A stretch of 64,000 nt of DNA, taken from a virus. Positions within the stretch are counted from its first letter, which is position 1, and each line of letters opens with the position of its first letter. Below, piece by piece: positions 1 to 64,000 of the stretch. The notes under the pieces are model-generated. The model did no database searches. It saw nothing but the letters and a program-made list of their open reading frames with translations, and was not told where the DNA came from. Both the position numbers and the translations under genes were made by a program. The stretch covers positions 1 to 64,000 of IMG/VR virus record IMGVR_UViG_3300017719_000007; one strand, given 5' to 3'.

Positions 1-516
1 GTCGGTTCCTTGTAAACCTTGTAAACCTTGAGTACCTTGTGAACCATCGGTTCCTTGTAAACCTTGTAAACCTTGAGTTCCTTGAGAACCATCGGTTCCT
101 TGTAAACCTTGTAAACCTTGAGTTCCTTGAGAACCATCGGTTCCTTGTAAACCAATTAAACCTTGTGTTCCTTGTGTACCATCAGTTCCTTGTAAACCTT
201 GTAAACCTTGAATCCCTTGAGAACCATCGGTTCCTTGCAATCCTTGCAATCCTTGTGTTCCTTGAGTACCATCGGTTCCTTGCAAACCTTGTAAACCTTG
301 GGCTCCTTGTGAACCGTCGGTTCCTTGTAAACCTTGTAAACCTTGTACACCTTGAGAACCATCAGTTCCTTGTAAACCTTGAATTCCTTGAGAACCGTTA
401 GTTCCTTGTAAACCTTGTGCTCCTTGTGAACCATCGGTTCCTTGTAATCCTTGTAATCCTTGTGTTCCCTGTGTTCCTAAAGTTCCTTGAATTCCTTGAG
501 TACCTGATTGACCGTT
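1..516 (-). repeat. Collagen-encoding tandem repeat array, second arm
   Basis: This array has the same 45-base unit as the longer arm of the gene and continues past the left edge. Around positions 50-150 two copies of the unit are almost identical in tandem, which suggests recent duplication or homogenisation. Confidence 0.85.
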
Positions 517-3144
517 TACACATATTTTATATTTAGTACCAGGGATATACTGGAAATTTGATCCACCAGTAAATGTTAAGAAAGTGTCTACATACCCATT
601 AGCAACTGAAAAACCACCTATAACATAATTTGATAATAATAAGGTATTAGTATGATCCTCTATAGTTAAATTAGTTCCTGGTGTTGATACTACTTGTAAA
701 AATAATCCTAATGGGTCATTTTGATCAACTCTTATTGCTTGTGTTGCATTTGAATTAGTATTACCTAAAGGTGTTGGTGAAAAATCTCCACTTGGTGGTG
801 TACCAGTTGTATTTAAATCAGCAATATAACAACCACCAGGTAAACCTTGACCACCTTGTAAACCTTGTAAACCTTGAGTTCCTTGAGTTCCTTGAGTACC
901 GTCTGTTCCTTGTAAACCTTGTAAACCTTGTACACCTTGTGAACCATCGGTTCCTTGTAAACCTTGTAAACCTTGTGCTCCTTGAGAACCGTCGGTTCCT
1001 TGTAAACCTTGTAAACCTTGAGCTCCTTGAGAACCATCAGTTCCTTGCAATCCTTGCAATCCTTGTAAACCTTGAGTTCCTTGAGAACCATCGGTTCCTT
1101 GTAAACCAATTAAACCTTGAGTTCCTTGAGTACCGTCTGTTCCTTGTAAACCTTGTAAACCTTGAGTTCCTTGTAAACCATCAGTTCCTTGTAAACCTTG
1201 TGTTCCTTGTGAACCATCAGTTCCTTGTAATCCCTGTAAACCTTGGGCTCCTTGTGAACCATCGGTTCCTTGCAATCCTTGCAATCCTTGTAAACCTTGA
1301 GTTCCCTGAGAACCATCAGTTCCTTGTAAACCAATTAAACCTTGAACTCCTTGAGAACCATCGGTTCCTTGTAAACCTTGTAAACCTTGTATCCCTTGTG
1401 AACCATCAGTTCCTTGCAATCCTTGTAATCCTTGAGCTCCTTGTAAACCGTCAGTTCCTTGTAAACCTTGTGTTCCTTGTAAACCATTAGTTCCTTGTAA
1501 ACCTTGTACACCTTGTGTACCATCAGTTCCTTGTAAACCTTGTAAACCTTGTATTCCTTGAGAACCATCAGTTCCTTGCAATCCTTGTAAACCTTGTAAA
1601 CCTTGTGTACCATCGGTTCCTTGTAAACCTTGTAAACCTTGAGTACCTTGTGAACCGTCAGTTCCTTGCAATCCTTGTAAACCTTGTACACCTTGAGAAC
1701 CATCAGTTCCTTGTAAACCAATTAAACCCTGAGTTCCTTGTGTACCATCAGTTCCTTGTAAACCTTGTGTTCCTTGTAAACCGTCAGTTCCTTGTAAACC
1801 TTGTAAACCTTGTACACCTTGAGAACCGTCGGTTCCTTGTAAACCTTGTAAACCTTGTGTTCCTTGTAAACCGTCAGTTCCTTGTAAACCTTGTAAGCCT
1901 TGTACACCTTGAGTCCCGTCGGTTCCTTGTAAACCTTGTAAACCTTGAGTTCCTTGTAAACCATCAGTTCCTTGTAAACCTTGTAATCCTTGTGCACCTT
2001 GGGCGCCTGAACCTTGTAGACCTTGTGTTCCCTGAGATCCATCCGTTCCTTGTAAACCTTGTAAACCTTGAGTTCCTTGTAAACCATCAGTTCCTTGTAA
2101 ACCAATTAAACCTTGTGTTCCTTGAGAACCATCGGTTCCTTGTAAACCTTGTAAACCTTGTGTACCTTGAGAACCATCTGCACCCTGTAAACCATTAGTT
2201 CCTTGTAAACCTTGAGTTCCTTGTGAACCATCGGTTCCTTGTAAACCAAGTAAACCCTGTGTTCCTTGGGAACCGTTTGCCCCTTGTAAACCATCGGTTC
2301 CTTGTAAACCTTGAATTCCCTGTGAACCATTAGTTCCTTGTAAACCTTGAATTCCTTGAATTCCTATATGACCGTCAACACCTTGCGCTCCTATTGTTCC
2401 TTGCGAACCTTCACCAGACGTTCCTTGTGTACCTTGTGTACCAGATCCACCTAAGCCCATTGCTCCAATATACCTCCAACCTCTTATATAAAAGTTTTTG
2501 CCTGAAGGGTATGTAGAAGGATTATTAGTAATCTCGTCAAGTAAATCATCTGAAAGCATTAATAAGCCTTGGTCATAATTAAATACCCAACCCGCTACAC
2601 CAGGTATTGCATCTTTAGCTAAAGTTTGGTCAATATATACACCATTAGTTGTAGTAGGATCACCTGACCATAATTCTATCTTATATAAATCATTCTTAAA
2701 CCCAGCTGCAGTGGTTACACTGGCTGGTCCTATCCAATTTAGTTTTCTACCGGATGTTGGATCTCCAAATGTATTATAGGCTACTAATGTATTAGGGTTT
2801 GAAGGTACAACTAAATCCATTCTAGTTGCAAATCTATTTGTAATAGGTAAATCATTTGGGGCAAACCCTGTACTAGTACCCCATTGGTTTTCAACATAAC
2901 CATCAAGAACTTGACCTGGATTAGTCATTTGACTTAATGAATTAGCAGAACCCATCACAGGTGTGGTTGGTTGATTAGCAAGTATCACATTCCAATCCGT
3001 CTGGTCAATAATTCGTCCACTCTTAACGGTATTTGAATTTTCTAAATTAGATTGATACCAATAAAAATTAGTATCTGCATCAATAACATTACCTGCCTGT
3101 ACCTTAAATACTAATTTTCTTACGTCCGTTGCTGTAAAGCCCAT
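1..3144 (-). CDS. Collagen-like tail fibre protein, 3' end beyond window
   Basis: An open frame of 1048 codons runs from the ATG at 3144 to base 1 without a stop, so the C-terminus lies outside the window. Residues 1-225 form a globular head domain starting [18 protein letters not shown]. It is clearly paralogous to the N-terminus of the next gene upstream (both have FKVQAG near the start and [10 protein letters not shown] near the end), so it probably anchors the fibre to the virion. A Gly-X-Y arm of about 540 residues follows, dominated by GLQ, GTQ, GTD and GSQ triplets. Next comes a non-repetitive insert of about 110 residues (roughly bases 520-840), then a second Gly-X-Y arm that continues to the edge. 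Collagen-like arms usually form trimeric rods. The role as a receptor-binding fibre is inferred from architecture and from the cluster of similar genes. Confidence 0.85.
841..2460 (-). repeat. Collagen-encoding tandem repeat array, long arm
   Basis: The coding strand is a near-continuous array of 9-base triplet units (Gly-X-Gln, Gly-Thr-Asp). They are organised mainly as 45-base higher-order repeats (15 residues, [15 protein letters not shown] type), with 36-base variants and occasional GLIGLQG interruptions. All unit lengths are multiples of nine, so expansion or contraction keeps the frame. The array also creates long spurious open frames in other frames and on the other strand. Confidence 0.9.
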
Positions 3145-3227
3145 TTAAGTTATCTTATTTTCTATATTGATAAAACCTTCTACTATTTTCATATTAAATG
3201 ATTATCTATATTATTTATATTTATTCT

Positions 3228-6200
3228 TTAGTTAATGCGAGTATATTGGATTTGATCCAATCTAATCGTCCTATCTATAATTTGTATTTCAGCATATACT
3301 CCACCAACTGAAACGTTAGATGAAGACCCAAAGGAAAATTCACCAACATTACCACCAGATGATGCTTGCATTAAATATGTACCTGGGTCATCTAATCCAG
3401 TATAAGCACTAGGTACAGTTCCACCGAATGGAATCCAACCACCTGCACTCCATGCGCCACCTTGGTTACCGCCGTGGCATGATAACGCATATGAATCTTG
3501 TATATTAGGATATGGATTACCTGGCTGAGGATCTAAGTAAGTTGGTAAATATGTATAATTTGTACCGGTATTTGGATCTACTTGTAACGCTGCATTTGCA
3601 TTTGCACCAACTGGCCAAATATAAATTTTTAATTGACTGTTTCTTAATGCATCAGTAAAATTAGCACTAACACCTGGGTTACCAGTAAATGTTAAGTTAA
3701 AGCTTACAACATTTGGGTTTGAAGGATCATTAAATAATCTATGGAATATTGGTGTATCTGCCATAGCATTATAATTAGGATTACCTGCTGGTATGTAATT
3801 ACTTAAGTCCCCAGAAATAACTGTACCAGTCACAGGTAAATTAGTTGTCCCATCATTATCAGCATAAAAATCCGATGCAGCAATACCTTCACCACCAACA
3901 AGACATAAATTCTCAGCAACTATTGAAGTTCTACTATTTGGTGGTTGAGAAAGATCCACTAACGAAAGTTGGCTATTCCATCCTGAATATGTATTTCCTC
4001 CAATGTCTCTAAATAACCTTTTATTTTCTAAATTAAAATATTCAATTAAATCAGTTGAATTATTATGAGCTACATCAATAAGTATTTTATTTTGTATAGA
4101 ATCTGCTCCCCAACCAGTATCTGACCACGGATCTAAAAGTCTAAATTGAGAATTACCTCCTTGTGATCTATACCTATGACTTGAATTAACAATTGTAAAA
4201 GTTGAAGCATTATTATCATAATCTATTAAAGTTTGATCCCAATCATTAACAACACCAGGTTGTGTTAAAGTAATTGTCCCATTAGATAAACTATATGAAG
4301 TATCATTAACTGCTAATGTATTAGAAGACCAATTAAATATTCTGGTTCTTATATTATTAACAATAATAGAATTTCCATTTAATGTAAGTAAATCATCAAC
4401 AGAAGAAGACAGAGTAGTACCGTTAGTATAATATTTTATACCACTGATATATCTGAAATTAGCGAAGTCAACATTAGGGAATGTAGAAACAGCACTTGCC
4501 AAACTTGGTGTGTTTGGGTTAGCATCAGCAAAAACAGTATATGAATAATTTAATGGAAGATCTGGTGAAGGTGGATCTACTAATAAACCTGATGAATCAG
4601 CCGTCATAGATATCTTAATTGTAAATTTTCCACCATCTCTAGCATTAGTAGCATTTGGAAAAACGCCAGTACCTAATCCGGCTATAGCACCAGGTACACC
4701 CATGATAACATCTATCTTAACAGATGCTTCATAAACATCTTGTGGATTATATGGATTGACTAAAGTATTATAACCGCTTATAGTTAATATTATATTTTCG
4801 CTACCAGATTTATATTCTCCATCGGTAATAATATCGTTTACTGTGTGTGATTCTAATATTGTTGCACCATCTCCATCTAAAACATCAATTGTAATAGAAC
4901 CATCTCCAGATCCTGCAGCCCCACCGAATCCTCTTACCTTTACAGGTGATGCAGTATTACCAGAACCTAATGAAATTGTTCCTTGTGTATTTTGTCTATA
5001 TACAGCTCTAAGAGTATTACTTCCTGACCATCCACCATCTTCATAGTTACCTCCAGCTGCACCCGTTAATGTAGCATTAGGTATTGCTATTCTTCTGTTT
5101 ACCGGATTATTGTTTTCTGCTATAGTTGCGTTAGGTGGAGTTGGCGAACCTGTAGCAACATTCCTATTTAAATAATTAGGATATATTGGAGCATCAGGTG
5201 CTGGGAAAAATACGTTGACTTGCGAAGAGTCTCCTGGATCTTCTTGTGCATATACTCTATTATCATCTAAGCGATCTACAAAATTGAATTTAGTATAAGT
5301 TCCAGTTAAAAATGTTGGGGATGAACCGTCAGTTGTATCAGAATTTGCAACTGTTATATTCCCACCGGCTCCACTAACACCCTGTGTACCTTGAGTACCT
5401 GTACCAAGTATACCTTGAACACCTTGAACACCTTGTAAACCTTGAATACCTTGTAAACCTTGAATACCTTGTAAACCATCGGTTCCTTGTAAACCTTGTA
5501 CACCTTGTAAACCTTGTACACCTTGAGAACCATCGGTTCCTTGTAAACCATCAGTTCCTTGTAAACCTTGTAAACCTTGAGTACCTTGTAAACCTTGAGT
5601 ACCTTGTGAACCATCAGTTCCTTGTAAACCTAAAGTTCCTTGTAAACCTTGGACTCCTTGTGTTCCTTGAGTACCTTGGCTACCTGAACCAGAAATACCT
5701 TGAACTCCTTGTAAACCTTGGACTCCTTGTGTTCCTAATGTACCTTGGCTACCTGAACCAGAAATACCTTGAACTCCTTGAGTTCCTTGTAAACCTTGGA
5801 TTCCTTGTGTTCCTAATGTACCTTGGCTACCTGAACCAGAAATACCTTGAACTCCTTGAGTTCCTTGTGCACCTTGAATACCTATCGTTCCTTGAGATCC
5901 TGCACCACCAGTACCTTGAGTACCTTGGGTACCTTGTGCACCACCTCCACCTCCGCCACCGGTTGCACCGATGTATCTGAATCCAGTTATGTATAAATCA
6001 AAGCCATTTGGATATGCACCACCTGCATTATTTGATATATCAGTTTGTAAATCATCAGAGATAAAAAGTAAACCTTGGTCATAATTAAATACCCAACCTA
6101 CATAACCAGGATTATTTGCCTGGCCTGCTGATAAAGGTATTTCAGTACCACCTGTCGCAGGATTACCTGACCATAACTTAATTCCGTATCCATTTGATGG

Positions 6201-6575
6201 TGTTCCATCTGCTTGTGGTACTGAGGCCGGTAAAATCCAATTATTTTTAAACCCTGATGTAGTATCACCAGGGGTATTATATAAAATCCAAGTAGAATTA
6301 TTAAAAGCATATACCTGGTCAAGTTGTGAACCTCCTGGGCCAGATGCATTTTGAATATTTACAGGATCTGCTGCTGCGTTATTAACAGCATCGGCAGGTA
6401 AATTAGCTGGTGGTATTAAATTATAATCAGTAAGTATTCTACTAGGATCCTTTATATTAGGACTGAATGCTAATGAAGATTCGTACCATCTGTTTCCGGC
6501 TGAAGCATCTATAACCCCACCAGCCTGTACTTTAAAGGTTAATTTATTTACTTCATTAATTGAAAATCCTGCCAT
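3228..6575 (-). CDS. Collagen-like tail fibre protein, 1115 aa
   Basis: It starts MAGFSINEVNKLTFKVQAGG and shares its first 215 residues or so with the neighbouring 3144 gene, including the [17 protein letters not shown] stretch. A polyglycine hinge (about residues 206-212) leads into a Gly-X-Y arm of about 195 residues rich in GTQ, GVQ and GLQ. The remaining 700 residues are a beta-rich tip region with Asn, Ser and Thr. They are recognisably paralogous to most of the 744-residue protein just upstream: shared landmarks in order are QVNVF/QVNVY, ILID, FYADN, FHRLF, a LTF(S/T)G strand and a Y(I/A)E(V/I)QI strand near the end. It is probably a virion fibre or adhesin. A promoter-like box lies 24 bases upstream of the ATG. 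Confidence 0.85.
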   Translation of the reverse strand: MAGFSINEVNKLTFKVQAGGVIDASAGNRWYESSLAFSPNIKDPSRILTDYNLIPPANLPADAVNNAAADPVNIQNASGPGGSQLDQVYAFNNSTWILYNTPGDTTSGFKNNWILPASVPQADGTPSNGYGIKLWSGNPATGGTEIPLSAGQANNPGYVGWVFNYDQGLLFISDDLQTDISNNAGGAYPNGFDLYITGFRYIGATGGGGGGGAQGTQGTQGTGGAGSQGTIGIQGAQGTQGVQGISGSGSQGTLGTQGIQGLQGTQGVQGISGSGSQGTLGTQGVQGLQGVQGISGSGSQGTQGTQGVQGLQGTLGLQGTDGSQGTQGLQGTQGLQGLQGTDGLQGTDGSQGVQGLQGVQGLQGTDGLQGIQGLQGIQGLQGVQGVQGILGTGTQGTQGVSGAGGNITVANSDTTDGSSPTFLTGTYTKFNFVDRLDDNRVYAQEDPGDSSQVNVFFPAPDAPIYPNYLNRNVATGSPTPPNATIAENNNPVNRRIAIPNATLTGAAGGNYEDGGWSGSNTLRAVYRQNTQGTISLGSGNTASPVKVRGFGGAAGSGDGSITIDVLDGDGATILESHTVNDIITDGEYKSGSENIILTISGYNTLVNPYNPQDVYEASVKIDVIMGVPGAIAGLGTGVFPNATNARDGGKFTIKISMTADSSGLLVDPPSPDLPLNYSYTVFADANPNTPSLASAVSTFPNVDFANFRYISGIKYYTNGTTLSSSVDDLLTLNGNSIIVNNIRTRIFNWSSNTLAVNDTSYSLSNGTITLTQPGVVNDWDQTLIDYDNNASTFTIVNSSHRYRSQGGNSQFRLLDPWSDTGWGADSIQNKILIDVAHNNSTDLIEYFNLENKRLFRDIGGNTYSGWNSQLSLVDLSQPPNSRTSIVAENLCLVGGEGIAASDFYADNDGTTNLPVTGTVISGDLSNYIPAGNPNYNAMADTPIFHRLFNDPSNPNVVSFNLTFTGNPGVSANFTDALRNSQLKIYIWPVGANANAALQVDPNTGTNYTYLPTYLDPQPGNPYPNIQDSYALSCHGGNQGGAWSAGGWIPFGGTVPSAYTGLDDPGTYLMQASSGGNVGEFSFGSSSNVSVGGVYAEIQIIDRTIRLDQIQYTRIN
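5375..5960 (-). repeat. Collagen-encoding repeat array inside fibre gene
   Basis: The coding strand consists of 9-base Gly-X-Y triplets. Three longer blocks each end in GISGSGSQGT, followed by the GLQGTDG type of unit found in the other fibre genes. The repeat keeps the main frame open and generates shadow frames on both strands. Confidence 0.85.
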
Positions 6576-6598
6576 ATTACTTTATTGTTTTCTTTTTA

Positions 6599-6607
6599 TA
6601 TTTATTC
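6599..6607 (-). promoter_or_regulatory. Late-promoter-like box GAATAAATA
   Basis: On the coding strand the sequence reads GAATAAATATAAAAAG, just after the stop of the 744-residue gene and 23 bases before the ATG of the 1115-residue fibre gene. It resembles the T4 late promoter core TATAAATA and recurs upstream of many genes here. Confidence 0.45.
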
Positions 6608-6617
6608 ACCATAAGTT

Positions 6618-8852
6618 TTATACATTACCACCGCTCTCGGTAGTTGGTGAACCTGAACTAAAAATTATTTTTGCAGATATTCCACCTATTCTAATTAGTG
6701 GATTATGTATTTGTACTTCTATATAAAATCCATCTAAAGCAGGAGACGTTCCAAATGACCCAGATATTACACTGCTTGCAGATGTTGTTGTTCTACATTG
6801 CGATTGTGTGTTATCATCAATTCCCGCAGGTGGATCTTGGTAACTTCCACTAAATGGATTTGAATTATGTAATGAATGAGGTATTGCAGTAATTCCTATA
6901 TTTGAACCAGATGCAGCTGCTTTCTTTCTAACATATATTCTTAAATCATTACTTACCAAAGAATCATAAACAGTTCCACCAACAAAGGATCCACTGAATG
7001 TTAATTCAAATGATGCAATAGGTCGCCCTTGGTTTGTTGGGCTAGCCTCAAATAATCTATGAAATGTTGCAGGTACTTGATAAGATGCTTGATTATAATT
7101 AGGATTAGGATTAGGTGATCCTGTACCACCATTAGGTTTATATGATACTAAGTTTCCTATTAAATCATTAGTATCTGGTGAATTACCATTATCAGCATAA
7201 AATTTATCCGGTCTAATTAGAGTACCCCCAACTACAGCTGCTTGGCAAAATGGTCCAGTTGTTAATACACTGGTTGTTTGATTAGTTAATCCTGAAGAAA
7301 CTAATGGCTGTACTGAATTAAATCCTGTATATGAACCACCTACAGTTGTTAATCTTTCATTCTCATCATCAAATCTTTCAGTTAAATTATCACTTGTAAT
7401 TCCATAAGTATCAATTAAGATAGGTTGAGATGAGGATGCTGTTTGTGGTGGTAAACCAGTCAACCAAGGGTCCCAGGCTCTGGCCGCCACAGAAGCATCG
7501 TTATTTCTAAATCTATAATTGGATGCTGTGATAGCCCAATTATCATAATCAAAATCTATATCTAAAGTATCATATTTATTATCCCAACCAGGAAATGACA
7601 TTCCAGGTGATGGATTCCATGCTTCTTCTTGGATAGGACTTAAACCATAATCAGCACCTAATACTTGAAAGTTCCATTGGGCAGCATTCGATCTCCCTTG
7701 AGTATTACTGTTTAAGTAATCTATATCGGTAACATCAACTTCAAATTGAGAACCGCCTACATAATATTCAACCCCGCTTAAGTGTTTTGACAAAATACTA
7801 GAATTATTTTCTACTATTGAACTAATACCGTTAATTTGCGGACTGGATGGATATCCTCCTAAATCATTCTTATCCCAAAATACATCGTCTTGTATATAAG
7901 AATATGTATTTCCCCCATCTGTTAATGTATCAGTTGTCATAATAGTTTTTATAAAATAACGACCACCACTTAATCCTGCATCTTGAAATACTTTTGGTAT
8001 ATTTACACTAACCTGAATTATTCCTTTCCACTTAGAAGTGTCTTGTGCATAACTGGATACCTGGATAGAGCAATGAAGGTCAGGAGTTATTTGATTTAAA
8101 GGTCCGTCTAACACAGTAGAGGTATTATTACTAATTTCATTTCCGCCACCGTCTGTTACAATAATCTGTATTGTTGCATCGCCACTACCTGTTGGGCTAA
8201 GACCAGTTACTTGTTGGGCAGTAATAAGTACATTTTGACCAGCCCCAGTACCGTTATATGCAGCTCTGTTTGTTCCAGCCCAACCACCAGTAAAGAAAGG
8301 TATACCTTCTGAATCAGGAGTACTAATCCTGACGGTATTTCTTGGGGTATTTTCTGTTACTCTACCATTAGTTGTACCGTCTGTTGTATCATAGTGTGAT
8401 GCAAATGTTGGTGTTGGAATATAAACATTTACTTGTCCTGGTGTTCCACTATCTTCAGCTAATACATCAACGCCTACAAAATTAATTGTTGGGTAAGTAC
8501 CTACAGCAGTCCCTTCATCCTTTATATGTACACCTGCAAAAGTTAGCTTATCATTACCATCAAATATTAAATTGGTCTGACCTGTATTTAAATCAATTGA
8601 GATTTTCTTATCTGAACCAACCGTGGTAATATCTATACCTGGGCCTTCTATAATTGGAGCACCACCGCCACCAGTAGACGATATTGTAATTGTGTCACCG
8701 CTAGGGGTACTCACAGTAGTTAATTGAATATCTGCACCAGCTACAAGCGTTGGGTTATATGCCGAATCAATAAAATCAACAAAGTTAACCTCTGTCATTA
8801 AATCGCCTGCCTCAAATAAAGACTTAAGAGTGTATTTTGGGATTACTGCCAT
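6618..8852 (-). CDS. Fibre or tip protein without collagen arm, 744 aa
   Basis: This 744-residue beta-rich protein starts MAVIPKYTLKSLFEAGDLM. Residues 1-110 are unlike the head domain of the adjacent fibres and contain a Gly-rich hinge near residue 65-70. From about residue 120 to the end it aligns by eye, in order, with the C-terminal tip of the 1115-residue fibre (shared QVNVY, ILID, FYADN, FHRLF, FELTFSG and YIEVQI landmarks). It therefore looks like the same tip domain mounted on a different base and without a collagen stalk. A structural or receptor-recognition role is inferred. No chaperone or enzyme motif was recognised. Confidence 0.75.
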   Translation of the reverse strand: MAVIPKYTLKSLFEAGDLMTEVNFVDFIDSAYNPTLVAGADIQLTTVSTPSGDTITISSTGGGGAPIIEGPGIDITTVGSDKKISIDLNTGQTNLIFDGNDKLTFAGVHIKDEGTAVGTYPTINFVGVDVLAEDSGTPGQVNVYIPTPTFASHYDTTDGTTNGRVTENTPRNTVRISTPDSEGIPFFTGGWAGTNRAAYNGTGAGQNVLITAQQVTGLSPTGSGDATIQIIVTDGGGNEISNNTSTVLDGPLNQITPDLHCSIQVSSYAQDTSKWKGIIQVSVNIPKVFQDAGLSGGRYFIKTIMTTDTLTDGGNTYSYIQDDVFWDKNDLGGYPSSPQINGISSIVENNSSILSKHLSGVEYYVGGSQFEVDVTDIDYLNSNTQGRSNAAQWNFQVLGADYGLSPIQEEAWNPSPGMSFPGWDNKYDTLDIDFDYDNWAITASNYRFRNNDASVAARAWDPWLTGLPPQTASSSQPILIDTYGITSDNLTERFDDENERLTTVGGSYTGFNSVQPLVSSGLTNQTTSVLTTGPFCQAAVVGGTLIRPDKFYADNGNSPDTNDLIGNLVSYKPNGGTGSPNPNPNYNQASYQVPATFHRLFEASPTNQGRPIASFELTFSGSFVGGTVYDSLVSNDLRIYVRKKAAASGSNIGITAIPHSLHNSNPFSGSYQDPPAGIDDNTQSQCRTTTSASSVISGSFGTSPALDGFYIEVQIHNPLIRIGGISAKIIFSSGSPTTESGGNV

Positions 8853-8862
8853 TATACCTTAT

Positions 8863-9090
8863 TTATTTTGATTTTAAAAGTTCCATGTACTTATCAAATG
8901 ATAAAAGTAACATTTTCTTTTTCTTTTTCTTTTTTCCTTCAGGATCATCACCACTACCAACCTTTTGTGTAGCAAAAGAATTTGCAGAACCAGGATCACC
9001 AGGAAGCTCAACTGCTCCCATACCCTGTACATTCATATTAGGATTTAGTCCAACAGTACCTGCTTCATTTTCATTAATTAAATTATTCAC
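8863..9090 (-). CDS. Small Lys-rich conserved-looking protein, 75 aa
   Basis: The start is a GTG that overlaps the TAG stop of the upstream nucleotidyltransferase gene (TAGTG), so translation is probably coupled. The product has a Gly/Pro/Asn-rich first half (NVQGMGAVELPGDPGS), then a GSGDDPEG segment, seven consecutive lysines and a C-terminal LSFDKYMELLK segment. That last piece loosely resembles the aromatic capsid-targeting peptides at the start of nearby proteins, but here it is C-terminal. No enzyme motif is visible and the function is unknown. The coding is compact and uninterrupted and fills the gap between two clear genes, which supports it being real. An internal ATG at residue 19 is an alternative start. 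Confidence 0.6.
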   Translation of the reverse strand: MNNLINENEAGTVGLNPNMNVQGMGAVELPGDPGSANSFATQKVGSGDDPEGKKKKKKKMLLLSFDKYMELLKSK

Positions 9091-10460
9091 TATTTAATAT
9101 TTTGTTTCATCCAACGAGTAATCCAACCTTTAAGTTCTTTTGCTGCTGGTTTAATATCAGAAGGTTCTGTTGCTGGTCCATTTTTCCATCTGTCCCAGTC
9201 CATTTGGATTGTACCTAATGCATTTGCAATCTCTGGCATTAATTCAATATACTCTTCATTGATTTCACCTTCTAATAATTCTGGAAACATATCCTCAATA
9301 TCGCTAGCATCTATTGCATAATAGTCACTTTGTAAATAATCAAGAATATCTTTGTTTTTACCTGTCATATCATACCCAGTTCCTTTATTAGCTCCGTTAG
9401 ATTTAACTTTTAGATTAAATGATTTAATTGCATCCATTATATCTGAATCGTCTCCAGATAAATCAACATCTATAGTGCTTACTTTATTAGGGTTTTTTGC
9501 TTTAGCTTTTTTACCTTCATTCAAAGATTCGCCAATGCTAAAACTTGTTAGTGATTTTAAATTTTTCATATTGTTATTTTCTTTTATTGGTTCTAATATA
9601 TTTTGTAATGGTTTATAAAAACTATGTATACTTTTAGGAGTCATTTTCTTAAAAGTCTTTTCATCATCTATCTTTAACGCATTACGAACTTTGGATGCTG
9701 AAATGTTATCATCAGTTCTAAAAATTTCATATCCTTTAAAATCAGGATCTACACCTAATTGATCTCGGTATGATTGTTTGTCAATCATTGCACCGTATGA
9801 TTTTTTTCTATCTGTCCCATATCCCCACATCACAGGTTCATAAGCAGGCCTTGCAGCTGCAAACATTGTATCAATTGAACCATTAGGAACTACAATAGCA
9901 GTTTCTAAAAATGGATATTGTTTTGCCATCTTAGCAAACATTGCTTGTTGCATTTCTTCATCAAACGGTCTTTTCTCAGGATCGTTGTTTTTTCCTCTAA
10001 CTAAAAATACAACTACAGGTTTTCCATTTTCTTTGTACATTTTTTCAAATACTTTAACATGACCTAATGTAAAGGGTTGGAATCTCCCAACAAACATATT
10101 AACCTTTTTCTTGCCTTGTTCTTTATAAGGAACTTTTAAAGCTTCATTAATTGGAGCAGTTGCAGTTCTTACTCTATGACCATAAGGTGATAATGAATAT
10201 CTCTTAATGCCCGTTTCATCTTCACTAATATTAAACAATCCTAAATTTCTTTTAAGCCATCTCTTATGAGCCTTTATTTCAGATAAGATATTGTTAACCT
10301 CATCTTCGGTTAAATGACCATCAGCAACAGCATCTAAAATAGCAGAACGAACTCTTGCTGCAGTAGATACATTTTTAGCTGGATGCTTTTCAGTATATCT
10401 CCTCTTAACAGTAACTCTCTTTTCTGTTATAAAATCTTGTATGTTTTTTAGATTATCCAT
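9090..10460 (-). CDS. HxGH-type nucleotidyltransferase (NMNAT/cytidylyltransferase fold) with N-terminal capsid-targeting-like peptide
   Basis: I chose the ATG at 10460 (MDNLKNIQDFITE); a GTG two codons further upstream is also open. Positions below count from that GTG. Residues 124-136 hold MFVGRFQPFTLGH, the HxGH signature of the nucleotidyltransferase alpha/beta phosphodiesterase superfamily in the form typical of NMN adenylyltransferases. Residues 255-261 hold ISASKVR, the matching ISxxxxR ATP-binding motif. The substrate (NMN, CTP-alcohol or other) cannot be read from sequence. The N-terminal IQDFITE closely matches the T4 internal-protein targeting peptide (YQEFIAE), with a predicted protease cut after the Glu. 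Residues 20-110 are a helical basic segment. After residue 300 a second module begins with MKNLKSLTSFSIGES and ends in a helical acidic domain of about 140 residues, so the gene looks like a fusion. Confidence 0.8.
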   Translation of the reverse strand: MDNLKNIQDFITEKRVTVKRRYTEKHPAKNVSTAARVRSAILDAVADGHLTEDEVNNILSEIKAHKRWLKRNLGLFNISEDETGIKRYSLSPYGHRVRTATAPINEALKVPYKEQGKKKVNMFVGRFQPFTLGHVKVFEKMYKENGKPVVVFLVRGKNNDPEKRPFDEEMQQAMFAKMAKQYPFLETAIVVPNGSIDTMFAAARPAYEPVMWGYGTDRKKSYGAMIDKQSYRDQLGVDPDFKGYEIFRTDDNISASKVRNALKIDDEKTFKKMTPKSIHSFYKPLQNILEPIKENNNMKNLKSLTSFSIGESLNEGKKAKAKNPNKVSTIDVDLSGDDSDIMDAIKSFNLKVKSNGANKGTGYDMTGKNKDILDYLQSDYYAIDASDIEDMFPELLEGEINEEYIELMPEIANALGTIQMDWDRWKNGPATEPSDIKPAAKELKGWITRWMKQNIK

Positions 10461-10472
10461 GTACACTTTTTT

Positions 10473-10481
10473 TATTTATTC
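10473..10481 (-). promoter_or_regulatory. Late-promoter-like box GAATAAATA overlapping stop codon
   Basis: The coding strand reads CTGAATAAATAAAAAAAGTG, and the TAA of the upstream ligase-like gene lies inside the box. It is only 12 bases before the ATG, so a transcript from it would have almost no leader. It could instead act as an A-rich translation-start region. Confidence 0.35.
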
Positions 10482-13400
10482 AGATTCTTCAACCTTTGTA
10501 TTTTTAAACCTTGTTGGTACTGGGTTTGATGGTCTTCCAGTTTTTGTAAATCCTATGTTAAATTCAAACTTAAGTTTAGCAATAGAATTAATACCATCGG
10601 TGGTATCTACTGTTGCTTTACCTGTCTTTTTATCAACACCCCAAACCTCATTTGTAAATAACTGAGATTTTACCGTTTCATTATAAGTATTAGCATAAAC
10701 ATTTCCTAGATTGTAATATGCTTCATATTTAGCCTTAAGATCATCTTCATCTATATCTGGATCTTTTTTCTTAACATAAGCAATTGCGCTAGCAACAGAC
10801 TTATCTCTTCGCTTAATATAATCAGGATCATTTAAATCAAAGTCATACTTTTTAGCAAGATCCTTAATTTCATTAGCGGTCTTTTCAGTATCTTCAGCTG
10901 TACCATCAAAAATGCCTGAATACATTTTAGTTTTATCTGACATTTTTGCTAGGTCATCTTTAGTTTCCTTTGGTGGAATTTTTTGACCTTGTGAATTTGT
11001 AAATTCTTTATATTCGCTTAACTGTGTTTTTTCACCAGACGCAGATGCACCACCAGCACCTTTCTTAATTGACCTAGCTTCAACACCAGCCATAATTAAT
11101 TGTATCTTTTTCTGAATTTCTTCTGGTGAATCTTTTTCATAATCAATTTTTTCTGGAGAAATTGATATAATATCTCCTAATGGGTAATTAGAGGCAGCTG
11201 GCATATAAACATTATTTCCTTTATTTAATTCTCTCATATAAGAAACCATCTCTACTACATCAGCAGCACCAGTTTTCATATAAGGATCTAACATCATAGC
11301 ACCAGTAGTAGCCATTAACTTTTCATCATATTCTTTTGGGTCTTTAATATCTTTGAGTGATTTGAAATCATTCATTATTTTTTCTTGTGCCTTAGTAGGT
11401 TTCTTATCTCCAAACTGTTTCTTAAATCCGTCAGCTATAATATCAGCAGTGCCGTCTTTTAATTTAGTTCTATTTTCTGGTGTTGTTGGTGGAGTATCTG
11501 GAAATGCTGATAAAGTTTCCATTTCACCTTGATCTTTAAATGCTGATTGCGCCTGTTCAACAATTGCATTATATTTTTCTAAGGCAGCTTTTGCCTTTTC
11601 GGCCTCTTTCTTACTTCCGTATATTTTTTCTAATTTTTCAGTACTAGGTATTTCTTGCTTATCATAATTAACATCATCAAATGAAACTCCCCTTTCAGAT
11701 ACACCTACTTTAGTTTTAGATTTCTTATCACCGAATAGCTTAGCACCAGTCATTTGCTTTTTACCAATACGATTAGCAGATTCTTTATCAATATTATCTA
11801 AGCCATAATCTTTTGCCACATTAACTATTGAAGCAGGAGAGCTTTTATCACCTAACACTTTTCTATATAAACCAGTTTTTGCTGTATCTACATAAAACTT
11901 TGAACCGCTTTGATTTTTCTTTATTATATCATCTTCTACCAATTCACCAAATAATTCTTTTCTTTTTTCATCCGATGCATTAGGGTCATTTATAGTTTCC
12001 ATTGCCTTCAAAACCTTTTCGGCATTTTCTTTTTGGTCAGGATCTTTAATATCATTTATTTGTTTCTGAATAACATCATTTATTCTAGAAAGACCTTTTA
12101 ATTTTTTCTCTTCTTCCTTAGGTTCTTTACCTCCAATTACTTCTTTTGCCTTTTTATAAACAGCAGTGTCTTTATCATAACCGATTGCAGAAGAAACTTT
12201 TACCTTTCTTCCCGTTTCAGGGTTTTTGATTTTTTGATCCATTACATCAGCCTCTATGACAACCTTACCTAACTGAATAAAATTATTGTAGTCTAATACT
12301 TTATCCTCAATTAATAGTTCTTCGGCATTAGGCAAAAGAGATTCATTAGTGGATTTAATTTTTAAGTAATCATCAAAAGTTTTAAATTTACCATCATCTT
12401 TTGTTTGGATTACATCAATCACTTTATCTACCATTTTATTAAAATCTTCAATAACTGATGGTGTCATAATGTTACCACTATTCTTTCTTTTCTTTTTTAA
12501 AGAACCTAACATTATTTTAAATAAGTCTTTTAGTTTAGGATTGCTGTTAAGTATATCTTTAGTTCTTTGGCTCGGTATTAATTCTACATTTAAATCAAAT
12601 TCATCACCTTTTGCAAACTCTGCCTTTTCAATATCAATCTTTGTAATATCCTTACCTCTCTTAGTAACATAGTCATTAAAAATATTAGATACCAACTCTA
12701 TGTATCTCATATCTTCAGTATCACCTAGAATCTCATGCTTCTTAATTCCCCTTTCTTCTATAAATGCTAAAAGATCTAATAAAATAATTTCATTAATATC
12801 AGCTGGCATTTTTCTTAAATCAATAGGCTCCTTTTCTTTCATAAGATTAATTGTATAAGGATCTATTAACTTAGCTGCAATTACTTGTTTAGTACCTGAC
12901 TTATAAAACTTAAAGATAATTGATTCAATCGGTTTCTTTAAATCATTTTGTAAAGTAGTAGACTGAATAGAAGGATTTAAAATCTTTAGTAAATATTCAG
13001 CAAATGAGTTTGTATTAAATATAGCAGATTGATCTTCTTTAGGAGTATCTAAAAATTTAGTTATCTTTTTCTTTTGGTCTTCGGTTAGATAACCTTTAAA
13101 TATTGGAAGAAGTGCAGTTACACCTAATGCATTAGCCCAGTCATTTAATACTCTAGGATCCTCGATAACCTTTAAGACTTTACCGGATGGTGATGTAACT
13201 GAAATATGACTAAGTACTAAATTATTTTTAGGTAACCTATCATAAGTAATAATACCAGGGCTATTGTGTGGAAAGTACTGAAAGCAAAACATCCAGTTGT
13301 CTGGGATTGATGATAAATTTTTGGTGACTATTGATTTTATATAATGTATAGGCTTTTCATAGTAAATCATCATGGTTCTATCAATGAGATTAATAGGCCT

Positions 13401-13556
13401 ATGGTTTTTACCTTTATAAAAATTGATTCCTTCACCACTCTTCTTAAAAGAAAAAGAAGAACCTGATAACTTTTCAGTTACCACTAAATAGTCTTTAAAA
13501 AGATCTTCAATTAATTGTTTGCCAGTATCTTTATAAATTTGAGTTAACTCTTTCAT
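10476..13556 (-). CDS. RNA/DNA ligase-like nucleotidyltransferase with long charged C-terminal extension, 1026 aa
   Basis: The N-terminal 245 residues carry covalent nucleotidyltransferase motifs. Residues 25-35 (VVTEKLSGSSF) give motif I with the candidate adenylated lysine K29. ESIIFKF at 210-216 looks like motif IV and AAKLID at 226-231 like motif V. Motif III is not clear: FCFQYF near 89-94 lacks the usual Gly-Glu. The remaining 780 residues are Lys/Glu/Asp-rich, largely helical and contain no domain I recognise. They could be a DNA-binding, structural or packaging extension. The gene sits between a second ligase-like gene upstream and the HxGH nucleotidyltransferase downstream. A hairpin terminator and a promoter-like box precede it, so it may start its own transcript. 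Ligase activity is inferred from motifs only. Confidence 0.65.
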   Translation of the reverse strand: MKELTQIYKDTGKQLIEDLFKDYLVVTEKLSGSSFSFKKSGEGINFYKGKNHRPINLIDRTMMIYYEKPIHYIKSIVTKNLSSIPDNWMFCFQYFPHNSPGIITYDRLPKNNLVLSHISVTSPSGKVLKVIEDPRVLNDWANALGVTALLPIFKGYLTEDQKKKITKFLDTPKEDQSAIFNTNSFAEYLLKILNPSIQSTTLQNDLKKPIESIIFKFYKSGTKQVIAAKLIDPYTINLMKEKEPIDLRKMPADINEIILLDLLAFIEERGIKKHEILGDTEDMRYIELVSNIFNDYVTKRGKDITKIDIEKAEFAKGDEFDLNVELIPSQRTKDILNSNPKLKDLFKIMLGSLKKKRKNSGNIMTPSVIEDFNKMVDKVIDVIQTKDDGKFKTFDDYLKIKSTNESLLPNAEELLIEDKVLDYNNFIQLGKVVIEADVMDQKIKNPETGRKVKVSSAIGYDKDTAVYKKAKEVIGGKEPKEEEKKLKGLSRINDVIQKQINDIKDPDQKENAEKVLKAMETINDPNASDEKRKELFGELVEDDIIKKNQSGSKFYVDTAKTGLYRKVLGDKSSPASIVNVAKDYGLDNIDKESANRIGKKQMTGAKLFGDKKSKTKVGVSERGVSFDDVNYDKQEIPSTEKLEKIYGSKKEAEKAKAALEKYNAIVEQAQSAFKDQGEMETLSAFPDTPPTTPENRTKLKDGTADIIADGFKKQFGDKKPTKAQEKIMNDFKSLKDIKDPKEYDEKLMATTGAMMLDPYMKTGAADVVEMVSYMRELNKGNNVYMPAASNYPLGDIISISPEKIDYEKDSPEEIQKKIQLIMAGVEARSIKKGAGGASASGEKTQLSEYKEFTNSQGQKIPPKETKDDLAKMSDKTKMYSGIFDGTAEDTEKTANEIKDLAKKYDFDLNDPDYIKRRDKSVASAIAYVKKKDPDIDEDDLKAKYEAYYNLGNVYANTYNETVKSQLFTNEVWGVDKKTGKATVDTTDGINSIAKLKFEFNIGFTKTGRPSNPVPTRFKNTKVEESE

Positions 13557-13724
13557 TTGCTTATTTTATATTGTCAATTTATATATTCTTTAAATAAATA
13601 GCTATATAGAAAAAGGATGGTACTATACCTATCCTTTATCATACTCTACTACTTTCAGAGTATATACAAATACTACAAATATTAACTCTTAATACAGGTG
13701 ATCTATATAGGTGTATCTACTATT
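13557..13724 (-). terminator. Intergenic region with intrinsic terminator (13610-13637) and second hairpin (13641-13663)
   Basis: This 168-base gap has no gene. On the coding strand AAAGGAT-A-GGTA, loop TAG, then TACC-ATCCTTT forms an 11-pair stem with one bulged base, followed by a T-run. This is a good rho-independent terminator for transcripts ending after the 423-residue ligase-like gene. Just upstream of it ATACTCT and AGAGTAT form a second 7-pair stem at 13641-13663. Confidence 0.6.
13580..13588 (-). promoter_or_regulatory. Late-promoter-like box GAATATATA
   Basis: The coding strand reads AAGAATATATAAATTGAC, 23 bases before the ATG at 13556. The box lies between imperfect complementary arms (GCTATTTATTT and AAATAAGC), so it may sit in a stem-loop. 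Confidence 0.45.
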
Positions 13725-14996
13725 TTATCTACCATACTTCATAATACCTAACAATTGATTAATTGCAGCAAAGGTACCGGTAAGTTTGTAAATTTTTCCT
13801 TTATATTTAAATACTATTCCTTCAGTTGGAAATATTGATTCTATTCCTCCAATTCTGTCAAGCCTTGCCAATTCAGCTTCAACCTTTCTTACTTGGTCAG
13901 CACCACCAGTCTTTTTAATTTTACTCCCTGCTGTTTGGATTTGAGACCTTAGTCTTTGTGCTTCATCTGTTGGATTAGCCGCTAAAAAGTCAGATGCGTT
14001 TTTAAGAATCACAGATCCTAGTTCTAAAAACAGATCCTCAAAAGGTCTAATGTTTTCTTTATACTTTTTAGCAACATCTTCTTTATCAAACTTTTTAACC
14101 AGTGCAGCTTCCTTGGGTCCAATTTGTTTAGCAAGAGATCTCATATTTAAACTCTTTTTATCGCCGTATGCCCATCTCTTAAGTAAACCTTCTTTTACAT
14201 CCTGTGATAATGATGGGAACTGTTTGTCTATCATTTCCCTCCACCACATTTCATGATATTTAGCAACTTCATCGCTATCAGTTAAACCGTATCTCTTTTC
14301 TAAAGCATTAACTTGATTAATAAATCTTTTCTTATTTGTGGTAAAATCTAAATCTTTTTGTAATTTAATAACTCTAGGTGGAATTATTTTAAATGTTTTA
14401 CCAATATCAGATTCAACCTTTTTAAGTATGTCTGCAATTTCTTTTGCAGGTTTATTATTAGTACCTGTAATATTACCATTACCATCCGTTTCCTTTATAC
14501 CATGAAATTGAATAACATCTGTATCATAATGAATAACATTAGGGTTTTGTGAATAGATTAACTCCATGTTCATAAAGTCTTTTCCATTCTTAAAATATTT
14601 TTCTTGGTCAGCTGGTGAAAGGTTCATTAATAATCTAGCCAAATCCTGTGCAGCAAATTGAAAAGTATCTTGTACTAATTTACTAGGATGCCCTTCAAAT
14701 TTATTCTTAAATTCAGAAAGAGTCATTGGATTCTTTAACTCTGTTTTGTTTCTTGCAAATTTAACTTCACCATCTTGGATAGTAGCAAATGCATTTTGAC
14801 CATCGGTCTTTTCAGTAGCATCTTCTTCAAAGTTTAATTCACCTCTAAGACCAGCATCTATCATCGCCTTAAAATCACCAAAGGTTAAATCTTTATCGTC
14901 AAATGGATGAGCCATGTGACCAGCAGCACCACCTTCAAACAGAAATGGCTGACTTTTGTCAGTCAGCCATTCTTCAAACAGTTTTATATGTTTCAT
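13725..14996 (-). CDS. ATP-dependent polynucleotide ligase-type nucleotidyltransferase, 423 aa
   Basis: The motifs of the covalent nucleotidyltransferase (RNA/DNA ligase) superfamily are present in order. TEKTDGQNAF at 61-70 is motif I, with K63 the candidate adenylated lysine. ARNKTEL at 81-87 looks like motif Ia. FMNMELIY at 141-148 is motif III-like with E145. TEGIVFKY at 391-398 is motif IV, and GKIYKLTG at 400-407 is motif V. The spacing between motifs III and IV is unusually long (about 245 residues) and filled by a helical insert with many charged residues. The N-terminus MKHIKLFEEWLTD resembles the capsid-targeting peptide of T4 internal proteins, but with Asp where the protease usually wants Glu. 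Whether it seals RNA, DNA or adenylylates another target is unknown. An intrinsic terminator follows the gene. Confidence 0.7.
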   Translation of the reverse strand: MKHIKLFEEWLTDKSQPFLFEGGAAGHMAHPFDDKDLTFGDFKAMIDAGLRGELNFEEDATEKTDGQNAFATIQDGEVKFARNKTELKNPMTLSEFKNKFEGHPSKLVQDTFQFAAQDLARLLMNLSPADQEKYFKNGKDFMNMELIYSQNPNVIHYDTDVIQFHGIKETDGNGNITGTNNKPAKEIADILKKVESDIGKTFKIIPPRVIKLQKDLDFTTNKKRFINQVNALEKRYGLTDSDEVAKYHEMWWREMIDKQFPSLSQDVKEGLLKRWAYGDKKSLNMRSLAKQIGPKEAALVKKFDKEDVAKKYKENIRPFEDLFLELGSVILKNASDFLAANPTDEAQRLRSQIQTAGSKIKKTGGADQVRKVEAELARLDRIGGIESIFPTEGIVFKYKGKIYKLTGTFAAINQLLGIMKYGR

Positions 14997-15012
14997 TAAA
15001 TTTGTTTATTTG

Positions 15013-16512
15013 TTACGATCCCATCGTAGATTGTAAAGCTCCGACCATTGCGCCGTAATCTTCACCGTACTTCTTAAGTAATCCATCAGCAGTTTCAGTT
15101 GCTTTAGTTTCATCAAACTCATCTCCGAATGCATCTTTCAGAATAGCCATTGCATATTCTTTAAATTCATCTGCAGATTTAATTTCCTTTTCAGTAATCT
15201 TAGCTTCTCCAACTAATGCAGCACCTTTTGCTTCAGGTTGAACTTTTACTTTACCCATATTCATTATGTCTCCAGCAATACCTGCGGCAGATTCGGAACC
15301 GTCTCCCATTTTTGCAGGGACTTCAGTAGCATCCTTAAGATCATCAGCTTCACCTTTTACTTCGGTTGTAATATTTTGATCTTTAGTAACTAATTCTTCA
15401 CCCTTTGACTCAGGTTGTACTTTTACTTTACCCATATCCATTATATCACCAGCAATACCGGCAGCAGTTTCAGAACCGTCGCCTTTTTCTGCAGGAATAG
15501 CAAGTCCATCATCACCTGCTTCTTCATCAGCAATTTCATCACCTGTAACTTTAGTGATTACTTCACCTACAGCTTCTTCTACAGCTTCTTCTTCTTCAGC
15601 TTCTATTTCTTCTTCATCTACTTCTTCTTCATCATAAGATTCTGTTACGAAATTTGAAAAAGACATAATTCTTGATTCATCTTTCTTTTCTTCATCTTCA
15701 TCATATTCAACATCTTTCTTTAATGCATCAATTTCGGAATCATCAGATTTTACAGCTCCTTTATAGTGGTCTTCCTTTTCTTTATCATCTTCGTGGTCCA
15801 CTTTAACATCACCCTTATCTTCTAATTCATCACCTTTCTTTTCGTCTTCTTCGCCTTCACCTTCATCATCGTCTTCAGCAAGAGGCTTAGCAGATGCAGC
15901 TACAGGAACAGCATAATCCTCAGGCTCTTCATCATCATCATGATATTTAACATTCTTGTTAACTGTAACTTCTTTTTCTTTAATGAAATCTTCAAAAGCC
16001 ATAATTCTTTTAGTAGCGGCTGGAGTTTCTTCTTCTTCAGCAGCAACCTCAACACCATCTTTATCTTCTACTTCATCAGCTTCAGCAGGAACTTCTTTAG
16101 TGATCTCTTGATCTTTTGTTACCAAATCATCTGATTCTTCAGTTTCTTCAACTTCTTCAACTTCTTCAGCAGATTCTTCTTCAGCAACTTCACCTTCTGT
16201 ACCAACTTTATCATCCTCTTTATCTTCTTCGGATTCTAATGATCTAGGTTCACCTTTCTTTTTCTCTTCATCAGCTATGTCTTCAGCTCTATCTTCTTCA
16301 ATTTCTTCTTCGGAAATATCTTGCTTTGGGCTAGCATCTTTAATTAATCCTTCTAATTTAGTTAGAAGATTCTTTTCTTTCTTTAATTCTTCAACACTTT
16401 CGTAACCCATCTTTTTAACAAGATCCATTACAGCGTCGTGAGTAGCTTCAGCAGATTCATTGATTGAATCTTCGGCTTTAGCCATCATTGAAAACTTTTT
16501 GATTGGTTTCAT
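15013..16512 (-). CDS. Highly acidic repeat protein with internal prohead-protease-like sites, 499 aa
   Basis: The sequence is dominated by Glu, Asp and Lys. Residues 20-60 form a helical domain (HDAVMDLVKKMGYESVEELK) and residues 440-499 a second one (SADEFKEYAMAILKDAFGDE); the middle looks disordered. Two internal segments, RIMAFEDFIKEKE at 169-181 and RIMSFSNFVTES at 281-292, resemble the capsid-targeting and cleavage peptides of T4 internal proteins. A repeat of about 59 residues occurs twice (GDGSETAAGIAGDIMDMGKV near 344-363 and again near 403-422), and its LVTKDQ-IT piece appears a third time near 130-138. The acidic composition recalls T4 head-core proteins, but nothing proves that it is the gp22 scaffold, and no portal, protease or capsid gene is next to it. 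A precursor processed inside the head is a reasonable guess. Confidence 0.65.
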   Translation of the reverse strand: MKPIKKFSMMAKAEDSINESAEATHDAVMDLVKKMGYESVEELKKEKNLLTKLEGLIKDASPKQDISEEEIEEDRAEDIADEEKKKGEPRSLESEEDKEDDKVGTEGEVAEEESAEEVEEVEETEESDDLVTKDQEITKEVPAEADEVEDKDGVEVAAEEEETPAATKRIMAFEDFIKEKEVTVNKNVKYHDDDEEPEDYAVPVAASAKPLAEDDDEGEGEEDEKKGDELEDKGDVKVDHEDDKEKEDHYKGAVKSDDSEIDALKKDVEYDEDEEKKDESRIMSFSNFVTESYDEEEVDEEEIEAEEEEAVEEAVGEVITKVTGDEIADEEAGDDGLAIPAEKGDGSETAAGIAGDIMDMGKVKVQPESKGEELVTKDQNITTEVKGEADDLKDATEVPAKMGDGSESAAGIAGDIMNMGKVKVQPEAKGAALVGEAKITEKEIKSADEFKEYAMAILKDAFGDEFDETKATETADGLLKKYGEDYGAMVGALQSTMGS

Positions 16513-16540
16513 TATAATTATCTTTTTTTGATTCTTTTTT

Positions 16541-16549
16541 TATATATCC
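16541..16549 (-). promoter_or_regulatory. Late-promoter-like box GGATATATA
   Basis: The coding strand reads TGGATATATAAAAAAAGAATC, about 28 bases before the ATG of the acidic repeat protein and directly after the uvsW stop. It differs from the common box by one base. Confidence 0.4.
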
Positions 16550-16573
16550 ATCTCTCATGAGAAAGATATTATA

Positions 16574-18076
16574 TCAGTACCTAACATTTTGTACTTCAAA
16601 AGGAAACTTTTCTTCCTTATAAATTTTTCTTCTTTCCATCCCATGTCTGTATATGTAATTTACCCAGTCATGATCATCTACTTTATATCTAAAATCATCA
16701 ATAAAGTCATATATTTTTACTACATCTTTACTTGCATGCTTTCTTAAACCTCTACCGATAGACTGTCTAATAATGACTTCCGATTTAAATGATTCTGTAA
16801 AAAATATGTTATGTATATTTTTAATTGATATTCCAGTTGAAAATGTACCGTATGATGCTACAATAATAACATCATCATTCTTTTCCATTCTCTTTTTGAA
16901 TTCTTCTCTAAAGTCAGACTTAACAGAACCATCAACATAATAAACTTTCTTATCTGTTATTGTCCTAAGTTTTTTATATAGTTTTTCACCGTATGCTATT
17001 TTATGAAATAGTACTAGTGAATTAGATGTTGACTTTTTAATTACTTGGCAAACAAAATCTAACCGTTTTTCGCTTTCATTAATAAAATTTTGCTCTAAGC
17101 TAAATAATTTTTGTCTATCATACGGATTTTTAGATAGAGAAGAAAACGCTTCCTTTTGTGCATCGGTTGCATATTCCATGTGGATCTGTAATACTTTACA
17201 TTTTGCAATATGACCTTCTTCTTGTAAGTGAGCAGCTTTTACTTGGGTTACTAACGGACCCATTGCCGACATTAGACTTAACCTATTTACAGTTCCTCTT
17301 TTAGGAATAGTACCACTTAAACCAAATCTATAATCACAGTGCCAACATTTATCCATTATCTTTTGGATTGAATTTGCTTTTGCTTTATGAGTTTCATCTA
17401 CAAAGACTGCATCAAATTGGCTAAAGTATTCTTCGTCCTTTTTAGTTAAAGATTGATAAGTACCTATAACTACATTTGAACTCTTTCGTAATTTAACACC
17501 AGCATAAATCTGTTGAATCTTAATAGGAACTCTACCTTTATTATATTCTTCAAAATCTCCACTTGCCTGTACTACCAAACTTACATTAGGTACAATCATT
17601 AGGATTTTCTTTTTACCTAACTGTTCCATCATATAAGCAACTACCATAAAGGAGATTAAAGTTTTACCGGCAGAAGTTGCCAATTCAGCCAAACACCTTC
17701 TATACTTTAAAATCTTTATTGCTGCATCAATTTGATAATCTCTTGGTTTAATTTCAGACTTTGCAAAAAATTCATCTACCCATGCTTTAAAAATTTCTTC
17801 GTCTATAGAAGTATCAAAAATATCGGTTATGCCATTTAATGTAAATTGGTAATCATATTGTTTACATATATCAATTACTTCCTTCCATAAACCTGCCGGA
17901 ATTTTGTTTCTTTTAATAAATGAAATGTTACCATCCCAAACCTTTTTCTTTACCAATGGGTGAAACCGCCACCCTTCTATTTTCTTAGTAAGACTAGATT
18001 TTAATTGTTCATATTCCAATTCGGTACATGAATCAATTACTAAAAACTTTTTATTTTCCGACAGAGATAGTTCCAT
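16574..18076 (-). CDS. uvsW: UvsW-like superfamily 2 helicase
   Basis: At 500 residues it is close to T4 UvsW. The N-terminal 110 residues form the UvsW-type cap (LVKKKVWDGNISFIKR near 41-56). Helicase motifs then appear in order: Q-type PRDYQ at 111-115, Walker A ATSAGKT at 133-139, Walker B VDETH at 226-230, SGT at 254-256, and motif VI QSIGRGLRKH in the last 60 residues. In T4 this enzyme unwinds D-loops and R-loops, drives branch migration and switches replication from origin- to recombination-dependent. Its ATG overlaps the stop of the upstream gene (TAATG), so it is co-translated with the small 149- and 71-residue genes and the primase. Confidence 0.93.
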   Translation of the reverse strand: MELSLSENKKFLVIDSCTELEYEQLKSSLTKKIEGWRFHPLVKKKVWDGNISFIKRNKIPAGLWKEVIDICKQYDYQFTLNGITDIFDTSIDEEIFKAWVDEFFAKSEIKPRDYQIDAAIKILKYRRCLAELATSAGKTLISFMVVAYMMEQLGKKKILMIVPNVSLVVQASGDFEEYNKGRVPIKIQQIYAGVKLRKSSNVVIGTYQSLTKKDEEYFSQFDAVFVDETHKAKANSIQKIMDKCWHCDYRFGLSGTIPKRGTVNRLSLMSAMGPLVTQVKAAHLQEEGHIAKCKVLQIHMEYATDAQKEAFSSLSKNPYDRQKLFSLEQNFINESEKRLDFVCQVIKKSTSNSLVLFHKIAYGEKLYKKLRTITDKKVYYVDGSVKSDFREEFKKRMEKNDDVIIVASYGTFSTGISIKNIHNIFFTESFKSEVIIRQSIGRGLRKHASKDVVKIYDFIDDFRYKVDDHDWVNYIYRHGMERRKIYKEEKFPFEVQNVRY

Positions 18077-18525
18077 TAAAATTCCTTATCATCTAAGTTT
18101 ATTCTGTTTCTTATTGCAAATGCCATGTTATCTAAAGTCTTAATACATTCATAATAATAATCTATATGTGACTGTAGCATGTCTATTTGTGTTTTTAAAG
18201 AAGACAGATCTGCTTTTATAAATTGATGTTTTTCGCCGTTAGTTAATTTAACATCATAGTTAATTGAATACTCTCGGTATTGATTTTTATAGTACCTATC
18301 CCAAGTAGCATTTCTTTTATATATTGTTGTTTTAAAATCAGTTACTTTATCTAATAAGATTTGTCTATATGACAACATTCTTACTTGACATTCTGATAGT
18401 TCATTCATATTTTTTAGCTTGGATACAAGATCTTTAATCTTAAGTTTCCAATCATCCCTATCTTTGCCTAATCTAATTTCTAGTTGGTCGTTAGCTTCCT
18501 TTATTTGTGTATCGTCAAATGCCAT
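18076..18525 (-). CDS. Small unrecognised protein between primase and uvsW, 149 aa
   Basis: The protein is predicted to be mostly helical, with charged heptad-like stretches (LKIKDLVSKLKNMNE near 27-41) and a Tyr/Arg-rich centre (DRYYKNQYREYSINYD near 75-90). No known motif was recognised. It overlaps its neighbours on both sides by TAATG junctions, so it belongs to the primase-uvsW operon and may serve replication or recombination. It could be an accessory factor to UvsW, but only the position supports this. Confidence 0.65.
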   Translation of the reverse strand: MAFDDTQIKEANDQLEIRLGKDRDDWKLKIKDLVSKLKNMNELSECQVRMLSYRQILLDKVTDFKTTIYKRNATWDRYYKNQYREYSINYDVKLTNGEKHQFIKADLSSLKTQIDMLQSHIDYYYECIKTLDNMAFAIRNRINLDDKEF

Positions 18526-18740
18526 TAAAATATCCCTTTATTATTATTATTTTTTTTGTAACTTTTAATCTTTGGTTGAAACTTTCTTTTAGGTTCTGGT
18601 AAAGAAAATGTTTTATCAATTTTACTAAGCTCTATTTTATCAAATTTAGTAAAGAGTTTTATTTTCTTTTTTGAATTTTCAAAATCATTATAGAAATCAT
18701 CAAACTGTTCGGTCACAAATTCATTATATTTTTTTATCAT
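18525..18740 (-). CDS. Small basic protein with N-terminal capsid-targeting-like peptide, 71 aa
   Basis: The N-terminus MIKKYNEFVTEQF matches the pattern of T4 internal-protein targeting peptides (KTYQEFIAE), with a predicted cut after Glu11. The mature part would be about 60 residues, with an acidic beginning and a Lys/Arg/Asn-rich end (FQPKIKSYKKNNNNKG). T4 internal proteins are likewise small and basic and are ejected with the DNA. It overlaps the primase stop by ATGA and the next gene by TAATG, so it is co-expressed with replication genes, which is unusual for a head protein. The function is otherwise unknown. Confidence 0.6.
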   Translation of the reverse strand: MIKKYNEFVTEQFDDFYNDFENSKKKIKLFTKFDKIELSKIDKTFSLPEPKRKFQPKIKSYKKNNNNKGIF

Positions 18741-19810
18741 AAGAAAATTAAATCTAAATGATTATCTGTAAAATATTTATCCAACTCATTTAAGCACCCA
18801 GTTCTATTCTTAAATTCATACTTAACCAAATCGTTTAAATCTTTTACCTTTTTCTTAGGTATACTAAAGTCCTTTAAATATTTATCCCACATAAAAACCG
18901 TTTGCCCTTTCTTTAGCTTTTGTATCATTTTAGCTTTACCTTCATAGTCATTATCAAACATATATCTTGCTGTAGGAATTTCATCAAAATCTAAAATCTG
19001 TTTTTTAACACCAGTCAAGCCTATTGTATTTGACATAAAGAAAGAATCTATAGGTCCTTCAAATATTGTAAACTCTCTACCTAAATTAACTGTTAAGATA
19101 CCGAATATCATTGATATTTTATTTAAAGAATCTAATTCTTCTTCAGAAACATTTAGTTGCTTTTTTAATCTATCATATATTCTTTCTATATTCCAAGTCT
19201 TATACTTAGGGCCAGTGGTATTTTCTAATGCCCTAACCTGAAATCCTATTATTTTATTTTCTTTATTTAAATTAAAAACATACAACTCTTTACGCCTTGG
19301 GTCATAACCAAATTTTTCGGTCTTATGGTGAAGTAATCTACTCTTAAGATATGGGTAAGCTCTATATGTTAATGAATTAATAGGATATACATTAAACCCT
19401 ACTGCAATCTCATCAAAAGATAATGCTAATTTGTTAGCTTTATCAAATAAATGAAATTCTAAAGTTTCGCCTAAAGAAAAGTTTTTACTATTATCTTTAA
19501 TGTAATTAAGAACATTAATTCTATCATCACCTTCAAAATTTAAATTATGATCCTTTAAGAATACATCTAAACTTTCATGAGCCGAACAATTATAACAATG
19601 AAAATGTAAATTGTTCCAATATAAATTACCTCTCTTTTTTCTAGGTGTATCATGTGAATCACCACAATAAGGACAAGCAAAATTTAATCTTTCTTTACTT
19701 TCTAATATTCTTCTTTTCTCAGGATGAGAATGGTTTTGATGAAGAACTCGGACCACCTTATCGATGATCCGAGCTTTCATTTCAGAAGATATTATTACTT
19801 CTGTTCCCAT
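18737..19810 (-). CDS. gp61: DNA primase, T4 gp61 type
   Basis: This 357-residue protein has a DnaG-type zinc ribbon near the N-terminus: CPYCG at 46-50 and CYNCS at 72-76, with the SHDTPRKKRGNLYWNN loop between. A TOPRIM core follows, with the acidic FEGPIDSFF motif (about residue 250) and the MFDNDYEGK motif (about residue 288). It makes the RNA primers for lagging-strand synthesis and in T4 works with the gp41 helicase, which is not in this window. It lies directly downstream of the gp32 gene and overlaps the start of the next gene by ATGA. The length agrees with T4 gp61 (about 340 residues). Confidence 0.93.
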   Translation of the reverse strand: MGTEVIISSEMKARIIDKVVRVLHQNHSHPEKRRILESKERLNFACPYCGDSHDTPRKKRGNLYWNNLHFHCYNCSAHESLDVFLKDHNLNFEGDDRINVLNYIKDNSKNFSLGETLEFHLFDKANKLALSFDEIAVGFNVYPINSLTYRAYPYLKSRLLHHKTEKFGYDPRRKELYVFNLNKENKIIGFQVRALENTTGPKYKTWNIERIYDRLKKQLNVSEEELDSLNKISMIFGILTVNLGREFTIFEGPIDSFFMSNTIGLTGVKKQILDFDEIPTARYMFDNDYEGKAKMIQKLKKGQTVFMWDKYLKDFSIPKKKVKDLNDLVKYEFKNRTGCLNELDKYFTDNHLDLIFL

Positions 19811-19814
19811 ATGA

Positions 19815-20735
19815 TTAAAGATCTAAACCGTTAATGAAATCATCAAAATCATCTCCCTTAGAAGAATCTTCGGTTTTAGATGTAGTTGCCGTTGCAGAAG
19901 GTGCAGCGGTTTCTGTTACAGTCGCAGCAGCAGCTTTAGTTGCAGCCGGTGCTGGTGCAGATTTTGCAGTAACAGTATCAATAGAAGATCCTGGGTTACT
20001 AAATTGAGATAGTACGCCCATTACTTTATTTCTCTGTTCATCAGTCCATGGTCTGTAGTCAAAGTTGCCTAAATCCGGTGCATCTTTAATGTAATCAAGA
20101 ATTGCAGTTCTTCCTGCGTCATCAGCTGTTACATCGTTACCGTTAATTGACATTGGAGATCTACTCCCTTGGAATTTACATGAATCGTAGTTTGGATAAC
20201 CACCTTTCTTTGAAATTACTAATTCAAAATTCTTTCCTTCAAAAGGATCAAATACTTGAGTAGGTTCATCAAACTGTGGATTTAACTCTTCATCAATTTT
20301 AGTTTTAATCTTGTATCCAAATTTCATTACTTTAATTTGTCCTTCAAGATCTCTGTTTTGTGGATCTTTTACGATTTGTACTAATGCATAAAATACTTCT
20401 CTACGCTTAAGTCCCTCTGACATCTTTTTGTCTACAGCAGATTCAGAGTTTCTAAGTTTAAAGAACATGTCCTGTACAGCACATTTGTCTCCAACCGTTG
20501 AAGGTGAGTCTGCGTAAAAGCCATTGCCATCTCTGTCTTCTAACCAGTAGACATATTTACGAACGAAAGGTTTACGTGGATTTTTTGCATTAGGTAAAAA
20601 CCTAATTAGTGAACGGTAAGTACCGTCTGAACCTTGATCAGGTTTCGGTGTGTAAAGATCGCTTGTTGTTTGCGGTCTGTCTCCAGTGTCTAGGTCCTTG
20701 ACGCTAACACTGAAAATGTCGAATTCATTTGCCAT
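19815..20735 (-). CDS. gp32: Single-stranded DNA-binding protein, T4 gp32 type
   Basis: This 306-residue protein has the three-part layout of gp32: a basic N-terminus, an aromatic-rich OB core (YRSLIRFLPNAKNP near 40-53, YVYWLEDRDGNGFY near 61-74), and an Ala/Thr/Ser-rich linker leading to an acidic tail ending DDFDDFINGLDL. In T4 that tail docks partner replication proteins. A zinc-binding Cys/His cluster as in T4 gp32 is not evident; only two cysteines are seen, at GDKC and DSCK. This may be a lineage difference. It is preceded by a 192-base leader region with a promoter-like box, consistent with separate regulation of this abundant protein, and followed by the primase four bases later. Confidence 0.92.
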   Translation of the reverse strand: MANEFDIFSVSVKDLDTGDRPQTTSDLYTPKPDQGSDGTYRSLIRFLPNAKNPRKPFVRKYVYWLEDRDGNGFYADSPSTVGDKCAVQDMFFKLRNSESAVDKKMSEGLKRREVFYALVQIVKDPQNRDLEGQIKVMKFGYKIKTKIDEELNPQFDEPTQVFDPFEGKNFELVISKKGGYPNYDSCKFQGSRSPMSINGNDVTADDAGRTAILDYIKDAPDLGNFDYRPWTDEQRNKVMGVLSQFSNPGSSIDTVTAKSAPAPAATKAAAATVTETAAPSATATTSKTEDSSKGDDFDDFINGLDL

Positions 20736-20927
20736 TTTAATTGCCTTTTTATTTTACTTTGTTATTAATTGTGGATATAACGCAGCTCTGCCTATTTTTA
20801 ATTTGCCCGGGTATTGCCAATATACTTTGCCTTGTTATATGCCTGTTTATAAGTCCCTGAATATATCAGTTCCTTTGTTTATTATATATTCATATCTCTA
20901 CTTAGTTTCAGACTAAATAGAACTTTT
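20736..20927 (-). promoter_or_regulatory. gp32 leader region with promoter-like box and stem-loop
   Basis: This 192-base gap has no gene. The box GAATATATA (20883-20891 on the coding strand) followed by ATAAACAAAG could start a transcript with a leader of about 130-140 bases for the gp32 gene, room for the autoregulatory RNA structure known from T4 gene 32. Next to it CTATTTAGT and ACTAAGTAG (about 20898-20920) form a 9-pair stem with a 5-base loop. Read on the plus strand, that stem is followed by AACTTTTTT and would look like a terminator for antisense transcripts. Confidence 0.5.
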
Positions 20928-21194
20928 TTATTGTAAAATAGCGGTTACATCATTTTCTCTGATGCTGAATATAGTTTCATCATTATATTTAAATTCAGTT
21001 CCAGCTAAATCATGAAATAGGACTCTTGCCCCAACTTTGTAATCCTCATCCTCTATATCATTACCTACAGATATGATTGTTCCAGAATAAGGTGGAGCAT
21101 ACTGACCTTCGGTTTTAGGTACATATATACTACCTATTTTCTCTGGTAGTTCATCTTTTTTAATAAATATTCTATTTTTTATTGCTTTTATCAT
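20928..21194 (-). CDS. gp31: GroES-like cochaperonin (T4 gp31 functional analogue)
   Basis: This 88-residue protein has the GroES fold pattern: AIKNRIFIKKDEL at 4-16, a mobile-loop region with VPKTEGQYAPPYSG near 25-38, then GTIISVGND and KVGARVLFHDLAGTEF, and a final IRENDVTAILQ strand. Phage cochaperonins of this type cap the host GroEL so that it can fold the large major capsid protein. It is nearer to bacterial GroES (about 97 residues) than T4 gp31 is. The gene is flanked by an inverted pair of 13-base sequences (ACTTAGTTTCAGA at 20900-20912 and its complement at 21200-21212). Confidence 0.88.
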   Translation of the reverse strand: MIKAIKNRIFIKKDELPEKIGSIYVPKTEGQYAPPYSGTIISVGNDIEDEDYKVGARVLFHDLAGTEFKYNDETIFSIRENDVTAILQ

Positions 21195-21300
21195 AATATT
21201 CTGAAACTAAGTTCTAATTGCTATATATAAAATTTAACAGATTGAAGAAAGAAAAGTATGTAATTACTAGACATAAAAGTATTTAGTGGTTTTCTATGTA
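21195..21300 (-). promoter_or_regulatory. Intergenic region upstream of the cochaperonin gene
   Basis: This 106-base AT-rich gap contains a TTTTATATATAGC stretch on the coding strand (about 21223-21235) that could be a minus-10 element, and the second copy of the 13-base inverted sequence just before the ATG. No gene is visible. Confidence 0.3.
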
Positions 21301-21975
21301 TTAAGTATTCAATGACCACCCTTTTTCTTTATTAGCATTTAATATAAAATACGCATCTACTAAGTCATCTATAGGTTTAGGGATCTTTTCTGTAAAGTCT
21401 TTACCTTGAGTCCATTTCCATAATTTAGTTTTCCTTAAATCTTTATCATTAAAAACGTCATCTTGGAAAGCCTTTACCATATAATGTTTGTTTGCATTAC
21501 CTTTTCCAGCTAATTTCTTTACGTGAGATGGTTGATATATTGAAATATTTTCTACACCCCAAGCATTAACTATTTCATTTCTTAAAAATGTATTATACTG
21601 AACTATGTCAATAAATGAGTTACCTTTTGAACCATACGAAAAACCTTCTAATGCAATCTTATGGTTTTCGGTTCCATATAATGTTATTAAAATATTTGAA
21701 ATTAAGTCTGCTATATTTTGACCATCCGTGAGTTTTTCCCGTTCCCTAAGTAAAAAGTCTTTATCTTTTACTTGTCTATAATACGGAAATCCTAATATAG
21801 TTTTATCATCTACTAACTCTTTATGTATGGAGAACGCTTTAGGTATTTTTTTACCAGCATCATCCCATATTCTATTTCCGTAATTGAAAAATGTAATAAA
21901 TGTGTATTTGCCTTTATGGTCCTGTGTGCAAGTACCTGGGCTGTTTAAGGAGAAGTCTATACCTGTGTAAATCAA
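21301..21975 (-). CDS. RuvC-like Holliday-junction resolvase / RNase H-fold nuclease
   Basis: The frame opens directly after an in-frame TAA, and the first usable codon is TTG at 21975. No ATG precedes the catalytic GIDFSLNSPG (residues 5-14, D7), so a TTG start is needed. Further acidic residues fit a RuvC-type active site: E110 in ALEGFSYG, then D203/D204 and D207 in PIDDLVDAY. SIYQPSHVKKLAGKGNANK (145-163) matches the substrate-loop region of RuvC proteins. It probably cuts branched DNA before packaging, standing in for T4 endonuclease VII, which has a different fold. It lies between a head-targeted small protein and the cochaperonin gene. Confidence 0.82.
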   Translation of the reverse strand: MIYTGIDFSLNSPGTCTQDHKGKYTFITFFNYGNRIWDDAGKKIPKAFSIHKELVDDKTILGFPYYRQVKDKDFLLREREKLTDGQNIADLISNILITLYGTENHKIALEGFSYGSKGNSFIDIVQYNTFLRNEIVNAWGVENISIYQPSHVKKLAGKGNANKHYMVKAFQDDVFNDKDLRKTKLWKWTQGKDFTEKIPKPIDDLVDAYFILNANKEKGWSLNT

Positions 21976-21985
21976 TTATATTAAA

Positions 21986-22342
21986 TTATAGTCTCTTACC
22001 TAATACCGCACCTAATGCAGCACCGATTAATCGACTGGTTAATAAATCATATAAAGCACCCTTTTGGATACCTAGTACTTTTGCAATTGCTTTCCCTACA
22101 GATTTTCCTAATGCAAAACCGGTGAGTCCACCTAAGACAGATCCTAATATACCTTCATTAATAATCTCTTCCATAATAATCTCTAAGTCTTTACCATTAT
22201 TATGTTCTTCCATGATTCTATCAACTGCATTATCAATTGCAGCTTCTTGTTCTTCTGTTAAATCATAAGATTCATTTAATAGATTTTGTATGTCTACCGA
22301 TTCATTATGATTTTCAGTAAGATAGTCTTTAAATGTTTTCAT
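21986..22342 (-). CDS. Glycine-zipper protein with capsid-targeting-like N-terminus, 118 aa
   Basis: MKTFKDYLTE at 1-10 is almost a copy of the T4 internal-protein targeting peptide (MKTYQEFIAE), with the predicted cut after Glu10. Residues 17-62 are acidic and helical. Residues 63-117 are Gly/Ala/Leu-rich with repeated small-x3-small spacing (GSVLGGLTGFALGKSVG, then LIGAALGAVLGK). That pattern is typical of membrane-inserting glycine zippers. A head-packaged, membrane-active ejection or pilot protein is a plausible role but is inferred. It is followed by the RuvC-like gene and preceded by the tail-tube-fold gene. A variant promoter box (TAATATATAAAC) lies upstream. Confidence 0.7.
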   Translation of the reverse strand: MKTFKDYLTENHNESVDIQNLLNESYDLTEEQEAAIDNAVDRIMEEHNNGKDLEIIMEEIINEGILGSVLGGLTGFALGKSVGKAIAKVLGIQKGALYDLLTSRLIGAALGAVLGKRL

Positions 22343-22364
22343 TGCTTTTCTATTTGTTTATATA

Positions 22365-22919
22365 TTAGACAAGATTAACCTTAGTTTCTAAAATGTTATA
22401 AGTAAAGTTAATATCAAAGGTTTGGAATTCTATTGTGTTACTTGAGAAATTTAAATCTAATGCGCTTACACCTGTCATTATCATATCTTTCATTTGGCAA
22501 GTTACAAAAATATTACCATCCCCGTCTATCATTTGTAAGCCTATACCTTCAGGCACAAATGGATTTTTTCCACTTTGCTTATAATAGTATTCAAATACTT
22601 CAATAGCCATCCAGTAATTTACCCAACCATCAAATGCTTGCATAGTTACAGTTAACTCTTTATCAAAAAGTTCTTGCTTAGGTAAGCTGGTTCTAAATCT
22701 TCTGGTGTTACCTGGGAAATCATTTTGTGTTACTGGGTCAAAGCTAGGTCCTGGTAAATTCATTGACTGTATACCATAATTAAAATAGTCAATAGGTTCT
22801 TTTATCATTGCACCTGGCATTCTATTTAAGTATGGTTTATATTTATCTGAAATTTCCTTAGGTATAAAATTTCTAGGAAATTCAAATTTAAACTGATTAT
22901 TTCTTGCGCTTAATATCAT
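22365..22919 (-). CDS. Tail-tube-fold protein (gp19/gp54-like), 184 aa
   Basis: The order of elements fits the tail-tube fold. There is an early SMNLPGPSF turn (about 52-60), then a central FDKELTVTMQAFDGWVNYW segment (about 85-103) in the position of the conserved W/D stretch of tube proteins. It ends in a final strand pair with NTIEFQTFDINFTYN, comparable to the C-terminal NEIQTFEVTL of T4 gp19. The length (184) is near that of gp19 (163). It is either the main tube subunit or a tube/baseplate initiator. No tail sheath gene is adjacent, which weakens the first option. Confidence 0.6.
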   Translation of the reverse strand: MILSARNNQFKFEFPRNFIPKEISDKYKPYLNRMPGAMIKEPIDYFNYGIQSMNLPGPSFDPVTQNDFPGNTRRFRTSLPKQELFDKELTVTMQAFDGWVNYWMAIEVFEYYYKQSGKNPFVPEGIGLQMIDGDGNIFVTCQMKDMIMTGVSALDLNFSSNTIEFQTFDINFTYNILETKVNLV

Positions 22920-22929
22920 ATCCTATTTA

Positions 22930-23952
22930 TTATGAAATTCGCCTAAAGCTGGTTGGGAAGCTTATTGCATTTTTTGTTGTATTAAAACTTTGATTAGCTC
23001 TAGCCGATTGTCTAAAGAATCTTCTATACCTAGCCTTTGATTTAGCTTGGTTAGCCCTAACTGCTAAACTCATTACTTGCAGTTTCTTTTTTCTAGCAAG
23101 ATCCGCTCTTAATTGAGCATTTCTAGATTCTTCTATTGCCAATTCAGCCTCGGTACTTCCTAACTGATTTGATAGAACCTCAACCTGATCTGCTAATGCA
23201 ATATTAGAATTTTCTAAAGCTATAATAGTTGAATTTAATTCTTCTATAGTAGATAATAACTCTGCTTGGTTTGCTTCATAATTTAATATCTGTAATTGCA
23301 ATCTCGCAAGCTCATCTGAATATAAGGCAGCTTGTGCTTCCATTTTGGATGTCATGCTTTCTTGTGCTGCATCGGTTAAGCCTAAGAATGTACCTGTATA
23401 CAATACACTTTCGTCACTAACACCATTTACATCTTCCATTCTAGTAGAGATATAAAAGTTATTATTATCTAAAGATAAAATCTTTTTTGAGCTTTCTTTG
23501 TCTATTCTAAATAATACTTGCCCTTGTGATAAATCGACGTTTTGTACCTGTGTCCAATTAGGAATTCTAATTTCATCATTTTCCCCAACAAAAACTAAAG
23601 TAAGGGTACCTACATTACTAAGATCTATTGGTGACTCAGCGGTATTAACGAAAGCCGCAGCTTCATTAGGGTTTTCTTGTTTTTGGTTAGCCGGATCAAC
23701 AGGAACAGATCCTACGGTATCATCATATAAAGTAAAGATAATATAATCATCAAAAGGTGATATTCGTATTGTACCATCACCGTTAGGTAAAGTTCTAGCA
23801 TTAGGATCTAATACTATAAATCTCTGAAAAAATTCTTGGTAAGGTTTAGTGGTAGCTACATTTGTTGAAACTCCAATAGGTGCAGTTGATGCCAATGGTA
23901 TTGACTTTGCTGGTTTTGTAAATGCGCTTACCTTGTTATTCTGTTCCGCCAT
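22930..23952 (-). CDS. Structural protein with beta domain, coiled coil and basic tail, 340 aa
   Basis: Residues 1-190 look like a beta-rich domain (FFQRFIVLDPNAR, then DDYIIFTLYDD). A coiled coil occupies about residues 195-285 (MEAQAALYSDELARLQLQIL, then heptads through AELAIEESRN), and a basic C-terminal tail follows (RANQAKSKARYRRFFRQSAR). The architecture fits a trimeric or dimeric virion protein such as a fibre connector or tape-like rod, but no family was recognised. The gene overlaps the upstream 461-residue gene by 17 bases, so the two are probably co-translated and may work together. Confidence 0.65.
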   Translation of the reverse strand: MAEQNNKVSAFTKPAKSIPLASTAPIGVSTNVATTKPYQEFFQRFIVLDPNARTLPNGDGTIRISPFDDYIIFTLYDDTVGSVPVDPANQKQENPNEAAAFVNTAESPIDLSNVGTLTLVFVGENDEIRIPNWTQVQNVDLSQGQVLFRIDKESSKKILSLDNNNFYISTRMEDVNGVSDESVLYTGTFLGLTDAAQESMTSKMEAQAALYSDELARLQLQILNYEANQAELLSTIEELNSTIIALENSNIALADQVEVLSNQLGSTEAELAIEESRNAQLRADLARKKKLQVMSLAVRANQAKSKARYRRFFRQSARANQSFNTTKNAISFPTSFRRIS

Positions 23953-25321
23953 TGCTTTCTGTTATTGTTTGTATTTTAGCTGGAGATATTGCAGCCTTTA
24001 CATTTAACTTATCTCTAAATGAAGTTACATATTTAGTTTTTACTACCATTTTTTCAACCACCTTTTCAGTTGTCTGTCCAGGTAACCCAGCACCACCTCC
24101 ATTATTAACTATAATGTTATTACCATCATCTGCCGCTATCTGATTATATACATTAGCCACAGTAGGAACAACACCTAAATTTATTTTCATTAAACGCCTA
24201 CCATATTTCTTAACATCAAATGAGGTTAATTTAGCTTGCTTAATTATCTGCGTATTATTTGCTCTATTATAAATTCTTAGAACATAATTAATAGTAAAGG
24301 ATGCAGCAACAGCACTATTTAAAATAATTGGCCTAAATAATATTGGTTCATTAAATTGTGTAGTCTGAGTAAATACTTGTGTACTAGTTTTTGTAAAAAT
24401 TGTATCTATCTGTTCGCTTACATTAATTTCATGAAATACTATATTGTCTAATCCACCTGACTCGGCATTTAATTGCATTATAAAATCTTGAAATGTAGAA
24501 CCGGTAACTTGGCCAGATAATTCAAAATAATCTCCCCCATCTGATTCAATTACACTTGCATATAGATTATCATAAATATCTCTACTTGGTAATGTAACTG
24601 AATTAATTTCTTCAACGTTATAATAACTATAGCTATTTTCAATTATAGTTTCATAAATACCTGTTGCTTTAAACGTAATAGTAGGGGTATTTAAAAATCC
24701 TTGACCTTCTGTTAATTTATTTCCTAAAGAATTTGTATCTGTAGTAAGGTTAGGCGTATTATTCATAAAGAATAAAGATGGAACCATCCACTCTATATAT
24801 GATGCGTAAAGTTTATCATTTATTAAAACTGGATCTGGATTAAATACTGGAGTATCAGTCTTTAAGAAATTTATGGAAGATAAATTTAACATTACACCAT
24901 CTCTCCTTGGAACTAATGTTTCAAATATAATACCGTCATACCCTGTAAAAGAAAACCCTGATATAAAATGTACTCTTATTTTATCATATGCAATATTTTG
25001 CTCTGGTGAAAATGATTGTAATAAATTAGCAGTATCAGTTAATAAAGGATCAAAATCATTATAAGGTACACCTATGTCGGTATCTAAATAAGCATACTGA
25101 GTTTTATTTTTGTTGATTGCAGCAGCAGAAATATCTGTATAATTACCTATCTCGGCTGAAACATTACTCGTATTAAATAAATAGCTACCACCTGTATGAC
25201 CATCCCTCATTATATCTATAGGGTAATCAGCACTATTAAGTTCGGTTGGATTAGATTGACTAGTATAAATATACTCTAATAATATTCCGTCCGATAATTG
25301 TAAAAATTTAGATGATTCCAT
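23936..25321 (-). CDS. Unrecognised structural protein, 461 aa
   Basis: The protein is beta-rich with many Asn, Thr and Ile, has no transmembrane segment, and carries a Gly-rich linker near residue 405 (NNGGGAGLPGQ) followed by a Lys/Val-rich strand (EKVVEKMVVKTKYVTS). Its place among large virion proteins and its composition suggest a tail or baseplate component. The stop lies inside the next gene (17-base overlap). The ATG is preceded at five bases by TAAATAAATA, which includes the upstream stop codon. The function is unknown. Confidence 0.6.
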   Translation of the reverse strand: MESSKFLQLSDGILLEYIYTSQSNPTELNSADYPIDIMRDGHTGGSYLFNTSNVSAEIGNYTDISAAAINKNKTQYAYLDTDIGVPYNDFDPLLTDTANLLQSFSPEQNIAYDKIRVHFISGFSFTGYDGIIFETLVPRRDGVMLNLSSINFLKTDTPVFNPDPVLINDKLYASYIEWMVPSLFFMNNTPNLTTDTNSLGNKLTEGQGFLNTPTITFKATGIYETIIENSYSYYNVEEINSVTLPSRDIYDNLYASVIESDGGDYFELSGQVTGSTFQDFIMQLNAESGGLDNIVFHEINVSEQIDTIFTKTSTQVFTQTTQFNEPILFRPIILNSAVAASFTINYVLRIYNRANNTQIIKQAKLTSFDVKKYGRRLMKINLGVVPTVANVYNQIAADDGNNIIVNNGGGAGLPGQTTEKVVEKMVVKTKYVTSFRDKLNVKAAISPAKIQTITESNGGTE

Positions 25322-25333
25322 TTTTTTATTTAT

Positions 25334-26104
25334 TTACCATTGCAAAAACTTAGGAGTGTAATTTAAACCTACACCAACATAAGGCGCAAATCCATTACCG
25401 CTTAGACCAACACCTAGTTGTAATCCTAGTCCTAATGTTTTTCTATTTTGATATTGCAAATCTTTAAATGCCTTACTTCTTTGATCAATTAATATTCCTT
25501 CAGCACTATTAAAAGTAGTACCAGGATAGTCTGTTGAAAGATTTACAAATAATTCTTTTGTTTTATTATCTCTTATTAGCGAAGCAGATAAAAATATATT
25601 TTGCTTTAGATCAATAGTTGCATTACCAAAGTCTATAGAAGTTTTGCCAATTTCATACGGGACAAAAACTCCTACTTCTCTAAAGCTTTTCCCCCAAGAC
25701 GCAGTATCCGAAAAAGTTAACGCTGAATTAAAATTTCCTACTATTGTATCAACGACAACTACAGGTACTTCTTTTATAACTTCCTCTATTACGGTTTCCG
25801 TTTTTATTACCGTTAATGGTGGCTTTCCTTTTTCGTATTCTAATTCATCTTCAATTTCTTCTAATGATAAATTTAAAGCTCGTATCTCTGCGGCTGCATT
25901 ACCATTTTTATCAATATAATTTTCTATTGTATCTAATGAAGCTTTCCAATTATTCTCAATTCTACTTGCTTCACCTTTGGCCTCGTCCGTTGCTTGACAT
26001 TGTCTTAGTAATAAAATACATAACACTACAATACCTCCTAGTAAAAACATTCTTGTGTTTTTAGGATCAGTAAGTATTCCTATTATGTTTTTTAAAATTA
26101 TCAT
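25334..26104 (-). CDS. Membrane-anchored coiled-coil protein, spanin-like layout, 256 aa
   Basis: Residues 18-34 (NTRMFLLGGIVVLCILL) form one transmembrane helix, followed by Cys36 and a charged coiled coil to about residue 95. A short Val-rich stretch (EEVIKEVPVVVVD) and a beta-rich domain come next. The last 35 residues alternate Gly and hydrophobic residues (LGLGLQLGVGLSG, then PYVGVGLNYTPK), as in outer-membrane-like beta hairpins. An inner-membrane anchor plus periplasmic rod plus outer-membrane-seeking end would suit a unimolecular spanin or other lysis or ejection factor of a Gram-negative phage. No sequence family was recognised, so this is architectural inference. Its ATG overlaps the stop of the small coiled-coil gene (ATGA). 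Confidence 0.6.
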   Translation of the reverse strand: MIILKNIIGILTDPKNTRMFLLGGIVVLCILLLRQCQATDEAKGEASRIENNWKASLDTIENYIDKNGNAAAEIRALNLSLEEIEDELEYEKGKPPLTVIKTETVIEEVIKEVPVVVVDTIVGNFNSALTFSDTASWGKSFREVGVFVPYEIGKTSIDFGNATIDLKQNIFLSASLIRDNKTKELFVNLSTDYPGTTFNSAEGILIDQRSKAFKDLQYQNRKTLGLGLQLGVGLSGNGFAPYVGVGLNYTPKFLQW

Positions 26105-26343
26105 AATCCTTCTTCGTAAATTTTCATTAACTTATATGGGGTAACATTGCTTTCTCCATATTTTTTAATAAGCTTATCCATAAACGCTTTCTCTTGGTTT
26201 TTCATAGTGTCTAATTCCTCAAAAAGATTATCTCTTTTTTCAGCTAAACTTACAATACTTTTTTGCATAAGATCAATAGATGTTTCTATTTGCTTATATC
26301 TATCTACAAAATTAGTTAATTCTTTTTTCTCTTTTTTTGTCAT
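26101..26343 (-). CDS. Small coiled-coil protein, 80 aa
   Basis: The protein is entirely helical, with Lys/Glu heptads through residues 2-60 (KKELTNFVDRYKQIETSIDL). It ends in a short turn and helix (YGESNVTPYKLMKIYEE). It overlaps the membrane-anchored protein gene by ATGA, so the two may form a complex, for example as a lysis or ejection pair. No family was recognised. Confidence 0.6.
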   Translation of the reverse strand: MTKKEKKELTNFVDRYKQIETSIDLMQKSIVSLAEKRDNLFEELDTMKNQEKAFMDKLIKKYGESNVTPYKLMKIYEEGL

Positions 26344-26360
26344 TTTTTATTATTTAAATA

Positions 26361-28910
26361 TTATGATGAAGCAATAGGCGCCATGTTATAACTAATGTTA
26401 TTTTCCTCACCGGATGTTATGAAGCTAATAGATCTTAATGACCATCCTTTTTGAATATTAACTCCACCAGCAGCATTAGCACCATTACCATTATAGAAAG
26501 TTTTTTGTCCCATGTTACTAAAGCTAAAATTATAAAGATTAGTTTTCATTATGTATGTAGTAGGGTTCCCTCCAAAGTTAATAATATCAGCTTGGTCTGT
26601 TTCAATAAACCCAGCGGATTTTTGTGTTATAACACCACCATTATCCATGTTTTGATAGAAAATATTTAATTTACCATATTGTTCCGCCATTCTTATTGCT
26701 CCGGAGAATACAAATTTAGATGGCACCGTATTAACCTCAAGTGTAACTTGCTGACCATGAATCATAGAATCATTATTAAACATTAATCTTAACTCCGCTT
26801 CCCAATCAGCTTGGTCTCGTACAGTCATAGAATTAACAGCAGCCGCACTATTTACTGGTGTAAATGTTCCAATGTTAACTTGTATATAAGGAGATTCCAC
26901 TGTAATATTATATACTCTACCGTTTACATTTGGACTATCCCATAGTGGATCAATATTTACTACTTGAGTACCGTTCTCACCACCAAATATTAAATTATTG
27001 CTAATCTTAGTAGTAGTTCCATCTACTCTAAAACTCTCTTGTGAAGGATTTTCCTTTATTCCACCTGAGCCTGAAAACTGAGGAGGTACAGTTTGACCAG
27101 TTGTGTTAACAAATAATCCTAATCTATTACCTCCTAGTACACCAGGATTATACTCAGGCTTACCTATGATTACTTGATCAAAACCATCATTATATTGTTG
27201 ATATTGTACGCCGGCATCTGTATAGTAACTCTGTGCACCCATCTGCCTTACAACTGAACCACCAACTATAGGACTATCTGCAGCTGATGCGTCAGTCCAT
27301 TCATGTTTATATACAGGAGCATCAATTAAATTAGCAGGGACCGGTGTTAGTGATGCTCCCCAGGTTTCCTTACCTCTATATTGAGTACGTCTATTAGTTC
27401 CATTTAACACTACATTTATATTAGGATAAATAGCACTATCGGCGCCTGATGTACCTAGTGTTATATTTTCTGTAGCCTTTATGTTAATATCGCTACTTAC
27501 ACCTATTGCTAATAAATCAATGCTATTTGTATTTTGATTTGTTTGTAAAGTTATACCGCTTGCTATATCCACTTCAACAGAATTAACACCTGTAATTAAA
27601 CTGGTAAGTACAGAGCTCTGCATTTTTGTAGAACCACCTCCGGTAGTATTAATATGAATATCCCCAGTTCCTGCCGATGTAAGATTAATAAAACCTGTGT
27701 TTATTGTATCTAATGTAATGTTGCCATCAACAACTAAAACAGCGCCTTGGGATTTTATATAAGCATCAGATTGTGCAATAAGTTGAATTTGGCTTGAAGA
27801 CACCAAATCTATAGACCTGGCCTCCGCTACTAAAAACCCATCGGCTGCTGTTGATGATGGTATAACAATATCATTACCTCCCATCTGGAGACGGGTAGTA
27901 CCACCATCACCAATAGTATTTAAATCAAATTTACCTTTTTGTGAACTACCTAAAGGGTTAAATGAATTAACCGTAACTGCATAATTAGAATTAAAATAAG
28001 ATGAACCAGAACCACCTTTAGTACCAGTGACATATTCAAAACCTGCACCTGATCTAAAAGACTGTCCTCTTTCAGCCGTTTCTACATTAAACCCAATGGT
28101 ATCAGTACTACTGCCAACGCCTGTTGGTTGTTTAGGTACCGATATATTTAGAGCATCATCAGAAGTTAGTCTTATTTGTGCTAACTTAGTGTAATCAAGT
28201 TGCTCAAAGTTTTCACCTGCCTCAGTTCCGCCCATGAACCGTATAGCGGCTGCACCAGTATTTTTTTGATGTAATAAAAAACTAGTATTAGATGAATCAA
28301 GTGTACCAGCAAAGGCATCTACTATTCTAAAGTCTGTTGTTACATTTACACCATTAGGATATGTCTGAATATCATCTGGGCCTGCAATACCAACAGCAAA
28401 GGTAGGTACACCTTGGTTGGCTGTAGAAATAGTCTGAGACCCTTGCGGCATCATTGAAGGATATCCTACGTTTTTTGCATTTTGTGAATAATTATTAGGT
28501 GCAACCCCACCTGGGTTTCCTGGGTTAGGTGAATTACCAAATTGTGATAATCCTACCGATGCACCAGTTGGACCTTGTGGACCTAGAAGGCTAATGGTCG
28601 TAAGTACCCAAGCAGAACCATCATATTCCCAAACATCACCGTTAAATTGAAGATAATAATCTGCCTTTAGCGGAAGTAAAGTTGGTGGAAAATTATTTGG
28701 GTTCTTTCCTGGACCTGATACTGAATCATCTTCATACCACTCACTACCTCTTTCTCCTCTACCGCCTATTGGACCAGTAGGTCCTGCTGGTCCGGCTGGA
28801 CCTAGCGGCCCTCCACCATTAAGGAGCAATTGATCAAAATTAAAATTAATCTTATCAACCGCTTGTGAAACCGTATCCGATGCAATTAATTCTTGTATGG
28901 TTATTGCCAT
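26361..28910 (-). CDS. Tail fibre-like structural protein with short collagen-like segment, 849 aa
   Basis: The N-terminus (MAITIQELIASDTVSQAVDKINFNFDQLL) resembles the start of the 218-residue protein at 40365 (both MAI-V/I-E-I/L, then NxNF near 24-26), which suggests a common attachment domain. Residues 33-50 are a true collagen-like segment (GPLGPAGPAGPTGPIGG), with a second GPQGPTGAS near 110. The rest is a long beta-rich region with repeated short strands (TGFINLTSAGTGDIHINTTG near 405), typical of fibre shafts or beta-helices. Receptor binding or a whisker-like fibre is inferred. The collagen segment here is Pro-rich, unlike the Gln-rich arms of the other fibres. Confidence 0.7.
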   Translation of the reverse strand: MAITIQELIASDTVSQAVDKINFNFDQLLLNGGGPLGPAGPAGPTGPIGGRGERGSEWYEDDSVSGPGKNPNNFPPTLLPLKADYYLQFNGDVWEYDGSAWVLTTISLLGPQGPTGASVGLSQFGNSPNPGNPGGVAPNNYSQNAKNVGYPSMMPQGSQTISTANQGVPTFAVGIAGPDDIQTYPNGVNVTTDFRIVDAFAGTLDSSNTSFLLHQKNTGAAAIRFMGGTEAGENFEQLDYTKLAQIRLTSDDALNISVPKQPTGVGSSTDTIGFNVETAERGQSFRSGAGFEYVTGTKGGSGSSYFNSNYAVTVNSFNPLGSSQKGKFDLNTIGDGGTTRLQMGGNDIVIPSSTAADGFLVAEARSIDLVSSSQIQLIAQSDAYIKSQGAVLVVDGNITLDTINTGFINLTSAGTGDIHINTTGGGSTKMQSSVLTSLITGVNSVEVDIASGITLQTNQNTNSIDLLAIGVSSDINIKATENITLGTSGADSAIYPNINVVLNGTNRRTQYRGKETWGASLTPVPANLIDAPVYKHEWTDASAADSPIVGGSVVRQMGAQSYYTDAGVQYQQYNDGFDQVIIGKPEYNPGVLGGNRLGLFVNTTGQTVPPQFSGSGGIKENPSQESFRVDGTTTKISNNLIFGGENGTQVVNIDPLWDSPNVNGRVYNITVESPYIQVNIGTFTPVNSAAAVNSMTVRDQADWEAELRLMFNNDSMIHGQQVTLEVNTVPSKFVFSGAIRMAEQYGKLNIFYQNMDNGGVITQKSAGFIETDQADIINFGGNPTTYIMKTNLYNFSFSNMGQKTFYNGNGANAAGGVNIQKGWSLRSISFITSGEENNISYNMAPIASS

Positions 28911-28917
28911 TTCATCA

Positions 28918-31900
28918 TTATTTTTTAACTATAGTAATGCTAAATCCAAACGATTCAGTAAAACCCTTTCTTTTGTTATATATTAGGCTAAGATCAAATG
29001 GATTTGTATTTAATAATTTTGACCCAATTGAAGTATTAACAGTTAAACCATTTTCTACTTTACCTGCATTATCTAATTCAGCAGTAGAATAATCTAACGG
29101 TGTCTTAGCTCTAGTACTCTTAACATAAAAATCAACAGCATCTAATTTATATAACTGTAAAATATTCTGAGTTATGTATCGTTCAACATCATCATCTAAT
29201 GTATCAATATCACCAAAGCTAAACTCAGGCTTAATATATTTTTTAAACTGTTCTTTAATAGGCCCAGATAAAAATTCAATTAATCTTTTCTGTATAAACA
29301 TAAAAAATTGAACCGAAGTTTTATTTTCTCTGGTCATAAATGTTCCTTCTATTAAACTAGGTTGTTTTATTGCATCTTTAATTGCAACAGGTTCATGTAA
29401 AAATGTTTCAAGTGTAATTTCTTGTGGAACTTTTAAGTATTTAGAACCTAAGAAAGATTTTTTCTCAAGCATAGCTCTTGTACCTATAATAGATTCAACT
29501 TCAGATTTATCTATACTTTTTCTAAAATAAGATGGTTCCCAGTTTGAAGAAAAGATATAAAAATCTCTTTTAGCTATACCTATTTCATTAATGAGAGGAT
29601 ATAGGCTTAAGAATGCATCCTCGGTTGATAGCTCTAATATTGTAGAAGGATCTTCTTCATTTACTTTATGGTAAAATAAATTCTTTAGTTGTCCAAAATT
29701 TTCAACATCAGAACTATTAAACTGAGTATTTTTATATCTACATAGAGATTTTACCTTTTCTTTATATATGCCGTCCTCTGCAGGGGGGATAACAACAAAC
29801 TCGGCGTAAGGATCTCTAAAATAAAACAATTCTTTAGTGGTTGGTTGATAAGTACCTGCATGTCTACCGATAGGTGTTATTCTTGGTTTTGTCTGAAGCG
29901 ATAAATCATAACCTATAACATCAGTAAGATTAAATTTAGTAGGTTTAGCCGGATCTGGTAATCTTCCTATATAAATTGACTTTAAAATATCAGCCTGTGC
30001 TCTAAGCTCTATAGAAAAAGTTTCTGCCATTGTACCATCAGGCGAAAGAACTCTATTACCGTCTTTATCAATAGTTTCATATATTATTCCTGGTGCACCT
30101 TGATTAATAAATCTAAACAATGTAGCAAAACCAACATCATTTAACCTAGATTCGTATGTATTAAATCCACCACCTATAACAGTATAATTTGCACCTTTTG
30201 CTTCAATTATAGTTGGTTGTAATCCACCTGGGACAAAATTAAAACCATTTTTTGTAATAGTTTTAGCAAATAATTGAGTATCACTTATGACTTTAGTAAT
30301 GTCTTGGATAATATAAGTATCTATACTAGGCGCTGTACCAATTTCCATTCTTATAGAATTAAAAGTACCATCAGCACCGATAGTAACATCACGTAAAAAT
30401 CTACTTTCATTTCCATCAGAATCACTAGTACCTTGTATTAAGAATGCCTCCACTGATCCGTTCCAACCTGATGCACTAAAATTAATTGCACCTTGTAAAG
30501 GACCATTTAAATAAACATAATCACCACCGGAGATAGATGGCTCACAATCATCTGGTGCAGGCTTATTCTTAAATAAACTTTTATAAGAATACAATGTTGT
30601 TCGGTCTATACTCTGGTCGCCTGCGCCATTTATACAATCATTTTCTAATTGTAAGAATATCATCATAACAACAGTTTTCCATTTATCATTTTTTACAAAT
30701 TTTACCTGAGTCTCTGGTTTATTTGGTGCATTAGGTATCATCATAACAGAAAATCTATAATCATTAAATCTACCATCATTAACATATTTTAAAGACCTAG
30801 CATTAAAATTAGGTATAGCTGAAGGATCTGCTTTTGTTTTTGCAATAATCCTAACACCTCTTAAAAATGCTTCAGCAAAATTCTTTTCATCACCACCACT
30901 AAACCTACCATATCTTAACTGTCTATCAACAGTATTTACAATATTACCAACAGCCCCAGTAGTAAATCTGTCAATAATAAAATAATCATTAAAATAATCT
31001 CTATTAATTTTTTGAAATGTACCTGGTGAATATGTTGCACCAGTTAAAGGGTTATCTTCTGTTGAGTCAACTGGTGCATTATCGATATAACTCCATGAAC
31101 TTTTTATAGCGTCATTGTTAAAGTAATATGGAAATTCACATAAGTAATACCACTCATGAGTAAACCCTTCTGCATCTTGACCTAAAGTATATTTAGACGG
31201 TGCAAAATTATTTTGGCTAAATGCTTCATTAACATTTAAACTATAAGGTAAGTTTCTAACATTCTTACCATCATTTAACCAAGACCATTTATTAATATAT
31301 GGAATAACCCTAGATGCTACAGATTGCTGTCTTAAAAAATTCTCTTCTAACCTATCATATTCTGAAGAAATAACAGTATCAAAATCTTCATCAGGATCAG
31401 CATCCCTAAGTAACCCTACTAATTTAGAAAATCCACCAGCGCTATAAAAATCTCTAACATTAGGATTTGAACTAATATTTAAATAATCGCCAGTCGCGTT
31501 TTGTACATTATATTGATCGTATTCATAATTTAATTCACCCATTTGGCTGTACATAGTACTGAAAAAATCATAATCAAAATCTCTCATAGGAAATATTGAA
31601 AATCTACCAAACGAAGGTTTATAATCAGAATATAATGCTACCTGACCACTATTGGTAACATTTATTTGATTATCATTTAAAGTTATTATAACATACTCAT
31701 CAACATCTTTATAACTTGTAACAGTTCCTGCATTATTTTTTACAGGGTTTTCTAAATAAGGAACCCAATCACCTATTTCGGCATATCCATTTTTTGACTG
31801 AATCCAATTACCTAAAACAAATCTATCTTGATCGCCATTAGCAACTCTTAATAAAGAAGAGTTTACATCATTACCACCAACAAAGTTTTTATTATCATCT

Positions 31901-33540
31901 ACTATTGTAGTAAGTGGGTATGTTACAAGATTGTTTATTTGTAAAGGATATTCAAAGTAGTTAATTTTAAAATTAAGTCTATTAAATCTACTTCCACCAA
32001 ACCTAGATTGAACATACACAGTATCATCATTATAAGATGCAACAAAGAATCTTTTCTCTGGAGATATACCTTGGTTTATAGCATTAGTTAATGCTTTGGC
32101 AATTTCTTGAGGAGTTCCGTACGGATTAAAAAATTGCATTTTATTAGATCCGGGTGTTGGCGCCTCTAATGAAGTAGCAGCAACTTCCCCTACTAAATCT
32201 ATACCATCATAAAATGTAATTTTTAAACCGTCTATTAATTCATTATCAATTTTAAAGTAGGAAGTAGCTTTACCTTTTCTTTCAATAATTTTTGCATCAG
32301 CAAAAGTATCAGGCTGCTTAAACCCAGTAAACTTAGATACATCAACAGTAGTGTCAAATAATCTAACTTGATTATCGCCCCACGTTGAACCTTTTTTAAT
32401 TGTATGAAAATTATCTTCCTTATCTTTTACATAAAAGATTGATTCGACTTCATCTACTCGTTTAGGTGTAGGAAGTCCTGTAACAGTTTCAGTTTTTGCA
32501 GGGTCAAAGAAAAGTAAAACACCTGCACTATTAGATATTTCAAATGGTGTATTTAATTGCTCGGAAACTTCAGTCACTGATGTTATTTTAGGTAACTGCG
32601 TTTTTTCTGTATTTTTGTAAAAGCCTTCACCTGATATATCAAATAAACCTTCCTCTACTTCATTAACATATAATCCAAAATATCTGTTCATTGAATAATC
32701 AGAAGCAGTTTCATCAGTAAACAGAAATTCCATATTAATTAAATTAGCAACCAAAACATTATTTCTCTCAAACCCTTCAGTAAAAAAGAATTCATTTTGT
32801 ATAATAGTAGCGTCTTGTGTAACTATTCCATCATATGAAAAACTACCTGCTGAAGTAAACCCACCTTTAGCATAATTAATACCTGCCCATTGCATAGGCT
32901 CATCCTTTCTCCATGATATATTTAAAGGAGATGTCGGAAATGACTCTTGTGATCTATAATTTCTAATATAAGATCCTAATAAACTATCTGTTGTTAAATC
33001 AAAAGTTTTTATAGCTGTACAATTCTCTAAGACGTTTTTTGTAAATGCTGAAGAAGTTTGAGCTAAATCTGAATTTGTATTCTGTAATGATTCTTGAATA
33101 TTATTAACCGCAGCTGGATTATCTATTCTGAATATTACAAACTTTTCAGGAATCTGTTCGTTTAGCCATATAGGGGCTAACATTCCTAGATCTTGTGAAT
33201 ATGAATTAGATGAAACTGACCTAGTACCAGCAGAATAAAACATTTCATACTGGTTTTGATACTGAGATAATACAGATATGTCTTGGTATTCTTGAAAGAC
33301 TTCATATGCTAATTCCGCAGGAAACTTTCCACCTTGAAAGAATTTCCAAACATCCCTATCATAAGTATCCTTACCACTTAATTTAAAGGCTTTAAATGTA
33401 GAAGATGATAATTCTGTATTTGCACTAAATGATTCTAGATATAAATTATCGCCGTCACTAACCAACTTAACATTACCAGTTAGTTTAGGATTAGTTCTAG
33501 CTATACTATAGGATGCTTTATCAAATAAATTTTCAGCCAT
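28918..33540 (-). CDS. Very large structural protein, 1540 aa
   Basis: It starts MAENLFDKASYSIARTNPKL and is rich in Asn, Asp, Phe and Tyr with alternating beta segments. No signal peptide, transmembrane helix or catalytic motif is evident. It lies in a run of very large genes downstream of the baseplate wedge genes and is similar in style to its 1317-residue neighbour, so it is probably a baseplate-peripheral or tail fibre network protein. A promoter-like GAATAAATA box stands 17 bases before its ATG. The family was not recognised. Confidence 0.65.
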   Translation of the reverse strand: MAENLFDKASYSIARTNPKLTGNVKLVSDGDNLYLESFSANTELSSSTFKAFKLSGKDTYDRDVWKFFQGGKFPAELAYEVFQEYQDISVLSQYQNQYEMFYSAGTRSVSSNSYSQDLGMLAPIWLNEQIPEKFVIFRIDNPAAVNNIQESLQNTNSDLAQTSSAFTKNVLENCTAIKTFDLTTDSLLGSYIRNYRSQESFPTSPLNISWRKDEPMQWAGINYAKGGFTSAGSFSYDGIVTQDATIIQNEFFFTEGFERNNVLVANLINMEFLFTDETASDYSMNRYFGLYVNEVEEGLFDISGEGFYKNTEKTQLPKITSVTEVSEQLNTPFEISNSAGVLLFFDPAKTETVTGLPTPKRVDEVESIFYVKDKEDNFHTIKKGSTWGDNQVRLFDTTVDVSKFTGFKQPDTFADAKIIERKGKATSYFKIDNELIDGLKITFYDGIDLVGEVAATSLEAPTPGSNKMQFFNPYGTPQEIAKALTNAINQGISPEKRFFVASYNDDTVYVQSRFGGSRFNRLNFKINYFEYPLQINNLVTYPLTTIVDDNKNFVGGNDVNSSLLRVANGDQDRFVLGNWIQSKNGYAEIGDWVPYLENPVKNNAGTVTSYKDVDEYVIITLNDNQINVTNSGQVALYSDYKPSFGRFSIFPMRDFDYDFFSTMYSQMGELNYEYDQYNVQNATGDYLNISSNPNVRDFYSAGGFSKLVGLLRDADPDEDFDTVISSEYDRLEENFLRQQSVASRVIPYINKWSWLNDGKNVRNLPYSLNVNEAFSQNNFAPSKYTLGQDAEGFTHEWYYLCEFPYYFNNDAIKSSWSYIDNAPVDSTEDNPLTGATYSPGTFQKINRDYFNDYFIIDRFTTGAVGNIVNTVDRQLRYGRFSGGDEKNFAEAFLRGVRIIAKTKADPSAIPNFNARSLKYVNDGRFNDYRFSVMMIPNAPNKPETQVKFVKNDKWKTVVMMIFLQLENDCINGAGDQSIDRTTLYSYKSLFKNKPAPDDCEPSISGGDYVYLNGPLQGAINFSASGWNGSVEAFLIQGTSDSDGNESRFLRDVTIGADGTFNSIRMEIGTAPSIDTYIIQDITKVISDTQLFAKTITKNGFNFVPGGLQPTIIEAKGANYTVIGGGFNTYESRLNDVGFATLFRFINQGAPGIIYETIDKDGNRVLSPDGTMAETFSIELRAQADILKSIYIGRLPDPAKPTKFNLTDVIGYDLSLQTKPRITPIGRHAGTYQPTTKELFYFRDPYAEFVVIPPAEDGIYKEKVKSLCRYKNTQFNSSDVENFGQLKNLFYHKVNEEDPSTILELSTEDAFLSLYPLINEIGIAKRDFYIFSSNWEPSYFRKSIDKSEVESIIGTRAMLEKKSFLGSKYLKVPQEITLETFLHEPVAIKDAIKQPSLIEGTFMTRENKTSVQFFMFIQKRLIEFLSGPIKEQFKKYIKPEFSFGDIDTLDDDVERYITQNILQLYKLDAVDFYVKSTRAKTPLDYSTAELDNAGKVENGLTVNTSIGSKLLNTNPFDLSLIYNKRKGFTESFGFSITIVKK

Positions 33541-33557
33541 TTAATTTTCACTTTTTT

Positions 33558-33566
33558 TATTTATTC
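33558..33566 (-). promoter_or_regulatory. Late-promoter-like box GAATAAATA
   Basis: The coding strand reads GTGAATAAATAAAAAAAGTGA, 17 bases before the ATG of the 1540-residue gene. The spacing is identical to that upstream of the 1386-residue fibre gene. Confidence 0.45.
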
Positions 33567-33593
33567 ACAAAACGGTTAGTGAAAATTAAACTC

Positions 33594-36500
33594 TTATTGG
33601 ACATTCCCATTAAAATTACCACCACCATCAAACATATCACCAGTAAATAAACCTTTATTGAAGCCACTGAAGGAACCTCCGCCACGACCTCCTCTTCTTA
33701 CAGGCTGATTGACTCTAGTCTGTGTAACTGATGGGCTTAATTTTGTTAATACTTTTTCTAAATCATTTAACCCTTTAGTTACTGTTTTTGTTGGGAATAC
33801 ATTTATGTTTAATTTATTTGATCTATATTTTGCAAATACCTCAATGTCATACTGATACGGGTCTTGATTATTTGGATATACATCAAATCCTATTTTCTTT
33901 GCGTAGGTTAAGTTTGTAGTAGATCCGGTAGAATCACCGCCAATATTACCAAGACCACCGTCAGCTCCGGAACCCGTTCCAAAATAATCAGTCATCCTAT
34001 ATTGGAAAACCATAGGTATGTTTATTGAATTAGATTGTCCAAATTTTATTGATTTACTTGATTGAGCAGAATCTCCACCTGTTTGTAAATTTTCATGATC
34101 ATCAGCTGATATAAAAAGATAAGATCCACAGCTTTGTTTTCCTAATGTATATTGATCAAAGTTTTCAAACGAAGATTTAATATTTCTACTATACCCAGCA
34201 CCGCTATTAACTAGATTAGGATCACCTGCTTGGCCTAATGTTGGAATCGCAGTAATAGATGGACTGCCTTCTAAAAACTGAGTATTAGGCCAAATCACAC
34301 CACTAAAATCTGCTGAGTTAGATAGCGCTGTTAAATCAATAGTATTTTCATTTAAATAAATTGCTTGTGATTTACCTAATAACGCATCGGATGTTAAATT
34401 TATAAATCTTGATTGTCTAAACATAACATTCGCGGTTCCATTACCACCCGAAGAAATAGATGTACAAGCGATTCCTGGTCCTGCTGGGATTGTAGCTGGC
34501 AATACAGTATTACTTGTGTCACCAGTTAAAGTCTCATAAGCTTTTTTATATGCTACATAACTCTGTACCCATGGGTGAGTTATTTGTACTTCTAATATAT
34601 CATCACCAGGACCTACTGGGTAAGTACTAGCGGAATAAGGAGTTCCATCATCATTAAAACCACCACCCCAAATAAACTCTCCAGCTACAGTTGAACCAGT
34701 TGAGTTATTTCTACCGAAGAAGTTTTCGGCAGTATCCAAGTTAAATGTAAAAAAGGAATCATTTGGTCTTCTATAACTGTAAAAGTCCTCTTCAGATGAA
34801 ACGTCACTAAATCTACTATTTATAAATTGGTTTTTGTTTTGTGTTGATTGAAATGGTGCTAACGAAGTAGTTTGACCATATCTTGTTGCACCTTTTACAT
34901 CAGGGTTAGATAATACGATAGGGGTAAGATCGTATTTTCTTATTGTATTATAATCCGAATCATCAGTTTTAAATGTTGGCTGATTATTACTTTGATTTGC
35001 CTGGCTATTATCTAACCATGAATATGTAGCAGGTAATATAGTAGTACCGCCTGTGATAGAACTAATATTACCAGCATAATTAGGATTTTCTGATTGCTTA
35101 ACCATTCGGCTTCTGTTACCAGATATCCTGGAAATTAATCTTAATGTAGTCTGTTCATTATTTGCTAAATTAATAAAGAAGGTCTTAGATATAATAGCAC
35201 CTCTTGGATCATCGAGATTTTGTACTTCCTGTGCATAGAATCCAGCGAATACTTTTGTTACTGAATTTCGTTTTAGATTTTGTACATTACCTTGATCATC
35301 AATTAATGTAACCACTAAATTACCTTGTGCATCCGCGAGTAATTCTTGGAATAAATCTAACTGAGCTTGCATCTGCTGTAGCTTAGTAAATAAATCGATA
35401 GGTGTTTGGTTCTCTGATAAAAATCCTGAAGCAATTACTGGACTAGAATGAGCAAAATAATTTTCATTAGCAACAAAGGAAGTACTTAAATGTTCCTGTA
35501 TTCCCATTTCATTTAGATCTTGCTCTAATGATACTTTAGCTAAATCTTGTTGATTTTGATTTATGATAGCCTCTGTTGCATTATCAGAACTAAGATCAGT
35601 AGGAAATGAAAGAATAACAGAATTAGACCAGTCACTTTCTAGCGGGTTTGATGGCCATCCTGCTTCAGATATAGATTTAACCTGAACTTCAACCTTTTCA
35701 CCTTTTCTGATAGGAATATCTAATTGATTAATATTAACAGCATCTGCATTATCATTGCTAATCTCAACCCACTGATATACTCCAGTTAAAGAACTTTTAG
35801 CTCTAGGTCTTAATGTACTTTCTACAATGTTATAATTTGAAAATGCACCTTGTGTATCACCTGACCCATCCTTAAAAGTAAATTGGTCTACAGGGTTAGC
35901 TGCACCGTCATTTGATAAATATCGGTATCTAGTTTTAAACTTAACAATTGATTGTAATCCAGTGGCAGGAGTTGATTTTTCTTCTGGCATTGCCCAAAAA
36001 CCTCGAGCTCTATATTTAGGAGTAATACTGGACACTGAGTTATCTTTAGCCTTAGCATCTATTTCCTTAACGACTGAAGAATATAATTCAGCCTGAGATG
36101 ACCTCTCTGTAATTAACCCTTGTAATGCATTTTTATCAGCATCTCGCTCTACTTCTGTTTTGTAATTAGTAGTCTGTATTTTAGTTCTACTCTGAGATAT
36201 AGCACCATCCAATTCTTTTAATGTAGCTTCTATTGTATTTTTCTGATTATTAAGATCAGTAAGTTCAACTATTGAAGATGACTCACTTACTTGACCATTA
36301 ATTAATTTAACTGAAAAGTCACTATCATTTAAAACAGGTGCATTAGGTTTAACGCCTTCTCTTGTTGTTGGTATTTTATCATCAGCAAAAGAAAGAAGCA
36401 TTGAACCAAAATCTATTGCGCTTTGTTGGTAATATTCTGAAAGAGTTTGTTCAACACCATTAGCATTAATCGTAGTCAATGTATTGGTATAATATCCACT

Positions 36501-37547
36501 ACCTGGGGACCAATTAACAGCAGGTATTTTGGAGTTAGGGTCGATAGGCTTTACAAAGGTAATACACCTTTCATTAAATCCAACCGTAACATCAACTTGA
36601 ACATTATCTTCTAATGCAGATGCAATCTTTAATACATCCGCACCAATCCTAACAGGATCAGAACCTTCAACTAATTCTATTATAACTGTATTTGTACTGG
36701 AATCAACATTTGTTACTTTATATCTGGTACTTATTGGATTAGACATAACCTCTAAACTATCACCTACTGAAAGTTGAACAGTGTCATCAAAATCAGCCTC
36801 TGTATCGGTATAAAAAATCTTGTTTAGTTTATATTGTTTCCTTTGTGTCGTCACGGTAGCACCGTTTACTACATCAGTAGAAGTAACGTCCGATATTCTT
36901 AGTACACTAAAGGTTCCAGTATATCTTTTAACCCTTGGCGGCAAATCTACAACATCTTCATCTAGTACGTATGAAACATTTCTCTCAACAATTTGCTGTA
37001 AGAAATCATCATAATTTATATCAGCTCTACCATTATAAGTATTATTAAAAAAGTTAATCTTACTCTGTGTATTGGTATTTAGTATGTATCTTTGGATTAT
37101 TGCTCTTTCAGTATCTATAGGTACTTGGCCTGTTAAATCAAATGATACATAAAGAAGAGGATTAATTAATTCTTCAAAAAACCAATTAGGCTTAATATTA
37201 AAATTTTCAATTGAATTGATTGAAGTTAAATCTTGTGCCTCTGTTGGTAATTTAGCTAATACTAACTTTCTAAAAGTACCGTCGGATAATCTTATTGAAC
37301 TATTTTGGCCACCAACATTTGTAATAGTATCAATATTATTCTGTAATCTATCTACTGAATTCTTAAGGAATCCAAAACTAGGAATAGTTACTCTTGAATT
37401 GGTTCCATCATTATTTTGTATATTAATAGTTACCGACTCATTACTTGAAGTTATGGCCTGATTAACCTTCTCAAAACTTTCTAAAGAATTATTAAAAAGT
37501 CTAAGAAGCTCTGGTAGCATTGTTGATATTGAATTGTTTTCAGCCAT
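33594..37547 (-). CDS. Very large structural protein with fibronectin III-like segment, 1317 aa
   Basis: The first 60 residues look helical and would suit multimerisation (MLPELLRLFNNSLESFEKVN). A coiled-coil stretch with Glu/Lys/Gln lies near residues 430-500. A segment near 615-655 (GEKVEVQVKSISEAGWPSNP, followed closely by SDWSNSVILSFP) matches the strand F/G region of fibronectin type III domains seen in phage tail tip proteins. Another coiled coil is likely near 735-750. The C-terminus is Gly/Phe-rich (GGRGGGSFSGFNKGLF) and may be a flexible tether. The role is a virion protein of the baseplate or tail tip, perhaps host-binding. No T4 homologue was recognised. Confidence 0.65.
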   Translation of the reverse strand: MAENNSISTMLPELLRLFNNSLESFEKVNQAITSSNESVTINIQNNDGTNSRVTIPSFGFLKNSVDRLQNNIDTITNVGGQNSSIRLSDGTFRKLVLAKLPTEAQDLTSINSIENFNIKPNWFFEELINPLLYVSFDLTGQVPIDTERAIIQRYILNTNTQSKINFFNNTYNGRADINYDDFLQQIVERNVSYVLDEDVVDLPPRVKRYTGTFSVLRISDVTSTDVVNGATVTTQRKQYKLNKIFYTDTEADFDDTVQLSVGDSLEVMSNPISTRYKVTNVDSSTNTVIIELVEGSDPVRIGADVLKIASALEDNVQVDVTVGFNERCITFVKPIDPNSKIPAVNWSPGSGYYTNTLTTINANGVEQTLSEYYQQSAIDFGSMLLSFADDKIPTTREGVKPNAPVLNDSDFSVKLINGQVSESSSIVELTDLNNQKNTIEATLKELDGAISQSRTKIQTTNYKTEVERDADKNALQGLITERSSQAELYSSVVKEIDAKAKDNSVSSITPKYRARGFWAMPEEKSTPATGLQSIVKFKTRYRYLSNDGAANPVDQFTFKDGSGDTQGAFSNYNIVESTLRPRAKSSLTGVYQWVEISNDNADAVNINQLDIPIRKGEKVEVQVKSISEAGWPSNPLESDWSNSVILSFPTDLSSDNATEAIINQNQQDLAKVSLEQDLNEMGIQEHLSTSFVANENYFAHSSPVIASGFLSENQTPIDLFTKLQQMQAQLDLFQELLADAQGNLVVTLIDDQGNVQNLKRNSVTKVFAGFYAQEVQNLDDPRGAIISKTFFINLANNEQTTLRLISRISGNRSRMVKQSENPNYAGNISSITGGTTILPATYSWLDNSQANQSNNQPTFKTDDSDYNTIRKYDLTPIVLSNPDVKGATRYGQTTSLAPFQSTQNKNQFINSRFSDVSSEEDFYSYRRPNDSFFTFNLDTAENFFGRNNSTGSTVAGEFIWGGGFNDDGTPYSASTYPVGPGDDILEVQITHPWVQSYVAYKKAYETLTGDTSNTVLPATIPAGPGIACTSISSGGNGTANVMFRQSRFINLTSDALLGKSQAIYLNENTIDLTALSNSADFSGVIWPNTQFLEGSPSITAIPTLGQAGDPNLVNSGAGYSRNIKSSFENFDQYTLGKQSCGSYLFISADDHENLQTGGDSAQSSKSIKFGQSNSINIPMVFQYRMTDYFGTGSGADGGLGNIGGDSTGSTTNLTYAKKIGFDVYPNNQDPYQYDIEVFAKYRSNKLNINVFPTKTVTKGLNDLEKVLTKLSPSVTQTRVNQPVRRGGRGGGSFSGFNKGLFTGDMFDGGGNFNGNVQ

Positions 37548-37572
37548 TTATTTTTCTTCTTTCTTTTATTAT

Positions 37573-39690
37573 TTATTTAATGATATCAAATACGAAATTT
37601 AGAATACCTTGCTCTGTACATATAAATTCTATTATAGGCCTTTTAGAAATTTCTGAATTTGGAATAACTCCTACTGAAACTCCAAATGAACCATTATTAA
37701 GCCTACTTGGTGCATCAGTCCATACTCTTATATTTCGTGAACCTATATCCAAATTGTTATTAAAAGCTAACCTAAAAGTTTGACCAGTTTTCCACTGTAT
37801 CATAGTGTCATCTATATAAATATTTAAATCCCCGCCTGCTTCATTAACAGTATCTAACCTCATCATGTTAGTATAGTTAACTAATTCAGTAAATACTTGT
37901 GGAACCGCTACATTTAAATTTAATGGATTTAAAGCATCTATAACTATTTCACTAGAATCAAACGGTATTACAAATGAATACTCTTGTGTAGCTAATGATA
38001 ATGTTATTAGATTAGGAGTATTAGTATCAACAGTTATACCAGGACCTTGTCTTACAACATCTGTATTATACTGTAATGATACTGGTACATTGCCATTTGC
38101 TAATCCTTGTATCTCGTCAGAGTTTTTAGCAATAAGATCAAGTAATACTGTGTCATTGGCAAAAGCTAAGTTTGCATTATCTAATTGATCTTGGACACTT
38201 GTGATTTGTGCTTGTAAAGAAGTTAGATCAGCTACATTAGTTATTTGATTTTCTAATGCTTGAACCTTTTGATCTAATGTAGATATTTCTAATTGCTGGG
38301 TTTGGAATATTTTTGCTGATTCTTGTAACTGTGCAGTCGCTTCACTGAAGAGCTGCATTGAAAATGTATTATAGTCATTAACAATTGTGTCGATGCCGGC
38401 CGTTCCTGGCGAAGCATCAAATCGTAAATTGATTTTAAATCCATAACTATTTCCATTTTGCCCTGTAACTTTATTAGGTTTATATTTAGGGTATCTTTGA
38501 ATATAACCACCATCTGTTGTTGGTGTAATATTATCTACTAATAAAATACCATAAAGGTTAGTAACAGTATTTGCAGTGTTACTAGTATCTACCATATCAT
38601 AATAAACTAACACGGCGTTAAATTCAAATGTACTTGCTAAATCAGTTCCATTAAATTGTGCTATTGTAGCAATACTAGGATCAGTTATTATCTGTTCATA
38701 ATCATTAGGAGTAAAGTCAACTGAAATACCATCTAATTGGTTTCTAACATATGCAGATCCTTCAAAGCCAGGAGGGTTTCCATAATCAGCCTTATACTTT
38801 CTTATGTTTATATTGGCACTATTTGTAAATGTATTCGGTTCAGTAAAATATGATTGTGTTAATGTTGGTGGATCAGGTTGATTCATCCAATTTGCATTAG
38901 GGTCGGTATAACCTCCATTCGCAGGATCTCCTAATAGGGCATCATCATAATCATAAAAAGCATTAATACTTAATCCTTGTGGTTGTACTGTACTTGGTCC
39001 ACGACCTAATATAAATTCATCTTTACCAGTTATCTTTAAGCTAGGTTGGTAATTAGCATCAGAAATAGAATCAAATAAAATAGTTGGTGTTCCACCAACT
39101 TCAGTAGGTACATTAATATAAAGTTCCGTATAAGCTTCACCTGCTTTATCAACATTATTAACAATATCAATATCACCTACGTATTTTACAACTCTTCTGT
39201 ATTGATAATCACCGGTCGTTTGTTCATCTTCTTCTACGAAAATAGGTCGAGCTATACCAGGATTTTTTTCTAAATTAGTTGCAGGTCTAAATCTGATTGC
39301 ACCAGTCTCTTTCATCCATTTAAAGAATACTCTCTCGGCAACAGATCTTTGCGTTGTGTTGTCATATGAAGCATCACTAATAATTAACTCTTCCAAATTC
39401 AGCGCGTAATTCTGAAGACTTTCAGTAAAGTTAACATTAGGGTCAGCTTTTAAACCACCACTTGAGATCATACCATCAATAGTATCAAACTGCATGTAGT
39501 TTTCATAGCTATCAAAACTTACTGGATTAAGTCTATCAAAATCCGGTATATTTAAAAGCACAAACTTAGAAAAGACCAACTTAAGCTCATCATTGTTAAG
39601 GGTCTTTGAGAGATCTCGTGCAGATGAAGAGAAGGTATAAAATGTACCTCCATCCGCCTGCGGCGTTTTAATTAAAGGCGTCGTTGCCAT
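37573..39690 (-). CDS. Structural protein with central coiled coil and beta tip, 705 aa
   Basis: Residues 1-440 are beta-rich, with early helical ARDLSKTLNNDELKLVFSKF (about 25-44). A clear coiled coil follows (about 440-525, TAQLQESAKIFQTQQLEIST onward). The C-terminal 150 residues form a beta domain ending IEFICTEQGILNFVFDIIK. The layout head-stalk-tip is that of a trimeric fibre or baseplate-peripheral protein. It follows the 218-residue gene by 18 bases and precedes the 1317-residue gene, so it belongs to the same structural operon. The family was not recognised. Confidence 0.65.
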   Translation of the reverse strand: MATTPLIKTPQADGGTFYTFSSSARDLSKTLNNDELKLVFSKFVLLNIPDFDRLNPVSFDSYENYMQFDTIDGMISSGGLKADPNVNFTESLQNYALNLEELIISDASYDNTTQRSVAERVFFKWMKETGAIRFRPATNLEKNPGIARPIFVEEDEQTTGDYQYRRVVKYVGDIDIVNNVDKAGEAYTELYINVPTEVGGTPTILFDSISDANYQPSLKITGKDEFILGRGPSTVQPQGLSINAFYDYDDALLGDPANGGYTDPNANWMNQPDPPTLTQSYFTEPNTFTNSANINIRKYKADYGNPPGFEGSAYVRNQLDGISVDFTPNDYEQIITDPSIATIAQFNGTDLASTFEFNAVLVYYDMVDTSNTANTVTNLYGILLVDNITPTTDGGYIQRYPKYKPNKVTGQNGNSYGFKINLRFDASPGTAGIDTIVNDYNTFSMQLFSEATAQLQESAKIFQTQQLEISTLDQKVQALENQITNVADLTSLQAQITSVQDQLDNANLAFANDTVLLDLIAKNSDEIQGLANGNVPVSLQYNTDVVRQGPGITVDTNTPNLITLSLATQEYSFVIPFDSSEIVIDALNPLNLNVAVPQVFTELVNYTNMMRLDTVNEAGGDLNIYIDDTMIQWKTGQTFRLAFNNNLDIGSRNIRVWTDAPSRLNNGSFGVSVGVIPNSEISKRPIIEFICTEQGILNFVFDIIK

Positions 39691-39708
39691 GTATCGTTTT
39701 TCTTTTTA

Positions 39709-40365
39709 TTAACTAATTGTATATCCAGTTCCACCTACTAAGAACCAAACACCATTTCCTGTTCCATCATCAACACATAATAAGTGAGCAGTTTCACCTA
39801 AGGCATCTAACTCAATCTTAGTATTACTAGGAGCTATGCCAGGTAATACTAATGGGGTAGATGCACCTTGGATATTAACTACACCAGTTTGTGCTTCAGA
39901 GTATACAAAAAATATTTCTTGACCAATTGCACCATCATTTAATTGAATAGTTATTGGTACTGCAGTACTATTGCCAACTCTCTCCACTGTATATGGTGGT
40001 ATTGCTGTACTCGTACCAACAGTAATTACACCAGGAGAACCTGTTGCAAAACCATCATTTAATGTTTGTGGGTCTACATCATTTCTAAATAATCCGCCAC
40101 CGTTAAGATTAAGATTACCTGTCATACTAACATTAGTTAATACATCAAATGTAGAAGCATTAATGTCTAACAGGACAGTACTTAACCCTACTCTTAATGC
40201 TTCTGTTTGTACATTTTGTAGATTGTTAAGTGTTCCTGCTGTGGGGTTAAAATAAACCTCCATTGCATTAATTTCACTTGTCAAGATATTGAAGTTATCA
40301 TTCAATACCAGTCTGGATCCGGATAACGAATCTGTTCCAAGAATTTCTGTTACGCTAATTGCCAT
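39709..40365 (-). CDS. Small fibre or baseplate-associated protein, 218 aa
   Basis: The N-terminus (MAISVTEILGTDSLSGSRLV, then NDNFNILTSEINAME) is related in pattern to the first 30 residues of the 849-residue fibre-like protein and probably serves the same attachment. The remainder is Gly/Asn/Thr-rich beta structure (TGNLNLNGGGLF near 81-92, and a final GNGVWFLVGGTGYTIS). It could be a short fibre or a tip protein. No enzymatic motif was seen. Confidence 0.6.
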   Translation of the reverse strand: MAISVTEILGTDSLSGSRLVLNDNFNILTSEINAMEVYFNPTAGTLNNLQNVQTEALRVGLSTVLLDINASTFDVLTNVSMTGNLNLNGGGLFRNDVDPQTLNDGFATGSPGVITVGTSTAIPPYTVERVGNSTAVPITIQLNDGAIGQEIFFVYSEAQTGVVNIQGASTPLVLPGIAPSNTKIELDALGETAHLLCVDDGTGNGVWFLVGGTGYTIS

Positions 40366-40374
40366 TTCTTTTCT

Positions 40375-43300
40375 TTATTTAATTACTAGAATATTTCTAT
40401 CCTTTTTATATTTATTCCCATTCGTATCTGTAAGTTCAAGAGTGATTTCATATTTCCCTGGAATCTTAAACAGATAAGTTAAGTATTTACTCTCAAAATA
40501 TATATCGGCCACGCTGGAGTTAGTTGTATTCTTAATTATCCATCTAGGCTGGCCTTTACCTGGAATCTTACATTTATCATAAACAAACATAAGCCATGTC
40601 ATCTTAGGTAATACCTTTCCATCATTAATAAACTTAGCAGTATTCCATGTTGGGTTACTGGATATACTTTGTCCCTTTCTATAAATTAAACTAGGACAGT
40701 TATCATCTCCAGTTGGCCACGGTGAGCCGGTTCCAGTAGAAGGACAAACATTATCACCATCTGCATATACCATATCCACTGATTTAAAATCACCACGCAA
40801 CCCAAAATATCTACAGACTGCTTGTACAAACATTTGATTATTAGTTGCGTCATATACAACATTGTATACATACTTGTTAATAATAGGATCTGTGCTTACA
40901 TTTAATCCAGCGGCAGCATCAGCCAATGTAGTTACAGTTGAGTCAAAATAATGTTCCGCTGTCACACCATTTAAATCTGTTATTTGTAAATAAGTTTCCG
41001 GCTGAACTTCTTTAAATTGAAAGAATGCAGGAGTATCACCTGATGTACTGGTCATATCCCACCATAAATGATAAGTATCATTCCATCCTCCGGTTGTTAA
41101 ATTTTTCCATTGGTAAGGTCCACTAAAACTAGCTTTACCATCATCTTGGTAATTTAATAATTGAAAGTCTGGTGAAGTCCCTAATCCAAAATTATTAAGT
41201 ATAGCATTAACTCTATCTAATGATTCATATAAGCTAGGGCTTTCCTCATCCCATGTAACTGTTGGTGCTATAGGTAAATTCCATAATGAACCGTAATCAT
41301 TCCAAATATATTTTGCTTCACTATTCCAACTGTAGTTTGCCTTTCTTGCCTGATACCATCCAGAATATTCAACCTCTCTACTTTCTACACAAATAAAATC
41401 AGTCTTAACATTAGATGAAATGTTATTATACAAATCAAATAGCTTCATCTCAACACTATATGTTCCAACATACGGTAATATTATTGGTAACTTATTATAC
41501 TGTGATAGAGGTCCTCTAAATACTTTATAATATGATGGTGAAATATCAGTTTCTTCTTTATAGATAGTCCATTCTATTTCTTCAAAATTTCCTCTTTCAA
41601 TACCATCCCAAGTAAATAATGTTTCTCCAGGTAATTGATTGAATAGCAATTGTGAACCGTATATAGATTGGCAAGTAACATTTAACCTATCTACATTTTG
41701 TCCAAATACCCTGATGACATCACCGGTAACGCCAGTCTCTTTTGTCACATCCCAGAATATCCAAGGCTCAGTAAAAGAATCTATCAATAAAATTAATTGA
41801 TCATATAAAGCATTTCTTACATCAGTATCAGTGTCTCCTGCAACTGCAGTATATGTTGCCCCAGTATTTGTATCTGGATCGTTGATTGTAAATACATCAC
41901 CTGCAACAACACCCTGTGGATCAATATCAAATGTAAAGAATTTATTTGCATCATTTAATTGATTCCATGTAGAATCTACATTATCCCATGTTATATTATT
42001 AAAAGAATCATTTTCTAAAATTGTCATTGCACCAATAGGAATACCTGGTTTATCTGGTAAATAATACGAAGATTCCCCATCAGGCCATGCGCCTACTCTA
42101 TTTAAATTAGGTGCATATCTAGTAAAGTATGCTAAGAACGCATCAGCTAAAGCTTCCACTGTAACATTACTACCATCATAACCACTACCTAAAGAACTAT
42201 TTAAATCAGGGCCTATTGGTGATGGTGGTAAAACTTCTCCAGGATAAATAGGTCCTAGTAATAAGTTTCTCCCTATTGCATTTGCTGGTGATAAAGGGGC
42301 AACATAAGCATTACAGAAATTAACTATAGCCTCATCTACTATACCTTCTGATGCTATACAAAATGAAGTAAATGATCTTAAATCTTCCATAAGTATACAA
42401 TCATTAGTTGAAAGTTTAAAGTTTGTATCTATACCTGCTACAATTTCTTTTTTATCATTTCTACTTAATGTGTTGACAACTTCTAAGAGACCGAAAAAAT
42501 CAGCTTCACCTGTTATATCTTTAATTCTTGCATTAAGAGGTAAAAATTCATTTTCTAATTTTTTCTTTAATCCAAATAATTTAATTAAAATCTCCTCAAT
42601 AGTAAAATCGTAATTTTCCTCTGTTATAGGTAACGACTCTTCATCAAACCTGTCAGGTATAATATTATTAATTCTATAGACTAAACTAAATAAACTAGTT
42701 TTTCTAAATTTTTTATTAGGTAAAGTTATTTTTTTATCATTTAATTGGACTGTAGGATTACCAATGTCAATGTTATTACTCATAATGTATTTTCCAAACA
42801 TTGGTGAATTAGCATCAACGTTCTTCCAAAACTCTCTAACCTTTAAAGTATCATAACCAAAAAACTTTATAGCATTAGTTAAACCTTTATACGATCCAAT
42901 GAAAGGGTAAATATTTGAACCCTCCATCATAATCTCTTTTCTCTTTAAATTAACTTCGTCAAAATCAGGAAGTAATTCTTTAATATTAGTATTTCTAAAT
43001 ATCTCACTATCAGACTCTAAAATATTATAACCCATATTCTGAGTCATTACTTTTAATCTTTCATCTTCACCTGTAGTTTCTCCGTAAATTAATATTTCTG
43101 CTATAGACTTACCAGTGCATTCATCCTTTATGCATAAAGTTCTTTTAAATGTATTTTCAGTTTCGGATCTTATCGCAATATTAATCTGTAGAGCCTCAGA
43201 TGTAATTTTATCCGTAACAGTGTAACCTTCTGGGTCAATAGTTTCTGTAGGATCTGAATTTAAAGGTATTTCTAATTCTGTTATTATTTGTAAAGGTGGA

Positions 43301-43662
43301 CCATCAGGTTCCATTTCTAATGAAGTCTGTGTACCTGTATCAAAGTCCATATTAAATTGAAATAAAAATATTTCTTTAGGATCTGTTGTACTCCACTCTG
43401 CTTGCCAATTACAAACACCTCCAGTAGATCCAGGAGTACCAGTGGCTACTTCAACGCCATGAGGAAAACCAAATTCTTTTAAATTTGTAGTTTTATTTAC
43501 AAATTCTTCAAGTATAAATATCTGACCAACTTCAAATAGACCAATAGATACCTCAGGCAAGTACATAGTACCTGACCACATATCTTCAGACTGGTTATAA
43601 TTAAAGTTAAGATACTTACCGTTCTTATCAAAGAAATTTAAATGTTTCCAATTATTAACCAT
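40375..43662 (-). CDS. Baseplate wedge protein, putative gp7 counterpart, 1095 aa
   Basis: It follows gp6 and one small gene, as gp7 follows gp6 in T4, and its size (1095) is near that of T4 gp7 (1032). Residues 225-290 include a block (YPFIGSYKGLTNAIKFFGYD) like the helical hairpin found in P2 gpI-type tail proteins. At least one segment (LPYVGTYSVEMKLFD) and the extreme C-terminus (FKIPGKYEITLELTDTNGN) look like PKD or Ig-like strands. The sequence is too diverged to prove gp7 by eye, so the assignment rests on synteny, size and these folds. Confidence 0.6.
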   Translation of the reverse strand: MVNNWKHLNFFDKNGKYLNFNYNQSEDMWSGTMYLPEVSIGLFEVGQIFILEEFVNKTTNLKEFGFPHGVEVATGTPGSTGGVCNWQAEWSTTDPKEIFLFQFNMDFDTGTQTSLEMEPDGPPLQIITELEIPLNSDPTETIDPEGYTVTDKITSEALQINIAIRSETENTFKRTLCIKDECTGKSIAEILIYGETTGEDERLKVMTQNMGYNILESDSEIFRNTNIKELLPDFDEVNLKRKEIMMEGSNIYPFIGSYKGLTNAIKFFGYDTLKVREFWKNVDANSPMFGKYIMSNNIDIGNPTVQLNDKKITLPNKKFRKTSLFSLVYRINNIIPDRFDEESLPITEENYDFTIEEILIKLFGLKKKLENEFLPLNARIKDITGEADFFGLLEVVNTLSRNDKKEIVAGIDTNFKLSTNDCILMEDLRSFTSFCIASEGIVDEAIVNFCNAYVAPLSPANAIGRNLLLGPIYPGEVLPPSPIGPDLNSSLGSGYDGSNVTVEALADAFLAYFTRYAPNLNRVGAWPDGESSYYLPDKPGIPIGAMTILENDSFNNITWDNVDSTWNQLNDANKFFTFDIDPQGVVAGDVFTINDPDTNTGATYTAVAGDTDTDVRNALYDQLILLIDSFTEPWIFWDVTKETGVTGDVIRVFGQNVDRLNVTCQSIYGSQLLFNQLPGETLFTWDGIERGNFEEIEWTIYKEETDISPSYYKVFRGPLSQYNKLPIILPYVGTYSVEMKLFDLYNNISSNVKTDFICVESREVEYSGWYQARKANYSWNSEAKYIWNDYGSLWNLPIAPTVTWDEESPSLYESLDRVNAILNNFGLGTSPDFQLLNYQDDGKASFSGPYQWKNLTTGGWNDTYHLWWDMTSTSGDTPAFFQFKEVQPETYLQITDLNGVTAEHYFDSTVTTLADAAAGLNVSTDPIINKYVYNVVYDATNNQMFVQAVCRYFGLRGDFKSVDMVYADGDNVCPSTGTGSPWPTGDDNCPSLIYRKGQSISSNPTWNTAKFINDGKVLPKMTWLMFVYDKCKIPGKGQPRWIIKNTTNSSVADIYFESKYLTYLFKIPGKYEITLELTDTNGNKYKKDRNILVIK

Positions 43663-43663
43663 C

Positions 43664-43933
43664 TTAATTTATTTTTTGGTAGTCTTTAGGTACGCCAAAA
43701 TTATAATAAATTCTTAGGTACTTTACTTTATTAATCCAAAATGTCATAATAGGTTTTAAGTAAGAATCTAAAAATGTAGATAATCGTTCATTCCTAAACA
43801 TATAATTAGAAAAAGAATTTTTCATAAGATTCTCGTTATAATCATTTCCTAAGTTTTTTAATTCCCACCCCTCTTCGTAAGTGGCTTTATAAACACTAGG
43901 CATACCTGTTCTTTTCTCTGTGGCTTTATTCAT
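43664..43933 (-). CDS. Small protein between gp6 and gp7-like genes, 89 aa
   Basis: The 89 residues are rich in aromatic and basic residues (FSNYMFRNERLSTFLDSYLK near 41-60, then WINKVKYLRIYYNFG). It starts one base after the gp6 stop and ends one base before the gp7-like ATG, so it is certainly translated with them. It is probably a minor baseplate wedge component or assembly factor; no family was recognised. Confidence 0.6.
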   Translation of the reverse strand: MNKATEKRTGMPSVYKATYEEGWELKNLGNDYNENLMKNSFSNYMFRNERLSTFLDSYLKPIMTFWINKVKYLRIYYNFGVPKDYQKIN

Positions 43934-43934
43934 T

Positions 43935-45791
43935 TTACTTACCTCTTATTGCTTTTAACGTTGGGTTATCTTTTAACCTTCCAGTGTTAGTACTCCTTGA
44001 ATTTCCGGAAGTGGCAATCGTAGTTCCTCTACTTCTCTTAAGATCATTAAACTTAGACTGTTGAGTTTTATTATAAAGGTTGTTAGGAATGCTACCTTTA
44101 AAGAATATGTTAAGAGAACTGATTGCATTTTTATTAGGTGTATCTTCATAATAGGTTCCGTTTCTATCATCCCAACCACCTCTTATTATTGCCAAGTCTT
44201 CTGGGCCAATAACTACATCACCAAATTCATCTAACCCTAAATTAGGATCTTCATCAGCATTTAATTTTATTTTATTAGTTTCTATTAATACTCTCTGGTC
44301 TGTAACAGGATCCGTACCATATACCGGTACTTCATAAAATCCATCGGCTATAGCCTTTTCATTTTGTTCTGATACAAAAAATACATTTACAGAATCAACC
44401 CCATCTACATTTTCAATAATTGAAATTATATCTGATCTAGGAATTCTGTCTCTCCTATTAATGTATATAAAATATGTACTGAGTTGTTCTCTTATAGATG
44501 CATGCATTTCATCTTTATCAAATCCCTCAACATATCTTATTACAATATTCATTGCATATCTTTTAATTACAGGATCATTAATTCTAACTTCAGCAGTAAC
44601 TATTTGTCTACCGCTTTCATTTAAAATTTCATATACCATTTCTTTTTCGTCAGCTGTCAATGTAAATTCTTCAACAGGGACATTGAAATAATCTTTATCA
44701 CTCGTTATCTTTTTAGCAATGTCTGGGATAAGAAATAAGTATATAATATTATCATCATCCAAATATTGATCATCCTTAGTATTATATGCATCCACGAATG
44801 AAAAGAAGTCATACTTACTTAAATAGTAAATATAGTTATTAGGATTTGCTAATACAAATGAGTTACTTTGATATGGCGCAATTAACCTAGTAAATGTAGG
44901 GTCTTCACTATCAGAACCAAACATAGGGTTTCTAACAATATTTATAGCTAATACATCATCAAGATTTACTTCATTACCTTGTGCATCTGTTGCAGGATCT
45001 TTAAATTTTAAATCTAAATTCTTACCACCTATATTACCGGCAGATCCTCTAGTTTTTACATATTTTACTTTTATGATTGATCCTAATGCAGGCGGTTCAC
45101 CAAATTGTTTATTACCAAAGAAAACTGTTATTCCACCATTTACACTAGTTTTAACCATTACTGATTCTTCGCCGTTATTCATATCATATAATGAATTAAC
45201 ATTTTTCCAAAGTTTGCCATCAACAAAAACATCTACCATATATTGATCAGTAGGATCCTTTGTAGTTAAATTATAACTTTGTAAATCTAACCCAGTACCA
45301 GTAAATGTTTGATCTTCTATTTCCCCTTGGATTAACTCCACGTTTACAAATTCTCTTGTGGTTTTTTCTAATCTAATATAGTCACTATCAAATTTTAAAA
45401 AATAAGATAAACTATTTTGACCAACTTCTAATTCTGTGTAATTTAATATCTGAACAAAATCCCCTTCAACTGTAACTGCTGCTGATGTGTTTAATCTTAA
45501 TCCAATTATACCTTGTGCCGATATTCCTCTAGTAGGATCGTGCCCAGTTAATCTAGATAATCCATAGATTGATTCAATATTTCTTGCTCTACTTATATTA
45601 AGTTCTGTTGCAACAGCTTCAATGTAAAATAAAATTAACTCACCTAAGTTTGCAACAACAGTAAGTATTTGGCCAAATGGTGAAGCAGGTGTAAACACTT
45701 CCCCAGCCTGATCATACTGACGCTGCAAATACTGAAATGCATCAAAGAATAACTCTGTTGCTTTTATTCTTGTTTTACTAAAAAATGACAT
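43935..45791 (-). CDS. gp6: Baseplate wedge protein gp6 (BaseplateJ family)
   Basis: At 618 residues it is near T4 gp6 (660). The N-terminal half has the BaseplateJ pattern. There is a helical FGQILTVVANLGELILFYIE (about 44-63), then the diagnostic NIESIYGLSRLTGHDPTRG (about 74-92) and a GIIGLRL strand. Gly-rich strands with GSIIKVKYVKTRGSAGN follow near 235. The C-terminal part has the RIPRSDIISIIENVDGVDSV segment typical of the family's domain that builds the inner wedge ring. In T4, gp6 dimers form the iris-like ring around the hub. It is directly downstream of gp25, as in T4-like phages. Confidence 0.88.
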   Translation of the reverse strand: MSFFSKTRIKATELFFDAFQYLQRQYDQAGEVFTPASPFGQILTVVANLGELILFYIEAVATELNISRARNIESIYGLSRLTGHDPTRGISAQGIIGLRLNTSAAVTVEGDFVQILNYTELEVGQNSLSYFLKFDSDYIRLEKTTREFVNVELIQGEIEDQTFTGTGLDLQSYNLTTKDPTDQYMVDVFVDGKLWKNVNSLYDMNNGEESVMVKTSVNGGITVFFGNKQFGEPPALGSIIKVKYVKTRGSAGNIGGKNLDLKFKDPATDAQGNEVNLDDVLAINIVRNPMFGSDSEDPTFTRLIAPYQSNSFVLANPNNYIYYLSKYDFFSFVDAYNTKDDQYLDDDNIIYLFLIPDIAKKITSDKDYFNVPVEEFTLTADEKEMVYEILNESGRQIVTAEVRINDPVIKRYAMNIVIRYVEGFDKDEMHASIREQLSTYFIYINRRDRIPRSDIISIIENVDGVDSVNVFFVSEQNEKAIADGFYEVPVYGTDPVTDQRVLIETNKIKLNADEDPNLGLDEFGDVVIGPEDLAIIRGGWDDRNGTYYEDTPNKNAISSLNIFFKGSIPNNLYNKTQQSKFNDLKRSRGTTIATSGNSRSTNTGRLKDNPTLKAIRGK

Positions 45792-45810
45792 TAACTATTT
45801 TATTTTTATT

Positions 45811-46176
45811 TTAAAATAAAGCCCCAATGACTCTCTCCTCATTTATGTAAATATCAACTAAACAACCGTTTCGCTCAACGGTGCTATAAAATTGTACTCT
45901 AACATCTAAACCAAATGCAGAACTGCTACTGTTTAAACAGTATGCCTGAATTTGATTGCTAATTCTCTGTGAAATAACAGATTCATTTAATACCAAAGAA
46001 AAGACAAGATCATCTAAATTACATCCCATATTAGGAGAACCTAAAACATCACCTTGCCTTGTAAACAAACAATTTTCTATTTTAAGAATAAGTTGCTGCA
46101 ATTGATCTGTCACCTCGATTACATCATCATTGTACTTAGGGGCATCTATGTCTCTACTGTATATTTCTTTTATCAT
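45811..46176 (-). CDS. gp25: Baseplate wedge protein gp25 (GPW/gp25 family)
   Basis: This 121-residue protein resembles T4 gp25 (132 residues). It has an early helical VTDQLQQLILKIENCLFTRQG (about 22-42), then the family signature GSPNMGCNLDDLVF (about 46-59), and a final beta section with DVRVQFYSTVERNGCLVDIY. It joins gp6 to the sheath-proximal baseplate and is the nucleus of sheath assembly in related phages. A perfect 8-base inverted repeat enclosing a promoter-like box lies immediately before the ATG. Confidence 0.9.
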   Translation of the reverse strand: MIKEIYSRDIDAPKYNDDVIEVTDQLQQLILKIENCLFTRQGDVLGSPNMGCNLDDLVFSLVLNESVISQRISNQIQAYCLNSSSSAFGLDVRVQFYSTVERNGCLVDIYINEERVIGALF

Positions 46177-46177
46177 T

Positions 46178-46204
46178 GAGAATATTCTTTTATTATATAT
46201 TCTC
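46178..46204 (-). promoter_or_regulatory. Inverted repeat with late-promoter-like box before gp25
   Basis: GAGAATAT and ATATTCTC form a perfect 8-pair stem with an 11-base loop; its end touches the base before the gp25 ATG. The box GAATATATA (46194-46202 on the coding strand) is part of the left arm. It could be a promoter, an RNA hairpin limiting gp25 translation, or a protein-binding palindrome. Confidence 0.45.
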
Positions 46205-46233
46205 TACATTTTTTGAGGGTATTAGATTATATT

Positions 46234-47100
46234 TTATCCAGTGAAAAAATAATCAACACCTTCATCGCCCTTTATCTCTTCAACTATAGCATCAACTTCA
46301 TCTCTACCTTCGCCTGAAATTAAATCATAATTTATAGTAATGTTACCTGGTAGGTTAAATTGAAATGTTCCTACAATTCTAGCTAATTGAATTTTAGCCA
46401 TACCACAACAGTATCTTATAAAAGCTTCATCTTGGAAAAGGTCACAATCAGGGATTGTATTATAAACTTGAAATATACATGCCCCATTCTTTGGTAGCTC
46501 CCCCATAAATCTAAACTTTTTAGTTAGCCTATTATAGTTATATGATATCTGAGCCTGTAAAGCCTGTCTTGCATTATCAATAAATTTTGAGTTAATTACA
46601 TAATACATTAATTCCTCGGAGCCTATACCTGCACCATATACATCAGAGTAAATAAATTTATCTAATGAAAAATCCGGATCACCTGCAGAAAATGAGTTAT
46701 CTCCAAAGCCACCGTCTTCACCTGAGAATCCATTTATTTGGAATACATTATTTACTGCCCAAACAGTTGAAGGCATTTTAACAACTCCTCTAGGATTATT
46801 AACATCCTTTTCTGTTAATACATTAGGGTTAGCTCCTGTAGTGTCATTGTGACTAATACCTTGTCTGAATGCAGCTTCTCCCCATGCGCTTCTAGGTAAC
46901 GCAATAAACATTTCTTCAACGCTATCTTCATATATTTTATAAAAATAATCTTTAGCCCTACTTATAATATGAGCAAGCTCTTTTTTAGGTACTGTAAAAG
47001 GTATTTGGCAACCTACTGTTAAGTCGTCATTAATCTCTTTGATTAATGCATCTAAACATTCTTGTGAATCTGGGTTACACCAGCTTTTATTTCTAGCCAT
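46234..47100 (-). CDS. Unrecognised virion-associated protein upstream of gp25, 288 aa
   Basis: The protein has a helical N-terminus (KELAHIISRAKDYFYKIYED near 40-59) and a central Asn/Gly-rich region. A C-terminal section follows with KFIDNARQALQAQISYNYNR, then KKFRFMGELPKNGACIFQVY, then YCCGMAKIQLARIVGTFQFN. This pattern of a helix, a short strand pair and a second helix recalls neck or tail-completion adaptors of large myoviruses, but I cannot name a family. Its location between the amidoligase-like gene and gp25 suggests a baseplate or tail assembly role. Confidence 0.6.
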   Translation of the reverse strand: MARNKSWCNPDSQECLDALIKEINDDLTVGCQIPFTVPKKELAHIISRAKDYFYKIYEDSVEEMFIALPRSAWGEAAFRQGISHNDTTGANPNVLTEKDVNNPRGVVKMPSTVWAVNNVFQINGFSGEDGGFGDNSFSAGDPDFSLDKFIYSDVYGAGIGSEELMYYVINSKFIDNARQALQAQISYNYNRLTKKFRFMGELPKNGACIFQVYNTIPDCDLFQDEAFIRYCCGMAKIQLARIVGTFQFNLPGNITINYDLISGEGRDEVDAIVEEIKGDEGVDYFFTG

Positions 47101-47104
47101 ATCT

Positions 47105-48403
47105 TTACTTAATTTTTTCTATTTCTATTACTTCAGTATTATCGGCAAATCTTGCAAGCGGAGTAGCTCTACCCTGTCTAAATATACCGCCTACCATCTC
47201 TCCGCTAAATACTCCTCTCTTACCAAACACATAACTGTTTTCACAAATTACATTTTTGCTAACATATGATTCTTCTATTTTGCAATCCTCGGTAACAGTA
47301 GCACCAAAAAGATTTGATTCAAATACAGACGCATTTTTTAAATCGCAGCCAAAGATATCACAATTGACAATATTACCTTGGATAACTGAATCTACAATAT
47401 CAACTCCATTTATTTCAAAACACCTCATAAGTTTAGCATCCTTTATCTGTATCTTACCGGTATCAGCATCATAATTAATTAAACCTTCATTCATATCAGC
47501 CTTAGTAATAAGATCAAAAATCTTTTCTCTAATTTTAGGGTAATACATTTCAATAATTTGATCATAAGTCTGGAGATCTATCATTAAATGTATTTTAGGA
47601 AATTTTTCTTTAAATGAAGAATAGGTTCGATAAGACTCAATAACAGTTTTATGCTTTTCTAAAATCTTGTCTAAAACTTTTAAATCTGTTTCGTTATATT
47701 GTGGGTTAACCAATGTTTCATATAATGAAGTGATAAAATGCTCGGTCATTGAAAGTATCGTAGAATACTTCTTTTCATAATCAGCTCCACCAAGATACCT
47801 AAATTCAATATAACCTTTTTGTAGCTTTTCAAAATTAATACCATAATACTTCTCTTTGACAAACATATAGTTTTTCCAAAGATTTTTTTCCGGTGATGGT
47901 TGAGTCATTCCACTCAAAGGTATAATAAACTTTATTGATTTTGCATAAACAGAATTTTTTCTGTTTGGGAAAGCTTCATATACTTTGTTTTCATCAAAAT
48001 TAAGTACAAATTTACCTATATCTAATTTAGACATATTTGTAATAGGACCTAGCTTCTTTCCATCAAATGCAATGTTAACATGAATAGAACATCTTTCATT
48101 AGTCTTTCCGTTTTCTCTAATCCATTTTAAAGTTTTAGCCATGACTAATTTAGCCTCAACGAATGGAAGAGGTCCTGTGACTAGCTCAATCATCCCGGTT
48201 CCACCAGAATTATCCGGTTCTAATTTAAATATATCTTGTGTAGGGGCAAAGTCACTATGAGCCTTTTCCTCTATCCTAATTGTTTTGTTTAATGTTTGCG
48301 CTAAGTTATCTTTTGTAAGATCAAGGTTTTCATTTGAAAAGAACTCAAATTCAAAACCTATCTTTGAAGAATGTATAGCATTAAGTTGTTCGTTAGAATA
48401 CAT
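47105..48403 (-). CDS. Amidoligase-like (glutamine synthetase/GCS-fold) protein with beta-helical C-terminus, 432 aa
   Basis: Residues 15-21 (IGFEFEF) give the E-x-E metal site typical of the carboxylate-amine ligase superfamily. EPDNSGGTGMIELVTGPLP (62-80) matches the second acidic strand, and ERCSIHVNI (103-111) the conserved His strand. KGYIEFRYLGG (about 201-211) matches the E-x-R strand. Together these resemble the phage and toxin-associated amidoligase family, which forms amide or isopeptide bonds using ATP. From about residue 315 the protein changes to repeated short strands with Asn/Cys/Val ladders (SVIQGNIVNCDIFGCDL, then ESYVSKNVICENSYVFGK), like pentapeptide-repeat or left-handed beta-helix folds. 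The substrate is unknown, and the position inside the baseplate operon hints at modification of a virion or host cell-wall component. Confidence 0.55.
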   Translation of the reverse strand: MYSNEQLNAIHSSKIGFEFEFFSNENLDLTKDNLAQTLNKTIRIEEKAHSDFAPTQDIFKLEPDNSGGTGMIELVTGPLPFVEAKLVMAKTLKWIRENGKTNERCSIHVNIAFDGKKLGPITNMSKLDIGKFVLNFDENKVYEAFPNRKNSVYAKSIKFIIPLSGMTQPSPEKNLWKNYMFVKEKYYGINFEKLQKGYIEFRYLGGADYEKKYSTILSMTEHFITSLYETLVNPQYNETDLKVLDKILEKHKTVIESYRTYSSFKEKFPKIHLMIDLQTYDQIIEMYYPKIREKIFDLITKADMNEGLINYDADTGKIQIKDAKLMRCFEINGVDIVDSVIQGNIVNCDIFGCDLKNASVFESNLFGATVTEDCKIEESYVSKNVICENSYVFGKRGVFSGEMVGGIFRQGRATPLARFADNTEVIEIEKIK

Positions 48404-48404
48404 A

Positions 48405-48443
48405 TTTATCCTGATTTGTTTATATATTCTAAACCAGGATAAA
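48405..48443 (-). promoter_or_regulatory. Strong hairpin with late-promoter-like box before the amidoligase-like gene
   Basis: TTTATCCTG and CAGGATAAA form a perfect 9-pair outer stem. GTTTA and TAAAC form an inner stem, with AAAT bulged on one side. The loop holds the GAATATATA box (48421-48429 on the coding strand). The outer arm ends one base before the ATG. Confidence 0.5.
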
Positions 48444-48445
48444 GG

Positions 48446-49618
48446 TTATACTAAGTTCATAGTAATCTTACGATCACTGGTATTTACACTGCCAATTTTA
48501 ACATTAACAATATCACCTTTTGAAACTTCAGTATTTTTTAACTTAGTTTTATGAATAAGTCCACTGATACCTTTTTCTAATTCCACAAATGCACCATACT
48601 TAGTAACCTTAGTAACTTTACCTTCGGTGATCATCATAGGTTTATACTTTTCATCAGCACCATCCCATAGATCAATTTTAGGACCTTCTTGACTTAGTAT
48701 AATTTTTCTGTCTGAGATTATCTCCTTTGTCCAGAAATTAATTTCATCGCCAGGCTTAATACTTCTTTTATCAAATAATTCTAATGTTGCTTCATCCAAT
48801 TCATTTTTTGGTATAAGACCTGTTAAAGATTCATTAAATTCTGCAAATACACCAAACTTAGTTGTACCAGTTACTATACCTGTAATATGTTCTTTGATAT
48901 TTTCTCTAAGATTTTCTACAGCAGTAGGAATCATTGTTCTTAAGTATTCTCTATGAGATACTACTATAGTTTGTTTTTCGTTAGAATATGTAATAGGCAT
49001 TACGATTAATTCTTTACCTACAAGTTTTTCAAAATTATGTAATTTATTTAAACCGCCTAATGAACCTGGCATAAAACATTGTACTCCACCAACTTCAACC
49101 CAATATCCTCCATGAATTAATTCTTTAACTTTACCAGTGAAACCTATTGTCTTATCTCCGATTGCATTGTAAATCTCATTACGTTTTACTTCATTCATTG
49201 CATCACTGATTGATGCATAAAGAGTACCTTGCTTGTAACTTTTAACTTTAATATCAACAGACATCCCAATTTCTAATTGGTCAACAATTTCTTTAGGTTC
49301 TTTTTCTAAATTACAAACAGCTGTATTCTTTCTTGATATATCTACTAATGCCTCTATCTTAACTTCAGTATCTACACCATCAATATTTTGAATCTCTTTT
49401 TTGATATATGCAATTTCACCTTGAGTAATATAGTTAGTACTCTCTTCAGACATTTGTAGTTTTTTAGCTTCATCATCAGCTAAATCATATAAAGCCATTG
49501 CATCTGCTGCATACATTTCAGTACACATTAATTTAGTTCCTTTAGGTACCTTTACTTTTACTACCTTTGTATCAAATGGATCATCACTTAATTGGATTGT
49601 GATTTCTTGTTCTGTCAT
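48446..49618 (-). CDS. S1-domain RNA-binding protein (ribosomal protein S1-like), 390 aa
   Basis: Three clear S1 OB-fold domains occupy about residues 157-225 (FTGKVKELIHGGYWVEVGG), 238-310 (ITGIVTGTTKFGVFAEFNES) and 328-390 (TEGKVTKVTKYGAFVELEKG). A degenerate one is likely near 65-140. The middle and last domains keep the F-G-x-F/A-F pattern and the final SDRKI strand of S1 repeats. It probably binds mRNA and may dock on the host ribosome or compete with host S1. It lies inside the tail operon, just after the hub genes, and a promoter-like TAATATATAATC stretch precedes it (about 49650). Its size is below that of full host S1 (about 560 residues). Confidence 0.85.
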   Translation of the reverse strand: MTEQEITIQLSDDPFDTKVVKVKVPKGTKLMCTEMYAADAMALYDLADDEAKKLQMSEESTNYITQGEIAYIKKEIQNIDGVDTEVKIEALVDISRKNTAVCNLEKEPKEIVDQLEIGMSVDIKVKSYKQGTLYASISDAMNEVKRNEIYNAIGDKTIGFTGKVKELIHGGYWVEVGGVQCFMPGSLGGLNKLHNFEKLVGKELIVMPITYSNEKQTIVVSHREYLRTMIPTAVENLRENIKEHITGIVTGTTKFGVFAEFNESLTGLIPKNELDEATLELFDKRSIKPGDEINFWTKEIISDRKIILSQEGPKIDLWDGADEKYKPMMITEGKVTKVTKYGAFVELEKGISGLIHKTKLKNTEVSKGDIVNVKIGSVNTSDRKITMNLV

Positions 49619-49705
49619 TATTTTTTTATTAAAGTGTTATTATAGATTATATATTACTTGTATTGAATTCAATTATTATACCTTAGAATATTTAATAGTT
49701 TAAGA

Positions 49706-49984
49706 TTATACAATTACACCTGGGCCGGTAGTTGCACCAACTTGTGCAGAAGGTGATCCTGCGGTAGCAACAGTAATTCCAGGAACTACAGTAGCGGATT
49801 TTATATATGCAGTAATTGCAGGTCCAGCAACTGCAGCAAAGGCAGCTGCGCCAGCGGCTATAACTTGATCTTGAGTAACTTCTCTGGCTGGATCATCTCC
49901 GGTTGAAAAGGCTGTCATGGCTTGCATCCCAGCTACGAAAGCTGCGTCCATTGCAGAATTAATCACGGGTGGTACTAAAGGCAT
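49706..49984 (-). CDS. Small Ala/Gly-rich protein after the spike gene, 92 aa
   Basis: The 92 residues have a helical first half (VINSAMDAAFVAGMQAMTAF) and an Ala-rich centre (IAAGAAAFAAVAGPAITAYI). The C-terminus is Gly/Val/Thr-rich (VPGITVATAGSPSAQVGATT). No enzymatic motif is seen. The position directly downstream of the gp5-like spike suggests a spike-tip accessory or hub plug, but it lacks a recognisable PAAR motif. A promoter-like ATAAATATATAAAC tract precedes it. Confidence 0.6.
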   Translation of the reverse strand: MPLVPPVINSAMDAAFVAGMQAMTAFSTGDDPAREVTQDQVIAAGAAAFAAVAGPAITAYIKSATVVPGITVATAGSPSAQVGATTGPGVIV

Positions 49985-50015
49985 AGTTTAAAGTTTTAAT
50001 TTATAGTTTATATAT

Positions 50016-50912
50016 TTATAAAGATTTTACCTCTTTCTGGCTTAATAGTGAAGTTGTCATTGGAGATATAGGTGGACTTGTTGGAGCTCCTAAATTACCA
50101 ACATGATTATGCCCATTAAAATATGCCATAAAAGAATCACCTAATACAATCTTTTCACTAGCACCTTGACCTAACTCAATAGATGATGCATGATTTATAA
50201 TTGTATTTTCACAGTTAACAATAGCATCTGTACAATTTATTTCGGTATTAGCCCCACTGTTTATAGTAAATTGTGCCGAGTGAGTAAATGTTATATTTCC
50301 ATCATTTAACATTACTATGGAATCTCCATTTGCATTTATTATTTCAACTGAATTATCAGGCTTTATATTTATTGTAGTTGGACCTTCCGTTGTGGTATAG
50401 TCCATCATCAAACCTTTTTCTTCGGTAAAGAAAACTTTAATGTGTTCGCCTTCTCTCTCGTTTGTTACTTCAGTGCTACCAGATTGTAGATCACCTGTTA
50501 ACCCAAATGCAGTGTCATATATTAATACGTGTGAATTAGGATAGGCTGCTTCTATCTCCGCCTTGGTCTCATCAGAAGGGTATAGTGATTCATGGTATAC
50601 TGGGGAATAATAATTACCATTATCAAAACTTACTCTTACTATAGTTCCTATCTTAGGTACAGAAAATGTACCGCTTCCTGTGTTACTTCCACCTGAAGAT
50701 GATACGGATGGTCTTGCCCACGGTAAAGATTCAGTAGGCATAAGGTATGCGCTGGCAGGATCTTCAGGATCTTCTCTTTGATCCATTTTACCATAAACTC
50801 TAACACGACATCTACCTTCAAATAAATCATCTTCAGTGTTCTCAACTATTCCTATCCATTGAGTACCTTTAAGATTATCATCCTTTAAATCTTTAGTTGT
50901 TAATTTTCCCAT
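50016..50912 (-). CDS. gp5: Baseplate central spike, gp5-like OB fold plus beta-helix, no lysozyme domain
   Basis: Residues 15-125 form an OB-fold typical of gp5/VgrG proteins (GTQWIGIVENTEDDLFEGR, then PKIGTIVRVSFDNGNYYSPV). The rest, about 175-270, is a ladder of short strands with Asn/Thr/Ile (TFTHSAQFTINSGANTEINC onward) that fits a needle-like beta-helix. It ends in a HNHVGNLGAPTSPP segment as found in phage spike tips. There is no room for, and no trace of, the lysozyme domain that T4 gp5 carries between these parts, so cell-wall opening must be done by another protein. It overlaps the upstream gene by TAATG. Confidence 0.82.
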   Translation of the reverse strand: MGKLTTKDLKDDNLKGTQWIGIVENTEDDLFEGRCRVRVYGKMDQREDPEDPASAYLMPTESLPWARPSVSSSGGSNTGSGTFSVPKIGTIVRVSFDNGNYYSPVYHESLYPSDETKAEIEAAYPNSHVLIYDTAFGLTGDLQSGSTEVTNEREGEHIKVFFTEEKGLMMDYTTTEGPTTINIKPDNSVEIINANGDSIVMLNDGNITFTHSAQFTINSGANTEINCTDAIVNCENTIINHASSIELGQGASEKIVLGDSFMAYFNGHNHVGNLGAPTSPPISPMTTSLLSQKEVKSL

Positions 50913-52306
50913 TATTCAAAAATGTTTCCGCCATTAAAACCACCACCTGGCCCAGATGGTCCATTACTAAATATATTATCATTTCCACTTAAATCGTCGC
51001 CACTCGCAGAAGGTATTTGTCCAGAAAATATATTATCATCTATAGTTTGATTTATACCTTGTGATACCTCTCCAGCTAAAGCTTGAACGGCAGCACCGTT
51101 TAGCGAGTTAATTAAACCTTGTGGATTATTAATTGCACCTACTATATCATTTCGTAAACCAAATACATTACCAAAAGCTAACCCTTGTGTAAATGAATTA
51201 ATTGTTCTCTGTGCAAAATTAGCTGCACCTTTTACAAGGTTATCTTTAAATGCATCAAACTTACCTTCAACAATATCACCAAACTTCTGTTTATCTAACA
51301 TTTTATTTTGGAGATTAGTTTTACCATCTATTGAAGTTGGTTGTAATTTTGCCTGATCTTTTATAGCTGAATCATAACCAGAAAACTGAGCCTCCATTTC
51401 ACATCTCCCATAACTCCATTTCATAGATGAGGTTGCCCATGAGCTACTCCCATCATTTGCAACATTAGCAAATACTGCACCGCTCGCAGTAGGATCCCAG
51501 AGACATTCCTCAAACCTAAATGTAATAGTTGAAGTATTATTATTTACAATTTTAGTTGTATCATTTTCTGGTGAATTAGGATTACCTCCAGTAGTAGCCT
51601 TTTTAACAGAATGGAATTTTCTAATTTCTAATATGTCAACATAACAATTAAAATACCTTAAGTTAATAGGAATAATGTTTCTTCTATATTTTACATCATA
51701 ACATGCAGCTTTATATAAATTAAATAAAGCAGACATCTTTAAATCAATAGCTTCCAATAATCCTATTGTGATTCCTTCACCATCTGCAGATCCACCATAA
51801 CCATCCGTCATAACCATGGTTTTATTATATGCTTCGGTTATTCCTTCAATAGTTTGAAAATAATAAGGCCTAGATATTTCTATTTCTCTAATGCCTTGAA
51901 TGAATGCCTTTAAATAACCTGCTCTGGTAGTTTGTCCAATAGCCTCTAAATAACCAACGGCAGATTCTCCAGCTGGATGAGAGTTTGACGTATTATGTGC
52001 ACCAGGTTCGGCTGTTACTGAATCGCTGCCACCTGGTCTAGGTTGCTGAGGAGCTCCAGTGGTAGCCCCAGCAAATAAAGGACTCATAATATCAAACCTA
52101 ATATTAAATCCTAAATACGTAGGATCGTCTATAGCAGTAACACCATTACCTCCACCGATAGCACTAAATGATGGGGAGACAAAGGATTTTGCAAATTCAT
52201 AAGAACTTGGAAACTGTCCTGTTAAATTACCTAGCTTATCAGCATTTAAGTAATTTTCAGGAACTCCTCTCGGATCCAACGGATTATATAACTCAAGTTT
52301 AGGCAT
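50912..52306 (-). CDS. Putative baseplate tube-initiator or hub protein (gp48/gp54-like position), 464 aa
   Basis: The central part includes ARAGYLKAF-like TTRAGYLKAFIQGIREIEIS (about 126-145), then LKMSALFNLYKAACYDVKYR and YFNCYVDILEIRKFH. This arrangement of a helical pair followed by a strand recalls baseplate tube-initiator proteins. The C-terminal 120 residues are low-complexity and end in a Gly/Asn/Phe-rich tail (GPSGPGGGFNGGNIFE). The gene lies between the hub and spike genes and overlaps the spike ATG, which supports a hub role. The exact T4 counterpart is not certain. Confidence 0.55.
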   Translation of the reverse strand: MPKLELYNPLDPRGVPENYLNADKLGNLTGQFPSSYEFAKSFVSPSFSAIGGGNGVTAIDDPTYLGFNIRFDIMSPLFAGATTGAPQQPRPGGSDSVTAEPGAHNTSNSHPAGESAVGYLEAIGQTTRAGYLKAFIQGIREIEISRPYYFQTIEGITEAYNKTMVMTDGYGGSADGEGITIGLLEAIDLKMSALFNLYKAACYDVKYRRNIIPINLRYFNCYVDILEIRKFHSVKKATTGGNPNSPENDTTKIVNNNTSTITFRFEECLWDPTASGAVFANVANDGSSSWATSSMKWSYGRCEMEAQFSGYDSAIKDQAKLQPTSIDGKTNLQNKMLDKQKFGDIVEGKFDAFKDNLVKGAANFAQRTINSFTQGLAFGNVFGLRNDIVGAINNPQGLINSLNGAAVQALAGEVSQGINQTIDDNIFSGQIPSASGDDLSGNDNIFSNGPSGPGGGFNGGNIFE

Positions 52307-52318
52307 ATAAATTTTTTT

Positions 52319-52327
52319 TATTTATTC
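52319..52327 (-). promoter_or_regulatory. Late-promoter-like box GAATAAATA
   Basis: The coding strand reads AAGAATAAATAAAAAAAATTT, 12 bases before the ATG of the 464-residue hub-region gene. Confidence 0.4.
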
Positions 52328-52328
52328 T

Positions 52329-53828
52329 TTATGTTGTAGGAGTAACTTCCCTCCTACGTAAATGCAATCTTTGTCTTAAACCTTGCCCACCAGGCTGTGG
52401 TCCTTTTGTCATAAAATATTCTATTCCCGTGATAACATAAAAACCAGAAAGATATTCATTAATAACACCGAATTCATTTGATGTATCACTCCCTGCATTA
52501 TCAGGGGTATCCTTTCTTCTTTGTGTATCAGTTGGAGCATCCTCATCATTCTCGGTAGCGGTTAAAACACCTTTTACCATCTGTGCGGTTTCCATCATAT
52601 GACAATATATTCTACTATACCTTAATATAGCAGGATTTACAGTATCTAATTCCACGACCATTCCTAACTTATTAATTTCTGCTAAGTTTTGGAAATTTTG
52701 AATAGATGCATAGTAATAATTTTCATGAACATTATCACCTTGTGTACCTAAGAATTTAAATTTAATTTGATCATTTCTTGGTCCTTCTACTTCACCTTCA
52801 GGTGTTACTCTACCTTTAGTGACTGGTACCATACCAGGTGTGTCATTAGTTAAAGGATCAACAAATTCACTTATAAATTCTTTTGCATTAAGATCCCAAT
52901 ATTGTGTATATCTTTTATATCCATTATTTTTACTAATCTTACCACTCTTATTTACTTGCTGATATTTTGATATGTATCTAGCAGTACCTTGAAAATCTAA
53001 TTGATTACTTATCATATTTGGAAAATCTGGATTAGTTTCGCTATCATCACCACTTCCCATAGTATCCATTGCATTCTGTTGAAACATTTGGCTAGCTTCT
53101 AAATCATCTTCTTGTCCAAAAAATTTATTGGCATCAACAAAGGTTAAATAATAGTAAGGGTCAATGTAAGCAGTAAAAAAAGATTCATCATTTAAATATG
53201 AATTGGACGTTATGTCCTGTATAAATTTTTCAGAAGTATCATAAGGATTTGTCCATACTTGTTGATCTGCGGTATCTTCTACATTAGAAGCATACCCTAA
53301 TTTTAATTCTTCTGCAATTGAAAGTAAAGAATTCCAACTAGTATTATCCTGGAATTGTACCTTCTCTGTAAACAAATTTGGTACATTCATTCTACCTTCA
53401 ACCATTAATAATGATGATGTATTTGTTGCACCACCTCCACCTAAAGGTTTAATATCTTCAACGGTAAAATCAATTCTTATTGGCTTAAATGTTGTTTCGT
53501 CACCTTGTGATCTAATGTATAATTGAATTAAATCCCCATCCTTAGGAAAAAACCTAGCAGTAAACATACCATCCCTATCATAAAAAGAAAACCTACATGT
53601 TGGATAAAACCCGGTTGATTCTAATTCAAACATTTCTAGCCTATCACCCTGTACTTCATAATTATTAATTTTAATAAGTGGTATCATCGTAGAAAACTTT
53701 GAAGGTTTTTCTTTCATAGTTTCACCATCCGAGTTTTCTGAACCGCTTTCAACATCAGTCATTTCTAGCTCATCAAGTACAATGGTAGGTTCTACCACAG
53801 TTAATATATTTCTTTCTACTGCAGACAT
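52329..53828 (-). CDS. gp27: Baseplate hub protein, gp27/VgrG-N-like
   Basis: Residues 50-130 match the first domain of hub proteins (INNYEVQGDRLEMFELESTG, then RFSFYDRDGMFTARFFPKDG and IQLYIRSQ). A middle region with TSWNSLLSIAEELKLGYASN (about 182-201) and the EKFIQDITSNSYLNDESFFT segment fits the second hub domain, as in gp27 and the related gpD/Mu gp44 families. The C-terminus has the YVITGIEYFM strand typical of the last hub domain. It would form the trimeric ring on which the gp5-like spike sits. It starts two bases after the stop of the LysM gene. Confidence 0.75.
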   Translation of the reverse strand: MSAVERNILTVVEPTIVLDELEMTDVESGSENSDGETMKEKPSKFSTMIPLIKINNYEVQGDRLEMFELESTGFYPTCRFSFYDRDGMFTARFFPKDGDLIQLYIRSQGDETTFKPIRIDFTVEDIKPLGGGGATNTSSLLMVEGRMNVPNLFTEKVQFQDNTSWNSLLSIAEELKLGYASNVEDTADQQVWTNPYDTSEKFIQDITSNSYLNDESFFTAYIDPYYYLTFVDANKFFGQEDDLEASQMFQQNAMDTMGSGDDSETNPDFPNMISNQLDFQGTARYISKYQQVNKSGKISKNNGYKRYTQYWDLNAKEFISEFVDPLTNDTPGMVPVTKGRVTPEGEVEGPRNDQIKFKFLGTQGDNVHENYYYASIQNFQNLAEINKLGMVVELDTVNPAILRYSRIYCHMMETAQMVKGVLTATENDEDAPTDTQRRKDTPDNAGSDTSNEFGVINEYLSGFYVITGIEYFMTKGPQPGGQGLRQRLHLRRREVTPTT

Positions 53829-53830
53829 AA

Positions 53831-54382
53831 TTAATTAGTTTGAGATTTCTTTAATGTACTTTTACTTTTTAGATTAGTTCCTAATTGAATCTTTCCACCA
53901 GTATATGTTTTTGCTTCTTGGCCAGGCTGTAGCATATTAGGAGGCATTGGCTGTTTGACGCCTGCTTCACTACTTTTCGCTTTTTCAATAAGTCTCTGCA
54001 TTCTCCCTTGATCCTTTTCACTCTGTCTACCAGTATCTATGTATGCAGCTTGTGCAGTGTTAGGTGTTGTCGCAGGATTAGGTTTCTTATAAACTATATC
54101 CTTTCTTTTTAAATTTGGAATAACTAAAACATCACCTTCATTAACACTAAAAGGATTAAAGATATTATTTACTACACAGATAGCATCTATGAATTCTCCA
54201 CTACCAAAATAAATTTCTGATATCTTATCTATTCTTCCTATCTGATCCATAGTAACATAATGTAATGCCCTAACACCAAGATCAGAATCATAAATAAATG
54301 ATGGTGCAGTAAGGTCCCAATAACCTTCACCTGTTTTATCTAAAGTTAATTTATTTTTTAAAGTTAATGATTTTACGTTCAT
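53831..54382 (-). CDS. gp53: LysM-containing baseplate protein, gp53-like
   Basis: I chose the ATG that is third codon of the open frame (MNVKSLTLKNK); a TTG two codons earlier is the alternative. Residues 45-92 form a LysM-type domain (MDQIGRIDKISEIYFGSGEF, then FNPFSVNEGDVLVIPNL). In T4, gp53 has the same fold and clamps the baseplate wedges together. The last 85 residues are polar and look flexible. The position next to the hub gene agrees with this role. Confidence 0.72.
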   Translation of the reverse strand: MNVKSLTLKNKLTLDKTGEGYWDLTAPSFIYDSDLGVRALHYVTMDQIGRIDKISEIYFGSGEFIDAICVVNNIFNPFSVNEGDVLVIPNLKRKDIVYKKPNPATTPNTAQAAYIDTGRQSEKDQGRMQRLIEKAKSSEAGVKQPMPPNMLQPGQEAKTYTGGKIQLGTNLKSKSTLKKSQTN

Positions 54383-54396
54383 ATTCAATAGTTATA

Positions 54397-56196
54397 TTAA
54401 GAATCAATAAACATACTAACAGTGTTAGAAATATACTCGGCTGAATCACTAGTAGCTTGTTTATTTGGATTATTTTTAATGTTACTTATCTTATTGCTTT
54501 TTGCTGATCCGGCAGGTGCACCTTGTGTTGCTTGTGTATTTGTTTTCCCAGTCTTAACTGCTCCATAAGTTGCAACATCTAAACCTGCTAAATTTAAAAT
54601 ATCTTCTTCACCTTCTGCTGAAGCATAAATTCTACCACGGCCTGCATTAAACATATTTTCTATATCTCCTTTATCTCTAGGCTTACCGTGCTTAAGATCA
54701 ATTTCAAATTTTACTTCCATTGGAAAATCATCATAACCTAAACCATGTCCTAATGTCATTGTTGAATTATCACAATACATATTACCCATTGTTACAATTG
54801 GATTTAATGGATTCCCCACAGTAACATGCCAATCACCAGTAGGCTCAGCACTAATTAAAGCTTTAGATGCCTGTGTACCGGAAACAGCACCAACATTATC
54901 ACTTAAGAAACCACCTAACATATTACCTAATAATGTTTTACCAACTTTAAGTATTCCTTCAATTCCACTTTCAGCCGTTACATTACCGTCAGCCCCACCA
55001 AACACACTTTTAAATCCGGTTTCAACATCAGTAACTACACTTCCAATATATCCACTGAAGTCACCTTGTTTTAATTTATTAATATCTCCAAATTGACTAG
55101 CCACTGCACCAGCACTACCATAGTATCTTTGGCCGCCTCCGAAGAACTGTCCATTATTATAAGTCATAGTTAACATATTACTAATGATGTCAATCATTGC
55201 AATTTTAGGATTAACATAATTAAGAGATTTTAGTTCATATTCAAAATTAAGTTTTAAGTCATTTGAAAATTTCATACCACGATCTCTAATCTGAGTAGAA
55301 TCAATAACATTAACAGGACCTATTACAAAGTTGGCATAAGTGGTTCCTAATTGGTCTCCAGTACTCATATTCTGTTTAGCAAACTTTTGCCTTGAACTGA
55401 TACCTTTAAATGCATCAGCTGTTGCTCTACCAACACCACCCATCTTAGAATAAAACGGCTGAGAAGTATAACCACCATCACCGCTACTGATATCTTCCAT
55501 TTCAGATTTAACTTCTTTATAATTTAACCCATAAGACATAGATAAAATTTCATCTAATTTATTACCTGCCTTTTCACCTAAGTAGGTAATAGCGGTAACA
55601 CCTGCAGTTTGAGTAGCATCAACATTCTCAGCGGCTCTAGGAGTATCTGGATCCTTTCCTGCAATATCCATTTTTAAATCAAATATGTTATCATTTACTG
55701 GTGTTGGGAACCTTCTTAATGTTATTAAATGATTAACAGGAATTTGTTTGTAATATTTACAGTATAAAAAATCTTGTGCAGTATATCCAATTCTAGGATA
55801 ATTAGTATTAAAATATTCTATAAGCTTAGCAATAGAAACATTCTTTGAATCGCTTCCACCCATTGTGGCATTATCAGCATTATCAAAAAAATCATTAAAC
55901 GGTTTACCACCAGTTAATCCTCCATGCATACCTCTAAAATTAAATAATGCATACCTATTAAATATTGATCTAGGTATAACAGCTTTCATACCGAAAGCAA
56001 CACCAAATTGATCAGGCACAGCACCGTTTGAATAAAATGATTTAGCAATAGCAGTTTCAACCCCATGAGCAAACCCAGTAGATTCTCCACCAAAAACACC
56101 TAGCCTAGTTGCAGTTGATGAGTTAGGATTAGGTGGTGTATTATCATTTACACTGCTATTTCCTGTTGTGTTTGTTGAATAAGGGCCTCCGAACAT
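54397..56196 (-). CDS. Tail or baseplate hub-region structural protein, 599 aa
   Basis: The N-terminus is Asn/Ser/Thr-rich and flexible (residues 1-35). A conserved-looking block (RIGYTAQDFLYCKYYKQIPV, about 135-154, and LITLRRFPTPVND) follows. The C-terminal third has a tube-protein-like section (DWHVTVGNPLNPIVTMGNMY, then DFPMEVKFEIDLKHGKPRD) that is common in tail tube terminator or junction proteins. It opens the hub module and would sit at the tube/baseplate interface. The T4 equivalent is not certain; gp48 would be the first candidate to test. Confidence 0.6.
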   Translation of the reverse strand: MFGGPYSTNTTGNSSVNDNTPPNPNSSTATRLGVFGGESTGFAHGVETAIAKSFYSNGAVPDQFGVAFGMKAVIPRSIFNRYALFNFRGMHGGLTGGKPFNDFFDNADNATMGGSDSKNVSIAKLIEYFNTNYPRIGYTAQDFLYCKYYKQIPVNHLITLRRFPTPVNDNIFDLKMDIAGKDPDTPRAAENVDATQTAGVTAITYLGEKAGNKLDEILSMSYGLNYKEVKSEMEDISSGDGGYTSQPFYSKMGGVGRATADAFKGISSRQKFAKQNMSTGDQLGTTYANFVIGPVNVIDSTQIRDRGMKFSNDLKLNFEYELKSLNYVNPKIAMIDIISNMLTMTYNNGQFFGGGQRYYGSAGAVASQFGDINKLKQGDFSGYIGSVVTDVETGFKSVFGGADGNVTAESGIEGILKVGKTLLGNMLGGFLSDNVGAVSGTQASKALISAEPTGDWHVTVGNPLNPIVTMGNMYCDNSTMTLGHGLGYDDFPMEVKFEIDLKHGKPRDKGDIENMFNAGRGRIYASAEGEEDILNLAGLDVATYGAVKTGKTNTQATQGAPAGSAKSNKISNIKNNPNKQATSDSAEYISNTVSMFIDS

Positions 56197-56215
56197 AGTT
56201 ATAGTCTATTTTTAG

Positions 56216-56224
56216 TATATATTC
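56216..56224 (-). promoter_or_regulatory. Late-promoter-like box GAATATATA
   Basis: The coding strand reads GGCTGAATATATACTAAAAATAG, 19 bases before the ATG of the 599-residue gene. It is nearly identical over 20 bases to the box upstream of the gene at 63190, so two separate operons share it. Confidence 0.5.
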
Positions 56225-56786
56225 AGCCTAAGCTGTTGAGATACTTATCGATGTCAATATCTCCGTTTTGGAATTTATCTACCCAGCCTTTTTTAAACCT
56301 AGCATTAAACTCTTGTGGGCTATCAGTAGAAAGAGAACCTTTAAAAAATGGCCTTGATGATATATCTCTTATTTCTTTTAGGTTTTTTGATATTATATAA
56401 AACTGAACTTTTTCAAACAAACCTTGTAAATCATTTTTAGTTTTTTTACACATGACAGATTCTACTATTACATATAACCGTTCTCTATCACTTTCATCAA
56501 ACCTATCCTCTAATGATTTTACATTTTTAAAGTCTTCTTTTTTAATAGGCATTTTTCTAGCTCTATTATTAAACTCATATTTAAAATTCATATCAAAAAA
56601 ATGAGACTTAAGATACTTCATATTATCATACATCTTAATAATACGAATTTGATATAAAGGATTAATAGGATCCCATTGGGTATCTACAATAAGACCTTTT
56701 ACTGGCAATAAAACATTAGGCCTGCTAAAAGATGATAGTAGGCAATACACAGTTTGTCCTTTGGTAAATATTCTATGGGCTTTCAT
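56223..56786 (-). CDS. Unrecognised protein, 187 aa
   Basis: The protein is rich in Lys, Phe and Arg. It has an N-terminal beta section (RIFTKGQTVYCLLSSFSRPN, then KGLIVDTQWDPINPLYQIRI) that could be a small barrel and a helical second half with KNLKEIRDISSRPFFKG. Its ATG overlaps the stop of the 128-residue gene (ATGA). It lies in a five-gene block of small proteins between fibre and hub genes, which suggests an assembly or chaperone role. No family was recognised. Confidence 0.55.
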   Translation of the reverse strand: MKAHRIFTKGQTVYCLLSSFSRPNVLLPVKGLIVDTQWDPINPLYQIRIIKMYDNMKYLKSHFFDMNFKYEFNNRARKMPIKKEDFKNVKSLEDRFDESDRERLYVIVESVMCKKTKNDLQGLFEKVQFYIISKNLKEIRDISSRPFFKGSLSTDSPQEFNARFKKGWVDKFQNGDIDIDKYLNSLG

Positions 56787-57169
56787 TCAAACTCTATGAC
56801 ATTTTTAAATAGCTTAGCGCTACCATTTACATTAATGTCAGGTGAATGATATATGTTATATGTTATGTCGTTATTAGTCAAAGACTCTACATATGATTTT
56901 ATCCCGGTAACAGTATGTTCATTTAAATTACCTAACACATAAAAAATAGATACAGCATTTCTATCAAATACCGTTTGTAACTGTTTCATTAAGTATGAAG
57001 ATACAACGGCATCAGATGGTTCAAATTGATAAAAATCATTTTTCGTTAATTTATTAAAAATGTCCATATAATTGATACACTCAATATTTCTTGGTACATT
57101 TCCTAAAAACGATTTTACTTTTACTGCGTCTTTTGAATATATGAAATTAAATTCTATGTTTGTTTCCAT
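56783..57169 (-). CDS. Unrecognised protein, 128 aa
   Basis: The protein starts METNIEFNFIYSKDAVKVKSFLG. It has alternating strand and helix segments (AVSIFYVLGNLNEHTVTGIK, about 72-91) that would suit a small alpha/beta domain, but no nucleotide-binding or catalytic motif is seen. It overlaps the upstream gene by 16 bases and the downstream gene by ATGA, so it belongs to the same block. Confidence 0.55.
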   Translation of the reverse strand: METNIEFNFIYSKDAVKVKSFLGNVPRNIECINYMDIFNKLTKNDFYQFEPSDAVVSSYLMKQLQTVFDRNAVSIFYVLGNLNEHTVTGIKSYVESLTNNDITYNIYHSPDINVNGSAKLFKNVIEFE

Positions 57170-57483
57170 TCAGATAATAAATCGATCTCAGCTTGGAGTT
57201 CTTTTATTTTACTTTCTATTTCTTTTTTGTTAGGTTCATAATGAGTTCCCCACTCGGTGCCAATTTTTAAAACTTGTTTTTCAAATTTATTACCGCAATC
57301 TAAACCTAAGTCATCAGTAAGTTCATAAAAGAATCTCATAATATATTCAAACTTATTCCTATGTTCTTCATTAGATTCAAATACATCGGTTGAGGTCCAC
57401 TGTTCTTTACCACCACCATGATTATCATTAATCACTCTTTTTATTACTCCATTTCTGGCAGGTTCTAAAACAATTTTAATCAT
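57154..57483 (-). CDS. Unrecognised protein, 109 aa
   Basis: The N-terminal half is basic with a Gly-rich turn (INDNHGGGKEQW). The centre has a helical Phe/Tyr-rich segment (HRNKFEYIMRFFYELTDDLG) and the C-terminus is a short coiled coil (KKEIESKIKELQAEIDLLSE). It overlaps both neighbours (8 bases upstream, 16 bases downstream). The function is unknown. Confidence 0.55.
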   Translation of the reverse strand: MIKIVLEPARNGVIKRVINDNHGGGKEQWTSTDVFESNEEHRNKFEYIMRFFYELTDDLGLDCGNKFEKQVLKIGTEWGTHYEPNKKEIESKIKELQAEIDLLSEWKQT

Positions 57484-57850
57484 TTAATCTTTTATTTAAA
57501 GATTCTCTGGCTTCTTTCATTAGCTTCCTAGCAATCTTTTTATCAGTATGCCAAGTTTTTTTATCTTTAACAGATAGGATAGCATTAGCTTCTCTTAGCA
57601 TTTCAATCTCACTTTCATTATATCCTATTTCTTTCCATGCTACTATCTTTTGACTTTCCATACTTTCTAAAAGTTCTGATATTCTTTTATCTTGCGCGTC
57701 TACTGTAGCTGCATGCAACTCTTTCCCTCGTTTAATATTTTCTCGAGTAACTTCCATCCACTCATGAAAAGGTAATTTACTTTTTGCTTTAAGAAGTCCT
57801 TGATACTTCATTGCTAATCTTCTCTGTCTTCTGTTTGGTGCCTGTGTCAT
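57476..57850 (-). CDS. Basic helical protein, 124 aa
   Basis: The N-terminus is strongly basic (NRRQRRLAMKYQGLLKAKSK) and the whole protein is predicted to be helical. It could bind nucleic acid or act as a small assembly factor. A TAATATATAATAAAATC tract, similar to the promoter-like box, lies just upstream of its ATG, so it may be the first gene of the small-gene block. No family was recognised. Confidence 0.55.
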   Translation of the reverse strand: MTQAPNRRQRRLAMKYQGLLKAKSKLPFHEWMEVTRENIKRGKELHAATVDAQDKRISELLESMESQKIVAWKEIGYNESEIEMLREANAILSVKDKKTWHTDKKIARKLMKEARESLNKRLND

Positions 57851-57886
57851 ATGATTGATTTTATTATATATTATAGCTTAAATTGC

Positions 57887-58378
57887 TTAGTCAATTTTAT
57901 ACCTGGTTTTAATTAGCTCAGTGATACTATCAAAAAGACTATCTAAGATTAAGTCATCTGATATTTGATTTTTAATAAAAGATTCTAATTCATCATTAAC
58001 TTCATCTAAATCAAATGATGAACTAATAATTTCATATATAGCCTTTTTAGGAACTTCTATCGGAAAGGTAAGATTAAGCTTTATCTTATCATTCTTTTTC
58101 TGTTTGTCAAATAGAGTTCTTATTGGAGACGATGGGATTTCTTGTATTGGTATTTTTTCTTTATAAATATCGGCTGCTTTTTTTAAAGCAGGTGAAGGTG
58201 GTTTAAAATCTAAAGGGTCACCATCCACAGGTTCTAAAAATTCATTAAGTAAGTTTGTTGCTATTCTACCTCCGCTATTAAAAATAGTCCATTCACCTTC
58301 AGTAGACTTAATAGTTTCAACTGAACCAAACTTATCACCTTTAATCCATTGTAAGATTACTTCTTCTGTATTTTCCAT
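57887..58378 (-). CDS. Unrecognised conserved-looking protein, possible baseplate assembly factor, 163 aa
   Basis: Residues 1-50 are beta-rich (EEVILQWIKGDKFGSVETIK, then GEWTIFNSGGRI). The second half is acidic and helical, with KIKLNLTFPIEVPKKAIYEI (about 97-116) followed by FDLDEVNDELESFIKNQISD. In T4-like phages, small hub assembly proteins (gp26, gp51 type) have a comparable composition and location, but I could not confirm homology by eye. It lies directly after the large collagen fibre gene. Confidence 0.5.
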   Translation of the reverse strand: MENTEEVILQWIKGDKFGSVETIKSTEGEWTIFNSGGRIATNLLNEFLEPVDGDPLDFKPPSPALKKAADIYKEKIPIQEIPSSPIRTLFDKQKKNDKIKLNLTFPIEVPKKAIYEIISSSFDLDEVNDELESFIKNQISDDLILDSLFDSITELIKTRYKID

Positions 58379-58427
58379 ACTTGTATCACTTTATAATTAT
58401 TATACTCAGAAAAAGAAAATTGTTTAA

Positions 58428-61400
58428 TTAAGGGGACGCATCTGCTCCTTCAATAAGCTTCCATGTACATCCTAGATCATTACTACAAGGATTGTCATCA
58501 TTTGAGACTGAATCCGTAGCAACCGCTATTATTAAGCGATCGTCAAATCGGTCTAGATTAACACCACTTATTGTAAGAATACTATTCATACATACTTGAG
58601 CTCGACCGGTCCCGCTATTAAGGTTAGAGACAGTCATAGTAAGTGAGTTGGCTACATTAGAAATCAATTCATATTCACCAGTTCCATTCAATGGCTCATT
58701 TGAACACTTCCATCTATATAGAGCAACCACTATTCTTCCAGTTACAGGAACCGAGAATGAGTTAACCGAGCTTTCTGCTGTCCATGTAGCCCTATATGTA
58801 AAACTATCTCCGTCAGTATAACTATTGTTAAGTATTATACCAGATGTAGCTAACCAAAATAAATCTGCTGAGCCGGAACCTCCTACTATGGTTGCACCAG
58901 TACCGGGGGCTAGACCAGTCCAATTTGACGAAGCCCACCCAAGACCTTGGTTTGATGTGGCACTAACATCGCCAGTGTTATTTATCAAGAAAGTAGAGTT
59001 TAATAAATCACCTCCTATGTATCTAGGTAATCCTCCAGCTATAGCCATTGAACCTTCTGCGACAACAATACTAGAATTTCCACCGGCTCCACTAACACCT
59101 TGTATACCTTGGGCACCTGTACCAAGCAAACCTTGCAAACCTTGGGTACCTTGAGCTCCTGTCGTAGGTGCAGGGTATATACAATATGTATAGGTGTTAA
59201 TTGAAGGTCCACTAGCAGCTGCTATAGTATAATTTCCAGTTTGGAATGTAACACCTAAAGCATCATATCCAACATTAGCTGTAATACTGTTTACTGTATA
59301 TAATGCGTCTATACCATTAAGAGATACCCTAAGTGAAATAGTATCACCCACACTAAGGGTAACTGGATGGTTAATATCAGTACCTATATAAATTATAGTA
59401 ACACTACTTGTGGTACCAGAAGAATTCAATGCAATCTGATCCGCTTGTGGGGAAGACAAAGTATTAGTTACGCCGTCCCAACCAACTGTATTTCCAGGTA
59501 TACAACCGGAACCTATTCCACCTCCACCTTTAGGACCGATGGTTCCTTGTACACCTATAACTCCTTGTAAACCAGTAGTTCCTTGTACACCTTGCGGTTG
59601 AATACAATAAACAGTATCAGTTGATGAAGAGAATGTTTGACCAGAACCACCAATATAAGATACGCCCATTACTTGACCGACTACAACATTATTAACCAGA
59701 TATGTATCAGATTCACCATCACTCTGTGATAGCGATATTCTATCTCCCGCAATCGCAGTACCTAATGTACTTGATGATGTGGAGCTTACAAACACTTGAG
59801 TAACAGCAGTGGCATTTGAATTATTTATAGCAAAGGTTCCAGCATTTGTTGAATTAGTTATAAGTACCTCAGCACCTGGTATTATTTCACAGCCTGTATT
59901 TAGCGGTGTTGTTCCTATAGTTCCTTGTGAACCGGTATTTCCTACAGTTCCTTGTAAGCCTTGGGTTCCTTGAGTACCGGTACCTATGATACCTTGTAAA
60001 CCTTGAGTTCCTTGCGTACCATCAGTTCCTTGTAAACCTTGTAAACCTTGAGTTCCTTGTAAACCTTGGGTTCCTTGAGTTCCATCAATTCCTTGTGTCC
60101 CATCAGTTCCTTGTAAACCTTGCAAACCTTGAGTTCCTTGTAAACCATCAGTTCCTTGTAAACCTTGTAAACCTTGAGTTCCTTGTAAACCTTGAGTTCC
60201 TTGGCTACCTAAACCAGAAATACCTTGTAAACCTTGGGTACCTTGTGCGCCAGGATCTCCGTTACCAACAAGTTTTGTTAATGTTAAACTAGCATTTGAA
60301 ATTGTAAAGGTATTAGCAGATGTGATGGCATTCATTATGATGCCAACAGTATCACCACCATTAAGATCTAAAATATCAACCATTGATATATTAGTACTAC
60401 CATCTATATTTGTTATTACCTGAGTTTCTCCTGAAACTCCATAAGGACCTCCATTAAGTAGCACTTCGGTTGCAACATCATCAACAGCACCGGTTAAAAA
60501 TCCAGTTATTGAAACATTTAATGCATATTCGCCAGCTTCAGCGGCATCTATTTGTAATGTCCCAGTCGGGTTTGGGCCACCTCCACCTATATTGAGATAT
60601 CCCATTTGATTCCTTTCACCTGAATTAAAAGGTATACCTCGATCAAATCCAGACGCAGCAGTATCAATTCCTATAGAAGAAGAATCATTTGTAGTTAGTA
60701 TTAACGAACCGTATGCAACGGATCCACTTATAGAACCTGATAAACCTTGAGTTCCTTGAGAACCTGAACCTTGTACACCTTGTAAACCTTGTGTTCCTTG
60801 AGAACCTGAACCTTGTAAACCTTGTAAACCTTGTGTTCCTTGTAAACCTTGTGTTCCATCAGTTCCTTGTAAACCTTGAGTTCCTTGTAAACCATCAGTT
60901 CCTTGTAAACCTTGTAAACCTTGAGTTCCTTGTAAACCTTGAGTTCCTTGTAAACCATCAATTCCTTGTAAACCTTGAGTTCCTTGTAAACCTTGAGTTC
61001 CTTGGGTTCCTTGTACACCTATAACTCCTTGTAAACCAGTAGTTCCTTGTACACCTTGCGGTCCTTGCGGTCCTGCAGGCCCTTGGTCACCAGTTACAAC
61101 AAATGATAATAAAACATCCTCATCCATTGTAAACGGTGCAACTTCAGTATATGCAACAGGTACAACTTCTAATTCCCACCATGTACCTCCAGTAGAAGGC
61201 CTGTCATATACTTCAGTTATTTGCCAAAGTATAAATTCATTAGCATCAGATTGAGCTGTAATTCTAACATGACCTTTAATTGGATTTGTAGAAGTTGCTA
61301 TTGTTTGTAAAAATGTTGATATGTTATTCCCGGTAACACCAAAGTCATTAATTGACATTATAGTAGATACATTTTGGTTTACATTATTTACTGCAACATA

Positions 61401-62588
61401 ACTAAATCCTGGATCATCTACAACGGTGGTTATATTAAATTGATAATCAAAAGATGCACCACCAAAACCACCAGCATCACCTTTAGTTCCTTGTATTCCT
61501 GTAAAACCTTGTAAACCGGTTCCACCGATTGTTCCTTGGGACCCTGCACCTTGTGCACCTTGTGATCCGGTAGGACCTACTATTGTTGAAGCTTCACCTT
61601 GGACACCTTGTGTACCTTGTAATCCAAAGCCATCATTTCCTTGTACTCCTTGGATTCCTTGAGTTCCTAATATACCTTGAGCACCAACAGTTCCTTGTAA
61701 ACCAAAACCATCATTACCTTGTAAACCTTGTAGTCCTTGGCTACCGGTTATACCTTGAGCACCAAGTAAACCAGCAGCAGCTGCTGTTACATTTACCCAA
61801 TTCTGACCATCATATTGTAAAAACTCAGATGAACTAGCAGAAGATGCATTAACATTACCTAAGCTATTTATATCAGTATTATTATTATTAAGTGTTGCTA
61901 AATCAATTAAAGACGAATCAAAATTATAAACAACAGATTGATTAGGTATATTTGTAGCAACAGCTAAAGGTTCACCTAATGTTGTATATGTATTAGATGC
62001 GTTAAGTCCTTTGAATGTTAAAGTAGTACCACTCATTCCACCAAATATATTCTGGACACCTGTGCCTATACCTATATTTAGCCCTTGGTTTATTTCACCA
62101 CCGGCAGAAGAGTTAATTAATTTAATTGCATTAACAGTACTGTCATATTGTAATTGAACGCCGTCACCTGCAATTAATCTAAATGTATCATTTGCGATCG
62201 AAGAATTTAATTCAAAATCATTAGCAGAACCTAATGAAGGCGTAACTCCTGTATAATTAACAACTATTTTACCATACCCATTAGCTGAACCTACAGTTAC
62301 ATCACCAGTTCCAATACCACCAATAATATCCCATTCATCTGTTACAAATGTACCTTGTGTGGTTCGTGTATTTGCTCTCCACCAAACTAATGTCTCTGAT
62401 ACTACACTAGTGGAGCCACTAGGTTCTATTACTTCTACAGGGTGATACACAATATGACCAGTGTCGTATGTTCTATTATCTACCCACGGGTTTGCTACTG
62501 CCTTAAAATTTTCATCTACCTCACCATTAAAAAGTTCCCTTTTAACTTCATTTCTATAGAGGATATATTCTTTTAGATTGAATGCCAT
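58428..62588 (-). CDS. Multi-arm collagen-like fibre protein with C1q-like domain, 1386 aa
   Basis: The N-terminal 270 residues (MAFNLKEYILYRNEVKRELF) form a globular base unlike that of the other fibres. It includes a DNRTYDTGHIVYHPVE strand region as seen at the start of phage fibre proteins. Five Gly-X-Y arms of different length follow, separated by globular inserts. The insert at about 640-780 has the strand order of C1q/TNF-like jelly rolls (EYALNVSITGFLTG, then VATEVLLNGG, then NTFTISNASLTLTKL), which caps collagen stalks in Bacillus BclA-type proteins. Two further inserts end in CIQPQG and CIYPAP. The C-terminus is a 160-residue beta domain. Trimeric assembly and receptor binding are inferred. 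Confidence 0.85.
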   Translation of the reverse strand: MAFNLKEYILYRNEVKRELFNGEVDENFKAVANPWVDNRTYDTGHIVYHPVEVIEPSGSTSVVSETLVWWRANTRTTQGTFVTDEWDIIGGIGTGDVTVGSANGYGKIVVNYTGVTPSLGSANDFELNSSIANDTFRLIAGDGVQLQYDSTVNAIKLINSSAGGEINQGLNIGIGTGVQNIFGGMSGTTLTFKGLNASNTYTTLGEPLAVATNIPNQSVVYNFDSSLIDLATLNNNNTDINSLGNVNASSASSSEFLQYDGQNWVNVTAAAAGLLGAQGITGSQGLQGLQGNDGFGLQGTVGAQGILGTQGIQGVQGNDGFGLQGTQGVQGEASTIVGPTGSQGAQGAGSQGTIGGTGLQGFTGIQGTKGDAGGFGGASFDYQFNITTVVDDPGFSYVAVNNVNQNVSTIMSINDFGVTGNNISTFLQTIATSTNPIKGHVRITAQSDANEFILWQITEVYDRPSTGGTWWELEVVPVAYTEVAPFTMDEDVLLSFVVTGDQGPAGPQGPQGVQGTTGLQGVIGVQGTQGTQGLQGTQGLQGIDGLQGTQGLQGTQGLQGLQGTDGLQGTQGLQGTDGTQGLQGTQGLQGLQGSGSQGTQGLQGVQGSGSQGTQGLSGSISGSVAYGSLILTTNDSSSIGIDTAASGFDRGIPFNSGERNQMGYLNIGGGGPNPTGTLQIDAAEAGEYALNVSITGFLTGAVDDVATEVLLNGGPYGVSGETQVITNIDGSTNISMVDILDLNGGDTVGIIMNAITSANTFTISNASLTLTKLVGNGDPGAQGTQGLQGISGLGSQGTQGLQGTQGLQGLQGTDGLQGTQGLQGLQGTDGTQGIDGTQGTQGLQGTQGLQGLQGTDGTQGTQGLQGIIGTGTQGTQGLQGTVGNTGSQGTIGTTPLNTGCEIIPGAEVLITNSTNAGTFAINNSNATAVTQVFVSSTSSSTLGTAIAGDRISLSQSDGESDTYLVNNVVVGQVMGVSYIGGSGQTFSSSTDTVYCIQPQGVQGTTGLQGVIGVQGTIGPKGGGGIGSGCIPGNTVGWDGVTNTLSSPQADQIALNSSGTTSSVTIIYIGTDINHPVTLSVGDTISLRVSLNGIDALYTVNSITANVGYDALGVTFQTGNYTIAAASGPSINTYTYCIYPAPTTGAQGTQGLQGLLGTGAQGIQGVSGAGGNSSIVVAEGSMAIAGGLPRYIGGDLLNSTFLINNTGDVSATSNQGLGWASSNWTGLAPGTGATIVGGSGSADLFWLATSGIILNNSYTDGDSFTYRATWTAESSVNSFSVPVTGRIVVALYRWKCSNEPLNGTGEYELISNVANSLTMTVSNLNSGTGRAQVCMNSILTISGVNLDRFDDRLIIAVATDSVSNDDNPCSNDLGCTWKLIEGADASP
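59925..60255 (-). repeat. Collagen-encoding repeat array in the 1386-residue fibre gene
   Basis: These are 9-base Gly-X-Y triplet repeats on the coding strand with the same GLQGTQG and GLQGTDG units as the fibre genes some 55 kb away, which suggests shared ancestry or recombination between them. Confidence 0.8.
60725..61095 (-). repeat. Second collagen-encoding repeat array in the 1386-residue fibre gene
   Basis: These are Gly-X-Y repeats with GLQGTQG/GLQGTDG units. The start of the arm (GPAGPQGPQGVQG) is Pro-containing. The block GVQGTTGLQGVIGVQGT occurs here and again at about 59535-59590, so one segment has been duplicated within the gene. Confidence 0.8.
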
Positions 62589-62605
62589 TTAACCTATTCT
62601 TTTTT

Positions 62606-62614
62606 TATTTATTC
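62606..62614 (-). promoter_or_regulatory. Late-promoter-like box GAATAAATA overlapping stop codon
   Basis: The coding strand reads CTGAATAAATAAAAAAAGAAT. The TAA in the box is the stop of the 193-residue gene, and the fibre ATG follows 17 bases after the box. Confidence 0.45.
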
Positions 62615-63190
62615 AGGAGGTTCAGGAATAATATTAACATCATCATAAGGAAATTCTGCAACATCATCCTTTTCTGTAAATGCTATTCTTAATTGATTTA
62701 AATACCAAGTTCCTTCTGACCAGCCTGGCTCTGCATAACATGGTGAATAAATGCCTGTTGTATATATTCTGTTGATCTCATTCCAAAATGCTTGGTAATC
62801 TTCCACCGCTTTGTTTATAAAACCTACTTGCCTATTTGTTAGTACCTCTCTTTGTTTATTTCGTTGTATATCAAAGGAAGAACCTGAGGTAAGTTTAAAA
62901 ATACCTGATACATCTTCACATCTGTATTCTGTTGTAAAGCCGTATAAATCACTAGCTCCTATAAACACTTCTATGGATACTAAGTCTCCAACGAAACATG
63001 GATCAAAAGGTACATAATTATTTTGGTAAAATAATTCAATTTCTTTAATGCTTTTAAAATCAGTGTATGTTGATTTATTATCAGCTATATCAAAAAATCT
63101 CATGCGAATTTTTGACACTGCTATTTTATACTTTTTTAAGTAAACAAAAAAGTCTAAAGAAAGTTTAAATGTTAATGCTTCAACGACCAA
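62609..63190 (-). CDS. Unrecognised protein upstream of the fibre gene, 193 aa
   Basis: The frame opens after a TAG at about 63200, and the first start-like codon is TTG at 63190. An ATG at residue 29 (about 63106) is the alternative start, so the true length may be 165. The product has a strand-rich first half (FKLSLDFFVYLKKYKIAVSK) and a helical centre (INKAVEDYQAFWNEINRIYT). The C-terminus is acidic and Pro-rich (DDVNIIPEPPE). It lies between dCMP deaminase and the fibre gene and has its own promoter-like box. It could be a fibre attachment or assembly protein, judged only by position. Confidence 0.55.
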   Translation of the reverse strand: MVVEALTFKLSLDFFVYLKKYKIAVSKIRMRFFDIADNKSTYTDFKSIKEIELFYQNNYVPFDPCFVGDLVSIEVFIGASDLYGFTTEYRCEDVSGIFKLTSGSSFDIQRNKQREVLTNRQVGFINKAVEDYQAFWNEINRIYTTGIYSPCYAEPGWSEGTWYLNQLRIAFTEKDDVAEFPYDDVNIIPEPPE

Positions 63191-63209
63191 GAGGCTATAC
63201 TATTTTTTG

Positions 63210-63218
63210 TATATATTC
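63210..63218 (-). promoter_or_regulatory. Late-promoter-like box GAATATATA
   Basis: The coding strand reads CTGAATATATACAAAAAATAG. It lies just before the end of the deaminase gene, 19 bases before the TTG at 63190, and nearly matches the copy at 56216. Confidence 0.5.
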
Positions 63219-63690
63219 AGCTCTTTATTGTGTGGTAGTCATTTACTAGGTTAGAAATTTTACCGTGAGTAACATTACATTCATTAAAAATTTCAAGGTG
63301 AGCAGTATCTCTATAATCTTGAATCCAATAAACATGTTTAAATCCTGCATTAACCAGAATCTTAGTACACATTTTACACGGTGATAGGGTTAAGAGTATT
63401 ATATAATTTTGTGGATCATATTCCTGGAACTTAGCAATCATATTTACTTCAGCATGAATAAATCCACTTTGTCCTGGTGTCAAAGAATCTTCTTCAGTTC
63501 CAGTATCATTATTAATTTCAGCTCCACTATAAGAGCCATTATACCCAAAGCTTGCTATTTTACTAAAGTCTTTTTTTAAGGCCATGCAACCAACCTTAGT
63601 AGTAGAAGAATTTGAAAGATCTCTAATACTTAATAAAATATTAGTGAATGCTTTTAACTTTATTTGAAGTCGCTGAAGTTTGGGATCCAT
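63217..63690 (-). CDS. Deoxycytidylate (dCMP) deaminase
   Basis: This 157-residue protein has the zinc-dependent cytidine/dCMP deaminase motifs: HAE at 79-81 (IHAEVNMIAKF) and PCKMC at 104-108, with the TKVGCMALKK strand near 31-40. It converts dCMP to dUMP, supplying the precursor of thymidylate, as T4 gene cd does. This suits an AT-rich phage. The start overlaps the upstream HAD gene by 31 bases, so the two are translationally coupled in a nucleotide-metabolism unit. A loop of about 25 residues (GAEINNDTGTEEDSLTPGQ) between strand and HAE is the usual place of the allosteric or extra zinc site in phage enzymes. Confidence 0.9.
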   Translation of the reverse strand: MDPKLQRLQIKLKAFTNILLSIRDLSNSSTTKVGCMALKKDFSKIASFGYNGSYSGAEINNDTGTEEDSLTPGQSGFIHAEVNMIAKFQEYDPQNYIILLTLSPCKMCTKILVNAGFKHVYWIQDYRDTAHLEIFNECNVTHGKISNLVNDYHTIKS

Positions 63691-64000
63691 TTTTGTTTAA
63701 TTAAAGTAGCCTTCATTTTTACCTCAGGTAAATCTTTATTAAGACTGTTTGCAATTCTTATGTTTTCTTTATCGTCATCAAAGAATTTAAAATTCCTAAA
63801 TCCCATTTGAACAAATTTCATAAATGCGTCCTTTTTCTTCTGTGCAGTAGAACCTGTGAATCCTAAATTAGGATCATTAATTGCAAATATAAAATCAGGG
63901 TTAACATCTACACCGTTATGCATTAGAAAATCATAGATAAGCTTTGAGTCATCTCTCGCGGTGATAATTCCAACAGCAGTACCTTTTGCGATTGTTCTTT
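63660..64000 (-). CDS. HAD-superfamily phosphatase-like protein, 5' end beyond window
   Basis: The frame stays open to base 64000; an in-frame ATG exists at 63923, but the conserved region starts before it. The visible 113 residues include GIITARDDSKLIYDFL, which matches HAD motif II (T/S after hydrophobic residues), and KFFDDDKENI, the motif IV acidic cluster. The catalytic DxD of motif I would lie upstream of the window. Such small phage HAD proteins are often nucleotide or polynucleotide 3'-phosphatases; the substrate is not known here. The stop lies inside the dCMP deaminase gene (31-base overlap). Confidence 0.75.
   Translation of the reverse strand, partial: RTIAKGTAVGIITARDDSKLIYDFLMHNGVDVNPDFIFAINDPNLGFTGSTAQKKKDAFMKFVQMGFRNFKFFDDDKENIRIANSLNKDLPEVKMKATLIKQKWIPNFSDFK

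Follow-up and report, generated by a model that had tools for sequence, protein, structure and literature searches.

Several otherwise unrelated proteins encoded by an uncultured marine phage begin with a short peptide that resembles the sequence directing T4 internal proteins into the prohead. We put the probability at roughly 80% that these peptides act as T4-type capsid-targeting sequences, which would load the proteins into the head; their packaging and ejection we infer from sequence. The virus particle probably contains the tagged proteins, because the tags are T4-like and because relatives of the phage encode a scaffold made of tandem tag copies. The DNA analyzed, hereafter the window, is a 64-kb stretch (positions 1 to 64,000) of record IMGVR_UViG_3300017719_000007, itself a fragment of 68.7 kb. 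All window features described below lie on the (-) strand.

Tag pattern and its occurrence in T4

The capsid-targeting sequence of T4 IPII and IPIII goes back to Mullaney and Black 1996, as cited in PMC9026906, and in the available text of PMC9026906 T4 mutants assign residues 4 and 7 to targeting and residues 8 and 10 to processing. Tags were scored with the strict pattern [FY]xx[FYHW][ILVM]x[E/D], which covers positions 4, 7, 8 and 10 of the T4 sequence (PMC9026906). The initial annotation had given MKTYQEFIAE as the start of IPI, IPII and IPIII alike; this applies to IPII and IPIII, whereas IPI begins with MKTFKEFTSTTTPVSTITE. When the called genes of T4 were used as a control, the pattern matched 3 of 271 in the first 20 aa (ipII, ipIII and gp61.1, the last adjoining primase gene 61). 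A further match, FGSFLTE at residues 59-65 of gp23, is what we take to be the gp21 cut site, and no match was found in gp67, gp68, gp22, gp24, gp21, IPI or Alt. Because IPI and Alt are known T4 cargo, the pattern is an imperfect definition of the tag. A relaxed form was set aside and not used for counts, since it also matches the start of an ordinary DNA ligase in the window's own record (LQSFLDE; L001:1311-2633) and has a higher internal background.

All four N-terminal peptides on which the initial annotation was built were present where it had placed them, namely MDNLKNIQDFITE (10460), MKTFKDYLTE (22342), MIKKYNEFVTE (18740) and MKHIKLFEEWLTD (14996), which open an HxGH nucleotidyltransferase, a 118-aa protein, a 71-aa basic protein and a ligase-like protein, respectively. 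Aromatic residues at T4 positions 4 and 7 occur in the ligase-like, 71-aa and 118-aa tags but not in that of the nucleotidyltransferase, where Ile comes first, and Glu occupies the cleavage position in the 71-aa, 118-aa and nucleotidyltransferase tags. This set of tagged genes was incomplete: three more tag-like gene starts lie just outside the window (L001), MKKVPLFEDFIP, MIPKFNKYLNE and MIGKFKEFLNE, the first of which lacks the final Glu.

The tag is conserved within gene families and absent from control genes

In the window's 68.7-kb record alone, a strict pattern restricted to F matched 1 of 60 called genes, a weak count, and the relaxed pattern matched 4 of 60 gene starts versus 3 of 377 internal windows, which is unconvincing and was not used as evidence. 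The 118-aa gene was missing from these gene calls, probably owing to an overlapping, longer antisense ORF. The F-only pattern was similarly rare, at 2 of 223 gene starts, in G001, the long record closest to the window by its ligase gene (83%).

We examined gene families of the window's relatives, which were built from proteins of at least 60 aa with duplicates removed. The strict tag was found at aa 1-22 in 36 of 570 families, 16 of the 36 being single proteins, whereas five internal 22-aa control windows contained the pattern in 2/570, 3/496, 1/382, 4/322 and 0/280 families (N-terminal versus first internal window, Fisher test p = 3e-9). In counts of individual homologs, upstream ATGs were accepted if within 35 codons, and frames running off the contig start, matches starting past query residue 45 and those with no start nearby were left out. 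In the window and its relatives, the N-terminal pattern was present in 82/82 ligase-like proteins, 55/57 homologs of the 71-aa protein and 72/78 of the 118-aa protein. The initial annotation had named an equal frequency in cytoplasmic proteins as evidence against its reading; instead, the intracellular proteins checked at the same loci never began with the pattern (UvsW 0/81, UvsY 0/81, primase 0/81 and gp32 0/80). Three other neighbors gave the same result (88-aa protein 0/56, 224-aa protein 0/79 and tail tube 0/75), so that each of the seven neighboring control genes scored 0 of 56-81. By the strict pattern, the tag is thus common to otherwise unrelated proteins and absent from the intracellular ones checked.

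No homology to T4 IPI-III was seen in the mature parts: the PHROGs matches of ten window proteins included no internal-head-protein family, and only the first 25 residues of a tagged 108-aa protein from L018 touched phrog_2667 'internal head protein' (E 0.029). Defence-system models gave no match to ten proteins (six from the window and four from relatives).

A probable RNA ligase carries a conserved tag motif and a predicted protease site

The 423-aa protein (13725-14996) is a probable member of the RNA/DNA-ligase superfamily and a candidate packaged enzyme, with a KTDG motif at 14799-14810. Residues K63-T-D-G66, R82, E145, E392-G393 and K404, presumably the ligase nucleotidyl-transfer motifs, were invariant in 18 aligned homologs, suggesting that enzymatic function has been kept. 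When its structural model was compared with known folds, ligases filled the first 29 Foldseek rows and the first 38 VIA rows, with a best E of 0.012 and a best Z of 7.3. The KxDG motif and these fold matches are shared with T4 RNA ligases 1 and 2 and with the Trypanosoma and Naegleria RNA ligases; unlike them, the 423-aa protein had no match in a Pfam search, and a sequence search of solved structures (PDB) returned no ligase and only a weak match to RsgI2. The protein is a probable RNA ligase whose adenylyltransferase fold is, at these scores, tentative, and RNA repair is our best guess at its role.

Its tag, MKHIKLFEEWLTD, covers aa 1-13 (14958-14996) and has Asp at the equivalent of T4 position 10. 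The motif is retained in all 82 homologs, window included, although the rest of the tag varies from clade to clade, and the ligase homolog of the huge phage LR756500 carries a corresponding tag, MKFLKSYEEFLNE. Residues 1-29 were modelled at pLDDT under 50, placing the tag outside the confidently modelled fold. In T4, Asp at the last position still allows targeting but blocks cutting, so a cut at the ligase tag itself would not be expected. Further downstream, FLFE (14934-14945) precedes GGAAGHM and forms a predicted protease site with a cut after residue 21. An [LIV]xE triplet at residues 19-21, directly ahead of GG[AS][AS]GHM, was found in 82/82 homologs (58 LxE, 22 IxE and 2 VxE), with E21, G22 and G23 invariant across the 18 aligned sequences. 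This conserved [LIV]xE would be a likelier cut site than the Asp-ended tag.

The nucleotidyltransferase and its 1026-aa neighbor

The 456-aa protein (9090-10460) contains an HxGH nucleotidyltransferase domain (GRFQPFTLGH at 10059-10088; PF01467 31.3 bits, cut-off 21). Its tag, MDNLKNIQDFITE (10422-10460), is a weaker variant in which Ile replaces the first aromatic residue, and it was recovered in 0/59 homologs by the strict pattern and 43/59 by the relaxed one. Positions 9516-9569 encode another tag-like stretch, MKNLKSLTSFSIGESLNE. The N-terminal tag is the weakest of the set, degenerate and lost in part of the family, and in single genes such as this one the likeness may be due to chance.

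The adjacent 1026-aa protein (10476-13556) has no N-terminal tag (0/73). In the sister clade, shorter homologs are fused to an HxGH domain and have the consensus end MTFDQFIN, and in Microcystis phage Mel-JY01 a fused HxGH-ligase gene lies near the terminase and prohead protease genes. The N-terminus of the 1026-aa protein carries EKLSG (13461-13475), which at first suggested a clear second ligase. The sister-clade consensus at this place, drawn from 10 aligned sequences of which one is incomplete, is EKIxAPSF without the Gly, and the assignment was lowered to a possible ligase-like motif; the ligase reading of this protein is weak. A family search of the 1026-aa protein gave no match, and the model of its L080 homolog (mean pLDDT 61.7) was too poor for a fold search.

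Small tagged proteins, an acidic protein and a capsid-arm mimic

The 118-aa protein begins with MKTFKDYLTE (22313-22342), which has exactly the spacing of T4 IPII and IPIII. It has a glycine-zipper-like end, and its Pfam matches were below cut-off. The 71-aa basic protein begins with MIKKYNEFVTE (18708-18740). Its gene overlaps the primase gene (ATGA) and sits among replication genes, from which early expression would be expected; this counts against packaging.

We confirmed that the 499-aa acidic protein (15013-16512) contains the motif internally, as FEDFIKE (15976-15996) and FSNFVTE (15640-15660). At least one copy was present in 33 of 34 distinct homologs, with a mean of 1.9 versus 0.03 after shuffling, and the homologs among the matches listed have 28-34% D+E. 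The N-terminus was untagged in all 48 homologs. Judging by its sequence, this protein may be a core protein that is cut into acidic pieces.

A 75-aa protein (8863-9090) mimics the N-terminal arm of the major capsid protein and has a lysine run and a tag-like C-terminal stretch, LLLSFDKYM (8884-8910). Over 46 aa it shares 61% identity with the G001 capsid-protein arm, and among the matches listed its family shares 57-73% over 36-47 aa. Residues 5-50 gave at least 31 matching rows, and the four that were read were all capsid genes.

The genes for the acidic, 1026-aa and 118-aa proteins are each preceded by TATATAAA, a putative late-promoter-like sequence.

Relatives encode a prohead protease fused to a scaffold of tag-like repeats

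The initial annotation had suggested a search for a gp21-type protease outside the window, the lack of one in the genome being evidence against its reading. Of 18 related records, 4 had such a protease (S77) scoring above cut-off and 3 had gp23, but the search of the window's own 68.7-kb fragment gave no match; the 14 related records without an S77 match include one of 161 kb (G004). The S77 protease was represented in 127 and 122 related stretches of viral contigs. In the three records read, it was located beside the portal and gp23 genes and was fused to the scaffold.

To count motifs in scaffolds we took 80 loci per clade, and removal of duplicates and of loci without a readable GELDHP protease left 41 sequences from the sister clade and 52 from the G001 clade. 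The motif was repeated in 93/93 distinct scaffolds, with 8-11 copies in 52/52 from the G001 clade and 4-9 copies in 41/41 from the sister clade, versus about 0.1 or fewer after shuffling. The commonest spacing was 14 residues. The unit has the form Y-x-x-[YH]-[LIV]-x-E, with like residue kinds at equal spacing in the tags. In the sister clade, the gene in the gp67 position starts with a tag in 54 of 69 loci (upstream ATGs allowed; 11 of 80 loci had no upstream gene and were dropped), whereas the G001 clade has no small tagged gene ahead of the protease, that place being taken by a gene of over 400 aa in 69/69 loci. The scaffold of LR756500 contains three copies of the motif. No N-terminal tag or scaffold repeat was found in the head regions of Tenacibaculum phage PTm1, Flavobacterium phage MaF61 and Prevotella phage Lak-A1. 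By analogy with its relatives, the window's own phage would possess the same head module of protease and tandem scaffold.

Discussion

The T4-type targeting proposed in the initial annotation gains from the restriction of the tag to particular families and from the scaffold motif, and is less well served by the nucleotidyltransferase, with its weak tag, and by the ligase, whose tag ends in Asp. The reading withstands two of the initial annotation's refuting conditions, those on a prohead protease, which some relatives encode, and on the pattern in intracellular proteins. Under this reading, tagged proteins would be built into the prohead's scaffold core, presumably by binding of the tag to the core, and the shell would then close round it. 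The gp21-type protease, fused to the scaffold, would cut after [LIV]xE, destroying the scaffold and freeing the cargo within the head. The freed proteins would remain with the DNA, probably be ejected along with it, and act early in the host. We propose that the tag works because it is a copy of one 14-residue scaffold unit. Somewhat short of even odds, in our view, is the fuller version of this proposal, in which, throughout this large group of marine phages, the scaffold units have the four key residue kinds of the T4 targeting peptide and the targeting sequence is a detached scaffold unit that would lead to the core from either end of a protein (C-terminal examples being MTFDQFI and LLLSFDKYM), cargo genes would trade freely, the RNA ligase and nucleotidyltransferase would be delivered with the DNA, and the 75-aa protein, in which a capsid N-arm copy is joined to a tag unit, would bridge shell and core.

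An unlikely but serious competitor is that the tagged proteins serve as structural elements within the prohead core, packaged and cut with no role after ejection, and that the ligase and HxGH folds serve assembly or DNA handling. The motif is present in the acidic protein and in the gene at the gp67 position, both of which resemble core components, and the Mel-JY01 fusion lies near terminase and protease genes; however, the invariance of the ligase catalytic residues suggests enzymatic function, and 36 tagged families, numerous and variable, are more cargo-like than a fixed structure. It is improbable that the tag sends proteins elsewhere, for example to a replication site or to a partner in the host, with a convergent likeness to T4. 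The 71-aa gene does lie among replication genes, as tagged gp61.1 lies beside the T4 primase gene, but such a destination fits poorly with the repetition of the motif in every distinct scaffold and its absence from the replication proteins checked. We give hardly any credence to chance or composition, even though AT-rich genomes often start genes with MK plus aromatics and the window's record is unimpressive by itself, given the family-level enrichment, the blank control genes and the motif's persistence in ligase tags that diverge between clades.

Several features are shared with T4. As in IPII and IPIII, the tag is N-terminal, spans 10 residues with aromatics at 4 and 7, an aliphatic at 8 and Glu at 10, and is attached to otherwise unrelated proteins in phages whose relatives encode an S77 protease. 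Unlike in T4, it occurs on many more gene families, a ligase-like enzyme among them, and some tags end in Asp. The gene order portal, (small acidic gene), protease, scaffold, capsid matches the T4 head core (gp67, gp68, gp21, gp22, gp23). The small acidic gene, which bears a tag in the sister clade but is absent from the G001 clade, is likened to gp67 by position, and the scaffold to gp22 by its place beside the protease. In contrast to T4, protease and scaffold form one polypeptide, as is also annotated in PTm1, and the G001-clade scaffold repeats the unit 8-11 times while gp22 has no match.

Other phages offer looser parallels. The capsid-targeting signal of P1 DarB is also N-terminal and directs a large protein to the inside of the head, but in the available text of PMC9024508 the Dar proteins share no consensus and the signal is longer (over 9 but under 30 residues). 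In Sphingomonas phage PAU, many small genes (17 of 294) begin with MK[TS][LI]xxL[YF][ED], a different tag sequence, and 12 of the 17 lie at 100.2-113.7 kb among portal, protease and scaffold genes. The PAU and LR756508 patterns were drawn up after viewing the genes, and their internal-window contrasts are descriptive only; they suggest that a distinct tag may be in use in other lineages of phages.

Among the matches listed in our literature search, which covered titles and abstract openings and few subscription papers, we found nothing on these phages, no scaffold made of tag copies, no head-packaged RNA ligase, no capsid-arm mimic and no virion proteome for a close relative of the window's phage. 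As far as searched, the repeat scaffold, the packaged-ligase candidate and the capsid-arm mimic are unreported. To our knowledge, the binding partner of the T4 targeting peptide in the core is not settled, and a tandem scaffold of the four-residue code would be a direct, testable answer to what that peptide binds. The tag rule also predicts which proteins uncultured phages may carry in their virions, a probable RNA ligase included.

Tag-like N-termini in a T4-like phage fragment

The source record (68,677 bases, from an uncultured virus; the window covers bases 1-64000) is a fragment of a T4-like myovirus, carrying recognisable UvsW, UvsY-like, primase, gp32-like and tail genes. Judged by the ligase gene, G001 is the nearest of four long related records (83%). 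The G001 capsid protein is in turn nearest to that of the huge phage LR756500, followed by those of the Lak, Tenacibaculum and PAU phages. The window also encodes a protein with collagen-like GTQGTQG repeats (3228-6575), and its repeat region at 39-2330 contains long repetitive ORFs in other frames.

The initial annotation held that unrelated genes of the window start with peptides resembling the capsid-targeting sequence of T4 internal proteins, and all the peptides it named were found in the window sequence. Beyond the window end, the final 1.1 kb of the record holds three more tag-like starts, those of three adjoining short genes on the + strand (locus L001:4635-5676). When the pattern [FY]xx[FYHW][ILVM]xE was applied as a control to the first 20 residues of 271 called T4 genes, 3/271 matched, namely ipII, ipIII and gp61.1. 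The pattern also matches FGSFLTE in T4 gp23. Because T4 IPI and Alt gave no match, the pattern is a specific but incomplete sign of the tag. Mutational work reported in PMC9026906 assigns targeting to positions 4 and 7 and processing to positions 8 and 10, the same positions that the pattern fixes, and Asp at position 10 allowed targeting but not cutting. Other proteins with such sequences are described there for T4-related phages, and the principle is therefore known. T4 gp61.1 (L207:18966-19130, a T4 locus), which starts MKTFKEFIKE, lies beside primase gene 61, and the tagged 71-aa gene of the window (start 18740, - strand) likewise lies beside a primase gene. Visual comparison shows no evident likeness between their products beyond the tag.

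Distribution of the tag across genes and families

N-termini were compared gene by gene in the window and in 80 contigs retrieved with the ligase-like protein (423 aa; 13725-14996, - strand), for which 564 relatives were reported. The strict motif, [FY]xx[FYHW][ILVM]x[E/D], was N-terminal in 82/82 ligases, in 55 of the 57 71-aa proteins and in 72 of the 78 118-aa proteins (start 22342, - strand). In the same contigs, no N-terminal strict motif was found in UvsW (0/81), UvsY (0/81), primase (0/81) or gp32 (0/80), nor in the 88-aa protein (0/56), the 224-aa protein (0/79), the tail tube (0/75), the 1026-aa protein (10476-13556, - strand; 0/73) or the acidic 499-aa protein (15013-16512, - strand; 0/48). 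N-termini of the HxGH nucleotidyltransferase (456 aa; 9090-10460, - strand) matched the strict pattern in 0/59 and a relaxed pattern in 43/59 cases.

From 2198 distinct proteins, those of at least 60 aa were grouped into 570 families, and a family was scored positive when the strict motif was N-terminal in at least half its members. Positive families numbered 36/570 (16 of the 36 being single proteins), and five internal-window controls gave 2, 3, 1, 4 and 0 families. A frequent form of the tag, MKHIKLFEQFINE with close variants, occurs on otherwise unrelated small genes. Restricted to F, the strict motif was found in 8/155, 6/243, 6/230, 2/223 and 1/60 genes of five records, or 23/911 N-termini versus 14/5129 internal windows when pooled; most tagged genes of the 243- and 230-gene records are common to both. 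The tag is more frequent than chance and is a real, strongly conserved feature, and these sequence comparisons leave its reading as a putative capsid-targeting signal well supported. One tagged protein in record G002 (L101:4466-5410) has a RimK-like ATP-grasp domain (PF08443 over the cut-off; phrog_2599).

Predicted cut in the ligase-like protein

Outside the motif, the ligase tags vary between clades (MKHIKLFEEWLTD, MKILSFKDFLIE, MKKRILNYSEFITE and MKIYNNFEQFVTE), while over their full length the proteins share 65-86% identity with that of the window. To judge from these alignments, the tag is a separable unit. The first invariant residues after the start Met are E21-G-G, and [LIV]xE precedes GG[AS][AS]GHM in 82/82 proteins. 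Together with the low confidence of the predicted model over residues 1-29 (pLDDT < 50), these features indicate that residue 22 is likely the first of the mature enzyme.

Protease, scaffold and candidate core proteins

The S77 (gp21) protease was detected over the cut-off in 4/18 related records and gp23 in 3/18. The records without them were mostly < 92 kb; neither was found in the 161-kb record G004. Head genes in the three records read were ordered portal, (small gene), protease-scaffold fusion, capsid. In the sister clade, a small acidic gene starting MKIIKTFEDFISE or similar occupies the gp67 position in 54/69 loci (28/40 distinct). The other 12 distinct genes at this position gave no motif match; the aromatic pair is still seen in the stretch examined in 11 of them, and in a different stretch in the twelfth (L146). 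No small gene was found at the gp67 position in the G001 clade, where a gene of > 400 aa lies directly upstream in 69/69 loci.

Motif copies recur in the scaffold half of the fusion: 8-11 in each of the G001 clade's distinct sequences (52/52) and 4-9 in those of the sister clade (41/41); shuffled controls contained ~0.1 copies or fewer. Copies most often stand 14 residues apart (376 and 102 cases), a period that would fit a long helix. In the window, the acidic protein carries the motif twice internally, and at least one copy is present in 33/34 distinct homologs; we infer that this protein may be a second component of the core that is cleaved into acidic fragments.

Capsid-arm segments and putative tags of other lineages

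The 75-aa gene at 8863-9090 (- strand) is a capsid-arm mimic: ~45 of its residues copy the major-capsid N-arm (61% identity to that of G001 over 46 aa), it has a lysine run, and its C-terminus, LLLSFDKYMELLKSK, is tag-like. The arm segment of other clades is preceded by a stretch, identified in locus L055 as a DUF3008 domain, and leads into a tag on tagged cargo, for example MKYVKTFESF or LKTFEQFINE. A search with the 75-aa protein returned at least 49 loci, and at least 31 matches cover residues 5-50 only. Among five such or similar loci examined, four yielded a gene, each a capsid protein, and L360 yielded none.

In phage PAU (L220-L231), 17/294 genes start MK[TS][LI]xxL[YF][ED], and 12 of them surround the head module, two being annotated as scaffolding and internal capsid protein. 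In LR756508 (L214:9405-18570), 9/35 genes near the prohead protease share a different, basic start of the LRxIIREEI type. These shared starts suggest that every lineage may carry a tag of its own. No tag was found within the region read in three other Bacteroidota-type phages.

Proposed mechanism and possible role of the cargo

The tags, their distribution, the protease, the scaffold repeats and the conserved cut motif are seen in the sequences. The tag would enter the core by copying a scaffold unit; T4 internal proteins are reported to join the core via such a sequence (PMC5694885). The protease would then release the cargo, which would be ejected. Packaging and ejection of the tagged proteins, also supposed in the initial annotation, are predictions from sequence.

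Ligase-superfamily residues are invariant in the 423-aa protein, and RNA and DNA ligases head the list of its structure matches, with modest scores. A single ORF joins HxGH nucleotidyltransferase and ligase-like domains both in Microcystis phage Mel-JY01 (L211:8290-10209) and in the huge phage LR756508 (L213:13552-16230). In the sister clade, the homolog of the 1026-aa protein carries a fused HxGH domain and has the consensus C-terminal end MTFDQFIN. Tag-like C-termini were found in homologs of the 1026-aa protein at L080:11312-13189 (MTFDQFINHNK), L055:11663-13501 (LLTFNEFIKNI) and L074:11241-13145 (MTFDQFLKNI); that the 1026-aa protein is itself a ligase is only possible. Head-packaged effectors and phage tRNA repair are among the subjects covered in reviews (PMC9503650, PMC7824862). 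It is plausible that the nucleotidyltransferase and the ligase-like protein would form a packaged RNA-repair or nucleotide-joining pair, active at infection onset.
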